Part shown: piece after piece, positions 1-64,000 of the stretch
Layout: the number at the start of each line of letters is the position of its first letter
How positions within the stretch are numbered: position 1 is the first letter of the stretch
Source: Rhyzopertha dominica
Lineage: Eukaryota > Arthropoda > Insecta > Coleoptera > Bostrichidae
Length of the DNA: 64,000 nt
Reading direction: 5' to 3'
Assembly (NCBI GenBank): GCA_025024175.1
Contig: QCXZ01000003.1
Span: 57,306,023 to 57,370,022, forward strand
Position numbers and translations under genes: made by a program
Notes under the pieces: model-generated
Told to the model about the DNA's origin: nothing
Seen by the model: only the letters and a program-made list of their open reading frames with translations
Database searches by the model: none

Positions 1-2865
1 ATGTATTATTTTGCAATCTTTCCTGGTAAGAACGATTTTTGACAGCAAATATGAAGGCGTCTCACACATACTAAACAACTAGTTCGGTTCGATCATGATT
101 ATCTCTTTTCCCCCAAAAAAATGACGATCCTTTCTCAGAAATAAATAAACACGTCGTGTTCCAGGGCGAAGACGGTCTGGCTTAGATCTGCAGAATATTA
201 TTTAGCTTGTTTGTTCCTCCGTCTACCGGGCTGGCTGACGGGTATTAGCCAGGCAGAAAAAGTATCTGAGGCCTTATACTTTGGGGGTAATTAATTCGGA
301 AAACTTTATTTGCTGAAAATGCCTCGTATTTGTTTGGCTTTTTGCGACTGAACAAAAACCTTCCTTCGCAGTCGCTTAATTTAACAAGTCCGTCCTTTGT
401 GCTCCGGTTTTTGTTTCCTCGTGTAGAACATGTGTTCGCGAAGCAAGGGCGACGTTGTTTTCATACGGACCTTTATGAAAGGATCGCGATGACTTACTTT
501 AATTTCAGAAAATTGCGTCGTCCGTCGGCGACTCGTGCCATTGTCGCCTAATTGTTTCCTTTTTATTGTGACATAGTACCGCGGAAACGAGCCACATTTT
601 CTGTATTGTGCTGTTGGAGAACGGTATGTGTTTGCAGCGATCCTAATGTGCACTTGCATTTGGCTTCAAAGTAAATAATGTGCTGCGCTGGGACTGATAT
701 TTCATCGTTTCCGTCTGCGAAAATGGAGCTGCGTGAATAAATAACGACTACAGCATTTGTTTGCATTTTCACTTAACTGTGCGATGGTGCCACTTTCGAC
801 GGGCATAACAGAGCTTGATAAATCTCAGTTTCGTAACTAGCCATTCTATTCGCTTGCATTTCAAGTAAGCATAAAATATATGAGAGTATAAGCTTTTCTT
901 GCAGTGCAATATTCACATACCCTGAAAGAATTGCATTGCTTCACGCCAGTAAAAAATAGTAATAACTTATAATAATTCTTATTTAAGTAAACAAAATTTG
1001 TGAAGTTGCACCGCTTTCAGCCTTCTAAAACCTTCCTGACTATGTGGATCCGTTCCCAGTTTACTTTTTTTACAAATCCTAATTCATCATTCTCTAGAGT
1101 GATGTATCTTATATTTTTTTCCATTTGATGACTCCTGCAAGGCTCAGACTCTTTCTTTCAAACGTTCAGTTCTGGGTTTACCTTGTGTTCTTTTTTCACG
1201 TGGGTCCCATTGCAACATCAAGTAGCTCCATCGCTCCACAAACACCTAAGCCATTTCATTCTTCGCTTTTTTATTATCTTTATTCTGTCATCGTCGTACA
1301 TTTCTTGTAATATTTAATGGAAAGTAATAATATACATATGTTTACATAGCAACCAACATTAACGGTAATGGAGAAATTTCACGTTTTTAGGAAATAGGAT
1401 AGGATGAAAGTACTAATCAATAGAAACCGCTTGCCGCTTGTCCGAGTTTAATCCGATTTCAAATAAGTTCAAAGATTCAATTTGAAATTGTGCTTGGCTC
1501 CGCTTGTGACCTCACAAGACAGAAACGCGTAGGGCAAAGCTGCATTCTGCATTAGTAAACGCACGTACTTAGGGTGCGGTTCGTTCTATGTGCTCTGTTA
1601 TTTAAGTCGCGAAGGTTTTATTTTATACCACTCTGTGTCGTAAATTTCAAATAATAGTCATGACGAGTGATGTTGTTACCAGCTGTTTAAATGACAATAA
1701 TGGCCCTCGTATCTGTGAGGTGACGTCACGCCGACCATGGCACCCATCCGATCACGTTTAAACCACGCAAATCTCACTAATTATGCAATTATTTTAATTT
1801 TGTATTTACCACTCGTTATAGAATCGAAAGAACAACATACTTCTGCTGTTTAAACAGAATTTAAAAGTTCATGCAACTTCTCCATTATAAAATAATATAG
1901 CTCCATCATGAAAACTTTTGCCTATGTTGAAAACGACAAAGGAGCACTTATTTCAACTTTAGTGACACATTATACAGGATCTTTGGAGAATGGTCTCCCA
2001 AGAATTTCAGGGTGCGTTTATGACGTAAAATGTGGTCGGAAACCTTTATATAATTTTTTTATAAAACAAATAATTTCTGAAATTGCAAATGTTCTCTACT
2101 GTTTTAGGACTGCTAAAATCTTGTTTTGAGCACAAAAAATCGCATAAGTTTTACTTTAAAAATAAGGCTGTTCAACAATGTTGGTTTTAATAGCTTATTA
2201 CAGTACAAAATTTGCCTACATACCCATCGCTGCACACAAAGCACCAGAATTTGAAGCAACATTTAATTAAACTAAGTACAAAGTTCGTTCTAAAGGAAGA
2301 GGCTAGAAAACGGTACCCTGAGACTAGTGCGTGACGTAGAAAACCAAAGTGGGATAAGTAAAAAACTTGCAATTTTCTGCGAAATCGGATCGTTTCATTT
2401 AATAAGCTGGGAAGCAACTGTTACATGTTTTAATGTCTTATAGATATATATTTCTAGCTCGAATTACATATTAAAGTATGGGCATCTACATCACATGCCT
2501 AGCCTTATCACGAAGGGTTGTGTTCTAGCCTGTGCTTTGGCCAAACTTTATAATAAGATAATTTAAAATCTATTTGATTGACCATTATTGTTGTTTGGTA
2601 ATTATTTGACATTTACTACTCAAAGTCAAAGGATCCAATCGATTTTTTGCTATAGTTGATGTTAAAGTATGCTTTGGTCTACTCAAATCAAAAGATCAAT
2701 GAACATTGTAGACTCAAACTAAAAAATAAAATATTTCAATATTAAGGGCAGATAAAGCAAAAGTAAGTTTCATTGTGATTTTGATGTAAAACAAAATTCA
2801 TTGTACAATTTACATTTCCAGCAATATTAAGTCATTAAACACAATTTATTTCCCTGTGATGGCTG
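1..2865. other. AT-rich DNA without a recognisable gene
   Basis: I see no convincing coding region, RNA gene or element terminus. Open frames here are under 95 codons, overlap on both strands and carry no family motif I recognise. The segment ends at the left 13-bp duplication of the hammerhead element (2866-2878). Confidence 0.6.
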
Positions 2866-3079
2866 AATAGAAGTATAGGGTAAGAATTTAGGATGGCAAT
2901 GCCATCTGTCAGAATTACACTGACATGATGACAAAGCCACCTAGCTGCCTTAACGGGAACTACTTCCTAAAGGAAGTGACCTGTAGCCTGACAAATTGGC
3001 ATGCAACTGCATACTTCAATTTGACAGCAGGCCCCCATGGCACTTTTTGCTAACGGGCAAGAACCAACATACATTAAAA

Positions 3080-3148
3080 TGCATGTCTATGCTGTGCTGT
3101 CTACACCTCAACCAACTGCAGATATTACTATTTAGCTGTCATTACAAA
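3080..3148 (-). ncRNA. Degraded antisense hammerhead half
   Basis: Read on the minus strand, this is the 3' two-thirds of the same ribozyme: stem II, stem III, TGCAGTTGG and TGTAGACAGCACAGCATAG. The first G of GAAA has become T, giving TAAA, and the CTGATGA strand is missing because the snap-back junction falls at 3148/3149. It should be inactive on its own. It could base-pair extensively with the sense ribozyme just downstream. Confidence 0.75.
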
Positions 3149-3154
3149 ACCAGT

Positions 3155-3260
3155 TCTATGCCGTGTTGTCTACATTAGACCTAAACTGCACTGATGAGCT
3201 GTAATGACAGCGAAATAGTACTATCTGCAGTTGGTTGAGGTGTAGACAGGACAGCATAGA
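3155..3260 (+). ncRNA. Type I hammerhead ribozyme, intact core
   Basis: The conserved core is complete: CTGATGA at 3191-3197, stem II GCTG/CAGC closing a TAATGA loop, then GAAA. Stem III is the self-complementary ATAGTACTAT, followed by C3225. Predicted cleavage lies between 3225 and 3226 (ATC triplet). Stem I is bipartite: AACTGCA pairs with TGCAGTT next to the core, then an asymmetric internal loop, then TGTCTACA pairs with TGTAGACA, with CTATGC/GCATAG further out. The internal loop faces the stem II loop, as expected for the tertiary contact of fast natural hammerheads. Stem I is the open stem, so this is type I, the arrangement reported in Penelope-like elements and animal retrozymes. Activity is not shown here. 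Confidence 0.88.
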
Positions 3261-3289
3261 CATGCATTTTAATAGAAGTATAGTGTGTT

Positions 3290-3890
3290 TAAATAAGAGT
3301 TTCGCCATGAAAACATGGCATACATACAAAGCGTAGTTTTGATCCGACAGAGTTGAAACTTTCTTTAGTTAATCGATGGCAATTAGGTATGAAACAAAAT
3401 ATCAGCAAAATGATCACTACAGCTGTGGCTCTTCCACGGTTTGATCGATGTAATGATGGTTGCCTTAAGCTCTTGAATGGTGTTAGATTTCCTGCATACA
3501 CTTTACTCTTTACCAAAGGGTGAAGTCCAAGTGAGTCTAATCGCACATCAGTGGGCAAATGCCATTACCGTCTTGAGACGAGAAATAACGCGGCCGGAGA
3601 ACTGTTAATGCAACTAAGCCATTGTAGCGTTGGCTGTGTGGCAAGTGGCACAGTCTTGCTGAAACCACATGTTGTCTAGGTCCATAGTTTCCAATTCCGG
3701 TCACAAAAGCCCGTTTTAGTTTGCACAGTTCACTGTAACTGCTTCTTCCACGTTTTTTCGGAAACGTACGGACCAATGATGCTGCCAGCTCAAAAACCGC
3801 ACTATACGGTGATTCTCTGTGCATGAATAGTTTTCTTAACGATTACTCCTGTGCCCAACGCTCATTTTTGTAAAATGTTTATGTTTCCCA
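3290..3890 (-). pseudogene. Decayed mariner/Tc1-superfamily DDE transposase
   Basis: On the minus strand, pieces of a DDE transposase can be followed in different frames. Near 3800-3750 there is AGSIIGPYV, preceded by TV-stop-CGF, where a tryptophan codon has become TAG and another TGA. Near 3700-3625 there is LDNMWFQQDCATCHTANAT, the block around the second catalytic aspartate, followed by GRVISR. Near 3500 there is VKSKVY. In intact relatives these motifs lie in this order, in proteins of about 350 residues. Here frameshifts and stops break every frame, so it encodes nothing functional. No clear terminal inverted repeats were found. It starts directly after the hammerhead copy A. Confidence 0.75.
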
Positions 3891-4914
3891 TGCCTCAAAA
3901 TGCTAACTGACAAAAAAATTGAAAGGACTATCGATGTCTCCTTGCAGTTCCCTACCGGAGTGGTAGGGAAGTAGGACAACTTGAATTAGAGCTATAAGTA
4001 TTTTTCATTTTACAGGGTATTTTCTTTGATACCGCAACCTCTTTTAAGGATAAACAACTGAAGATGATTTCTTACCTCCTGCAACTGTTACCAGATCAGC
4101 TCCAGAATTTGCTACATCTCTAACTTTTTACCTTCAGTAAATTCAAAAATAAATATTTATTCCCATAGGTTAGGTGATCTTCTTTCTCTGTGCTTATCAA
4201 AACTAGTGAGCTACGATTATTCAAAACACAGACATTACTTTCCTCATCGGTGATGCAAAACGACTGATATTTCTTAGTTTTGGTGTCATTCGGGATTTAT
4301 GAGATGTTTGTGATTAATATTCCTTGTACTTTTCCACTTTTGGAAGTATATTTGTAAATGAGGCGAGATTTCTTTCCCACGTATTCTAATTGCCTCTTAT
4401 TCCAGGTCGGGGGCAGATTTTCTTTATTTTTGTCCATCTCTAAACCGAAACATCCAAAAACAATTTATCAATAGCCACTCAACACCACTCATGTCGAAAT
4501 AAACATATTCCTTTTAACCCTAGCAATGGTCATATTAAAGAGACTAAAAATTTGAGACGATTAGCTGTAATTTTTACACTTTTTTAGTAGTGACCAAAAT
4601 GCTTTGGAAAAATTGAATATTATGCTTGATAAAATTTCTAACGCCATTAGTCTCGCCGCAAAAAAAAAATACTCCGCAAGGTAACAAACAATTGCATCGT
4701 CCAGTGTATAATATATAACTATTACTCAGATAAATACCTTATTATTCCAACTCAAGAAACTATGGTAATGTTATACAATGCATTATATGGAGGACAGCGC
4801 CATCTTGACGCCTCGATATGGTAATTACTAGCATTTAGGTGGACAGCTATAAACGGCGTTTAAGACGTTAGTATATTATAGTAGTTCAAGAACAAGAATG
4901 AAAAGCATATTTAT
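3891..4914. other. No recognisable feature
   Basis: AT-rich sequence between two transposase relics. I see no coding region or structural RNA. Confidence 0.5.
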
Positions 4915-5490
4915 CGAAGGGGTGTCCCCAATAAAAAAAAAGACATCTAAATATTCTTGGTGTAGCACATGCTAGGAATGCAGGAATGGTTAATGTAGAA
5001 GAGGCGATTTTGCATAGAACTGAAAAAGATCCTTCGGTAAATACTCGACAAATAACTAGATAAGTTGGCCATTTGACTGTATGGAAAACTCTTCTTTATC
5101 CCTACCATTTACCAGAAGTTCAAAGCTCAAACGCAAATGATTTTCCTTCCAGACGAAGATTTGGTGAACGTTGATGCAAATCTGTTACCAAAATCCTTTA
5201 TTCCATAGTAAAATACTATGCTTTATGCGACAAGGTGTTCTAAATTTCCATAAATACTCACTACTGGGTAAAAGTTAAACCTCAGTTTATTCATCAAACA
5301 TAACATCGGTTTTCTCCTGATATCAACAGCTATAACTTTTATTTGTGGTGTTTCATGTAATTTATAGTGGGTCAGACAACAGTGACTAAATGATTAAGAA
5401 GACTAGTTAAACAGAAACATCATGCACGGCTGCAAAGAAAGTTGACCCAGGCTATGCAATCTTTATTACGACGTGCTAATGTTTAAAGTA
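4915..5490 (+). pseudogene. Decayed mariner-type (DUF4817-like) transposase
   Basis: Plus-strand translations, in shifting frames, resemble the large insect transposase family that also appears at 16.3-17.7 kb. I read VNVEEAILHRTEKDPSVNT near 4987-5043, then LTVWKTLLYPYHLPEVQ near 5078-5125, with FPSRRRFGE after it, and a C-terminal-like LQRKLTQAMQSLLRRAN near 5432-5482. The order matches helix-turn-helix region, DDE start and C-terminus, but the catalytic centre is largely missing and stops are frequent. It is a dead copy. The match is from recalled family motifs and is weaker than at 16-17 kb. Confidence 0.6.
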
Positions 5491-8270
5491 GGGCAAGCAG
5501 TAGGCATTTGCTCCCTTTTCTGTGTTCATTTATTTGGGTAATTTATAGTTCATCTTGTTTATTAAAATTCTAGACTTGATGCACAGTTTCATACCAAATT
5601 ATTAAGGTGCTTCAAATAATTAGTTAGTTAAAGTTGATTTTATCAATATTTGTAAAATATCGTAAATTTTATAAAAGCTCTAGCTACGAGGACTCTCATT
5701 AATCTTGATTAAATATGAGTTTGATTACTCTCTCGATAAAAAAGCAAACTTGGAAAATTTTGACGATATATGCAGTGTAAGTTTAAAAGCAGAATACTGA
5801 TAGTCGTCATAAAATCTGGCTTAAAGCCACTGTTGCATTTTTTCCTTACCATTTAACCTTTAACAAAACGGTCACGCTTATTTATTTTCAGAACAGTCAA
5901 TTTGGACGGAAACTCCCAAATAGTGGACTGGATTTTATATTATTTACTTTACAGAAAATCGTTCATCAGGAGAAAGAATAACCCCATTCTTTTCCATTAA
6001 GGTACCCTGAAGTTTTTGGGAAACCATTCCCTAACACCTTGTATATAGTGACTATTTCTAAACAATTGAATATTTTTTAAGGCAGTTTATAGTTATAGTT
6101 ATAGAATCAATTGTTCTTTAAAAATACATAAATGTAGGTTTCTGTACGTTACGTCTACAGTGTATGTTAACAATTGGCGCAAACGTATCACATTAATAGC
6201 TTCGAAAGCGTGACCTATCTTTCCTCAAATTACAACGCTATTTACAGAGCAGTATATACAACCCACGTCATAGCTGATTTGCAACATACGTGGATGTAAT
6301 ATGCTCCCGGGAATAATTCTGGGCGTACGTGGAAGAGAGTCATATTACTACATTACAACCACCCCCATCCAGGCAGGCGTTGGTTGGCACATAAGAGCCT
6401 CTCGTAATACCAGGATGTAGAGTTATCCGGCTTGACTCATTGTCGACTGCGCCGGAGACCGTGATGAATATACGTGGAGAACCACCTAACTCATTACCCT
6501 AAGAAACTAATTACCTCCCCTCCCATCCCGCCATCACCTTTGCGCTCGAAACCCACCCTTTCCGTTTGTTGTGATAAATTAGCGCGAGAAAATTGATTTG
6601 TTTTTGTTTCTGGATCTCGAGAATTTACATGGCCCCCTTAGATTTCCCCGGGGCCGCGTAAAGCGCCCCGGAATAATTAAGACGACGGTGTGCGCAATTT
6701 TTAATGAATATATGCATCTTCGGAGCAGCCAAAGTTTTGACTGGCATCTTGGAAACGGGCAAAATATGTGCGCGACTAGTTCTCTCAAACTTTGATGTGC
6801 TAATTGAACCCCCGGAATAATAAACAGCGCCGAGTTCAGTTAAGTGACGGAGACGAGGTTGTTCGCGTGTTTGCTCTTATGAATAGTTCAAATATACCAC
6901 GGGGAACGCAAGAAATTTAACCTCTATGCTAATGGCGGTGCTTAAATGACAAAAGTTTCGCTAGCTAACTTTTATGAACACTCTTGATAGTGAAACCGCC
7001 TCCGTAGTTCAAAGCAAAGGAGATACTTACAGTTAACAACAGCTCGCATAAAGATAATGTTGGAAAATAAAAACTCTGGAAGCGGTAACTTAGTAAATGC
7101 AGCGAGTACAGCACTTTAGGAATTGTCATTGTTGGCTTCGTCTCTGCAGAAATATTAGTCTGGAGAGTTTCATCCATCGTAGTAACTGTCTATTTTGTCT
7201 TACATCCACAAATAATTCCAACTTTTATTACAACGGCATTAGTGTGCTACAACTATATACACGAAGAGCTCTCAGTTATTGAGACTTTCAGTTTCTGTAG
7301 CACTTATGCTACTCATATTTCAGAAACCCAGCAGTTAATAATAATGTTCGCCCAAGACAAATGTCCGTTTTGCCCTTTGCGCCTAACGTGACGTCATGCG
7401 CAGTAGGTCCACAAAATATGTCACCTACTTGGCACGCTATACTATATTCNCGCTACGGATGCAAGTATGTTTTACACGATATTTAGGTTAGGAATTTACA
7501 TTTAGTTTAATAAAATATATACTATATATCTGTTGCAGTGTAGTTTATTTAACAAAGTGTAGTAAAATAACGAATTGCCTCATTGGGGTGTATTTTGTGG
7601 GCTGACATCTATATGCCAATACTTACAGTTACCTCCTTCTTTTCACTTGATTGCCGTTTTACCGCCAAATATAAGAATAAAAATAAGATTACCGAACGGG
7701 TTAAACTATGTTGCACCTACCTACAAAGATTAATTAATCAAATATGACATAAAAATACAGAAAGACGAGTATGTGGCATTTCTTTGAACCACTAAACGAA
7801 ATTCGAGCAAAGTGCAAAATTGAAAACTGTCATAAAAGGTCAATTTTCAATTTAAAAAAAGCATATGCTTAGTAGATAACCAACTGTTACGTTGTCGACA
7901 AAACTAAGGGCTACAAGCGGTAAGTTTCTTGTAAATTCCTGTAGTAATGCTTCAATTCAAAAATAAATCAACAATAACAGCATGGCACAAGCTACTGACG
8001 CATGTCCAAAAGTTGAAACGAACTTAGTAGCAAATCCTACGCAAGCTGAACCTTTTTAAAAAGCGTGCCAAATACAAGCCAATTAAAGCGATAAATTGAT
8101 AACGTTACGCTTGCATTCCATTTAACACAACACTCGTACATGAATACGGAGGGGTATTCATAAGTCCTTGAGCTAATATAGCATCTTATTCAACTCGCGC
8201 TCCGGTGAAACATTTTATATCATTAAAAGAAAAACTCTTGGTTGTTTCACAGTATTTAATGTTTACTTGC
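5491..8270. other. No gene seen; contains a GC-richer block
   Basis: AT-rich non-coding sequence surrounding the GC-richer block listed at 6250-6890. No ORF here carries family motifs. A GTGACGTCATGCGCA-like stretch occurs near 7388-7402, but nothing supports a promoter. Confidence 0.5.
6250..6890. other. GC-richer unique block, candidate regulatory sequence
   Basis: Base composition rises clearly above the AT-rich surroundings, and the sequence has no repeat signature or inverted termini that I can see. It holds TAATTA-type motifs and short palindromes such as CCCGGG. It is overlapped by open frames on both strands, which is typical of non-coding DNA. Similar blocks are at 9830-10270, 14300-14560, 27410-27600 and 55920-56250. 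Conserved enhancers in insect introns often look like this, but conservation cannot be judged from one sequence. Confidence 0.3.
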
Positions 8271-8273
8271 GGA

Positions 8274-8303
8274 TCTGTGTCGAACCTTTCGGTTCTTCTT
8301 CAG
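8274..8303 (-). repeat. Hammerhead-like PLE terminal motif
   Basis: On the minus strand, CTGAAGAAGAACC, a GAAA loop, then GGTTCGACAC. This is the YTGA-stem-GAAAC arrangement seen in other PLE-like terminal repeats in this window, with GAAAC decayed to GACAC. No PLE coding sequence is recognisable next to it. Confidence 0.4.
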
Positions 8304-9427
8304 AATGTAAAAGTATGTACACTTATTATCAAATTTAGTATTTATTGGGATTTACTTGTAACCTCATATCAAATACACCCTTCAGCGGGAAGCTATTTTT
8401 TCTCAAAGCGATAGTGTGAGGGATTTTCAAGATACAACCGTTCCGTACCCATATTGAATCACCCTGTATGGATGTCCATTGTTACTTTCAGGAAATAAAG
8501 CTACTCAGAGTGATATCAAATTCATTAACAATGAAAGCACTTTAAAAAATTTGACCTGCACGATTTCTAAGGTTAAAAGACTTGTAATAATTTTATTTGT
8601 ATCGCAGCTACTTTCCATGCTATTGTATACACTGGTATTGCATTGATCTGCGGAACTAATTATTCAATTTTATTTTCAGGCGCTTAAGGATTGCGGAATC
8701 AGCATGACGCCTGCTTGCTACTACTGAGGTGAGACACCTTACACAAAGTGTATGCTTATTTTTTGAACGATTTGAGGTGAAGAAGCAATGTCAAGTAGCA
8801 TTAGATGAACCCCCGTTGCGACCATTACAAGTTGTTAATATACCGGCATCGCATGGAGTTATAGCTATAAATCCATAATTACACTGCTGTTAAATTAAAC
8901 TTATAGAATTCTCAGGTAGCAATGCTGAAATGCATTAGTGGAACGTTTCAATGGCGTAGGTCCATTAACTCGGATAATTGCTTAAAATACTGGGCGGTGA
9001 TTGTCAGTGTAAATTAGCGATTTCCTCCTGGTAAGATCGTTGACGGTATACGTTTTTTTTTTAACTTGTTAAGCACTTGTTGCTTGCCTTTTTATTACTG
9101 TTTGCATATTCGGTGAAACATTGTAACATACATATCCTTACTTTTTTGCGTTGCTTTATTGTCAGCATGAATAATAACTATGCAATAATTTTAAATTACA
9201 AATGAATAAAAAAATATATATTTATTTTTTAAGAAAAATTGTTTGGTATACTAGAAAATGTTTCGATTCCACATTTGAAATATCTAAAGCCGGAAACGGA
9301 GAAAAAACTTTTGTTAGTAGAAATATGACAAATAGCAGATAAATTTGAAATATTTTTATAGAAAATTTGGAGAAAGCTTTTCGTGATTGTATTGCATGCT
9401 GGATGTTTTTCCTTGTTTATTGTCAAG
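8304..9427. other. No recognisable feature
   Basis: AT-rich sequence with a poly-T run near 9053-9062. I see nothing coding. Confidence 0.5.
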
Positions 9428-9496
9428 GCCAATACGTTTTCATTTCATCTTATGCCTGCAAAACCCAATAAAATATCACATATGATCATTCATAAA
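9428..9496 (+). repeat. SINE-tail-like repeat fragment
   Basis: GCCAATACGTTTTCATTTC followed by TCTTATGCCTG and an AATAAAATATCAC segment. It closely resembles the sequence directly downstream of the tRNA-Thr-like head at 34682-34753. Its end is also shared with 32069-32100. I read it as a 5'-truncated copy of a tRNA-headed SINE. Confidence 0.45.
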
Positions 9497-9829
9497 GAGC
9501 TATATATACAAGATACAGTTAGGATTATCTCATAAAGTTTTGTAAAAACAACTTAGTAGTTATTCTTTCTTTTATGTAGTTTGTAACTATATTGCGGTAA
9601 TCCTTCACGAATAACAGAAACTGCTTGCCTTTAAGTGGTCATATCTGACACAGCCTCAATATAATACAAAAAGCATTCACAACTGCATACGGGGCTCCTT
9701 GCTGAATACAAAAAGTGTCACACTTTACTCAAAGACTAACTTCATGTCCAAAGTGTTTTATTTGGCGAGCTTCTACAACAAACTTCCAAACTGCAGCTCC
9801 GAAGTTTCCAATCCTGCCTACCTGATTCG

Positions 9830-10270
9830 AAAGCGGTCAAATGAGGCGCATCCGTTTTAAGCCTTTAAGTGAACGTACATGTTCGCCGTGAGGACCTTTT
9901 TTCATCCAAACAGCGTCACAATGGAAATGGAAACGGATTCCGACGGCCCCCGCTTCCGAGGATAATTAATCGAACATATTCAAACCTGCGGCGCTCATCG
10001 CGCTAAAATACAAGACAATATTATTCAGATGAGTTACGGTGACCTTTCCAGAAGTCACACAGGAATGTCATCAATATTTAAATCACCCCGGTGACCCCCG
10101 TGGTTAACTTCGGCAGCTGCGAATCAACTTTCAATCCCTCGACGCCGTCCTCCTACCGATTGTATGTAATGAAGTGGACCTGCTAATTATCCTAGGGAGC
10201 GTTTATACCGACTGACATTAAAATCTAATGAATTCCAGCACTTGAGGGGATCGATCACCTGAAGTCTGCA
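9830..10270. other. GC-richer unique block, candidate regulatory sequence
   Basis: A sharply GC-richer segment with AATTAATC and TAATTA motifs, no ORF of family character and no repeat termini. It stands between AT-rich flanks. It is a candidate conserved non-coding element, by composition only. Confidence 0.3.
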
Positions 10271-10859
10271 TTGTAAAACGTTGTTAAACACACGGAGAAA
10301 ACCGTATTTACTCAGAGCGCTGCGAATATTATTAAAAGCGATGGAAACAATTATTAATAGATGTATTGTATTAATTGAGAAAAGAAAGGCGTGTTTTTAT
10401 ATTACGGTTCTGTCTAGTGCATCAATCTAAGTATGCTATGACATGGTTGTACGAAGAGAGCCTTCTCTTTTATTAAGTGTTTGATCAAACAATAAGTGGC
10501 TTATGTCTTCTTGACCCGCGCTCACCTGTTTCATCCTATACCCAGATTATGCAAGTATAAATTTCTTTTATAATAGGCAACAGAAACTATAAAGCTTTGG
10601 GTATGAGGCAGCTTTTGTAAACCAAACGTAATTAAATAAGCTTTATTCACTTGCTTTATATCATTCTTTAAATTGCAGACTTTGTCACACAACTAAATTT
10701 TTTATTCTTTGTACAAGTCATACATCGTTTTCACAGTCAATTCACAAGTTAAGTATTTTCTGTTAGGGTCCTTCAAACTGGAGTCTAATTTTCTAGAACT
10801 TGTTGTACCACGTTTTTCTTTTCACTCAGTCATATCTTTTTTAGGAATGCATCGATAAT

Positions 10860-11475
10860 AACGTCTTCTTTACTAAAAGCTAATTTTGTAATGGGTGTAG
10901 ATAGCATCCCGGCGTTCTGTATTCGAGACTGCATAACATGTTTGGCTGATCCACTAGTGAATTTGTACGACTTAATCTTAAAAAAAAACATATTTATCCC
11001 AGTGCTTACTGTTTACAAGTCGCGTCCCAAAGAAAACGTGTTACTAATTACATACCAGTTGCAATCGAAGTTAATTTTGCTAAAATATTTGGGAACATTG
11101 TAGCATCAAAAATTTATAACCATATTGCACCAACAATTATTGATAATCAACACGGCTTTGTCAGGAACACGTCAACCTGTACTAACTTATGCAGCTTTAC
11201 CCAGAAGATTTCAGCATTTTTAGATGAAAACGTTCAAGTAGATGTTATAAACACAGATTTTACAAAAGCATTCGACAAGGTAAATCATAAAATCCTGCTG
11301 CACAAACTAGCAAGTTTTGGCATAAATAACAACCTGATAAATATTTTAAGGTCCATGTTATCTAATCGTTCGCAATTTGTGGAATATAAGAATTCAAAAT
11401 CGGTCACCTTTCCTGTTAACAGTGGGGTTGCCAAGGGTCCAATTTAGGGCCTTTACTGTTCATTATTGGCTAATA
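10860..11475 (+). pseudogene. Non-LTR retrotransposon RT fragment (Jockey/CR1-like)
   Basis: Two plus-strand frames together give the finger and palm start of a LINE reverse transcriptase. 10891-11000 reads GVDSIPAFCIRDC and LADPLVNLYDLILKK, the usual pre-RT block. 11100-11455 reads ASKIYNHIAP, QHGFVRNTSTCTN, then DVINTDFTKAFDKVNHKIL with the first catalytic aspartate, and SGVAKG where intact elements have SGVPQG. A frameshift near 11020-11100 separates the halves. The fragment stops just after a GPLLF-like block at about 11460, so the second catalytic DD block is absent. It is inactive and truncated at both ends. The clade assignment is approximate. Confidence 0.75.
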
Positions 11476-11501
11476 AATTAAAACAAGTGAATCAATGTCC
11501 T

Positions 11502-11797
11502 TCTGCACATCATTTCGAGGGAATACACCCTCATCTTCAGGTAAAAGTTGTAAAATAGTTATACATTGGTACATTNGAATTTAAAAATTATATATCTTAC
11601 CTAATAAAGTACAAAAATTTAATTTTAAGTCAAAACAATCCAGTGGATTACACTAAATAAACTAAAAGGTTACAAATAAATTGGATTGTTTTGACGTAAA
11701 ATGTTTACACTTTATTAGGTAGGGTATATTATTATTTTCTAACTTCCAACAGACCAATCTATATCTCTTTTACAACTTTCAGCTGAAGATGAGGGTG
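11502..11797. repeat. PLE-like inverted repeat with hammerhead-like motif
   Basis: A 300-bp imperfect hairpin. The outer arms are 11526-11555 and 11767-11797 (CACCCTCATCTTCAG against CTGAAGATGAGGGTG plus TTTTACAACTTT). The inner arms pair around 11596-11640 with 11683-11723 (CTTACCTAATAAAGT, AAAACAATCC). On the minus strand at 11540-11502 the motif CTGAAGATGAGGG, six bases, CCCTCGAAATGATG has an exact CTGANGA, a 5-bp stem and GAAA. That is a hammerhead-like layout with one extra base before the stem. No protein remains. Confidence 0.55.
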
Positions 11798-11879
11798 AGT
11801 CGCAAACACCAGACAGAATTTCGTGTAAAAGCTAAAACGACTGAAGTGCATGACGATTGACCCCGACGTTAATGTGGGC

Positions 11880-12403
11880 CAGTGTTGCTAGTTACTTTTT
11901 TCTCGATGTACAAGGTAATTGTTAAAAATATACTAGATTTGTGTAAAATGTACTAGATTGTGCAGCAATATCTGACGCTAATATCATATAAAGTATACAT
12001 TTTTAAAACATGAAATCAATACTCAATAGATACGAATAAATAAAAAACTACTTCGTGGACAGATGTTTCAATGCTATGCTAACAATGCACAACATATAGT
12101 TATACTCCTCAAGTAAAATGAAACGTAGACCAAGCAGTATAGTGGAACTTATGGGACCATTAATCATGTTCTAATTATTTACTCAATCCTAAAACCTTAT
12201 ATGCATCACCTAACTTTTTATTTTACCCTCCCAAAATAACTAGAAAAAGAACTATTTTTTAAGTTACTTACTTACTTGTAGTTACTTAGTTAAGTTACAT
12301 TCGTAAGTAAGTATCTAGTTACCTGAGTAACTAAAGTTACTATCTATTAAGTAACTATGCAAAGTAACTTAGTTACATTTCAAAAGCAACCTTTCCAGCT
12401 CTG
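11880..12403. mobile_element. hAT-like MITE with GTTAC subterminal repeats
   Basis: The left end, CAGTGTTGCTAGTTAC, resembles a hAT terminus. The right end, read in reverse, begins CAGAGCTGGAAAGGTTGC, a common hAT-type end. Between 12260 and 12385 there are many GTTACTTA/TAAGTAAC copies in both orientations, like the subterminal binding repeats of hAT elements. There is no coding region. I could not find a matching 8-bp target duplication, so the boundaries are uncertain. Confidence 0.4.
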
Positions 12404-13514
12404 CTTATACACCGTAAAAAAAGATTTGTTTGTACTATCTTTCATTCCTAGGTTAACCCTTTTTTAATCTTATTTGACTGCATTGATCTAGCGTTATGGC
12501 CGACACAGCTAACACAATTTTCGCACGGGAATCTGTCGTACATCCTAAAATATGAGCGGATAAAAAACGTCTAAGTGTACTATAGAAACAGCAACAGCGC
12601 AAGAATGAGGAAAATGACGAAAATCATTACTCTGTCAGACTAACAAATATACACACGAGCTGTAACCATAAACTCTAATTTAGTGGCTTACAGCCAAAAC
12701 CCCAGCATTATTAGCCATCAACAAAATTCCCAGGAACCTTTATATACGCCAGCCAACAAAAGACAAAATTGTATGTGGAGATACGGGAACGTTGACCATC
12801 AGTGAGTAATGACACCAAAAAAAAAGTTTGCAGCGTAGATTGTGAAAGCAACCTTTTAGCCCAAACTTTTATGCAAGCTATAGTTTATTATGGCAATTTA
12901 CTTCCTGGTATTATTATATTCAAGACAAAATTATGTTTATTAGCTAGACCTAGGACTACGGTTATGTGATTCGCTCCTTTATTCTTTATTAAAGCGTACT
13001 CTTCTCGGTAGTTTATCGTTAGTACAGGGGAGAGACGAATACAACGGAGCACAGCAACAAAGGAGAAATAAAGCTGCGAACTTTATTGTTTAATGTATTT
13101 GTTCTATTACCTAGGCATCTTTTTCATACCGCCATTTTTAGAGGTTGCCAAGTTTGAACTAATACATGGCGAGTTTAGTAACTTCTAGTTAGCTATCCTA
13201 GTTGTTTGTTTTATTGATGCTCTAATTAAGTGTCTAGAACTAGATATTGTAATATTCTACATTGATAATCTTATCAGACTCTTAAAACTGCACCCGGTGT
13301 ATTCATGCATACTGGAAATAAACCTTGTCTGCTAAGGTCATAATCTAAAAATTTTTGCGGAGAAGAATTTGAGTGCGGTTACTTTTCCAAAATGGTCTGT
13401 TTACTTTCACTCATGTAAGACAAAATTTATTTGCTGAAATTATGCAAGCTAAAAAAATTACGTTCTCATTTTAAATTTATGGAAGGAATGACGGCGAAAT
13501 TTGAACTTGATTAT
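12404..13514. other. No recognisable feature
   Basis: AT-rich, non-coding, no terminal repeats found. Confidence 0.5.
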
Positions 13515-14660
13515 GTATTTTCTAGGGCTGGACAAAGTACCTTTAGCGGTATATTGTATAGATACCACCTTGTCGTGGTATTCAAGTATTCAAAAGTATC
13601 GAAAATACTCAAAAGTATCGAAATATCGAAGGTATTCAACCAAAATATTAAATGGACTGTAAATATCGAAGCATTAATATCGGCTGGGCGGATTATCAAT
13701 ATTTACTGAACATATGGCTACCTTTACCCGTATCGAGTATTACAATATTTTAAAGTATGAGAATCAAAATATAGGCGGTGTTGAATGTAATGAAAATAAT
13801 AAAATATGAAGCAATACAAATTTGGAAGAGTATTACGTTTCAAAAAAATAGAAGCGTCCAAAATATTGACAGGATCAAAGATATTGAAGGTATCGAAATA
13901 TCTGATTAACTTAAAGTATAAGAAGAGTCGAAATTATTGCAGAATTCAGTGGTATTAGTGGTATCAAAGGTATTGAAAGTATCAAAATATCGAATTAATT
14001 TAAAGTATGAGCAGTATCTAAAGTTGTGCAAGAAAAAAGCGCTCTCTTTCGGTAGCGGCATAAACGGATCCGTTCCAGTCGTGGCTCAGGGGATTTTTTG
14101 CGCTAAATACAATAATCTAGTGTTATTGCAATAATTTAACCATTCATACCAGTGGCGGCTGATGAGGGAGGCCTGCGGAGCGCCGCCCTCCCTACGCAAA
14201 TGACCAGGTACATCAAATTGAATTAAATTAAAACATTTATTTACATTTACATCTAATGTTCTAATATACATATTGTTGGTTATTACCCATAGGTATTTAA
14301 TTTACAATCTTATATAGATTTGCGTTCAGCGCCTGCACTGCGGGAACCCGCAAGCCATCTGGATGCACTTGCCTGTCGGCTACCGGGCGGGCTGATTCCT
14401 GAAAGCCCAAATCGTTTCGATGCCCATGTAATTCTGTGGCCAATGCGATGGAAATGGCACGCGTCGACACGCGATTCTAATTAAGTGGAATTTCGGGCTT
14501 AGTTTGTTCAGCCCGAGACACGAGCGCGCATTCCTGCAAATAATACACCCGAACTAAGCGGTTATTAAGCAAAAAGCACCTGTTTTTTTTTGTGGAAAAT
14601 TGTGTTCAAGACAAACTATGAGGGTGTGTGATTTAATTAAATTAAACTTCAGTTCTCTGA

Positions 14661-14920
14661 AAGTAAGAATTTAGGATGGCATGTCAGGCTACAGGTCACT
14701 TCCTTTAGGAAGTAGTTCCCGTTAAGGCAGCTAGGTGGCTTTGTCATCATGTCAGTGTAATGCTGACAGATGGCATTGCCATCCTAAATTCTTACTTTCA
14801 TCATACCATTGCTTTAGTATATAAGCAAAACCAGTTCTCTGCACTGATGAGCTGTAATGACAGCGAAATAGTACTATCTGCAGTTGGTTGAGGTGTAGAC
14901 AGCACAGCATAGACAAGCAT
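14661..14920 (+). mobile_element. Hammerhead-ribozyme element, solitary copy B, with 13-bp TSD
   Basis: A 260-bp element flanked by perfect TTCAGTTCTCTGA at 14648-14660 and 14921-14933. The first about 20 bp are an inverted snap-back of the body (AAGTAAGAATTTAGGATGGC), matching TGCCATCCTAAATTCTTAC at about 14775-14795. The rest is sense: TGTCAGGCTACAGG body, then the ribozyme. The 5' strand of ribozyme stem I is deleted relative to copies A and C. It lies inside the inner hAT-like element and so is the youngest of the three nested insertions. Confidence 0.85.
14839..14884 (+). ncRNA. Hammerhead ribozyme with shortened stem I
   Basis: CTGATGA at 14844-14850, stem II GCTG/CAGC, GAAA and palindromic stem III are intact. 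Predicted cleavage is after C14878. The distal stem I strand and internal loop on the 5' side are deleted, leaving only about five pairs (CTGCA/TGCAG). The catalytic core is therefore present, but the tertiary contact that speeds natural hammerheads is probably lost. Confidence 0.75.
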
Positions 14921-15517
14921 TTCAGTTCTCTGAGTTTGGCGGACACAATAAACATTAAGGAAAAAAAAACGCCCTGTGCCTGCATTAAATTTAAATCAAG
15001 TGCAATCCAGTTACCAAAAATCGAAAACGATTTACCAGAAAGTTTGATGTAAATGTTGTTATGCGCGGATGGGAAGAGACAAATGCGTTTTTTTTTTGTT
15101 TTGTTTCTTTATTGTTTGGTGGCGATGATAACTGGACATTTCTAAGAAACAAAAGAAAAGTATTTAAAATAGGAATATTTTTTGTATTATCCAATCAGCG
15201 CCCCCCAGATAAAAATGCCACCAGCCGCCACTGATTCATACCAACTTTGATACTTTAGGTACTTTCGATACTTCCATACTTTGGATTCTTCGATACTTCT
15301 GATGCTTTAGGTACTTTCGATATTTCGATACTTTAGATACTTTCAATACTTTTGAGTAGTATCGATACTGCACCGTTATCGAATATCGATACCTGTTTTA
15401 TGCTATCGCCCAACCCTAGTCTTTTCTCGTCAGATTAATCGTATTATACTCAATGCACACTAACCGTCGATTCATGAAATTGTCAACATGAGGTAAATTC
15501 TAGGCACTATTGCAAAC

Positions 15518-15735
15518 AACACTTGGTAATGTTTCAGATTTTATTGAGTTTAACCTCTTACATGTTTCGGCTTATTAGACCTTTCTCAAAGAGTTTACAA
15601 AACGNAACGGTAATGTTTCAGATTNTAATGAGTTTAACCTCTCAGTTTNGTTGTGTAAACTCTTTGAGAAAGGCCTAATAAGCCGAAACATGTAAGAGGT
15701 TAAACTCAATAAAATCTGAAACATTACCAAGTGTT
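15518..15735. repeat. PLE-like inverted repeat with hammerhead-like motif
   Basis: Near-perfect arms of about 85 bp (15518-15601 and 15651-15735) share AACACTTGGTAATGTTTCAG and the GCCGAAACATGTAAGAGG block. The centre repeats part of the arm directly. The sense motif at 15663-15692 is TTTGAGAAAGGCCTAATAAG followed by CCGAAACATG, that is YTGA, short stem, GAAAC. I interpret it as inverted PLE terminal repeats with the coding part lost. Single ambiguous bases at 15605, 15625 and 15649 lie in the centre. Confidence 0.5.
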
Positions 15736-16268
15736 ATAATTATTATATTATTAATAAAATGTTTCATTTAGCGCCGTCAAACAAGTCAATTGAAGTTATT
15801 AAAAATATTATTAAATATATTAAATTAAATTAAGTATTAAATTAATTAAAGTTTAAAACATCGACCTACAATATGCAATTTTGGGTTATTGAATTTGATT
15901 ATCAATCAAAAGTTGTTAAGATATATAAGGTGGATTAAATTAGAGATTTGAGCGTCATTATGGATCAAAGATAATGATTAACGCCTCATATACAGCATAT
16001 TTTTTGTGTTCATCCGTCTAGTATGTCGAGTTTTTTTGCTGCAGAAATATAAGTGGTTTAAAAAGTAAGGACTCGTAATAATTCTTTATTCTCCTTTGTG
16101 ATGTTAAAAATGGAATACTGCTCTCCTCTACCACATCGTACTTATCGAGCGTGTTCGGAAAACGTTTTGTAGATACTTGTTACGTATAGGACAAATCAGC
16201 ACCTGCATTGTGGTTTTGAATATGTGTAGGATGTTGATATATTCTTGTGCAATTTTAATGTGTATGCA
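15736..16268. other. No recognisable feature
   Basis: Very AT-rich, with TATTAAAT-type low-complexity near 15790-15850. Nothing coding. Confidence 0.5.
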
Positions 16269-17684
16269 GGATGTTTCACGAATGATAATGACCCTGACGA
16301 AATTAAAAATGCAACCCAAAATATATTTGCAGAGGTAACATTGATAATTGTTAATTGTCTTAAAAAATATAAAACGTAGAGAGCTGTATAAATTCGTAAA
16401 GTTTGACATAAACTTTAATCATTTGCTTTAAGTAAATTCGGTATTGTAAAACAAATTTTATTTTCGAAAAATGTTTCTTCAATAACATCAATGTAATAAA
16501 TGCTCAAAATCTCGCTCTCCGCTGTTTTCACAAGCTTGAATTCGTGCCCAAAACGAACTTTTTTTTAACATGCATTAACATTTCTGGAATGATGGATCTA
16601 CATGCATCACGTATTTTATTTTCTAAATGTTCTACACTTTCAATTGGTGTTTGGTATACTTGATGTTTTACCATTCCCCACAAAAAAAAAATCCAAAGGA
16701 GTAAGGTCTGGGCTTCTCGGTGGTCAAGGATTAATTGAACCTCTTCCTATCCATCGGTTAGGCAAAACCAAATCAAGATGATTTCGCACTATTCTATGAA
16801 AATGCGCAGGTGCCCCATCTTGTTGGAACCATAGATCATGTCTTACTTGTAAATTTACATTTTGGACAAGTACCGGTAAAATGTTTCTTAAAGAATTTAG
16901 ATAAGTATTGCCGTTTAAGCTATCGCGAAAAAAATAAGGCCCAACAATTTGATTCCCCAATATTCCGCACCAGACATTCGTCGAGTAGATAGTTTGAAAA
17001 TGTCCTTCTCGAATCCAACGTATATTTTCTTGCGCATAATAATGCATTATTAGAAAATCTTACTTCATCTGAGAAGCAAATGTCATAAAATCTCACATTC
17101 AAATTTTGGTGTTCTCGAAAAAAGTTACAAAAAGCCTGTCTTTTAAAATAATCTGTATCCTTTAAAGCCTGAACCAATTGCAAGTGATACGGATGAAATT
17201 GATTGCCTTTAATTATTCGGTGTCCTGAAGGCAGACTAGTACCCTTGAGACTACCCTTTGACTAATATGAGGATTTTCGTCAATCATTTCCAATACTCTA
17301 ATTTCATTGTCAGGGCTTGTTGCTGTTCTTTCTCTTGATTTTTTCATTGGTGCCCAGTTTGTCCTTAAAGTTAATTCAAATCTCTTGAAAATTGCATCGG
17401 CATTAGCTCTTCTATTTGGAAAACGTTGTCTGTATAAACGGGCAGCAGCGGAAGCATTTTTCTTGCATTCACCATAAATCAAAATCATGTCTGTTTTTTC
17501 ATCATTTGAATACATTTTGACTTTTAATAAATACAGTGACAGCAACCATAGCTTTTAGCCGTCATGGATTCCCAATTTATTTTTAAAATAATACCATTAT
17601 GTAAAATAACCACATTGGCTATGAGAATGTATTTTGAGTTGCATTTTTAATTTCGTCAGGGTCATTGTCGTTCGCGAAACATCC
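16269..17684 (-). mobile_element. Mariner-family DNA transposon with 55-bp TIRs
   Basis: The terminal inverted repeats are 16269-16323 and 17630-17684, each beginning GGATGTTTC from the outside and differing at only a few positions. The length is 1416 bp, about right for a full-length element of this family. It carries a single decayed transposase on the minus strand. The expected TA duplication is not unambiguous at the boundaries. It is the best preserved DNA transposon in the window, but inactive because of frameshifts. Confidence 0.85.
16560..17545 (-). pseudogene. Mariner-type transposase (DUF4817-like HTH + DDE), frameshifted
   Basis: On the minus strand the N-terminus (17513-17260) reads MYSNDEKTDMILIYGECKKN then ARLYRQRFPNRR, the helix-turn-helix block of a widespread insect transposase family. 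Next come PHISQRVVSRVL, then LVQALKDTDYFKRQAFCNFF (about 17180-17120). The first catalytic Asp block is ICFSDEVRF. NVWCGILGNQIVGPYF and LWFQQDGAPAHFHR contain the second Asp. NRWIGRG, then a stop in place of the usual residue, and PPRSPDLTPLDFF contain the third acidic region. At least two frameshifts, an indel in a poly-T run and in-frame stops disable it. All motifs occur in family order. Confidence 0.85.
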
Positions 17685-20600
17685 ACTATTAGCTGCTGCA
17701 AAGGTATATTTTTATCTGATCATCAAGCTTACACTGTTCTTAATTGTAATTAGTTCTAATTTTAGCTACCTTTGTAATATGTAAATATTTAATTATGTGT
17801 GTTTACCCTTTACAGACACTCTTGGTCTATTGAATAATAAAACTTATTATCATCATTCTGTCTTGCATTTTATAAAAAAAAATATATATATCTATAACTT
17901 TTAAATAAAGGTCTGAGTTATAGGAAATCTAGGTCAAATTTAGTCTTCCCTCAGCTGTTTTACTTGCGCATTTTAAACGGTGATATTAGAAAAATTCAGA
18001 GAACAATCTGAGGGTCAAATTTTAACACTCACCCTCAAACGCACCCCGTGGTGTTTATAAGTGAATGCATTTGCCAGGCGTGTACAAGCCAGAATCGAAT
18101 GCCGCTAATAAATTTTCGTTCGCTTCCATATGCCGTTCATCGTGTGGTTCTGCACCATCAATCAATATACATGCGTGTTTGGTAATGGATCACGCGAACT
18201 TTTTCGACTGCTGTTGCTTTGCCAGCAATTTCATGAAAATTAAGATCCTTGATCGATTGCTTACCTACAGATGCATGCCTAATTTATTTTTTATTTGAAA
18301 TATTACTGGTTAGAACATCAATGGGGTTGCGAAACATACATATGTGATTACCAAATAAATGTAAAGAAAATTACAAAATAGAAAACACATATTTAAAGCA
18401 GAATATTTTGATATGAAAGGAACTTAGAATTGACAAAAGATAGGTGCATCACAGAAATATGTATGACCGAATTCGGAAGCAAGCCAACACACTATATTAC
18501 TAAGTAAAGGTAAAAAATGGTTTGTTTTTGAAAACGTACATAGTTCAGCTAAGGATTTTCAGACGTGCGCCTATCAACAAAAAAAGTTCTAGATGGCTGT
18601 ATCTTCTATATACCCGTAAGTTTGACGTGGACACATGTATATTAGATATAACTAGTAGAAGAGGTAGCTAACTTTGAGCTAATATTAATATAACAAAGAT
18701 TAATCATTCAAAATATTTTCACTTCATTAGACTTTTTTGCTTGTCTTTTCCTATACTATTCATACACTGACTGTAAAACGTCATAGTTCATATAGTAGAG
18801 CGACTGCAAGGTGGTGCATACTTTTTTAAAAAATAGCTGGACAATCGGCAATATAAGGTTTCTGTGTTTACAGACCGTACCAACCTGCCTCGCAGTTCAT
18901 AAAGCTACCGCTAGATGACTTATTGGCGATTTTTACAAAAAGACCCCCAAAATGCGGCGTAAAAAATTCAGATAGCGTATCAGCTTGTCAAATAGCACAC
19001 TCGAAATAAAGCTCAAATCGTATAAGTGGCGTAGAACTTTCAACTACATAAAAGCAAGTGAATATAATTACCACTATTGTAAGCAGCATGTTAGACGTAA
19101 AAATTAAGCAAGCTTTTGTTGACTTCAAGTCCTTGCACAGCGTATGTATTTATTTAACGTATAAAAGAATACCAAATCGTGGAGCAATATTCTATTACCG
19201 CAAGTACTAAAAGGAAGTATAATACGTGTAAGCCATTCAAGTCGGGCAGTCATAAATTCATTAAATTGTTTATAATAGATGATAGTGGACATGTAAAAAG
19301 ATGGTTTTCACGTTTTCTACTGTATTTGAATGTCCTACGAAAACCACTCCATTAAAAGCACCTCACCACTGTATCCTATTTAAATCTATGATCTATATCT
19401 GTAATAACTTTTCTAAACAATAAAAAAAATAGTTTCAGATCGTCTGCAAAAACGGTTACTTAGAGTTCCGAGAAATCTGCTTAAATAGTATAATAAAAAG
19501 ACTAGTTTCACAAGGCACCAATTTGTTATAATAATAATATTATTATAATAAAGTGCATATACTTGGACTTGGACATTAATATAGTTTCGTTATTAATTGT
19601 AGCATATGCTAATAATTCCTTTCGTTGGTTAGTATAAAAAAAGTATTTAAGTACATGAATATTCAAGTCAAAGATGAACTATTTTAAAACGCTTTCCAAA
19701 GGATGTGACGACTTAACTGAAAACTATTACTTTGCATTATTTTGTGCCTGTCAAATCACGGTCGGATTTGAGGCGTCAGACAAGCTGATTGTAAACACAC
19801 GTGGTTTTGTAAACGTTATCATCTTATGCCGGTGTTGAATTGTTGTGTTTGTGTTTGGTGATGCTAACAACGAACGATAAACAAAAGGAAACAATCGCAA
19901 CTCATAAAGAACAAGTTTACATATGATTCAGATCAGCTGTCACTGTACTGTCAGTGGTCAACTACGCGATGTTTCTATTTACTCCGATTATTATTTATCC
20001 CTCCCTTTTTAACACGGTACAACCAGATTGTTCGCTTATGACGTCACAACTCAAGTTATACGCAANGTTGAAAGAAACAAAAGAACCCGTCAATTGTGAA
20101 AGCTAAACTACTAACTAAACACAGTCACATAAAATACCTTATAGTAATAAAACCACTGCCACGCAAAAGAGAAGATTTTTTCCTGGATACAGGTTCATTT
20201 TCATCTTCAGGTTGTGCATTAAAGTCAATTTTTTGTACTATTAGTTCACTTGAATGACTGGATACAATATTTTCACCGACCTTAATATTTATTTTACCAA
20301 GTCGCAAGACATTCTAACTTTTTCAGAATTTTAATTTTGCTCTAATTGGCAGAATCTGTGTGCAAAAAATTTCATATTTTTTATACTTTAGGAAACACTT
20401 GATATACCAACCTATGTATTTCTGTAATTAAGAAATTGTACATTGTACTTGTACAATGTATCTTCTGTTTAAGACTTATATATAGATAATAGATCTGTAA
20501 TGCGAACCAAAAGATCAATATTGGTAAATTTAACTACAAAAAAGCTATAGCGCTGGACATAAAGGAATTTTAATTTGAAAAGCAGTTCAGCAATCAGAAG

Positions 20601-22912
20601 GTAATAATATTATAGTTTATTTGATATATTATTAGAATAGAATATTCCTAAACTTTTATAATGCATCGCACGCTGTTAGGTATCAAATCAGAAATGTTTT
20701 ATTACTACTTCTTTGCCATCACCTCTCCGCTATTACAGATCCATTTGCAATACTGTACTTTTGGCAGTTTCACATACTTGATAAATATTGGACAACTTAG
20801 TGTAAGAGAGTAAACTAATATGATTGAACTCCAATTATTGTATAGTTTGGTGTTTGGTCTCCCCTCACCCTCAGCTAGGTTTGATGAAAGCAAATCTGAT
20901 GACACTGTCTGGTTCTGATAACGCCGTAGCGTTTTTATGTAATTGACTCACTAATCGTCTTTAAATCCTCTTTCAAAAACGTCAACATCTTTCCATGATA
21001 AAATGTCCAGTTTTGGTGGCAGTAGTAAGGTTGTAGCCCATATTTTTTATAGTGCCATATGAGTCTACGTGAAAAAATTGTATGCCCGCATTTTCTTTAT
21101 AATTTCCAAATCCCTTAGTTAAAGTTTTAAAAACGCTGAATGGGCTATAACCCCATTCAAAATCCATATCGTTAGATGATGGGGTGTTTTCTGATTTTTG
21201 TAGGTTTTATATCAGTTTCTAGTAGCCACAATAATAACTCGGAATAGAGGACATTACATTGAACCCTCTCTTTTTATAAATTCGTATTTGGTAAAACCAG
21301 AACTAATAATTGTACATTTTCTCATCTGTAATACAAATTTCTATTTGTAGTCTGCCACACGATTCCTGCACTTTTGCACCGTGTTAAATTAAAGCTACCG
21401 TATTACCGATCTGTTTAGTTAGCTAGCTCCCCCAATTTGTTATTCCATCCCAAAAAAATTACCGCTGCACGCAGCTACTAGATCGATATGCAATTTCCGA
21501 GTTGGCAAACGAACAAATAGCTCTAATCTGTATTACACAGTTCACATACTAGGGATTACTCAGTAATACGTATCGCTGTGTACACGCGTCCTGGGAAAAC
21601 CATTTATATCGATATCTTCCTTTTGCACTTGGCAATAAGTTACTTTCGAATTTAGAACGGTCCGGGAAATAAGATTAATTTCAAATCAAGAAGCGCGAAC
21701 TTTACGTTCAACACATCCAAACTTCGACCGGGATGATGAACATTAATCCTTCCGGTGCACGAACTTGTTTTCCAGGATACTTTCGTCCTTCCACTACTCA
21801 TAAATTACTCTCAAACTGATGATGCCTATATCGATTCGTTTTATTCGCTTGCACGGAAGGACCTAGAATCGAATGCCGACGATTTAGGGGCAATAAACTT
21901 CCCCAGATAGCCAAGCAACATCTCTGAGAAATGCATTGAAGCTCTTTGCAAATGGCAGTAAAAGTCTATCCTGTTTTATGTCTTCTCTGCATACTCGCCT
22001 CCCAACCCATTCTTTAAGAGTATCCGCAATTTAATGGATAAATGTTAACGTAACATATAACACGAACCTACTGGAGAAGTCATTAATACGTTTTAAAATG
22101 TCAGCGCTGCAAACATACATTGTTATCAGCTTACTCGAACAAGTTTATTTTAAAAAGAGCTGTTGCTTAAAGGAAATTTCACCTTACAAAACTAATGCAT
22201 TTTGGGAAATTGTTCTATTTATCTTGGTTTTAGTTATAGTTATAGTCAACCCCACCCCCAATAAATTTAATCGAATCTGATATCTATAATAAAATCAGTC
22301 ACACCTTTTTTCTTCTTGATTTAGAATTGGTGGATAAACGATATTGTCAAAGTAAAAAAAGAGCATACATTCTAAATTGTCTTAGTTGTCTAGAAATTTT
22401 ACGCTTTTATCTGCGTATGTGTGCACAAGTGATGTAATAAAAAATCTAATTTTTGTATTAATAAAATTTTATTAACTTGGAAAACTTAATTTAACTCAAT
22501 AATTATTATTTTTTATTATAATGGGATACACTTTTTACAGTTATCAAACTTATGGCAGATGAATTGAATTTTTACTACTGACATTTAAATTTTGCGGGAG
22601 AATGTCTGTTACTTATAACCTGATGAATAACAAGAAAGCCGAAATCTTGTTAGCAAGTGTTGGAAGCACTTATAGCTTTATTGTCATTATTCTTTCCTCT
22701 AAAAAATTTTGGGCCAGTTTTTTAGCATATTTTTTACCTCATTTATGAAGTAAAAGTGCTGTTATCCGCACTTTGTGAGTCTGATGTCTGTCACACTCGT
22801 ATGTTGAGAACGGCTCAACGGAAAGGGCTCGTTGACGGCTCTTTATATTGGTCTTAGCCTAGCGCTGATCAACATGATTATCTTATTTTTTGCTTTCTAT
22901 AAGAAATTTATC
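17685..22912. other. Long AT-rich stretch without a recognisable gene
   Basis: No family motif found on either strand. A minus-strand open frame at 20307-20125 and another at 21167-20982 are short and unidentified. The second is followed by stop-interrupted sequence and could be an old coding relic. A GACGTAA-free GC-moderate zone at 21380-22020 is unique sequence. At 22620-22651 a CTGATGA precedes a perfect AACAAGA/TCTTGTT hairpin with GCCGAAA in its loop, considered and not accepted as a hammerhead. Confidence 0.5.
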
Positions 22913-22913
22913 T

Positions 22914-22960
<47 letters not shown>

Positions 22961-22987
22961 CAACAAAAACAACAACAACAACAACAA
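22914..22987. repeat. Compound (AAT)n/(AAC)n microsatellite
   Basis: About 14 AAT-type triplets followed by AAC/ACA triplets, ending directly at the first hammerhead unit. Either it is the target into which the array inserted, or it was generated by the insertion. Confidence 0.9.
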
Positions 22988-23088
22988 TGGCTTTGTCATC
23001 GTGTCAGTTCATTGCTAACAGATGGCATTGCCATCTATTTTTTTACTAACATCATACCAAACCTTTGGTATAGAGACAAAACCAGTTT

Positions 23089-23165
23089 TATGCCATACTG
23101 TCTGCATTACTACAATCATGAGCTGTAATGACAGCTGGTTGCAGTGCAGGCAGCATAGCAAAGAC
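23089..23165 (+). ncRNA. Hammerhead ribozyme, deleted core (unit 1)
   Basis: Stem I strands CTGTCTGCA and TGCAGGCAG and stem II GCTG/CAGC survive. CTGATGA has become ATCATGA and the GAAA-stem III-cleavage segment is deleted. It should not cleave. Confidence 0.7.
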
Positions 23166-23408
23166 ATGCATTTTTATGTATGTCGGTTCTTGCCCGTCAG
23201 GAAGAAGTGGCGTGGGGGCCTGCTATCAGGTTGATATATGCAGGTGCATGCCAACTTGTCAGACTACAGGCCACTTCCTTTAGGAAGTAGTACCCCTTAA
23301 GGCAGCTAGGTGCTGTAATCGTGTCAGTTCATTGCTGACAGATGACATTGCCATCTATTTTTCCACTAACATCATACCAAACCTTTGGTATATAGGCAAA
23401 ACGAGTTT

Positions 23409-23510
23409 TATGCCATACTGTCTGCATTAGACCTAATCTACACTGACGAGCTGTAATGACAGCGAAATGTATATATCTGTAGCTGATTGCAGTGCAGACA
23501 GCATAGCATA
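23409..23510 (+). ncRNA. Type I hammerhead ribozyme, complete core (unit 2)
   Basis: CTGACGA (position 7 is freely variable), stem II GCTG/CAGC, GAAA and stem III ATGTATATAT, with predicted cleavage after C23477. Stem I has CTACA/TGTAG next to the core and CTGTCTGCA/TGCAGACAG distally, with TATGC/GCATA outermost. The proximal and distal helices differ in sequence from copy A yet stay paired, as expected if folding was selected before the copy died. Confidence 0.8.
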
Positions 23511-23978
23511 GACATGCTTTTTATGTATGTTGGTTTTATCCGTCAGCAAAAAGGGCCGTGGGCGCCTGCTGTCAGGTTGATGTATGTAGTTGCATGCCAT
23601 CTTGTCAGATTACTGGTCTCTCCCTTTAGATAGTAGTACTTATTAAGGCAGCTAGGTGGCTTTGTCATCGTGTAGTTCGTTACTGAGAGATGGCAGTGCC
23701 AGCTATTTTTCTACTAAGATCACTAATGTTTTTTATAACTTTGGACTCTCTCCTTCAAAGTTTCAGTTTGCTTTACAGCCTCCTTGGGCGTTTAATTAAA
23801 TATTTAGTGGATATCCTTTCCTACCATCTCACTAATATAAATTTAAGCTAGGAAGCAATGCTGCCGAAATATCAAGAAAGCAGTTGAGCCGTTTATGAAA
23901 ATTTGGAAAGACAAGAACGTGTGGGTCGTAAAGAACATTTAAGAGACGGCATTTTCAAACTAAGGTAACTTCAATTAA

Positions 23979-24188
23979 GTAGCTTGAAAACGAGCTCATT
24001 GTTTTGAACGTACGTGCCTTGTCTCACTAGTTTTATCAGATAACTCTGACGAGCTTTCAACCTAAACGATATAACGCTGTTATCTCTTTGATACTGACCC
24101 TTTAGGTCGAAACGATCGTCAGTTATCTTATAAATCTAGTGAGACAAAGCATATCACGTTCAAAACAAATAGCTTGTTTCCAAGCTAC
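23979..24188. repeat. PLE-like inverted repeat with GGTCGAAACGATCGTC motif
   Basis: Arms of about 75 bp (from GTAGCTTGAAAACGAGCT at 23979 and its partner ending CAAGCTAC at 24188) share TTGTTTTGAACGT and TTGTCTCACTAG. The inner part at 24087-24120 reads TTTGATACTGACC, a short loop, GGTCGAAACGATCGTC. The same sequence family ends the decayed PLE at 46.8 kb, which supports assignment to PLE terminal repeats. Confidence 0.55.
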
Positions 24189-25860
24189 ATAACTGATTCA
24201 GAATGTTTCACAATGAATGCACCTTTGGAACCATTAAACATAGGCTAACTTCATTTTCAAAAAGCTTATGGGTTTTGATATTGTTGCCAAGAAGTGATAA
24301 ATGGGTTTTCCATGATCTAGCGAATGCTACAAAATCTACATCTGCACGTTGGCTTGCAGATACCTAAGAGACGAAAATTGTTTGAATAGGAAACAAATCA
24401 TGCTGTCAGTCTAGCAAAGTTCATTAAGAATTTTTTCATTCAGATTTTTTTTTTAATTCTGGAGACATTACTGCTGCTTACAACTATTGCTTTTATTAAT
24501 GAATGAGTTTAGGTATAGAATAACCAAATCTTGTAAAATAATATGAACAAACTGGTGTCCTGTTAGCAGAGGCGTGTGGATGCCGATGGTTTTGAGATTG
24601 TATTATATATTTTTTTGAAATTTAAAATAAATGTAATTTTTCCTGGACTAACTGACATTTGAACGTTATGAAACAATCTGTATTTATACTTCCTTACGTA
24701 CTTTTGTTACACACATTTCAGAGTACATTTTAACCATAATTATTACTTTTGAAAACAAAGACTTTGTTCTTAAATAGAACGGTAAGCATGAATTATTTAT
24801 CTGGAAGCTTCGGATTGATTACGTATTACTAATGTCAAATAGCATTTAGTTTAAAATAGCTGTTATATTTTGATCACTGATGTTTGTGTTACTTCAGATA
24901 TCGTTTTTTATATTTTATACATTATGAGTTACATTTTATTAGTATTAATTGGAACTTTATTAATATAGGCACAGACCCAGTTGTTCGTGATTTATCCAAA
25001 TAGTGTATGAGATAACATTCACGACACCGACGGTAACATACGACCGAAAGCATAGCCGCAGGTGTTCGCTTTAAAATTTCGTCTTATCCGACATTTGATC
25101 ATTAATATTATAGGGGGTGATTAAAGCACGTATAAACAGAGGTGCTTGTGCCAACGTTGACAAAACAGCGTTCCTACATTTGTATTCACAAAAGCGCGCA
25201 CATATACGCGAATACCCTTTGTGCCAAAAGCAGTGGAGTGTGTATTTAGAAGGCTTTGAAANAGCACAAAGCTTTTTCGTCTCTGTCAACAGTGAGCCAT
25301 TGGTGGTTTCGGCCACTTATTCGTAGCTTTGTACGTCGACATGAACGGTTTCCTTTCTAGGTATCTGACGGACGTATACGCTGATATAGGAACGCAGATA
25401 TTTGCATTTAAGCAATAAGGGTAAAATGCAACTTTTGGTATTGCTAGTGCCGTTTTGTCAAAGAGCAAAGAAAAAGAAAAGAGTGCACTTCTACTGCATA
25501 TAAACATTAATTTGAATTTTCATGCTTATTAAAGACATTTGTTATTTCTTTACTTACTGCTTAAATTGGTCTACATTAAGAAGATTTAGTAATCAGTGAA
25601 AAAGCTTCAATAAATGTATTCACTTAACTTTTGCATTACCTGGACAGGCACCATCAAGAACCATTATTATGTTTCTGATGTGACGTATCCAGAATCCAAA
25701 TTTTCAGAAAGATAAAAGCTCGAAACTGAAGGATACGGTATTGGTAATATTGTACTAGGCGTCTTTTTAGACGCTTGATTTATTTTCACAAAACTCTTAA
25801 CTCCGTAACATTAATATAATTGCGCTTCTGTTTTACGCGAACTATTTGATTTATTGTTAT
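24189..25860. other. No recognisable gene
   Basis: AT-rich. Overlapping open frames on both strands at 25071-25507 are under 85 codons, include an ambiguous base at 25262, and have no family motif. Confidence 0.5.
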
Positions 25861-26339
25861 AAATTGTTTAAGCGGGTGCCATGAAGATCCAAAAAAATGG
25901 ATCTGATCGGTACGATCAATTTCTAAGGAGGGGGTAATGTTGCGGAATCATCGCGATCTGTGTGCTGGAGTTGCCGGCGTATAGATGCAGTGTAGTAGGA
26001 AAATTCAAGTAGTGGTCCTAGCGACAGACAGATACTCTCCAGATAATTCTATCGATGGAACCTTCGCGAAGTTTCGATACCGTCCGGAAGGTGTCGCTTC
26101 TGGAATTTTCGACGGAGAGAGCGCGGACAGTTCTAAACTTAAATACCGATTATCAACCGAGCGGAAGCTTAGTGAAGCAGCTGGTTTTATTGCAAGTGTG
26201 TGCAGTGTGATTTAATTAATTAGTAGTGGTAAAACAGTAGTGTTGTGTGTATGTTTAGACCTAGTGCATTTGATAGAAGGGTTTTGAATAACAAGAAGCT
26301 AATCAGAAATCCGCAGTTTTAGAGCCCGTAGTCGTAACA
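25860..26339 (+). mobile_element. Probable 3' end of a Ty3/Gypsy-like LTR retrotransposon
   Basis: A purine-rich tract, AAGGAGGGGG, at about 25926-25934 is followed by TAA and then TGTTGCGGAATCATCGCG. The proposed LTR, 25938-26339 (402 bp), starts TGTTGCG and ends CGTAACA, giving the TG...CA and short inverted termini expected of LTRs. Polypurine tract plus LTR matches the 3' end of an element, and the body and 5' LTR are absent. A possible TATA-like TTAAATA is at about 26140. The sequence resembles insect Gypsy LTRs I recall, but no second LTR is available here to prove it. Confidence 0.5.
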
Positions 26340-27753
26340 ATATGTTAATGTAGTAATACCAGTCGACACATTCCAATTCTTAGATTACGGTGTATGCTCT
26401 TCCGCCATGCAGTGAGAGTTTTGGCTATAGCAGTAGCGGTATTTGTGTCTATTTACAAATTCATTTAGTAAAAAAGTGACCTCGTCAGAAAAAAAAGTCG
26501 TGTTGGCAGAATTTTGATTATCATTGGGAATTGCCTTTATCGTCGCGCAAAACTACATTGTCAGGACCATTTGTAGGGTATGTATTTGTTCTTGTTCTCT
26601 TTTACTAGTCGGGCAGTTGGCGATTGACTAATATTATTCTCCAAAGCAAGCTGCGTAGTTGATATAGATGAGTTATCCATAACGCTAAATAATACATCAA
26701 GTGCTTTTTCTTAATTTGTAAGCGATTTCGGACGTCTACACTTTAGGACATGTCCAGTTTCTAAAATTTCGTAACTAACTTGGACTATGTAGATTGGACA
26801 GTTGGTTTTCTCTCCTGAAGAACGTTATTAAATAAATCACTCATCTTGGTGTAAACATTGTCGATATCCATAACCAACCATAAAATTTCAATTCATCCAG
26901 TTTTACTGCAGAATTATCATGGAATAAATAAAGTATTAATACGGGCAGAATCTGTATTCATTAAAAAAACAAAAGGTAGGCTAAGAGGTGAGAAATAATT
27001 GTCAAAAAACTGTTGTTGAGAGCATGTTCCTATAAAGTTCATATTTACAGCTACATAAATAACAGGTTACCCCATATTTCTGACTAACCCTGTATAATGT
27101 AAGCAAATGAAATTGTATTATAGAACCTAGCGGGAAGAAACACACTTGTTGCCAATTGCTTTCAAAAATAAGACACGTATCATTTTAATAACAGTATGTC
27201 ACTTTCTGTATTTTTGTTTCCTTACTTATTCAAGCTTATATGAAAACTTCAGCATGCAATTACTTCATACAAAACAACTGGTGTCTATGCAAGAGATCCT
27301 TTACGAAATCGCATGTTCATGCATCTATGCGAGCTGAAATTAGGAGAACAGCCCGAGGGAGCGTCGGTAGAGTTTGCTGTATAGACATTATACAGAGTTT
27401 TCTTTGCTTTCCTGGGTTTAATTGCACTTCGGGCCCGCGCCGTACGAGCGCCAGCTCCAAATCAGAAGACCCCGCGACGCGCTGCGAATAGTAATGCGGG
27501 ATATTGGTTAGCGGAATCTGCTCTGAAGATTTCATTAATTCCTCAATATACCGGGACAGGGTTGCCGGCCTAAAGGAGCTTTCCGCCGTCTAGAAAGACA
27601 TAACATGTTTGTTAGCTGTTGAAATCTCGACCGGAATATAATATCGTCAAGTTTGCTGTGCTGTGGCGTGAACTTTTCGAATCCGGGTAATGTAATTTAA
27701 GCGATTTTTAACACTATTGAACTATTTTCCTAAGACCACATTTATCAGTGATG
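26340..27753. other. No recognisable gene; GC-richer block at 27410-27600
   Basis: AT-rich, with one GC-rich unique block (27410-27600) containing GGGCCCGCGCC and CGACGCGCTGCG. Reading frames across it overlap on both strands and show no family motif. Confidence 0.45.
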
Positions 27754-27761
27754 ATAATGAG

Positions 27762-29188
27762 CATGGGCGTAACCAGCTTTTGGTCTAGGGGGGGGAGGCA
27801 AAGCGGGAACGTCCTGTAGAGTATAATTCAACATAAATAGAAATAATAAATGTTTATAAGATATAGGTACCTAAGTAATTATTAAAGTATTTATTCCATG
27901 AATATGCTTCGTGGATATTCTGCAAGGTGACTTAAAACATCTTCTGTGAAATAAAGACCCAAATTATTTATATGTTATCTATGTACACTGATCATACAAA
28001 GCCCCTTTATTACTAATTCCGTTATTGATGAACTCAGTTAGATGAGGCGCATTCAGTTGCATCGCTCTCGCGTTTAACAAAAAATGAGTTGATACATTTT
28101 ATTTGAGAGAATAAAAATCCGTGATCCACATAATGTACCATACCAAGTACCAAAAGAACATAAATTTCACCTTAAAAGTTCTACTAATAGGAGCACAATT
28201 TCTGATTCATAATTAATACATATCAAAGACTAATGCATTAACCGATGCGCTTTTAGTACAGTTTCAACTTCTCACACCAGAAGCTTTAGAAATTTAAGCT
28301 GGGAGTTCATACGTATAGGTGCTAAAGATACAATTATAGTAATTTTTACGCCCCAATGAAAGAGACTCGATGGATAACTAACATTATTAAAGCTCAGAAT
28401 GACAAATGTCTCAGCATTATGCGTCAAGCCAACATTCTTAGATCGCCAGTGCATTGCTCTCAAAAATTAACCGACTACTTAATATTTTAACCAAATTAAG
28501 CTTCATTTAAATAAACTGAAATATATTTAATTGCATTTTTAACAACACACCGGGTTTTAATTCGTGTTAATAATGCTTTTACTGAATTCCTAAATTTTAT
28601 ATTAAATAAATTGACTTTCATAAACGTGAGTTCGGATGGATTTTTAGTTTTTTTTTATTAATTGTTAAAATGTGACGTAAATTTAGAAATTTGGTACAAA
28701 AGTTAGAGACATATGAAAGATTCTGATGTAATTCCATATAACAGTAGTTAGTTGAACAATCTTTACAGGAAAAGGCAGAAGAGCTGAACTAAGCAGAAAT
28801 CGTGATATGGCTCATTCTGACCAAGATAGTCTTTTAAAGCTATATCCGCCCTATTAAGACAACGATTCGTAACAACAAGAATGTTGCAGTTACAGCTTCG
28901 AAACGCACATGGCATCGATTAAGTTTGGAAACCATTTGATAACGACTTATTAGAGAACGTCATTTGCAAGGGTCAAATACGAGTTCTGGATGAAAACTGT
29001 GAAATACACTTGCCTACAAATTTTACTGTATTTACAATTTTGTAAATAAGACAATTTTTAGGTATATACAAATAATTAACCAGCTAAATGTATGGAAAAT
29101 TGGAAGGGCCCAGAGTTGGCAACCCAGGTCGAGGGGCGGGGGGGGGGGCAGCCGCCCCCCCCCTTGCCCCCCCTTCAGTACGCCCATG
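27762..29188. mobile_element. hAT-like non-autonomous element
   Basis: Termini CATGGGCGTAACCAGC and, reversed, CATGGGCGTACTGAAGG. Flanks ATAATGAG (27754-27761) and ACAATGAG (29189-29196) give an 8-bp duplication with one mismatch. The 1427-bp interior has no transposase motifs. The right subterminal region is an extreme G-run/C-run palindrome, listed separately. Confidence 0.65.
29131..29177. repeat. G-run/C-run palindrome
   Basis: A run of 11 or more G followed by CAGCCG and then runs of C. It could form a cruciform or G-quadruplex, and assembly errors are likely in the run lengths. It sits at the right end of the hAT-like element. Confidence 0.8.
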
Positions 29189-29702
29189 ACAATGAGTGTT
29201 TAGAATCTTAGAATATTATTTAATACCTTTTCAAATGGTAAACCGAATATTGTATAAAGTCCTCGTAAAAATTATATTTTTCGTTAATGTTCAGGTCACA
29301 TTTCTATAAATATTATTCCCTTTTCCGTTTAGATTGTAAAATTTGCTGATTCGAAAAACTACATAATAAACCGATTTTCTTTTAATTATTTGGTCCATCT
29401 GTCTTTTAATTGAAATTCTGCAAAACACTGCGCATGCTCCAAGTTGCAGATTTTTTATTTATGGTCTTTCAATAAGCTGGCGCCGACTTCAAAATTAATT
29501 CGAAGTATTTTTTTAATTACTATTGGTAATTAGAGTATATTATTTTTGTTCAGTCGCATATTAATTGACCCAAGTAAAATACAGAATCGTACTTTGGACA
29601 CAATTTTTTTAAATAAAGCGAACTGAGAAATCTCGACGAATCGTATTGGATATTTGACAATATGAACAACAATACTAAATAACGTAATAACGTAAAAACG
29701 TA

Positions 29703-30906
29703 AGCACAAAAACGAAACTAAGTTTGGCGCATTGGAATTNGCCCAAGAAGTTCTTAGTATTTACCATTGGGTACAATCTCACTTTCGCTTTAAAACTGCT
29801 TCAATTCGTCGTTTGTACTGAGGTACTGCAGTATTCTGGCGCAAAACTATGCCAAATGTCATTAAGTTTAATTTTTAACTTGAACTGGGGTAGTTCGCAG
29901 TTTTTTTTAATTTTAAGCCAGAGTATCTCAATTGGAGACAAATCTGGACTGCTTGATGGCCATTTTATCACGGGAATGTGATTTTCCTGAAGCTATGTTG
30001 TAACGGCTTTTGCTGTGTGACAGGAGGCGCCGTCTTGTTGAAAATAATACTCTCCTCCTGGCAACTGCAACTTTTCAACAGATGGCAATAATTTTTCTTC
30101 TAAAATTGTAGTATACTTTTTGGCATTTACAGTTCCATCTCATCACTCGTCCCCTTGTGCGGACATACACCTCCAAACCATGATGAATGCCGGAAATTTC
30201 ACTTTACTTGCTAAACAATATTTTTCACTCTGCCGATGAATAATTCTTTTCCTGGAGGCTCCAACAAAGGCTTAAAATCTGGATTCATGTCTTCAGATTA
30301 TAGAATGCCATTGCCTTTGCACTCAGTTTTATCGTTTATTTGCCCATAAGTGTTTGGCTTTCTTCTGTTCTGTTAATAAGGGTTTAACTTTTGTCTACAA
30401 TTCATTCAATAAAAGAGGTGACCGATTTTCTTTACAAAACTTACTTTATAAAAGCTATATCCCTTTTTTTAAGATGCCACAAGCAAGTATCTTTTGATAT
30501 ACGCATCTGTATCGCATTTCCTCACCTCGAGGCTAAGTCTCTTGAAGATGTGAAGCGATCTCGTTTGATTAACTTTCGAAGAACACGTTCATCCCGCTTT
30601 TTATTTTTTAAATTTTCCCAGATTTCACTTTAGTTTTTACGTTACGCCCCCCCCCCCATTTTTAAGAGCTAATGATATTTTGCACCGTATACCGAGATAT
30701 TTTCAAATTTTTGGCGATGTTACACCCTGAAAATCGAGAATTTTCAGAAAGTGTTTTTCCACGAAACTTTAATGTCTGATAGATACAATGCTGACAAAGT
30801 GACGACAATGTAGCTTTGTTTTGTTTTGTTTCAACGCAAAAGTGATTTTAGTCTAAACACAGCCTATTACAATTTTGGGCCAATTCTAACAGCTTCGTTT
30901 TGTGCT
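29703..30906 (-). mobile_element. Tc1-like DNA transposon, degraded
   Basis: Terminal inverted repeats begin AGCACAAAAACGAA on the left (after TA at 29701) and, reversed, AGCACAAAACGAAGC on the right, and continue to a shared AATTGGCCC block about 30-40 bp in. The length is about 1.2 kb. The right-hand TA has been lost or mutated to GA. It carries one decayed transposase on the minus strand. Confidence 0.75.
29740..30330 (-). pseudogene. Tc1-like transposase, inactivated
   Basis: On the minus strand I read KVKFPAFIMVWRCMSAQG (about 30210-30150), then stop codons where relatives have a glycine-rich loop, then DGTVNAKKYTTILEEKLLPS, GGEYYFQQDGASCHTAKAV with the second catalytic Asp (about 30055-30010), VTT followed by an in-frame stop where Trp is usual, LQENHIPVIKWPSSSPDLSP and IEILWLKIKK. 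These are the classical Tc1 DDE landmarks in order. The N-terminal DNA-binding region is not convincingly readable. Several stops make it non-functional. Confidence 0.85.
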
Positions 30907-31039
30907 GATTTTTTGTTGTTGTTAATTTATTGCTAATACTCTGAAGTATCAGATATAATTAACCAGAAATTTTTTGTTTGTTTATTTAAAACAAATTATT
31001 TGTCTAAAGTACAGTCTCATATTTTATTTTACGCTTGGG

Positions 31040-31189
31040 CCGATTCATATGCGAGTGGGCTCTATTTATTGTGAAATTTTATTACATTACATATATTATA
31101 AACAACATACACAAACATCCATACCTACCCTAGGCAGGATTCGAACCTGCAACCCTGCTATGCTATCCACTGGACCACCGAGATCAGCT
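31040..31189 (-). mobile_element. tRNA-derived SINE
   Basis: Reversed, the head reads GATCTCGGTGGTCCAGTGG then ATAGCATAGCAGGGTTGC and the B-box GGTTCGAATCC (31139-31149). A box and B box are present but the anticodon arm is too short for a real tRNA. It is followed by a body with TATGGATGTTTGTGTATG, typical of insect SINEs, and an AT-rich tail with AATAAA. An internal Pol III promoter is expected. Confidence 0.6.
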
Positions 31190-33665
31190 AATTTGACAGA
31201 CACTATTGTTTTGCTATAAACACCATTTCATAAAGCCTTTCACCACTTCCTCTACGCAACTCATTTTCTTTATCTTTAGATTATATGAATGATATTAAAT
31301 CACTGTGAGAGCAATCTTAGAAGTACCATTCCGTTAAAACTATATTTAACAAGAAGTGGAACCAGTAGCACAAATTATAGCATTTTTTGTCATCACATTG
31401 ATTGAAGCAGTCTAGTCAATGGTTTTACTTTTCTTTTAAAATTTTGGTGAGTGTAACTGTAGCAGGATACTATCAAAAACTAATCAAAATATCCCACCCT
31501 ATTAAAAGATGTATGTGTAGTATGTATGTATGGAATTCAGATCTTATAACCAAAAGTAACCCGTGTAAAGCCACCTCTAGACCATAAAGGCTGGAGATTG
31601 GAACCTCCGCATGTTTTTTACACACTGAAAAGCCTTTCTTTTACGTTATATACTGAAATAATTCAACCAAGACTAGTAATCTAAGCAACAAGCACAGGCA
31701 CGAATGAAAAGGTGCCTGTCTGCTGTGCAATAAGTACAAAGCTCATTACAAAAAGCAATAACTCTTTTTGGATCATCGTTCTTCAACAAGAATTCATTAA
31801 GGATTTAAAGATGGTAAAATAACGGGACTTAAGGTGAGTTTGCATGATGTATATTTTCATTGAGTTGAATTTATTCAAGAACATCTTGTTTTACTATTGA
31901 AGGACTTCCTTTAAGTTAGTGGGTATTTTTTGTGAATTTGCACAAATCACCATATTGCTAATGTTATGTAATGATTTCGTAATATCAAAACATATCTTTA
32001 TAAAAAACTAATACATTAAATCCAGTATTATGAAAGACAATTATCGCTTGAATTCATTTATAAATGAGCAATAAAATATCACGTATGCTCATTAATAAAT
32101 CCAATTTATGTATAAGGAATCGAATCGAAAACTAAAATTTAAAAAAATATATAAAGAATTAGAAAGTGCCATAAATAGGGAACAAAGAATACAATTTTAT
32201 CCAGGTTATATAAATGCAGCTCATTCTAAGTAAAAGTTGTGTAGGAGAATTTAATTTATAAACATTATGATAAGTAATACAGTACTGTCACGGCGAGATC
32301 TAGTTTGCTTCTTAATTCCTGCAAAGTTGATTTACATGGATTTACGACTGTTTACAGAATAAGTAATAACTAAACTTGACTCTATTATTTAAATTAATTT
32401 TAACTACCCTTGCTAACTTCAACATTAGCTTTTAAGTCCCAAAAGGCTAACGTACAAACTTGCAGCGAAGGCTAAGTAGACTTTGTAATGAAATTAGGCT
32501 TGCCTAGAAGTTTAAGCTCACACGCGTCTTCGAAGATGTTTTGTCAGCGTGGATACTTTATTATATTTTATTTGCACTACGTTTTCTTCTCTGTCGTCCT
32601 TTGCAACGTTTACCGATCCCCTCCTATGGAGGAAACGCGCTTCCTTTGACAATTGCTGCATCACCAGGCGCCCATCATGTTTTATTTTTATGGCGAAGTA
32701 GATCGTGGAGGCAGGCGAAGAAAAACATCATTACGCGCGCGGGGTTGGACAGACAAGCGTTGTTCTGTGTCCTAACCGGCCCTTACTTTGGATCAATCGT
32801 CTGAACAAAGTCGGGACATCCGTGGATCGTGTTCGGTAATTGCAGGTTTCTGTTAAAGGGACACCTAGCGGTCGTGTATCATGTAGCACAAAGTAACATT
32901 GCACCGGATGCTTAACACCGAAGACACCGGCAAAATAAAAAAGAAAAATTCCTAAGGTGCACTAATGATGGAAACCACTTATAGTTGGCCGTGGTTGAAA
33001 GAATTTCAGTCTCGTCACTTTCTAAAATTTTCTGGTTTTGTTTAAATGTGCCCACAAAACTACTGTACGGGGAGTTTCATTATATTTTGTCTGTTGTTTG
33101 CATTTTTGTCGAGCAACGTATGGCAATGCAAATTGGTGGGTAACAAATTGCGGGTTTGTAGTAACACAGTTCTAACTGTTGTCGAGTGCAGTGTTCAGGG
33201 GAGCGACTGAACATTGCAGTCACAATAATTAAACTATAAGCAAGGTTTATTTTTTTATCTTAGTAGTCTTTCCATTTTTTTTTCTGGCAATTTTCAGCTT
33301 GAAAGTGTACTGATTATTGATAAAATAAAAAATCACGAATGTTAGTTAGGACCATTATACCTATAAAACGATAAATAATTTGAAACGATTGAGTTCTATA
33401 TGTCTTTGTATGTTTAAATACAATAAATAAACATGCATTTTAATATTTTTATTATTTCAAACGCTTAGGATTTCGATAAACACGCTTAAAAGTTACATAC
33501 ATTTGTATTATTAAAGTAGAACAACAAAAATAAATTTTGTGAAAACTAAACAACTTTGGAATACGGAAATTGTTTATATTTAAAGCCTGTTTTTATACAT
33601 TCATCAGAGAATGCATTTCTTGTATTGCTAAATGTTCAGGAATAGAGTACTTCATTGTAATAGAT
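31190..33665. other. No recognisable gene
   Basis: AT-rich with a GC-richer zone at 32540-32800 covered by an 87-codon frame without family motifs. A SINE-tail-like hairpin, TTTATAAATGAGCA against TGCTCATTAATAAA, lies at 32056-32100. Confidence 0.45.
32056..32100. repeat. Short hairpin shared with the 9.4-kb SINE-tail repeat
   Basis: The segment CAATAAAATATCACGTATG with its continuation matches 9464-9496 with about three differences over 32 bases, suggesting a common repeat tail. Confidence 0.4.
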
Positions 33666-33689
33666 TTCATTTGAAGATTATTCTTCATA

Positions 33690-34330
33690 AATGTAACAAC
33701 TGCGTAAAACATAATGATGAGGTACACAGGCAGCACTCCATGTAATTGTTTCGGTTATATCTTTGTTATCATTTACAACTGTATTTAAAATTTGTATTAA
33801 AGCTGAAGCGATATCGTTTCTGGTACGTTCCTCGGTATATTCCATCCATTTGCATTACTTCTACATCTTTTTAGTTTTTGAAAAGTGTCCTATTAAATTG
33901 TAACATGTTTTGTCGTTCATATAAATGATAGTAATTACATTTTGGACGTCGAACGATCATATTGGTATGTTTCCTTTTTTATCTGTAGCTTCTTTAGCTC
34001 TCATTTGTTCTTTTAATCCCTTATGGCAGTAAAATTTAGTTCCACTTTCTGTGCATATACATTTTTTTCTAATCTTTTTTGGGTTTGTGGAAGTCTAACT
34101 TAAATTAATTACAAAATATACAGCTGTAGTACATATTTTCCTTAATGGGAGTTTCTTTTAACTCCCACCACAAATATAACTGGTACATCTTTTTAATATT
34201 CAAATTTGGTTCAAGGTGTTCTTTGTTTGTGTCAGCCCTACAACAATGATCACACACGCGTGGAAATTTTTTGATATGTTCGATGACGTTCTTCATATCA
34301 GCTTGAGATAATTTAGCGAAATGTCACTGT
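33690..34330 (-). pseudogene. Decayed transposon-associated ORF (DUF7869-like)
   Basis: On the minus strand, from high to low coordinates: VIEHIKKFPRVCDHCCRADT, KEHLEPNLNIKKMYQLYLWW (34290-34150); CICTESGTKFYCHKG and LKEQMRAKEATDKK (34070-33970); FDVQNVITIIYMNDKTCYNL then IGHFSKTKK (33955-33875); and RTRNDIASALIQIL plus ETITWSAACVP (33825-33730). The same blocks occur in order in a large set of uncharacterised insect proteins that behave like transposon products and carry the domain I recall as DUF7869. Function is unknown. Frameshifts and stops break it. Confidence 0.6.
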
Positions 34331-34681
34331 AATGGTGCAGTTAACGGATATATATTCTTAAGGGTCGATATAACTGGCAATACAATTTGTAATGTAGAGA
34401 GATCGAAAGGTTCTCTGTAGATAAAGATAAACATCTTTACACCTACATTTCACCCAGTTTAATGCTAGTAAGAAATTAACCTAAGAATACCATTGTACTA
34501 TTATTTGGAATTATATTGGTTACTGATTTAAATATTGTAACTTATGAATACGAATTACGCTCTGAAGCTTGGAAATAACGAGCGACGAGCGATTCAGCTG
34601 CAGATGCGCCGGATGGCGTTCAGCACCGATACATATGAACTTTGATGTATATACACCACCTTGACTTCGATTCTGAATAGG

Positions 34682-34753
34682 GCCCTGTTAGCTCAATGAT
34701 AGAGCGTTTGACTAGTATTCAACACGTCCCGAGTTCAAATCTCGGTCAAGGCT
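34682..34753 (+). tRNA. tRNA-Thr(AGT)-like sequence, probably pseudogene or SINE head
   Basis: It folds as a cloverleaf. D-arm AGCTCAATGATAGAGC; anticodon stem TTTGA/TCAAC with seven-base loop CTAGTAT (anticodon AGT at 34714-34716); five-base variable region; T-arm CCGAG-TTCAAAT-CTCGG, with B-box GTTCAAATC. The acceptor stem has two mismatches (positions 4-69 and 7-66) and the anticodon stem has one U-C. The following 45 bases resemble the repeat at 9428-9496, which points to a tRNA-headed SINE rather than a working tRNA gene. Confidence 0.55.
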
Positions 34754-34800
34754 GGCAATACTTTTTCATTTCTTCTTATGCCTGTTAACCCATTAAAATA
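34754..34800 (+). repeat. SINE body following the tRNA-like head
   Basis: GGCAATACTTTTTCATTTC then TTCTTATGCCTGTTAACCC parallels 9427-9465. Together with the tRNA-like head this gives a head-plus-body SINE structure. Confidence 0.45.
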
Positions 34801-36592
34801 CGAGTGTCATCGACGTTAATTAAATACATTATAATCGTTTGTGACAATAATACTGTAGTTCAACATACTCATGTCAGTAGCAGGAATACATGGTTTTGCG
34901 ATATGAGTGGGAGAAAGTTATAACTTAAGAAGATGTCTTTAAACAATAAGCAAAATTTTAGTTGTTATCATTCGAAGCAGTGACATTTTTCAAAAACGTA
35001 GTTAACATGCTCCTGTTGATTGTTGTTTCGCGGATGTGTTGACAGTAGTTCAGTTGATGTTAGTACACTTATAGTATGATATTAAAAACACATAAAAACG
35101 TCTTTATTATATCTTACAAAAATGACCATCTCAATTCAATGGCATTTAAATCGAAATTATTATGATATTACAAATGAAGGCTACAAAAGCAGCAGAACAG
35201 AAAGACACGCCATCTAGTGCTAATCCATCCATGCAAAAATCAAGAATAAAAAGAATAGTTGCAGAATAAAACGTAAACCATAGTGGCATTATCAGAGTTT
35301 CGGCATTTAACGAATAGCGCAGCTATGTATAGCACTTATAAAAATAACATGGGCAATACTAAATTGCTGTGTATCCAGCAATAATGTTTCTCAAAGTAGG
35401 GCTAAGTTCTAAACGTTTCCTGGTTGACGTCTTCTGATAAACGACACACTCTAGTTTATTACTACTGCAGCAGATTAGAGATTAAGGGAAGAGTTTCCCT
35501 CAAAGGGGTGCATCGTGCACACCACAATCCCCATTACTAACCCCACAATGCTCAGCCGCGCTCTAACCTGCTGGAAGCAATAACAGAACGCTGATTGCCT
35601 GTTTACACATCCACGGACCGATTTCCATAAGGCAAAGTCGGTCGTGGCCCACCATGCGTGAGCGCAATCAACCTGTTCAACATGTACCCGCCTATAAAGT
35701 GATTTTACCATATGTTGAAGTGACATCCCACTTGAATAACTGTGTTGGGGCGCTACTACTACAGGCCAATGACAACACCCATTTGGAAATTGATTGATAA
35801 GCTTCTCGGTAAGTCACTTGTGCCAGTAGGTAGTGCGTTTATGGGTGGGTGAGCACAGCGGCGGCCCGTGTATTTTATCAAAGGGGGTCATTGAAGGAAA
35901 ATTACAATTTCGTAATTCTTGCAACTATCGGATAGAGTAGAAGTATAAGATCATATTTTAAACGCATAGGTAGATCTACAGGAGAAGGTTCTTCAGTACT
36001 TGGAAGGTTGTTCAAATTAAATATATATAATTATGTTTGTGTTTTCTTTTTGTGGGTTTTGGTTCCCTTTTCTAAATTAAAAAAAATGTATATTTGACTA
36101 CGTTTCGGCTGGTTTTTCGCCTTTGCTAGGTATTTCAGAAAAAGGAAACAAACATTATTAATTAAGGAATACCGCAAAAAAATGCAAATAATCAAATATA
36201 ATGATACCCAAAACAGAATATTTTGAATTAAAGCTACTGCATATCGAAGCAATATATCAGGAGTATAATTTTTTTTATAAAACCCCCAAAATCCGGACTC
36301 CATTCATTTCAAAATTTAGTCGATTATTGTCCACACAAATTTTCACTCGACGCCTCATGGAGACTCGCACTTGACGGTTTATCGGATATAACTGAACAAT
36401 AATCTAATGCACTGTCTCATCTCAACCTGATAGCACCTATATTTTAGAAACATGGATTTCTTTTAAATGACTGACAAATCGCCAGCCACCTGGTTGTTTT
36501 ACATTACTCCAAATTCAGTCTCTTATAACTTAAAACCATCGTGAAAATAAAAAAAAAACGAAATCTGCCATTTTCCCTTAAATGTTATGAAG
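34801..36592. other. No recognisable gene
   Basis: AT-rich. An 83-codon minus-strand frame at 35726-35475 is moderately GC-rich and unidentified. CAGCGGCGGCCCGTG at 35859 looks like a hAT terminus; see findings for a possible partner at 43560. Confidence 0.45.
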
Positions 36593-36609
36593 TATTATTA
36601 TGAACGTAA

Positions 36610-36770
36610 GTATGAATTTTAGATGGCAATGCCATCTGTCAGCATTACACTGACATGATGACAAAACCACCTAGCTGCCTTAACGGGTACTACTTCCTAA
36701 AGGCAGCTAGGTGGCTTTGTCATCATGTCAGTGTAATGCTGACAGATGGCATTGCCATCTAAATTCATAC
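36610..36770. repeat. 71-bp near-perfect hairpin inside copy C
   Basis: Arms 36610-36681 and 36700-36770 pair with an extra T and one substitution, around ACGGGTACTACTTCCTA. Each arm also contains the smaller palindrome GATGGCAATGCCATC. Confidence 0.9.
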
Positions 36771-36810
36771 TTGCATCATACCATTGCTTTGGTATATACG
36801 CAAAAATCAG

Positions 36811-36918
36811 GTCTATGCAGTGCTGTCTGCACTAGACCTAAACTGCACTGATGAGCTATAATAATATCGAAATAGATCTATCTGCAGTTGGCTGCAGTGC
36901 AGACAGCACAGCATAGAC
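36811..36918 (+). ncRNA. Type I hammerhead ribozyme, stem II weakened
   Basis: CTGATGA at 36848-36854, GAAA and palindromic stem III ATAGATCTAT, with predicted cleavage after C36882. Stem I is very long: AACTGCA/TGCAGTT near the core and GTGCTGTCTGCAC/GTGCAGACAGCAC distally, then CTATGC/GCATAG. The distal helix differs from copy A by a paired change (TGTCTACA/TGTAGACA to TGTCTGCA/TGCAGACA). Stem II has decayed to GCTA...TATC with a mismatch, so activity may be reduced. Confidence 0.82.
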
Positions 36919-36939
36919 ATGCATTTTATTATTATGAAC

Positions 36940-37602
36940 ATTACAGATAAATGTCAACAGGTCAAAAATGATAATAGATGAAATGAAGTTCATAAATTAG
37001 CCATTCATATTAAAAGAGACCTAAATTCCAAAGATGTTGCTGCGTTGTCTTCGTTAGTAATATACTTCAAGCATCCAAGAAGAAGTAGCCAGTTGAATTT
37101 GAAGACAAACTAAAAAAGCTCCTTAAATCTTTTTTACGTTATATTGTTAGAATCATTACCGTTTCCTGATCAAACAAGGCATGTAATACAGTCATCGAAC
37201 CTCTATACATCCAGACATACCCAATTGAAACGCGCTTCAATTAGATTTACAATAGTTTTATTTGCCGTTATAGCAGTATTTTCGGAAGACACTGCAAGTT
37301 TAGTACGTCAAACTATTTGTTCGTCGAAAGTTGCTAGACACAAGACCAACATTAAGGCTGAGATCCTCGAGAGAGGGCGAAAATATCCGTCCGAGATAAC
37401 AATAGCAAGAGAACTACAATTATTCTAGAGAACAGGACCACTCAATAATTATACTGCACCGATATGTTTAAAAATGGTCTTATCCGGAAGCTCATTATCG
37501 GCATTTTCAGGTAAGCTATTTTGTACGCGCAAACTGAGTGAGGCAAAACATGAAATTTAAAAAAGTCTAGGCCAAAAGTAATCTTAAAGGTAATCTCGCA
37601 AT
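36940..37602. other. No recognisable gene
   Basis: A 94-codon plus-strand open frame at 37144-37428 has no family motif and no supporting context. Confidence 0.45.
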
Positions 37603-38709
37603 GGGCCTGTTTCACATTTCGGGAATTACGGAAATCTTTATATTGAGCTAATCTACAGTGGCCAAAAACGAATGTGGGTGAAGTTATTTAGTGCCATTCC
37701 TTCACATTTTTATGAATTTTGCTAATGAAATTTGACTATTTAAAATTAATATTCCCCGTGACGTAATTGCGTTCATCGTAATAACACGCATGCGCTGCCG
37801 TTTACGCGTCATTGTGAGCGTGAGGTGTTGCCGGCAGGCTGTTTTTGTTTTGTTTACGATTTGGTCGAAGTGTGTGGTTGTGAACTAAGTGATTCTGCGA
37901 TGCCTAGAAAAAAAGTTTGTATTGTGCCAAGTTGCGGCAATAATAGCGTAAACTGCCCTGATAAATTATTTATCAGATTCCCGAAGGATTTACACTCGCG
38001 GCAGCGATGGTGGTTAGCCACTAAAGCTAAGGGCTACTTTAAAGAAAGTGGGTACCTACATTGCTGNGAAGATCACTTTGATGTAAGTAAATGGAAAACC
38101 ATATCACCATCAACACAAGGCAGATTGCTTGAATCTGCCTTGGTAAACCCTTCACCTAATTTATTCATCCTAATAGCACTGACTATACTAGCAACCAACA
38201 TACAACACAGTCAAACGAAAACAAACAATGCGTGACAGCGTCGCAAATTGACGCACGTGTTGCAGTTTGGTTCGATTGCTAAGCGCGATTGCCAATTTAC
38301 GCCGCTTTGTACGACCCATATTTACCCGAAAAGTTCACACAAAAAGACAGTTTACGACAGTTATAATAGGACAAAAACATATACTGGGAACGCAGTTATA
38401 TGTATATTTCGTTTATCTTGCGCAAAGTAATTCAAATTGGAGGTATATGTAACGCCGTAACGCGTTATAACGTATTATGCCGTTCGTGTTTGCCGACAAA
38501 TCAGGAGAATTGGCAATGTTGATTTTGGAATTTCGCGCAGGCGCCTTTAGGTTTTGCGCGAAATGACGTAATATTTTCCCGCCTTTAAAAATATAATATT
38601 ATTTTTTATGTGTTAACTGACTTATTCTAAAAATAAAAATAGTCATTTCTGGTACAGTTCAACATATAATTTCATTTTTTTAAATAAAAAAAAAATATGA
38701 AACAGGCCC
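37603..38709 (+). mobile_element. THAP-bearing DNA transposon, 1.1 kb
   Basis: Terminal inverted repeats GGGCCTGTTTCACATTT and, reversed, GGGCCTGTTTCATATTT (16/17). Both ends are flanked by AT (37601-37602, 38710-38711), which fits a 2-bp AT duplication. It encodes a THAP-domain exon and a downstream remainder without a recognisable catalytic core, so it is an internally deleted or non-autonomous copy. THAP domains occur in P elements and in Harbinger-related ISL2EU elements. The AT duplication and GGGCCTGTTTCA ends suggest the latter, by inference. Confidence 0.65.
37900..38082 (+). CDS. THAP-type zinc-finger domain, first exon of a transposon protein
   Basis: From ATG at 37900: MPRKKVCIVPSCGNN, then FIRFPKD, RWW, and a C-terminal HC-x-EDHFD. 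This is the C2CH THAP DNA-binding domain: C7-x4-C12, conserved Pro and Trp positions, and the final C-x2-H. The codon TGN at 38065-38067 contains an ambiguous base. If it is Cys, the closing C-x2-H is exact. The open frame continues to a stop at 38235, but a consensus donor GTAAGT follows DHFD at 38083. I therefore end the exon there, since THAP exons commonly do. It also extends upstream in frame to an ATG at 37825. THAP domains bind transposon ends or promoters. No transposase domain follows within the element. Confidence 0.7.
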
Positions 38710-38711
38710 AT

Positions 38712-41700
38712 TGGCAGTCATTTTAGCAAGAAATATTGAGTATATTTTTTAAATGCCTTAGGGTCTGGCTAAATCTTTTATCTTTCAGATAAGCATTCAA
38801 TTATCTTTAAATATTCAGTAGCTTTCAGGTGGTGCTGTTTTGTAAAAATAGGTTCTTTTCTTAATCTCGAACATATTTTATCTCTGCAGGATCCGAGCTT
38901 TAATCGGATCCATCGCTGTTTAAATAAGTCTTGAATCAAACCAAATAAACTTGAATCAAAGTCCTTGTCGTCAAGTCTTGGCATGCAATTTGGCAACAAT
39001 AAGAACATTGGATTTAATACGGAAACTACAGATAAATTTCCCGAATCACAAATTTAGAGTTTATAGCAGAGATTAACCACATTCTTGGTAGGACCGATAT
39101 GTTGAAAACGACGGTGTTGTACCTTACAGAGTTAGAGTAAAAAATCTGTTCGGCGTCGTTCGCAACACGTGAGCGTTTCTAATACTATGCTGCATTGCAT
39201 TTTAACGAAAGATCTGCACATGCACATGCAATTAAAATGCGGGAACTGATATCAAATGATCACTTTCAATGAAACATGTTTAGTGTAGAAGCCGATTATT
39301 ATTTATGCTGCTTGTACCTGGTGTTTCAAAGAAAACGAGCCATTATCCTTAATTCATGCGGGAGGCAAATTTGAATCAAGTCCATTTTACGTCAAAGCTA
39401 GGCATCTTGTATTGCAACATTCGAAGAACTAACTCTTCAGGGCTACTTGGCCGTGGTCATGGCGATTTCTTCTTCTCCGGCGTTTCGCTCTCTATTATGC
39501 CGGGCATCTTCAGAGCTGAGTTCATTATTGACAAATTTGTCTTCGAGCGAACACAAAACGTTTTGTTAGTTTATTTATTTCTGTTTACACGCGGACACCA
39601 CTAAAGCTTTAAAGTAGCGATTACAGCAGTGAGTGATACGTCGGCGAAAAAGAAATTCCCTCTGCGAACAAACCGGAATCCTCTACCACTACGTATTATG
39701 TAGTGGTTTACTGATCGCAAATCAAAGCTATCATTACGCAATACTCTACTGTGGTGGCGCTGTGGCGCTCTGAAAACACCTGAAAACGAAATGTCATTGC
39801 CGATGCACTTTCGATTAATTTATCCAACGTGACCTACCTTAGAAAGCTAAGGAGACTGTAAGTACATCGATCTAGTGGAAAGTACCTACAGTAAAAAGGT
39901 GTACCTGCATCCAAATGGTTTCGCTAATCAACTAAATGTATTAGATATCAGTAAACTACATAGGTTGTAGCGCTTACGGCCGCCTGACTTGAAGACAGGC
40001 TTCATATATAGAGCATAAACTAAAAAAACTGACATTTTGTTAAAATTTACTTTCTAAAGCGACGAGACCTTCAACATCTGTCATTCGGTTATTGATTCTA
40101 TTTAGGACAAAAAGAGTATTTTAGGTACACTCGGCAAAAAACTTTATGCAACGAGTAGTTGTTACCGACACGTTATCTTACTTCAGTTCTCCTTATCGCT
40201 AGAGGGTGCTGTACCAGAATTTTGTTTTAAACGCCTAGAGAGGTGGACGATAGCCACCCGCTTTTCACCCGATCCGTAAGTTATTAAAATGCGTTAGTGG
40301 TTAAAGAGGCCATAAATTACACCGCAATAAAATACACAACCCCTAGTAGCAGCGGGAGAGCTTGTCGAATGGTTTACAGCGATTTCTTACCTGCTTAACA
40401 CATTCTGGTTTTCTTCAATGCAACTTATTTACAAATTTTAATTTAAATACTTTAATATTTATTTACCATTTGATCCACCTAACATAGGCGCTCATTACCG
40501 CATAGCTCTAAAGCTGCTTCTTCTAAAAATTTGTCGACAGCTTTTATGAACAGAAATATTACACAAGATATAATTACATGTTAAGTATTATGCCTCTGCG
40601 AGCAAATGAGCAAATTGAAATGCTTTCATTATTACCATAGCCAATAATGTTTACAGTACGAAGAACATTGCCAAATATATCATATCAGTGACGAGACCAG
40701 AGCATTATTATTCGAATTTAAAATAGTTAAATTTTGAAAATATTTTTTTTTGTTGAAAGTTGATGCTTTAATCTTACTTTAATCGCATCGGATATACACG
40801 TTTTTGTTGCAGAACTTTTAAATTTTTAAATTAAAATGTGCTTAACTTTTTTATGTGGACTAAATAAAAAATGTTACTAGCATATTCGTCTCAAATCAAC
40901 TGTTCAAGAGATATACCATTTTCTGCAGTAGAAAAATTAAACTACGTTATAATACAGTCGACTGACAATAACAAAAATTATTGTGTAGGTGAAGTGCTAC
41001 CTTGCCCATTTCGAAAACAGGCGCTGTTGACAATTTGACTAATTCTGCTTATTTTTCCTGTCATTTCAACAGATGCTTCTTAATAGCAATTTCGTTAACG
41101 TATGTTTTATTTTTCTCTTTCAGCAATTACTGTACTACCTGTATATTTTGTATTTTATCAGGCTTTTCAATTTCTCAATTAGAAGTTTGAAAAAAAGGAT
41201 GTAATGGGGTGCATCGCAGAATTGTTTATACTTAGCAATAATCAGTAGATATCTTAGGGAGATTAGGAGATGAAAAACGGTGATTAGTTGTGATGTCTCC
41301 AGTGATGAATTCATCGGTCGTTCGTTCATAACAGGTGATTAGTTGGCCATTCACGTTAGTTGGCGCCCGCCCGATTTCAGGAGTCCTCTATCAAATAATT
41401 TAATAGTATTCCGGTTATCTATTATTTAACCGAAACACTTTTTATATGATCTTATTTTTGAATTTGTGGCTTATTGATTGTATTGTGTAACTTGTGAACA
41501 CATAATGCGCCTCAAATGCGAACGGTTTTTGAAATATTCTGACTCTTTCCGATTCTGTTCTATTTGATGAGTAACATGTGGTACAATCTTTTACAGTAAA
41601 AAAAAAACGCTATTTTGCATATTATACTTCCAAAACTAGGCAACCTGAGTAAAACTAATGAAAAATTGATAAGCAAATGTATGTCAGAGTACTGGCTAGC

Positions 41701-41755
41701 AATTATATGTCGAATGCTTTAAAATGTGCACTTGTTGGGAACCATTTTGAATCAT
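38712..41755. other. No recognisable gene
   Basis: AT-rich with a GC-moderate zone at 39100-39850. A CGCTAGAGGGTGC-like motif (40199) recurs in inverted form at 43294, but no element boundaries could be drawn. Confidence 0.45.
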
Positions 41756-41930
41756 TTAAATAGGTTGTAAACAAGTCGATTGTTTCATTGTGTTTAGTTT
41801 CACTCTTTTTATTAGGTAGCTCTGAAGATCGCTTCGACCTAACGGTAATTTTCAAACAGCGTCAAAACTATACTGAACTTAGATGTGTAGAATTTTACCC
41901 ACGTCTCTTATTTTTACGGGGTATGTAAAG
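41756..41930 (-). repeat. PLE-like terminal repeat copy
   Basis: It matches 46800-46990 over about 110 bp, including TTTAGTTTCA, CGACC-AACGGTAATTTTCAA and TATACTGAACTTAGAT. On the minus strand it gives TTGAAAATTACCGTTAGG followed by TCGAAGCG, a decayed version of the YTGA-stem-GAAAC motif. Adjacent coding sequence is not recognised. Confidence 0.5.
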
Positions 41931-44900
41931 TATCAAATATTTGTGACAGAGCTATTGTGTTATATGTACAGAATCCAATTAATAAGTGGAATAATATGAC
42001 TTTTAGTGAAATACAACAAATCCTTAATGCGTGTGAACAATATGACTCATACACTGTGATTGCCAGATATATGTTTCTATTTCCCATGCAAGTATTTCCA
42101 AATAATCCTCCATCCAGAGACGAGCAACGTCTGGCCCTATACATGTCTTCTTAAGCACCTATGAAACAGCGCATAACGATTGATTTTCAACGATGTTACA
42201 ATTATTCGTATATTCTGTTCCAATTTGCTGAATAAAACTGTAGAAATATTGCTTCGATCCTCTTAATAAGCTTCTTAAGCCATTGCTGGCAGTAGAAAAG
42301 AGAAAAATAAAAGCCTATGCGCATCCTATAATCCTAATGCATTCGCTATATACGTGTATACAAACAGTCCTGGTGATATTAGCAAAAATATATAAATTTT
42401 TAAAATCGGTTTTTTACAAATAACTCGGAAATTATTAACTTAACAAAAAATTTACAAGAGTGCTTTCTGATCAGAAATTTGATTATCTATATAATACCAA
42501 AATTTAAAATAAATCGTACGAGCAGGGTCCAAAATAGGTTTTTTTGAAATATTTCGAAAATGTCAAAATTTTGGATAAATTTTCTTAAACACTTTTTGTG
42601 AGAAATTTTATTTCCTATCTCATGGTATGGTCATTTTTTTAATATATTAAATATATTCGGAGATATAACCGTTTTCTAATATTTTCTAAACAGTTTGCTG
42701 TACCGAAAATTTATAGGAACTAATAATACTCGCAGTTATACTAATAATCACACACTAAAACGAAAAAAAAATAAAAATTTGCAAAAAGGGTAGTTACCCC
42801 CCAATTTTGCCCCCTTCCCGATACCCTACTTATCCCACAAACAATAGGTCGCTTTGGGTAGTTGAGATTTATACGTTTGCCAAATTTCAAGTTCATATAT
42901 TAAGTCTTTCGAAAGTTATTGTGTCCACAAACAAAACCACAGACACACACAAGAAATTTGTTTTTGCTCAAATTTTGTTTTTTTTGCGTTTTCGACCATT
43001 TTAAAGCGAATGAGCAAATAAACATTTTTTGAAATTTTTTTTTTGCGATGCAATACTTCCCATCCGTTGGATGTGGAAGTAATTCACTTTGCCATGCAGT
43101 AACACTCAGGCTCTAGTGTAAGAAATAGTATCCAGAAATGTATCCGCTAAGGAGAAAAGCAATAAATTCTAATTGCAAGGGTTTATTTGCTTTGTACCCA
43201 TAAAATTTGCGACAGATGGGCCACACAAATACCGGACAGCTCTTCGCTCTTGAGGGTCTCGACGTAATAACACATCTGTGGTAGCGCCCTCTAACGACAG
43301 GGATTTTATTTTAAGAAAAAAGAGTCGGTAAGGCCCTAACTGTAATTTGCTCGTTCCATTTTAACTTGGGCCAAGTGTACTAGGCAATAGGTTGTCAAAA
43401 GGTTAATGAATAGCTATGCAAGCAGATTCCAAGCACTAATATACTGTATAGGTAAGGAGATAGAAGAACTGCTCTGCGTAAAAAAAAATCTAAATTTGCA
43501 AGTTACGCGATCATAGATGCATTGCGTCTCTCTGAGCTCATATTTGGAACCGCCGCCACTGGATGGGCATCAAACCTCGTATTTGGAGAATGCACTTGAC
43601 GAAGCGTTGAATATTCATATGTACATGGGTGTCATTCTATGAGCTGGTGACAAATAATGGGCGAAGAAGACGAATGTGTCCCAGAAAGCAAACACGGTTA
43701 TACATATGAGGAAAATTGCTTAAATTGATATTATCTACATTAAGCACTCTAATGTTTTACTATATTTTACTAAAATACAAAATCACTGATATAGCAACTT
43801 CCGCTTATTGCATTAAAAAGAAAAAAAGTACAAATACAAAATGCAGCAAGCGGAAACGCTTTCGTTTTAACAGCAATGCACTGCTTCCTTTGTATCTCTG
43901 GTATAGTAGATTGCGGTTTATGATCTAAAATGTATACACTTTACTCTTTATAACGTTGCAGTAACACTTTGCAGAACGATAATGTACAATAATAAAAATG
44001 TGCTTCCTCCAGCTGCATGTACTATTACGTATTGCAGGTAGCATATATGGACTTGATACACTAGAAAGTATTTTTGCTAATGCCTATTTCATGAGCCAAA
44101 CCAGTTCTACAGATGTTTGTCGAGATGACAGCTGTACTTCGATCGCAAGGAACAAAAGAAAAACGGCAAATTACTTAAACAACTAACAGTTGTTCCACAC
44201 TAATAAAAGATTTCACTTAAATGTTCGTAATAGGATTTTATGTGAATACCGCAACTCAGATTTTGCGATAGCGAAGAAACCGCGTTGTCATGTTTTCTAA
44301 AGTCTCACTGTACATATGAAAAAACACCATTTTGCTGCTGGGCCTTGCATAAATATTTGCCTTATTTAAAAGCCATGCAGCAAATTGGTCTAAAGCAATT
44401 TGTGGACGATTTAGTTTCTGAAATTTGCAGAGCAGGATAATTACAGGTTTAGAGCAACTCCAGTAATTGGGATGCACTGATGAATACGTATCGAATGGTT
44501 TACATTCATTATTACAGAGATTTGTTTAGATTTTTCGCAAAAGTGATTAGGTAGTGCTCAGGTGATTGCTGAAACGCACAATAAAAATAGAAACCCCAAA
44601 AAAAGGACTATAAGTAACCAAAGGGCCGCTTTTTGTTGACATAGTGTTTCGTCCATTTGAAGCACTTAATTAAAAATGTGCTTTTTTATAATAATCTGTT
44701 TTACTTGTCCCCTGAATTGTGTATCGGTAAGGTTTTTCTTTGACATTCCAAAATGAAATTATAAGTTTTCGTCATTCAGATGAAGTTCTAGGGCAGTCTG
44801 GAGGCGGTCATTCACGTTTGGCAGAATCATGTACAAAACGAAAACGAACGCGTATCGGGCGTTAGGTTTTCAACGGGGAGTCAACAGCAGCTTTACTTAT

Positions 44901-45384
44901 TAGTTAACAGGTTCACGTTAAATAATTACCCCTGCTAATGTAATATCCGTTCGCTATTTGACAAACACAAACACGAGTCAAAAGTCCGCATGCCAAACTC
45001 GTTTGCAGCGGGTGCACCTCCGGTGTACACTTTCCATACATGTTTGCGGATCATTAACTCAACGTTTAGGTTGTATTTACAGGGTAGCCCGCCTAAGTGA
45101 TATAAATTAGGAGATGTTTTCCTCCACATTTTACTGTTTGCGTAATTAAATTTATTAATATATATAGAGTCTTGGTCAACCTAGTAAGATCGATAAAGGC
45201 TATAGGACGGTTTCTTTTCTCTTTGTTAAAGTTGATGTTAGCTAAAATTAACGCTTTAACCATGGCAATACCTTAAATTGAGGTTTGTGATTGGTTTAGA
45301 TTTAAAAAACAGGGTTGATTTTAACTTGAAATAAAGAAGAGAAACCGGTCCTTTGACTATATTTGTATAGTAATGACAATTAAA
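41931..45384. other. No recognisable gene
   Basis: Very AT-rich, with A/T-run rich sequence at 42370-42800 of the kind seen in transposon interiors. CAGTGGCGGCGGTTCC in reverse orientation ends at 43560 and looks like a hAT terminus. Confidence 0.45.
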
Positions 45385-46432
45385 CTTCATATATGTAGGA
45401 AGATAGAGAGAGGGGTACCCCAGGGGTCAATAATGGGGCCAATGCTTTTTATGATATACATAAACGACTTGCACAAATGCAACGACGAATTAATTGTTCA
45501 ATTTGCAGACGATACGTCAGTTATAATAAACATGAGAAACGAAAATGAAATTTCTCCAAGAACCGAAAACTGTCTGAACGGTATTGAAATGGCTACAAAA
45601 CAACCTTATCCTAAATGTAGCAAAAACAAATTTAGTGAACTTTGCATCTTCTCCGAAATTTCTACAGTCTACAGCTATCAAATATAAAGAAAATGTACTT
45701 ACCGTCCAAAAGAGCGCTGTCTTCCTGGGAATAAGAATAGACGGTCTTCTCGACTGGAAAACACACATTAACTATTTAACTTCTAAAATAGCACCGTTTG
45801 CTTACGCGCTTCGAAATATAGGTGGTGCAGTGGGTGTGGAGGCGGCAAAAATTTCATACTTTGCTTACGTGCACTCACGTTTACGATATGGAGTGATTTT
45901 TTGGGGAAACTCAACAGCCGCAAAAGATCTGTTCCTAATACAAAAGCGCTGCATTAGAGGGATATTCGGCCTAAAACAAAAGGACAGCTGCAAAAAATGG
46001 TTTATAAACTCGAAGATACTTACCTTACCCAGCATTTACATATTAGAATGTGTCCTGTTTGTTAAAAACAATTATGAACTGTTTTTTTTTATGTCAAACG
46101 AGATATCACACACACACAATACAAGAGGACGTGCAAGCAAATATTTGTCTGCTACATGCACGAAACTTACACAAGTGGACAAAAATGCAACTCACAATCT
46201 GATCAGGATATACAATCATGTTCCGCGACAAATAAAAGAACTGTCGATGCAGCACTACAAGAAAGCCATGAAAGACTATTTAAGACGCCACGCGTTCTAC
46301 ACAATAGAAGAGTTTTTAAAGTGTAATGTTAGTGTCTAGTACTATTTATACTATTATTGGACGTATTCAATGTACAGTATGTGTTAATGTGCAATATTGA
46401 ATAAATATATATTATATTATTATTATTATACA
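45385..46432 (+). pseudogene. 5'-truncated LINE, RT palm to 3' end
   Basis: It starts at RKIERGVPQGSIMGPMLF (45400-45450), followed by YINDL and FADDTSVII with the catalytic DD. A frameshift near 45590 moves the frame. 45584-46339 then reads KWLQNNLILNVAKTNLVNF, FLGIRID, LDWKTHINYLTSKI, HSRLRYGVIFWGNS, IQKRCIRGIFG, DSCKKWF and a C-terminal FYTIEEFL, ending at a stop at 46339. These are thumb and C-terminal motifs of insect non-LTR retrotransposons (Jockey/CR1 group). Polyadenylation-like AATAAA and a (TATT)n tail end at about 46432, the natural 3' end. 5' truncation is usual for LINE insertions. The 251-codon open frame is intact, but the protein as a whole cannot be functional. Confidence 0.85.
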
Positions 46433-46579
46433 GCTAGATACCATCGTTACTAAGCTTGAGCATATCCTGTTGTAAGTAAAATACTATAATATCTGTTCTA
46501 TTTGTTACAGGTAAGTCATACGTCCTGGAGTTCCTGTGATTAAATATTGCGTTGAATGGCATCATCAAATGATGGTAAG

Positions 46580-46720
46580 AGTAGATTTGTGGGTACATAC
46601 ATCTCCGGTTCTCCTGGCTTATGCAGCGGCAAGCGCGCGTGGGCGTAAACCCTGTTTCGAATCCCGCTCGGAACAAAGATATTTTTCATCAAGAATTTGT
46701 CAGATATACCCACGAAACAC
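46580..46720 (+). mobile_element. tRNA-derived SINE fragment
   Basis: A-box-like TGGCTTATGCAGCGG and B-box GTTTCGAATCC (46654-46664), followed by CGCTCGGAACAAAG and a body. The cloverleaf is incomplete. Pol III-type SINE head by inference. Confidence 0.5.
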
Positions 46721-46799
46721 ATATTAATGTACTATAGTAGCTTTTTGTTTTTAATACAGTCAAACTATATTCGCGTATGTTAACAATACATTGCTACTT

Positions 46800-47910
46800 G
46801 AACATTAATTAGGTAGATAGCTTGGAAACAAACTGCTTATTCGAATGTGCTTAGTTTCATGACTTCTATAAGATACCGTGACAATCGTTTCGACCACATA
46901 ACGGTCATTTTCAAGGAGCATTAAAGCTATACTGAGCTTAGATATTCAAAATTTTGTCCATGTCCCTTATTTCACAGAGGTAAAAATCACTGGCCTGGGT
47001 TTGAAGGTCGACTTTATAATTTCGATAGTACAAAAAGTGTACTGGATGTGGGAACTTCTGTTTGCTTATTTGCAAAATATTGTTTTCACAATATTGTACT
47101 TTTTAATTTCCAAAAGGTTTAGTTTTTACTTCTTTTCGCAGTTTATGACTGATGTCCTTTTGATCTCAGCAATTACTATTTTTTATAATTTATTGTATAT
47201 TGAGAATGCTTTACGTATTTTTAATTCTTATGCAATGGTCAGAAAAGCCAGTTGTGCCTTCTTTTGAGTATATACTTACAACTAATTCTTTAATCCTATT
47301 GTAATAGCTCTACCTGGTTCTCCCTTGCATACAATATTACATTGCGTGCATTTTAGTAAATACCACTTTTGTCTAACGTATTGGGTTTTGGCCTGTTAAC
47401 TAAAAATCCCCCCCATTTTTAACGAAAGCGCTTTTGATATAATTTACTGTGGCTAAAATGTAAGCTTTTATGCTAGCATTTTATATCATTGTTTGTATTC
47501 TAGCTTTATTTTGTTTTTTAACTATTCGGCAACAGTTTTTGTATCGCATCCATCACTGTTGAATACAAAATGCTTAATTTGTAATGATTTATTTGAACAT
47601 GCCGGTATTATCACATGTGAGTACCTATATCGGTTTTCTATAAATTTCAAATTGTCCTTTACCGATATAGTCCATAAAATTAAGAAAGAACTCAATTTTT
47701 CCTATAACGTAAACTTCATATTTTTATTTAGTGCATTTAAGGATTTAATAATACACCCAACTGCATGATAGTTCAAGTCTAAATACAAAAAAAATATGTC
47801 ATCAACATATTTGGTCCAGAATAGGTAATAGATTCTTCATAAATTTACAAACTACTTAATTATTCAGTACGTTTCGCAATGAGTTCATCTTTGAAACCAT
47901 TTAACTTATT
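46800..47910 (-). mobile_element. Decayed Penelope-like element
   Basis: Reading the minus strand: RT at 47830-47480, GIY-YIG-like zinc/cysteine segment at about 47390-47300, spacer, then a terminal repeat (46990-46800) with TTGAAAATGACCGTTATGTG followed by GTCGAAACG. The order RT, endonuclease, terminal repeat is that of Penelope-like elements. The terminal repeat is shared with 41756-41930 and with the hairpin at 23979-24188. All frames are broken. Confidence 0.65.
47300..47830 (-). pseudogene. Penelope-like RT and GIY-YIG remnant
   Basis: Minus strand at 47811-47790 gives WTKYVDDIFFVF, the YVDD catalytic loop in the Penelope-style context FW-x-YVDD. Downstream are LNALNKNMKFTL, then in shifting frames IYRKP and HVIIPACSNKSLQIKH, the usual Penelope continuation after the catalytic loop. 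Further on, LLKCTQCNIVCKGEPGRA resembles the C-x2-C and YIG-x-TGR start of the endonuclease with the YIG lost. Multiple frameshifts. Confidence 0.65.
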
Positions 47911-50022
47911 TTAATCGTTAACAACAACACTCGTATCAATATAATAAGGAAAGCTTGCTTATGGACTCATACTATTTATGTATTATTATATAGGTAGCTT
48001 GTTTATGAGGGTTGGTATTGCAACTCTACCTACGTATTTATCTAACTGATCAAGTAGGCCGGGGATGGCTTTTGTCGTCATGAACTTACGTCATAGTGGT
48101 GGTGCAACAAACCAAACTGTCACTTGTGTTGATTGTCAAGCAGGCGATGTTATGCGCCGTTGCGGTTATCTGCAGAAGATTTCTCAATTTGTAAACATTT
48201 TCGCAGATTCGACGGTGACTGTATTAATGGCAAGTAACAGTAATAGCGTCTTACTTTAACCAATGCAATAAACCACGAATACGTCAAACGGGTCAAACGC
48301 CAAACATGCATTAAGTTATACGAACTAATTTTACACAGCTGTAGAAAGAGAAAACCATAGCTAGCTTGACCCGTTTTTTTATGAAACGTCCGTTACACTG
48401 TTTCTTAAGCGCAGACTGTGAAATTGCTTGTATAACACCATTGTCAATAAATATTGATAAAAATCAAGTCTTGGAGGCCATTTTTGCGATTCGTTAAACA
48501 AAACTTCTATCTGTAACTAAACGTTTAATCAGTTTTCGGTTTAATACAAACTTCGACCTGTATTTAATATTAAAACTAAGCGTCCATGCAGGTACAAAAC
48601 TAAGTAATATTGTTGGATATGCTCACAAAAAAGCACACTAAAGTATAATATAAAAACGCACATAAACCTGTGCTGTTGGAATACAGTACGTAAGAGTTTT
48701 AAACGTTTCTGTTGTATTAAATATAGTTGAATAAATAAGACGAGAAATTTTATCAATTCGCCCATCGGTCTTAAATGAAATATCAAGGAGATGAGATACC
48801 CAGAGAAGAAATGTAGCCGCTTCTGTAATTTTCTCATTTATCTTCTGCTATACCCTATTATTATAAGCTACTTACAAAGAAAAACATTTAAAATTACAAT
48901 TTAATTTATACAGGCCACCTATTATTTCAATCTCCCATCATTTTACACAAGAAAATAACTTTTTATTGCACGGGCATTTTAAGTACGTGAGCGGAATAAA
49001 ATTGAGAAGGTATGCAGTGACCAAGTTTTAATTCGTCCTGAGCCCCTAGATCTGATAAGGCCGTACCCCGTTGCACAAACTGTGTAAGGAAATTAGTTTC
49101 CAACTTTCCTAGTTTCCATTCTATGATGAAGTTTCCGTTCTAATTAGCCTTTTTATCATGCATAAGTAAAGTAACGTGCGCTTGAATAGTGGCGCAATTT
49201 GTTTTCTAACTGATGGTGAATTGTCATGTTTTATAGGTATTTGTTGCACATTTTCATCTTCATCTTTTGATTCATGTTTTATGTTTCTTTTATTGTTTTA
49301 ACCTTCCAAAATGCTACTTGTTTCAGATGAAATTAACGAACTTATTTAGGAACAAACGAATTAACTTTTTACATATTTTTATTGGCGTAGTTTGTGAGGT
49401 CGTCAATAATGCAAATAATTGCAATATACGTTTCTGTGCTATTTAGTTTCTTGTTTTCTAATTTTGACGGTATCTTTTTGGACAACATCGTTAGCACACT
49501 GTGTTGAAAAATTTCACGGAATCTAATTGACTACCATGCTGCATCTAGTATAAGCAATAGACGATTAGAGCTTCTTTACTCTGGTTTTTATGTCCTGGGT
49601 CCATCATGAGGTCTTTAAGTAAAGCCCAACACAATTCATTTAGGTATAGGAACGGATTCCCCGTCCCAAACAACTTGCGTATTAACTGACTTTTGTATCT
49701 TTTGTAACCGTTCTACCGCTTGGTATGTATGTGAATTCGATGTTGTGGTAAACTTATGTGATCTCAATACAGCTTTGCCATGTTAAAACATTTTTTGTTA
49801 ACAAAATTGATTCTTGAACTATTTGCTATAGTTTTATGGCCTGAATATATTTTCATTATTCATCGATTGACTTACTTGCCTGTCATTACTTCATTTGGTT
49901 TCATTATCAACTCAAATGATGCCATTCCGCAGTAATAGGTATTTTCCGGAATTTAAATTGAGAGTGGATTTAAATATTTTTTTTATATAAGGCGATGTAG
50001 TAGTAGCTGTCCGAAATTATAC
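47911..50022. other. No recognisable gene
   Basis: AT-rich. Open frames at 48065-48259 and 48837-48541 have no family motif. Confidence 0.45.
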
Positions 50023-50462
50023 ACTGACTTTGATTACGAGGGTTAATGCTTTCAGCGTCCATAATATAAGATCGTTGTCGTTTTAAAACACTGAAAAAAA
50101 GGTTATTGGTCTGACGTTTCGATTACACTTGCAATCTTTGTCAAAGATGAAGAACCTTAAAATTCGTCTGACACAAGATCAAACAAAATTTTGAAAGTAA
50201 ATAACAAATCACCAAGGAAGCGAGACGTGATTGAAACAACGTGCCAACCTGATAAAATATGAACCTAACGACGAAAAAGGAGCTACCTACCCACTAGATA
50301 TACACGAACTACTTGATAAAAGAAAACTACAAAATAGCCTTCCAAATACGAGGGTGGATGCTTTCAGCGTCCATAATATAAGATAATATTTTGTCGGATA
50401 GATCGCTGTCTCTTGAAAACACTGACAAAAAGTTAATAGTCTGACGTTTCGATTACATATAA

Positions 50463-50826
50463 TAATTTAGATAAAATTTTAAGTTCTACTAAAGATAAAG
50501 TACATTTAGAGAGTGAAAGTTTTTAAAAAATTACTTGTTCTTGCGGAAAGTGTTACATAGGTCAAACTAAAAGAAAAGTAGGTACGCGTTTGAAAGCACA
50601 CATACGTGCTACCAGGTTGCAACAGATAGATAAATCTTCCGTAGCTGAACACTCATATTTGACTAAACACATGATTGATTTTGATAAAACAAAAATTTTA
50701 CATAGAGAAAAATATTATCACAAACGTCTAATAAAAGAAGCTATAGAAATTTTTAGGAATACTAATAATTTTAATAGGGATTGTGGAAATTATGAGTTAG
50801 GGGACATTTGGAAGGCTATTTTGTAG
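50463..50826 (+). pseudogene. GIY-YIG endonuclease domain of a PLE (copy 1)
   Basis: Translation gives KITCSCGKCYIGQTKRKVG, then TRLKAHIR with the conserved Arg, SSVAEHSYLTKH and RLIKEAIEI with the likely catalytic Glu, ending GDIWKAIL-stop at 50826. This is the C-terminal endonuclease of Penelope-like retroelements, which nicks the target to prime reverse transcription. A stop at about 50528 replaces the Tyr of the expected GVYKI, as shown by copy 2, so the GIY half is damaged. The YIG, Arg, His and Glu positions remain. RT is absent. Confidence 0.85.
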
Positions 50827-51164
50827 TTATCTTTTATCAAGTAGTTCGTCTATATCTAGTAGGTAGGTAGTTCCTTTTTCATCGTTAGGTTCCTTTTTTA
50901 TCAGGTTGGCACGTTGTTTCTATGACGTCTCGCATCCTTGGTGATTTGTTTATTTACTTTCAAAATTTTGTTTGAACTTGTGTCAAGCAAGTTTTTGAGG
51001 TTCTTCGTCTTTGACAAAGATTACAGGTGTAATCGAAACGTCAGACTATTAACTTTTTGTCAGTGTTTTCGAGAGACAGCCTTCCAAATGTCTCCTAACT
51101 CATAATTTCCACAATCTCTATTAACATTATTAGTATTCCTACAAATTTCTATAGCATCTTTTAT

Positions 51165-51510
51165 TAGATAAAATTTTAAGTTCTACTAAAGATAAAATAC
51201 ATTTAGAGAGTGAAGGTGTTTACAAGATTACTTGTTCTTGCGCCGAGTATTACATAGGTCAAAGAAAGAAAAGTAGGTACGCGTTTGAAAAAACACATAC
51301 GTGATACTAGGCTGCAACAGATAGATAAATCTTCCGTAGCTGAACACTCATATTTGACTAANCACATGATTGACTTCGATAAAACAAAAATACATAGAGA
51401 AAAAGATTATCACAAACGTCTAATAAAATAAGCTATAGAAATTTCTAGGAATACTAATAATTTTAATAGCGATTGTGGTAATTATGTGTTACTGACATTT
51501 GGAAGGCTAT
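51165..51510 (+). pseudogene. GIY-YIG endonuclease domain of a PLE (copy 2), frameshifted
   Basis: It begins ILSSTKDKIHLESEGVYKIT with an intact GVYKI, then CSCAEYYIGQ. A deletion then shifts the frame, so the remaining conserved sequence (SSVAEHSYLTKH region, KEAIEI region, one ambiguous base at 51361) continues in other frames. It is about 90% identical to copy 1 at the DNA level by eye. Confidence 0.8.
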
Positions 51511-51810
51511 TTTGTAGTTATCTTTTATCAAGTAGTTCGTGTATATCTAGTAGGTAAGTAGTTCCTTTTTCGTCGTTAGGTTCATATTTTATCAGGTTGG
51601 CACGTTGTCTCTATGACGTCTCGCTTCCTTGGTGATTTGTTTATTTACTTTCAAAATTTTATTTGATCTTGTGTCAGACGAATTTTGAGGTTCTTCGTCT
51701 TTGACAAAGATTACAGGTGTAATTGAAACGTCAGACCAATAATTTTTTGTCAGTGTCTTAAAACGGCAGCGATCTTTCNGAGAAAATATTATCTCATACT
51801 GACCTTGATT

Positions 51811-52929
51811 GTCAAAGATATTTTAACATTAGTGCTAAAATGAGTTTAGTCACCCAAACACATCCATTCATTTCTACAAAAAAAAAAACAACTTTAGTAA
51901 TATAAAATTATACAGAATATAATAATGTTAACGAACAAAAAGTTTTTTTAAGAAATTGCTACTTATTTGCTATAATTGTTAACCGTATGTGTTGCAACCG
52001 CACACTGTTGTGTGGTCTTCATTGGAAGAATAATTATTAGATATTACCCTACCCCGTCGATGTACGAGGATCATGTCAAAATTCCTGCACATAGTAAATG
52101 ATACGCATATTTTTAAAAATTGCAATAACGTTGTTCAGTATCCTTGCATATCCAAAATACGTTTAGTTCGCCATTTTTGTCAAGATAGTGGACTTATCCG
52201 TATTTTAAAAAAAAATCACATTTTCCGCAACAATTGAATTGCAAAGAATTTTATGTAATACATGATGCAAAATGGCTAGTGTTTTTGAACACGAGGTGCT
52301 GGTCCAGCACATCTAGTGCCAAAAACACGCTCATTTTGGAACTAGTTATAAATAGCTATTTTGAAGTAATGACTAGCGACTATTCCAAGTCACTGAATTA
52401 AATTGACCTGGTCTACCTGAAGCAAATTTATCTCGTTTTTTTANGATGGNATGCAGCTTCACCGAATAAATATACCTGCAGTTCTGTTCTACGTAGCTCG
52501 CACATTCACACACATGTCGGNTCGCAGAACCCGTCCTGTAAGCTGGTTCTTATGCAAACGTGCAAGGTACAACGCTGCGAAACAGTTTTCCGTATCAAGC
52601 TGCTGGAAGTCGAGAGAACAGGTGGGAGCAGCAGGTGCAGCAGTATCCTGAATTCGCGACTGCAAATATGTGGGCAGCAGTTGTTCGTTTTTACCAGCCG
52701 TTTCATTCACTTTCACTAGCGGTCGGTGTTAGTGAAACTGTTCTTGCGAAATTTTGCATACTTGCTGCTTTTTTCCTAATTCTTTTTGAGATATGCTTGA
52801 AGTCAAATTGATTGATGAAGGATAATTGAATTCGCTTCATAGGTTGTTAATCTTAAATCTTTGTTTTGTCATGTCAAAAATCGTTACATACAAAATTTAT
52901 TATCACGCCCGACCTACAGAAGTATTGTT
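51811..52929. other. No recognisable gene
   Basis: AT-rich with a GC-richer zone (52470-52720) covered by short overlapping frames with ambiguous bases. A hairpin GTGCTGGTCCAGCAC lies at 52298-52312. Confidence 0.45.
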
Positions 52930-53080
52930 CTTAAAAGAGACAAATTATTTCATTCACCAACAGGATCAGAGCAGAACACTGAGCTGTAGCAGAACATTTT
53001 TTTAAATAAAAATAAAGGACAACCTTGAGTGCTCGTGTGGATATATACAAAGTACAGATCATATCCTTTTTTATAGCGCA
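52930..53080 (+). pseudogene. LINE C-terminal fragment
   Basis: Near 53010-53060 the plus strand reads KDNLECSCGYIQSTDHILF, the C-x-C...H motif that ends the RT/RNase H polyprotein of Jockey-like LINEs. It is short and isolated, with no flanking match recognised. Confidence 0.45.
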
Positions 53081-53419
53081 AACTATTAACCGCATGGCTC
53101 AGGTATACTATAATACAATTACGTAAGACTGGCTAGTAGTCCTGTATCTGCTTTGACTCTTTTTGCATGCACAACTGTAGAAAAAGCTAATCTTCTATCT
53201 GCTTATGTAGCACTGACATGAATTGAAATCTAAATATTGTCTTTACTTGCAGATGATATCCCTATTCCTTTTTTAATTCTAACTACTTCCCATCCGTTCG
53301 AGATAACTATCTATATAAGAAGAGCTACATCTTTAGCAAAACAGAAAACAGAAAGTTTAAATGGAATGGTAGTTTGTTTTGTCTAAAGTGAAATCATAAG
53401 AAATTTGTTTTACCTTCAT

Positions 53420-53890
53420 TTAAGTACAGTTTGTTAGAATTAACCCATAGGTTATCTTATCCATTATAAAATTTAATTCACTTTCTAGAGAAGTTGGTGT
53501 TTCAACAGAGAACAATATCGAAGTATCATCATCACTTCGTTTCCCGTCACGGCATGCGATAAATCGGTGACGTAAAGTGCAAACAAAACAGAGCCTAATA
53601 TTGTTCTTTGTGCAACTCCACACTTTACAGGTGTGTCGTGTCGATTTTGCATTCCCATCCTCGAAATAACGAAGCTGAACACTTGTTTGCATCTCCTATA
53701 ATGCCGTAACTATGTAGCTTATTAAGTAAAAGATTAGGGTCCACACAATCGAAGGTTTAGAGAGATTATGAAATATACCAACGGGATATTCGCTGACGTT
53801 AATATGATCCAGTAGTTTATTGTGAAAAGATTCGATTGCTGTCACTGTTGAATATTTTGGTCTGAAACCAGGTTGACATTCAGTTAGTAT
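53420..53890 (-). pseudogene. LINE reverse transcriptase fragment
   Basis: On the minus strand: FRPKYSTVTAIESFHNKLLD (about 53870-53810), a decayed KAFD block followed by VDPN, KCGVAQRTILGSVLFALYV then TDL (about 53620-53555, equivalent to GVPQGS-LGP-LF-YINDL), and DDDTSILFS (catalytic DD, about 53533). Three frames are needed, so it is dead. Non-LTR, Jockey-like. Confidence 0.75.
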
Positions 53891-54456
53891 ACTGAACTTC
53901 GCAAAATAAATGAGTTCAACCTATGCAACATACTATGTATACTCAAAAATTTTAGAGAGTGAAAAGGTAATAGTTATCGGCCTGTACTGCTGTGACGCTG
54001 TTAGACAGCATTTATTAATCAAAAACCTCGTTCTTAACTTACATTAAAACAGTCTTCGCAACAGAAAAATTCAATTTTTGTTTGGATATGTCGGTCACCT
54101 CTAGCTGCTTTGAACCATTCTGTTTTTCACTTTAAATCATATTGGCAACCGCACAAACAAAATGCTTGGTGTATTTGTCGATGTGTTCCTGCAACAAAAC
54201 ACGATCACTTATTGTGTGGTCTATACATAAGTGTTTTACACAAACACATTTTTTATTTTAGTGACGTAAACAAAACGAAATAATGGCGTAAGTCTTCGAT
54301 AATCCCTTATTACAACCAACGGTCTCCTAGATATGACATGTTGGTATGCGACATGATGTCAGACGCTCATGACCTTCGGATCGGCTATTTAAGCACAAGT
54401 TTGAACTTTACCCGGCTTTTAGCATGAGATGTTCATATATTTTTTTTACATTTTTG
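53891..54456. other. No recognisable feature
   Basis: AT-rich. Nothing coding seen. Confidence 0.45.
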
Positions 54457-54738
54457 ATCACTACTAATGCTAGAGGGTTGCGGTTTCGACATTACTGTAT
54501 TACTTTTTTGTTCTGAGTTCAGCTGTACCATTGCCGTTTTTGTATCGTCTTTTGTTTTAAAGCCATAGCCAACTTTTGGAAAATGTAACATTTCTCCAGC
54601 TCTCAATTTCTCGCTTGGGTATGTAGATACGGAAATACTATAAAGACATTTTTTATAGATATTATTATTTTGAATCCAGTGGCGTACCCTGTAATTTTTT
54701 AGGATATCACATTTTTGAGATATAACCCAAACCTGCAT
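54457..54738 (-). pseudogene. Unidentified ORF segment conserved in both palindrome arms
   Basis: The minus-strand frame contains EMLHFPKVGYGFKTKDDTKT followed by AMVQL. The other arm, on the plus strand at about 55360-55450, reads EMLHFPRIGYGFKTKDDTKI followed by ATVQL. Most differences between the arms are conservative (K/R, V/I, T/I, M/T), which suggests that this was a protein-coding sequence in the parent element. I do not recognise the protein. Confidence 0.4.
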
Positions 54739-55508
54739 TTTTTAAATGGAACTCATAGTTCGCTTTGCTGCGGATGAAAAGGCCTATTGTTCTGATTAAA
54801 AAAATGTATACATTGTTAGGTTCATTTTTACTAATTTTGGAATTATTCAAATTTCTTTTAATAATTTAATGATATTTTACGTTTATATACAGGAGACTAT
54901 GGAATAAGAAAACACACGATATAATTTATATTATTAAGTAAAAGTTTTAATCCTTTAAAAATAATATATGCATATTTAAATACATACATAAGACTCCTAA
55001 GAGCGCTCATGCATTTTTTTGGCGATAATCTAGGAGGCCACGTAACTAATGAAAATGATTGTTTATTTGGAGATATGTATCTATGCATTGTTTATCATCA
55101 AGCATTTACATCCATTTTGACGAAAAACGTAAAATCTTATTAAATTATTACAAAAATTGGCATAATACCAAAATTAGTAAATATAAACCTAACAATGTAT
55201 ACATAATAATTCTTTTGAACCATAGTAAAAATGCAAGTTTGTGTTATATCTAAAAAAAGTGACCCCCTAAAAAAATTCTGAGTACGCCACTGGATTCAGT
55301 ATAAAAATATCTGTAAAAAAAACGTTTTTTGTGTCTACACAGCCAATCCAGATATTGAGAACTGAAGAAATGTTACACTTTCCAAGAATTGGCTATGGCT
55401 TTAAAACAAAAGACGATACAAAAATCGCGACGGTACAGCTGAAATCAGCACACAAAAGTAGGTAATACAGTGATGTCGAAACCGTAACCCTCTAGTATTA
55501 ATAGTTAC
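54457..55508. repeat. Long imperfect inverted repeat (about 430-bp left and 390-bp right arms)
   Basis: The left arm (54457 to about 54890) and right arm (about 55117 to 55508) are reverse complements at roughly 75-85% identity by eye. From outside in, shared blocks are CTAG(C/T)ATTA, GGGTTNCGGTTTCGACAT, a coding-like block, GAATCCAGTGGCGTAC, TTTTTTTAGG, TGTATACATTGTTAGG and TTTAATAATTTAATNA. The spacer is about 220 bp. CAGTGGCGTAC looks like a hAT terminus, but the homology continues past it on both sides, so it is internal to the palindrome. Probably a foldback-type element or two opposed copies. Confidence 0.75.
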
Positions 55509-55919
55509 TGAGATACCCTACAATTACAATGAAAATGGGACACCCTGTACACATACTTTCATTTTATTAATTTTCAAAAAAAAAGTTAAAACACCNAATC
55601 ANAATTTNTACCTTGCCTGACATAGGACCAACATCAATATTTCTGTGAATGATGAGCTACTTCTTACAAATCTGTTATTAATTCAAACTGTCTTCATCAT
55701 TACTAAGTAATTAAATTACATTATTAAATAACGATTTTTATCTAAAAATTCATTTAATTCTTATACTGTTCTACATAAGTAGGCACATAATAAGACGTAT
55801 AAAGGGAGCTATTCCCAACCCAGCTTGACTGGCAACCGTAAAACCAACGCAAGGGCGCTGTTTAAATATTCAGATCACCTTCCTCAAATGAAAATGATGT
55901 CCCGTAAGTGCTTTCATTA

Positions 55920-56250
55920 AAATTTATTAAACTGCTATTTAGGCAATGAAACGGCCTCATCGCCGATTGCGTTCGCGCCTCTTCTTTTGCTCTGCGCCGT
56001 CCTGAATTATTTGCTGCAGCATCTCCGTTTGTTTCGTGGAATGCGATAAATTTTCCTCACGGCGTGCAACCGCAAAACCCCGTTCGACCTTATTCAACTT
56101 TAATTTTTAATCTCCGGGCGATAGAGTGGTCTGATTGGAGTATTCTATGTCTTTTGTTCGTGGTCGCTGCCACCCCACGAGTTCTATTCATTCGGGGAGT
56201 TGCTGCGTGAACGCCGGAGAGAAGGTGATTTTCCACAAATAGCCGCCGGG
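55920..56250. other. GC-richer unique block, candidate regulatory sequence
   Basis: A clear rise in GC, no repeat termini, no family-type ORF. Same character as the blocks at 6.3 and 9.9 kb. Confidence 0.3.
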
Positions 56251-56724
56251 CACAAATCTAAATGATGCTGATAAAACTTTCATTAGCTTTCCTGTCAAAG
56301 CACTGTTGGAATTTAATTAAACACGCTTATGTTTGGCCCAAATTTCTGTTTAGTTTTACAAATTGTCGTATAATGGCTGCTAATTTTGAGATTGTGATCT
56401 AAATAAATACTTCAAAGGCAGAAGCTATTATTGGAAGCTAAAATTGATGTCATGTAACCAATAAAGGTTAATGCTTAATTATAAACGTCAACACAGCACA
56501 CTTATAAAATTCTCAAGTAAAACAAGAAATTTTAACGAATAATATTGGACTACAGATAAAAACTTTCAAGGTTAGCATGCTTTTATTACAAATATTAGGC
56601 AGTTTGACATGACCGTGTGGTACATACCTCTTACATGACGTTCCTTAATGGTCCTTCAGTTTTAAAATTTGGGACTTCCTTGTCGAGATATAGTCTTAAA
56701 ATGACCAAAAAGTCTTCATTTTTA

Positions 56725-57835
56725 ATTTTCTAGCTGGAAAGCAGTTGAAATTAGAGATTTGAATAAGTTATTTCCTTTGAAAATAAAACTGACAGGAAGG
56801 AGCATTGCGCATCTTTATAAACATATTAACTGTGACGGAAGCCGCCATGTTTTAAACAGTTTTAGTTTGGTTTAAGCAATAATAAATGCACTTATTTGGG
56901 TATTCTAACGTAAATTAATATTATTACTGACTCTTTAGACAATAATTTGGTGAGTGATCAAACCGCGGTACAACAGACAACAATATGGTTAATTTCAGTT
57001 CTTCTGGTTGTCCCCTGATAGCATTTAATAAAATTCAGGAGTAAAATTTTATAGGTAGATGTTGTTAACACTAATTTTTTTTAACATTTAGTAATAAAAG
57101 CATATTTTGTTTGAATGAAATTTTAAGGGTATGAAATATTTATGGAGCGACAAATCGTGTGATATGCATAGACATAATCAAATGGAGGTAATTATTTATG
57201 TATACTATAGCTACTTTTTTCAAATTTTACACACCCTTAGAGAATAACCTCCTGGACATGGTCCTGCAATCCGTTCGCTATGATCGCGTCTAATTTTCTT
57301 TCGAAAAAAATTTATATGTATGCGAAACGGCTTTACTACGCGTGCTGTCGCATACTCCTTGACCTGACCCGACCATCATGCGCGAGTTTTCACTCCGATT
57401 TTTAGCGGTCTTTTTTGCCGAGCGATTTTTACGCGCTTAAGCCGCGTCTTTTATGCTTGCGCAAATTGATATTATAATAACAAGTGACATGCTTAATTAA
57501 TTTAAGGTACAGTAAATATATTCTATACAATATTTTATTCCCTCAAACATATTACTAAGCGCCACTGTCAGAGCGGAAACAGTAGCCGACCATACGCAAC
57601 CTCTATTCTGGTCCCACGAATCTAATTATGTGCTCCTTCCTGTCAGTTTTATATTCAAAGGTTATTTCAGTACTATTATTAAGTGGTATCCATTTTTTCA
57701 AGTTATTTTTGTGAAGGGCGAAAACTAGCAATCCCGATTTTTACCTTTTTCTGAACTTCTTTCGCCTTTTTCATTTCTATAATATTTTCGTACATCAGTA
57801 CTTTGCCAGCTAGAAAATAAAAGTCTTACCTTACC
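56725..57835. repeat. Opposed repeat copies forming discontinuous inverted repeats
   Basis: Left, about 56765-56805, CTTTGAAAATAAAACTGACA followed by GGAAGGAGCA. The right arm at 57631-57668 is its reverse complement with few changes. A second pair, TTTTCTAGCTGGAAAGCAG (56731 region) against CCAGCTAGAAAATAAAA (57808 region), lies outside it, with extra sequence inserted in the right arm. Probably two opposed copies of a repeat. Confidence 0.5.
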
Positions 57836-58679
57836 ATATTAAATTTGTTTTATCTTACCAACAAATTAACTTTTAGGCCTGCTACTTAAGATCGTGCTAC
57901 AAATTATGCGTTATGTGTTTTTTGGAGTATTCCCCAATTTGTTAAAAAATGCGCCATTGTTTGCAAGACTCAACGGATCAGATTCGTTGATGGCTCGTTG
58001 GATACGTCATGGCTTAACCATGGTCATCATGTACTTTTTTACTTTAAATAAAATTATATAGGTACATCTCAACGATACAAGGAAAATCTTAAAGTCTCTT
58101 TCGAAGAAAGGCTTTTATATCTTGTTTTTTATTTAGATACCTACTCTTTTCGCCAATAAAGGTTTGAAAAATTTACCCTTTATAAGAAAACCATGAATGT
58201 CTGAAAGAGTGCTATAAAAAATTTACAAGATTTAGAAAAAACCTTTGCTTATGCAGGCTGACAAAGAAAATTAAGTGATACTGGAAAAATCGGACTATTC
58301 TGAAAGGGTGGATGTTCTTTTCCAAAACTATCTCGGAACCCACTGCCAAAACTAATTAAATAAATATTATATTAAACGTTGAAAACTGATCCATTTTTCT
58401 CTACGTGGATTGAATCTTGAATTAATTCTTGTAAAATAACTTCACTATGTTCATTTTATATTCTTGACAGTGTCATAATTTTTTTCTGTAATTTATAATA
58501 ATGGTACCGACGATGGCATATTAGCCGTAAGGGCTTTACCTAATAAATGTATTATGGATTTAACTTGGTGAAGTTGTTTTACAAGAATTAGATATTATAT
58601 CAGTGCCAAAAGCTTATTACATTTCATTGAAAAAAGTACATAAATTACATGTTTTAAACCCATCGATGATTAAGTGTAT

Positions 58680-60107
58680 TGTGACGCCTTTTTCGTTGAG
58701 CGGCGGAACGGGCCTTCGGAACGGAGGGCGGACGGTCGGACGGTTACGTAATGAGCGGCACGGTAGTGACGTAAGCACTAAGCTAGGCGTCAAAACGGTT
58801 TCTCGGGCGCCAGTTTTTTATTATACTGAGGTATGCTCCTCAGATTCCTGTGCACTACCCCCCTTAGCACACAGACCAGGGCAGCTACAGTGGAGACCGG
58901 CACTCCAGGGAACAACCCTCGAGGGTGAATGCCGTAAGCTGAAAGAAAGGTGTTACCGGGGTGCGGTGGTGCTGAGCAGAAAGAAAAACCAACAAGAACC
59001 TATAAACACAGTTTATTACTTTTCAACAATAATTTATTACACATGCAACAAAGGCGTCTATACTAAATTATGTAACGGCCCCCCTCACCTGCGGTGCCTA
59101 GCCAAGGAAAATTACGGTTATGCAATACGGTGATATGAAAACGGTCTACGGTTATTACGGTTACGGTACAAGTAACGGTGCGGTGGTTGTGAAGAAAAAG
59201 CGGTGCAAGCGGTAACCAAACTGAGTGAGCGTGTTATATCTGGTGACGCAGGTGGGTTATGTTCTCAGACAGGGTTATGTGTTGGTTGGCGGAGTAGGTG
59301 AGGAACGGACGGAGGCGTAACAGTCTACAGTCGATGTCGGGTGTCGGTAATAACGGTTGGTGACGTAAGAAAGCCGTTCACGAGGTATGGGCCGCCTACA
59401 AACCTAGCATGCGGCAAACACCAAGTGGACAACTCTCCCTGTCTGCCACGGGCGAACCGCCTACAAATCTAGCATGTGGCGCACCCACAACAGACGGTCC
59501 CCTTAGTCGGTGTCAGTAAAGAACGGTGGATGACGTAAGAAAGCTATTCANGAGGTACGGGCCGCCTACAAACCTAGCATGCGGCAAATACCAAGCGGAC
59601 AGCTCTCCCTGTCTGCCACGGGCGAACCGCCTACAAATCTAGCATGCGGCGCACCCACAACAGACGGTCTCCACGNTCGGGGTCGGTTGGTGACGTAAGA
59701 AAATTACTCACGAGGTACGAGCCGCCTACAAATCTAGTATGCGGCAAATACCAAGCGGGCAATTCTCCCTGTCTACTGCGAGCGAACCGCTTACAAAGCA
59801 AGTATGCAGCACGCTCCACAGTCGGTGAGGGTGGGATATCAGGGATCGGTTATAGATAGGAAGGCCACCACAATACAAGTGCTAAGCCTAGAGCTCACTC
59901 ACCTGGTCTCTCGTTGATATACACCACAACACGGCGTGCCGAGAACTGACTGAACACGGAAAACCGGCATGCTTTATCCGCGACAGTCGGACTGATTAGC
60001 GGGAGAATTTGATGGCAGATGTTCTCAGTGCCACCTACGCGGGCTTTTAGTGAAAAGACGGACGCGGATCGAAACTTGGCTGAGGCCAGGTTTGTAACTT
60101 CGTTACA
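58680..60107. repeat. GC-rich repeat block with TGACGTAA-bearing tandem units
   Basis: A GC-rich island between AT-rich flanks. It contains three tandem units beginning TGACGTAAGAAA at 59361, 59531 and 59691 (periods 170 and 160 bp). Each is built from two related halves, CCGCCTACAAACCTAGCATG and CCGCCTACAAATCTAGCATG. The part from 59071 to 60107 starts TGTAACGG and ends CGTTACA, as an LTR might, but 4- or 5-bp flanks do not match. The 176-codon frame at 58603-59133 spans AT-rich and GC-rich parts, resembles nothing and is not accepted as a gene. Possibly a promoter-bearing terminal region of a retroelement. Confidence 0.6.
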
Positions 60108-60779
60108 TTATGTACATTCCTAAAGTCAATGGAACAGATCAGTAGTTGAAATCAGAGGAGGGATCTATTGTTAAACAGAAACGTAATTATGTATATAACT
60201 GTATACAGAGTGTAAAAAGTATGAAGACAGTTCGAAAAAATCTAGCGAGTGTTGAACAAAAATGCTTGGACAGATCAGTTTTTATCTTTTGATGCAGGTT
60301 TTATCTAATGTATAGTTGATTTATGTATTCAGTTGTTTGTAAGATATAATGTAATTTGCGATTCTGTAAAGTTGCAGCCACAACTTTTTTAGAAGGAATC
60401 GATAGAATTTCCTGTTCTAAATAAGATGATAGCCCATACATGGGGAGGTTCTATTTGAAAGGAAAACAGTAAAGTTTGGTTTTACGTCTAGAAAAAGTGG
60501 GGACCCTGTATATTCCACAATCTTTATTTATCTTTTAAAATTCTTTATAATAGGGGAGTTAATAGAGCATTGAATAGTATTTATAGGTTATCGTTGTATT
60601 GAGTAAGTTCTATTCTATCGATTTCTATTAAAAAAAATCTATTACGTCAAACATCATAGACATTTCAATAGGTAATATATAAGTTATTCTCATGTTAGGT
60701 AATTTTCTTAAAAGGTAATGATAATAGGCATTTACCTATACCACAGCGTTTTTGTTTAAAACTCACCAGTATTTTTTTA
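60108..60779. other. No recognisable feature
   Basis: AT-rich, non-coding. Confidence 0.45.
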
Positions 60780-60809
60780 ACAACTGGGTTTATATTTTGT
60801 CAAACCATT

Positions 60810-60939
60810 TCGATACTTCTATACTTTTAGACACATTCGATACGTCGATACTTTTGAATACTTTCGATACTTCGATACCACGGCAATATGGTATCGATAT
60901 TCGATACCGCCGTAGGTATCGATACTTTGCCCAGCCCTA
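60810..60939. mobile_element. Solo terminus of the TATCGA-rich hAT-like family
   Basis: Arrays of TTCGATACTT/GGTATCGATA end in TTGCCCAGCCCTA at 60939, the same end as the element at 13523-15418. The other end was not found, so this is a fragment. Confidence 0.55.
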
Positions 60940-60945
60940 GTTGAA

Positions 60946-62140
60946 ACTTGTAGTTTCTGATGTTTCCACAGAACGAGAACGAGAATTCATCCTTCTTATT
61001 ATGTTTCTCACAAAAGCTTTTCACCTTTTATTCTTTTTAAAATGACATCATGGCGCATAAAGGCACATAATATCAAGCGGACTTAATATTTTCCTTTAAC
61101 CGGAGGTCAACAATACTAAGTCACTTGTTACAGTTTACCCCCGACTTTGCTTGCGACACCAAATACATGAAAATCGAAAATTTGTGACGTCATACAGTTG
61201 ACCTCTGAGGTACAGATATGTAAAACTTGTGCATAATACAACAGTTATTTCCCCCCAAGACACATGACGAAAAGACATAAGCATGAGCATTCCAAATCAA
61301 CGAACCTATTTAAATAAAATGTATGTATCCGGTTAATATAACTGATTTGTAGCCTACGTGCGTAATAAATATAGCTTGCGGACTCCTTTAAATTGCCTTT
61401 TCGATGTATTAGAATCGACAGGTTTAATGTGCACGCAGTTTGATATCCAGCGCCAGCTTTCTGGGCTGTGTTAACTGATCGTCGCATTTTAAGCCCCACT
61501 GTCGCCTCATCAGTGTTAAACATGCGGTATTAATCATTAATTGCAACCTATATATTAAGTATTGCACTTTACACGCGTAATTATAACAGTTATGCATGAG
61601 CGACATATTCGTGCCGGACTACTCAATCAGATGAGCAATTAAAGGTGCGGAATGGCGTCTTCTGTCGCTGAGTTAATGATCTAGAACTGCGGTGCCAGTG
61701 GTAAGGGATCGAGCAACAAATCACTGGGAAACGATCGAATGGAGAGTTCCACTACTTACCTCTGCCGTGCCATAATAATTAATCGCGGAAGTACTGATGC
61801 ACTCTGTTTTGGAAAGCCGGCTGCCGACTACATATGTTATGCCTCGAGTTGTGTCAGCTAAATCCGTAATGTATTAATAGTGTTTTGTGCAATGGTGCTA
61901 GTTTAGAATCTAGTAATGCATAATATAGATAATTTATTGATATTGATGTGGTATATTAAACTTCTGGCATGCTTCAATTTGACGCAATTTGTTCAGCAAC
62001 ATATAAGGATTGCTGCAGCGGAGCTTTGCTAATTTTAACAAGAAGATTTTCTGAATAGCTTAGCTCAAGTACAATGAGGCAATACAGTGCATTCACGAAA
62101 AGGTAGTTTTTTTTAGTTGTAATTTAATAAATATATTTAA
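60946..62140. other. No recognisable gene
   Basis: Moderately AT-rich. A 92-codon minus-strand frame at 61523-61245 lacks family motifs. Confidence 0.45.
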
Positions 62141-62144
62141 TGTA

Positions 62145-63240
62145 CATGCTCCCATTTTGACTTGTAAGGTCACAAGAAAAGCTCATTGGCTTAGTGATAA
62201 TCTACGATTCATGATGCGGGTGAGGGATCAGGCCTTGCAAAGATCTAAAAGAGTTCGGATACCCAGTAGTTGGGAATACTACAAATGTGTTAGCTGGTCT
62301 CTGCTGTTAACCGAGAAAAAAGTAAATCTAATGTACAAGATTTCAACAACTCTGATGAGCGGTGGTATTTTTAAGGAACTACAAAGTTTGGGTGTTAAAT
62401 TCAAAACGAGAAACAATAAACCCCAGGGCTTATTTACTGCAGATGACCTTAATAATTCCATTAAGGACTTTACTCCATCAGAAAAATTAACTAAATTATA
62501 CTACAACACCAGATTGCAAAATGTTTACAGTATATTTGAATTTGTATTTGTTAATGAAGGTCAAATAATGAATGTTATACAGAAGCTTAATGATAATGTT
62601 AGTAGTTATGACCAAATAACTTCGAATATGCTTATTATTACTCATATGGTTTGTGTTGGTAGTGGTATATTTCCAGATGCATTGAAGATTTCCCTTTTTA
62701 AACCACAAGCCAAACTACCCGTTACCAAGGAGCTTAAAAAATATGTGAAAAGTTATTTCAGAGCTACTAAGTGCCTATTTAGAAAAATATAACATACTCT
62801 CACAACAACAATCTGGATTTCGAAAAAGTTACAGCTGCATTACTGCCTTATTAAGCATAACAGATGATATCTTCTTAACTCTTGACGATAACAGATTAGT
62901 GCTTTTAATAAAGCATCCGATACTGTTAATTATCAGTTATACTTTTTGCTATTTTGGAACATATTGGTATTGGGCGATTATTTTTACAATTTCAAAGTTA
63001 TTTGTCTAATAGACTTCAGTATGTTAATTTAGATAGTAATTCATCTTCTTACGGTAGTTTGGCTTGTGGCGTCCCTTAAGTCTCTGTGTTAGGATCTATA
63101 CTGTTTACCATATATGTATTTATTTGTAATAACCAATAATATAAAATATTGCAGCTCTCACTTCTATGCTGATGACAGTCAGTTTTTCTATGCTGCCCGA
63201 TCACATGCTTTGCTTCTAACTCCTGATCAAAAATGATACT
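62145..63240 (+). pseudogene. LINE (Jockey/CR1-like) pre-RT and RT fragment
   Basis: The open frame 62157-62792 gives the region between endonuclease and RT: KAHWLSDNLRFMMRVRDQAL, LMSGGIFKELQSLG, VIQKLNDNVSSYDQITSNML and IFPDALKISLFKPQAKLP. After a frameshift near 62760: NILSQQQSGFRKSYSCITAL, the RT entry motif, then ITDDIFLTLDDNRLVLL where the catalytic AFDT block has decayed. SLACGVP-stop follows, and finally SHFYADDSQFFYAA (63150-63195), the catalytic YADD. It breaks off soon after. It is truncated at both ends. Confidence 0.8.
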
Positions 63241-64000
63241 GTTTGGCAAAACGGTTAATTCTATCACGCGAGATTCAATTATGCGTTGTTCCAATATCTG
63301 CTTAGGATAGGAGGCTTGAATTTGTGTTTTCTGCAAAAACCTTGGAACTTGTGCTTAATTACAAGTTGCACTTTATTCAACATGTGCATTCACATTACAA
63401 ACACACTTTGCCCAAAACATATTGCTAAAGTAAGCATAGATATTAAAAGCACACAGACGATAAGCCTGCCAAAAAGCTACAATTTAGGAAAATCATTTCG
63501 GTCAGTTATTAAGTATCTATGTTTGTAAGACTCAGTGAAAAAAAAATATATTTTTTCTGATTGACGATACTTTAGGTCGAAGAATCTCCAAGCCGTGCCT
63601 AGAAAGGTTGTGAACATGGTTCATGACAAGTTGATAAGCTTCCAAAATGAAGGCTAAGTTTAGGTCCAGTTAAAATGGTGAAAAGATTTTACTTTTTTTC
63701 TGTAGAAACGTAAGATTTTTGCTTGACAGCCCAGATTCTTCAAAAGCCAGAACTTCCTTCGCCCCTCATTATTCCAGTTACGTGGAAAAACCAGCAACCT
63801 GCTACAAGACGGGTCATACACCCCCACTTCTGATGACCCTATTGTAAATTGAAAAAAAAAAACTCAAAGGAATCTAGAAATTGCTCGAGATATCGTAAAA
63901 ATGTAGCTCCCAAGGAATCGATACCCATCGTCTACACGATCTGTCAAAAATTAAAAAGAAATAAATTCTATATATAATTGCTAAGTTTTTGGTACTACAT
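63241..64000. other. No recognisable gene
   Basis: AT-rich. The 80-codon frame at 63286-63528 could be a far-decayed continuation of the LINE, but no motif supports it. Confidence 0.4.

Follow-up and report, generated by a model that had tools for sequence, protein, structure and literature searches.

The window analysed here, the whole 64-kb stretch of Rhyzopertha dominica DNA, is AT-rich (GC 0.353) and carries reverse transcriptase (RT) and THAP domains as well as a DUF4817 frame, a content that, with the GIY-YIG-like ORF described below, has an arthropod look. A noncoding repeat unit of approximately 352 bp, of which a putative hammerhead ribozyme is part, occurs in tandem at 22988-23722 and in dispersed form elsewhere in the window. 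The four loci are designated A to D. The tandem arrangement is found at one of the four (C), where only one hammerhead, C2, is intact.

Hammerhead motifs in the window

3155..3260, + strand: putative hammerhead ribozyme A, core at 3191, predicted cleavage after 3225, full bipartite stem I
14827..14897, + strand: putative hammerhead ribozyme B, core at 14844, predicted cleavage after 14878, shortened stem I
23106..23149, + strand: decayed hammerhead in the first tandem unit of locus C, 3′ part of the core and cleavage site lost
23407..23515, + strand: putative hammerhead ribozyme C2, core at 23443, predicted cleavage after 23477
36812..36918, + strand: putative hammerhead ribozyme D, core at 36848, predicted cleavage after 36882, C·U mismatch in stem II

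The core reads CTGATGA in A, B and D and CTGACGA in C2, and in all four copies it is followed downstream by GAAA, a 3-bp stem III and then ATC. A reading of this DNA from its letters alone (the sequence-only reading) had placed cores at these four loci, and the sequence is present where claimed, on the + strand in each case. It had described the cores as complete or near-complete, which holds for A, B and C2: these have CUGANGA, GAAA, a UH cleavage triplet and three stems, are open at stem I, and so have everything that defines type I. Copy D departs by a single stem II pair, the C·U mismatch being at the second pair, so that "complete" says slightly too much of this copy. That reading had also described a bipartite stem I containing an internal loop, and A, C2 and D have it; in B approximately 28 nt of the unit are lost at this place and a shorter distal helix is kept.

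A permissive scan of the window for CTGANGA...GAAA...TH returned 16 strings, consisting of the four cores and 12 unconvincing others. A strict type I descriptor, with at least 5 bp in stem I, at least 4 bp in stem II, at least 3 bp in stem III and G-U pairs allowed, gave three matches (3191 in A, 14844 in B and 23443 in C2) and no other on either strand of the window, and it gave 0 matches on both strands of 300 random order-1 Markov windows. No fifth locus was found within the window by blastn of the family stretches at E of 1e-3 or less. Searches with the core DNA in viral and prokaryotic contig collections gave 0 matches each, a result that says little, as records near the window were possibly omitted.

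At the gathering score, Rfam reported no hammerhead in the window, and the sole match was a tRNA. Among the sub-threshold matches at E of 10 or less, all four copies matched HH9 (RF02275; gathering score 52), with B at 32.8 bits (E 2.3e-4), A at 28.8 bits (E 0.0042), D at 23.1 bits (E 0.3) and C2 at 19.7 bits (E 3.7). The covariance-model check proposed in the sequence-only reading therefore yields matches, all of them under the gathering score. A stem III of only 3 bp and a long stem I probably keep the Rfam scores low. In amniotes, HH9 is a conserved ribozyme. A covariance model trained on the four copies recovered them among 15 rows, with additional matches of good E value to the inverted half of A (29.3 bits) and to the decayed first unit of C (19.3 bits); the remaining 9 of the 15 had E values of 0.23-9.7.

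Copy B (14827-14897), with its shortened stem I, is the best HH9 match in the family, and the compact ribozyme may for that reason be a natural variant.

One further Rfam match, to Hammerhead_1 at 24040-24126 (25.6 bits, E 0.064, gathering score 34), was rejected as a chance product of inverted repeats. It sits in a palindromic foldback repeat of which three other partial copies are known, and in the copies that cover that part (41706-41859 and 46801-46918) CTGANGA and GAAA are not both present in hammerhead order, as judged by eye. The foldback family (23971-24196, 41706-41859, 46801-46918 and 47844-47908) has inverted repeats that mimic half a hammerhead.

Folding and covariation

With the hammerhead enforced, the folding energies were -42.1 kcal/mol for A, -12.5 kcal/mol for B, -29.4 kcal/mol for C2 and -43.3 kcal/mol for D, compared with free minima of -45.8, -16.2, -31.9 and -49.4 kcal/mol, respectively. 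Unconstrained folding favours a different core in all four copies, by 2.5-6.1 kcal/mol. Because the free minimum is unlike the hammerhead core in each copy, the fold is compatible with a ribozyme and is not proof of one. Relative to shuffled sequences, the stem I region showed strong pairing in A (z -6.5) and D (z -7.0) and less in C2 (z -2.6), and the fold of B was indistinguishable from its shuffles (z -0.37).

In the alignment of the four copies, 94.0% of 134 cells pair, and both sides have changed in 4 of the 38 pairs. Controls in which the structure was slid along the alignment gave 19-45% pairing and zero pairs with changes on both sides. The structure was derived from copy A, which biases the comparison with the slid versions in its favour, and the support from covariation is modest. 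The sequence-only reading had proposed a genomic repeat family with type I hammerheads; the cores at four loci bear this out, and self-cleavage is predicted from their sequence.

The repeat unit and the tandem locus

Unit positions are counted from the first base after the cleavage site, on a 352-nt reference that was assembled from pieces of A and B for use as a coordinate system. Since the reference was built partly from both arms of A, the identity of A to it, 99.3% for the inverted arm, is no evidence. The natural unit of locus C is 346 nt. Unit GC contents are 0.423 and 0.448, below 50%, and the longest stop-free run in the tripled unit is 67 codons, so that there is no long open reading frame (ORF). 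The reference circle is predicted to fold at -134.3 kcal/mol (z -8.3 against 200 shuffles) with eight apical loops, and the natural C unit at -110.0 kcal/mol.

22915..22987, no strand assigned: (ATA)n/(AAC)n simple repeat immediately to the left of locus C
22988..23722, + strand: locus C, head-to-tail units starting at unit 182, third copy extending to unit 227 by blastn and to approximately 245-249 by eye

On the right side of locus C, homology fades by eye near unit 245-249, which is about the second of the two outer ends described below. No target-site duplication was detected at the boundaries of this locus (the longest shared word is 5), and an inverted arm is absent. In shared stretches, C is 80-85% identical to A and D, and A and B are 97.6-99.1% identical to each other. 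The near-identity of A and B, together with their intact duplications, makes some insertions look recent. To judge by this identity, A and B may come from closely related source copies; they are separate insertions, because their hinges and targets differ.

Anatomy of the dispersed insertions

2866..2878, no strand assigned: left target-site duplication of locus A, AATAGAAGTATAG, identical to 3271-3283
2879..3144, - strand: inverted left arm of locus A, one extra base followed by a descending run from unit 241 past 1/352 to approximately 327 (2880-3146 by blastn)
3145..3270, + strand: direct right arm of locus A, from unit 272 across 352/1 to 45, hammerhead included; 2 nt in common at the hinge
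3271..3283, no strand assigned: right target-site duplication of locus A, identical to the left copy
14648..14660, no strand assigned: left target-site duplication of locus B, TTCAGTTCTCTGA, 13 bp exact
14661..14681, - strand: inverted left arm of locus B, unit 243 (246 including common bases) to 223; 24 of 24 identical from 14658
14682..14920, + strand: direct right arm of locus B, unit 128 through 352/1 to 42-44, approximately 28 nt of stem I missing
14921..14933, no strand assigned: right target-site duplication of locus B, 13 bp exact
36593..36605, no strand assigned: left target-site duplication of locus D, TATTATTATGAAC, 13 bp exact
36606..36702, - strand: inverted left arm of locus D, two extra bases, then unit 243 to approximately 148; 92.9% identity over 99 nt
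36703..36926, + strand: direct right arm of locus D, unit approximately 170 through 352/1 to 44-46; 90.0% identity over 230 nt
36927..36939, no strand assigned: right target-site duplication of locus D, 13 bp exact

Exact 13-bp target-site duplications bound three of the four loci (A, B and D); in a random control, 21 of 20,000 boundary pairs in the window had a duplication of at least 13. The inserts between the duplications are 392 bp (A), 260 bp (B) and 321 bp (D) long, and in each of them an inverted left arm is joined head-to-head to a direct right arm. The ~352-bp unit, its tandem copy, the 13-bp duplications, the fixed-end inverted left arms and the stem II mismatch of D all go beyond the sequence-only reading. 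Unit, cores, duplications, ends and hinges are read directly in the DNA.

The outer ends are fixed at all three loci that have duplications. On the right, the + strand copy ends at unit 45 in A, 42 in B and 44 in D, after which two or three further bases match the unit and the duplication alike. The inverted left arm ends at unit 241 in A and 243 in B and D; the end in B can also be read as unit 246, since duplication and unit have three bases in common there, and the left end carries one extra base in A and two in D. The inner ends vary. The inverted arm stops near unit 327 in A, at 223 in B and at 145-148 in D, and the direct arm starts at unit 272, 128 and 170, respectively, so that the hinge differs among the three insertions, with 2, 0 and 4 nucleotides in common. 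The hinge ends of B and the direct-arm starts were obtained by script, and the inverted-arm ends of A and D were taken from alignments. Fixed outer ends combined with a variable hinge suggest that synthesis starts at set places and stops at varying ones.

The cleavage point is crossed by all four arms that reach it (both arms of A and the direct arms of B and D), and locus C runs across it in two places, in the first of which the site itself has been lost. Because the arms and the tandem copy run through this point, the template would have been circular or multimeric and not a linear monomer cut by the ribozyme.

The two outer ends were located on the predicted folds. The first site (unit ~42-45) falls in the 4-nt apical loop of a predicted hairpin in both folded units. 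The second site (unit ~241-243) lies inside the longest unpaired run (233-254) of the predicted reference fold, and the same region is partly paired in the predicted fold of the natural C unit. Since approximately one quarter of all positions are equally unpaired, the argument from unpaired sites is weak and suggestive only.

By eye, each inverted arm ends close to the midpoint of a local palindrome, about 5 nt away at most (3124-3146, 14675-14681 and 36687-36703). These palindromes correspond to stem-loop II in A, unit 215-229 in B and unit 144-159 in D. The coincidence is weak, because the circle has eight apical loops and three cases are too few.

Relation to retrozymes and hammerhead satellites

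The element fits the published animal non-LTR retrozymes, a known kind of which it appears to be a new member. The two-ended insertion anatomy is the new part, and is called new because it was not found described in the literature searched. The sequence-only reading had pointed to retrozymes and Penelope-like elements (PLEs), and that pointer was right. We take Sm-alpha and newt sat2 to be type I hammerhead repeats like the present family. Together with pDo500 and the W elements they form long satellites, and are not twin-primed single insertions. By description, the cave-cricket satellite pDo500 of Dolichopoda, the Schistosoma W elements, Sm-alpha and newt sat2 resemble the present family in having repeat units with type I hammerheads, and a presumptive duplication is mentioned at one W element in the available text of PMC8490949.

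According to the available text of Cervera and de la Pena (2020; PMC7229834), the hosts of animal non-LTR retrozymes include insects, and the inserting enzyme and its mode have so far only been proposed, with PLEs as helpers being a strong candidate. The present element resembles those retrozymes, as far as that text describes them, in its type I hammerhead, its unit length (352/346 nt here, ~170-400 nt there), its tandem copies, a GC content below 50%, the lack of an ORF here, a predicted highly self-paired circle, and duplications, which exceed 4 bp when present and are 13 bp at three of the four loci here. What sets it apart is that its insertions are single and inverted and have both outer ends fixed; nowhere does the main text of PMC7229834 use the word "inverted". 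No account of inverted-arm retrozyme insertions was found in the open-access literature searched, including the accessible part of PMC11722881, and this absence is weak evidence, relevant papers lying outside that coverage.

Penelope-like elements and a possible helper

As described in the available text of PMC11167929, the purified protein of an Anolis PLE cuts and extends both target strands, and reverse transcription starts at two internal RNA sites downstream of the hammerhead, mostly in a stem-loop and alike for the two strands. Ribozyme mutants had no effect on insertion in vitro in that work, which indicates that insertion in that PLE system need not be coupled to cleavage. Rotifer Penelope copies, in the portion of PMC3846280 available, have direct and head-to-head inverted pLTRs, with palindromes where the inverted pLTRs meet. 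Several of these copies have 8-10-bp duplications and others have none, and the targets are preferentially of simple AT-rich sequence. The (ATA)n/(AAC)n repeat adjoining locus C was counted with this preference.

The insertions thus resemble PLE copies in several respects described in the available texts (PMC3846280, PMC11167929): an inverted head-to-head 5′ arm, hinge palindromes, target duplications, internal RT starts downstream of the hammerhead, extension of both strands, and AT-rich targets. An insertion product of the PLE type, with an inverted head-to-head arm, a duplication and internal fixed RT starts, is found at three of the four loci, and not at C. The element differs from PLEs in that its start sites are assigned to one strand each and lie ~198 nt apart, and are therefore not adjacent as in the described PLE. 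It also lacks the RT and GIY-YIG endonuclease ORF of an autonomous PLE; with a longest stop-free run of 67 codons, the unit is not a PLE, and is at most mobilised by one. PLE hammerheads are described as minimal in the available text of PMC7761336, whereas in the present ones stem III is 3 bp long and stem I is extended.

A possible trace of a helper lies in the window outside the element:

50527..50823, + strand: relic resembling the C-terminus of a Penelope-like GIY-YIG endonuclease

The relic ORF has five relatives, including sequences of Tenebrio molitor (49%) and Periplaneta americana (55%, UniRef name GIY-YIG domain-containing). It carries a CxCGKxYIGQT motif, which we take to link it to PLEs, and the family call was made from this motif evidence and the UniRef name of relative P0004. 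In Pfam the relic ORF had no GIY-YIG match at E of 1 or less, only DUF7675 (E 0.0024, below the cut-off). Of the relatives P0002, P0004 and P0005, only P0002 gave rows, TBPIP_C (E 0.062) and T5orf172 (E 0.076), both below the cut-off, and P0002 had no PDB match at E of 1 or less. Inspection by eye of all three forward frames across 48900-51200 revealed no RT beside the relic, and the stretches that carry the unit had no blastn match near it.

Proposed route of insertion and alternatives

To judge from the junctions, the anatomy of the three insertions looks like target-primed reverse transcription that was started from both strands of the target, at two internal positions of the RNA that are fixed. 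The explanation that we consider probable, with moderate confidence, is that of a non-LTR retrozyme family whose self-cut and circularised transcripts are inserted in trans by a Penelope-like RT/endonuclease. In the course of events that we infer, from cleavage and circles to the enzyme and the order of its steps, transcripts of tandem units would cut themselves at the hammerhead and then circularise, and a Penelope-like RT/endonuclease would act in trans on the retrozyme RNA. The target would be cut in a staggered manner with a 13-bp offset. The bottom-strand end would prime reverse transcription at unit ~42-45, in the loop of the hairpin adjoining stem I, and the top-strand end would do so at unit ~241-243 of an RNA of the same kind, in a stretch where little pairing is predicted. 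Each cDNA would extend toward the 5′ end of the RNA, some of them past the ribozyme cleavage point, and the two cDNAs would be joined via 0-4 common nucleotides. The resulting copy would be head-to-head, its outer ends fixed and its hinge variable. The circles are predicted, and an uncut multimer could also act as the template.

Several points stand against this explanation, which is drawn from three informative insertions within the 64-kb window. Locus C has neither an inverted arm nor a detectable duplication. The start sites, one per strand and ~198 nt apart, contrast with the adjacent sites without strand specificity in the described PLE, and a PLE with a matching pLTR was not found. The region of the second site is partly paired in the natural C unit, with a quarter or so of positions as unpaired as that site in the reference, and the reference is itself assembled from pieces of A and B.

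Mobilisation of the retrozyme by a LINE through ordinary L1-style twin priming, for example by the resident family that we take to be jockey-like, would also produce inverted insertions, and is unlikely. Duplications of approximately 13 bp and microhomology at the inversion hinge are typical of LINE twin priming, and the window contains LINE-like RT fragments (Pfam RVT_1 at 10950-11444 and 45325-45684). However, the inner cDNA start varies in L1-type twin priming and a 3′ poly-A or simple tail is left, whereas in the present insertions the second start stays within ~3-6 nt at all three loci and the 3′ end falls at an internal site and carries no tail. By analogy, PLE biochemistry and PLE copies appear to fit the insertions better than a LINE does.

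Self-priming, in which the first cDNA would fold back at a palindrome and copy itself, was proposed for head-to-head PLE copies with hinge palindromes in the available text of PMC3846280, and the arm stops near palindrome centres at all three loci would agree with it. We regard it as improbable. The inverted arm of A includes unit 46-241, which is missing from the direct arm and cannot be a copy of it, so that simple snap-back copying is excluded at A. Furthermore, the direct arm resumes away from the palindrome in B (128 versus 223) and D (170 versus 148), and the fixed outer end is left unexplained.

Constant outer ends around a variable interior could also come from a MITE-like DNA element with fixed ends that carried the hammerhead as a passenger, if A, B and D all descended from a single inverted parent by internal deletion. 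The outer ends are not inverted repeats of one another, however (5, 5 and 7 of 15 positions match in A, B and D, respectively), and we know of no common DNA-transposon superfamily that 13-bp duplications would fit. The extra or common bases at the left ends fit priming better, and the tandem locus C and the hammerhead unit fit an RNA intermediate, which makes this origin quite improbable. A decayed and currently immobile satellite with fossil hammerheads would accord with the broken first hammerhead of C, the mismatched stem II of D and the divergence of C from A and D, and is very improbable given the close identity of A and B and their intact duplications.

Insertion of the circularised retrozyme RNA by a Penelope-like enzyme can be extended to a broader proposal, which we put forward tentatively: animal retrozymes would be inserted by Penelope-like enzymes through dual-primed target-primed reverse transcription, each target end using its own fixed start site, ~198 nt from the other, on a hammerhead-processed circular RNA. 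If this is true, both start sites and the hinge are preserved in every new copy, the retrozyme life cycle gains the insertion step that it has lacked, and the inverted arms of PLEs are perhaps explained too. Fixed-end insertion junctions make the question of the enzyme testable from genome sequence alone. A small element without coding load would in addition conveniently serve as a natural substrate in studies of PLE biochemistry, a subject on which relatively little is known according to the available text of PMC11167929.

Other repeats in the window

A tandem array with a period of approximately 170 bp and 2.8 copies is located at 59340-59797, and short tandem arrays of similar 8-9-bp units (ACTTTCGAT-like) occur at two distant places, 15244-15369 and 60808-60878. 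Broken non-LTR RT-like frames are present at 10950-11444, 45325-46336 and 62064-63006, of which only 10950-11444 and 45325-45684 match Pfam RVT_1, the rest being recognised by eye. Broken transposase-like frames on the - strand at 16727-17554 look mariner-like by eye; one of them contains the DUF4817 helix-turn-helix, and this frame is presumably mariner-like. A tRNA-like sequence at 34682-34753 scores 50.5 bits with Rfam and was not called by ARAGORN. The stretch 34745-34800 recurs at 9422-9475, and is perhaps a tRNA-derived SINE.
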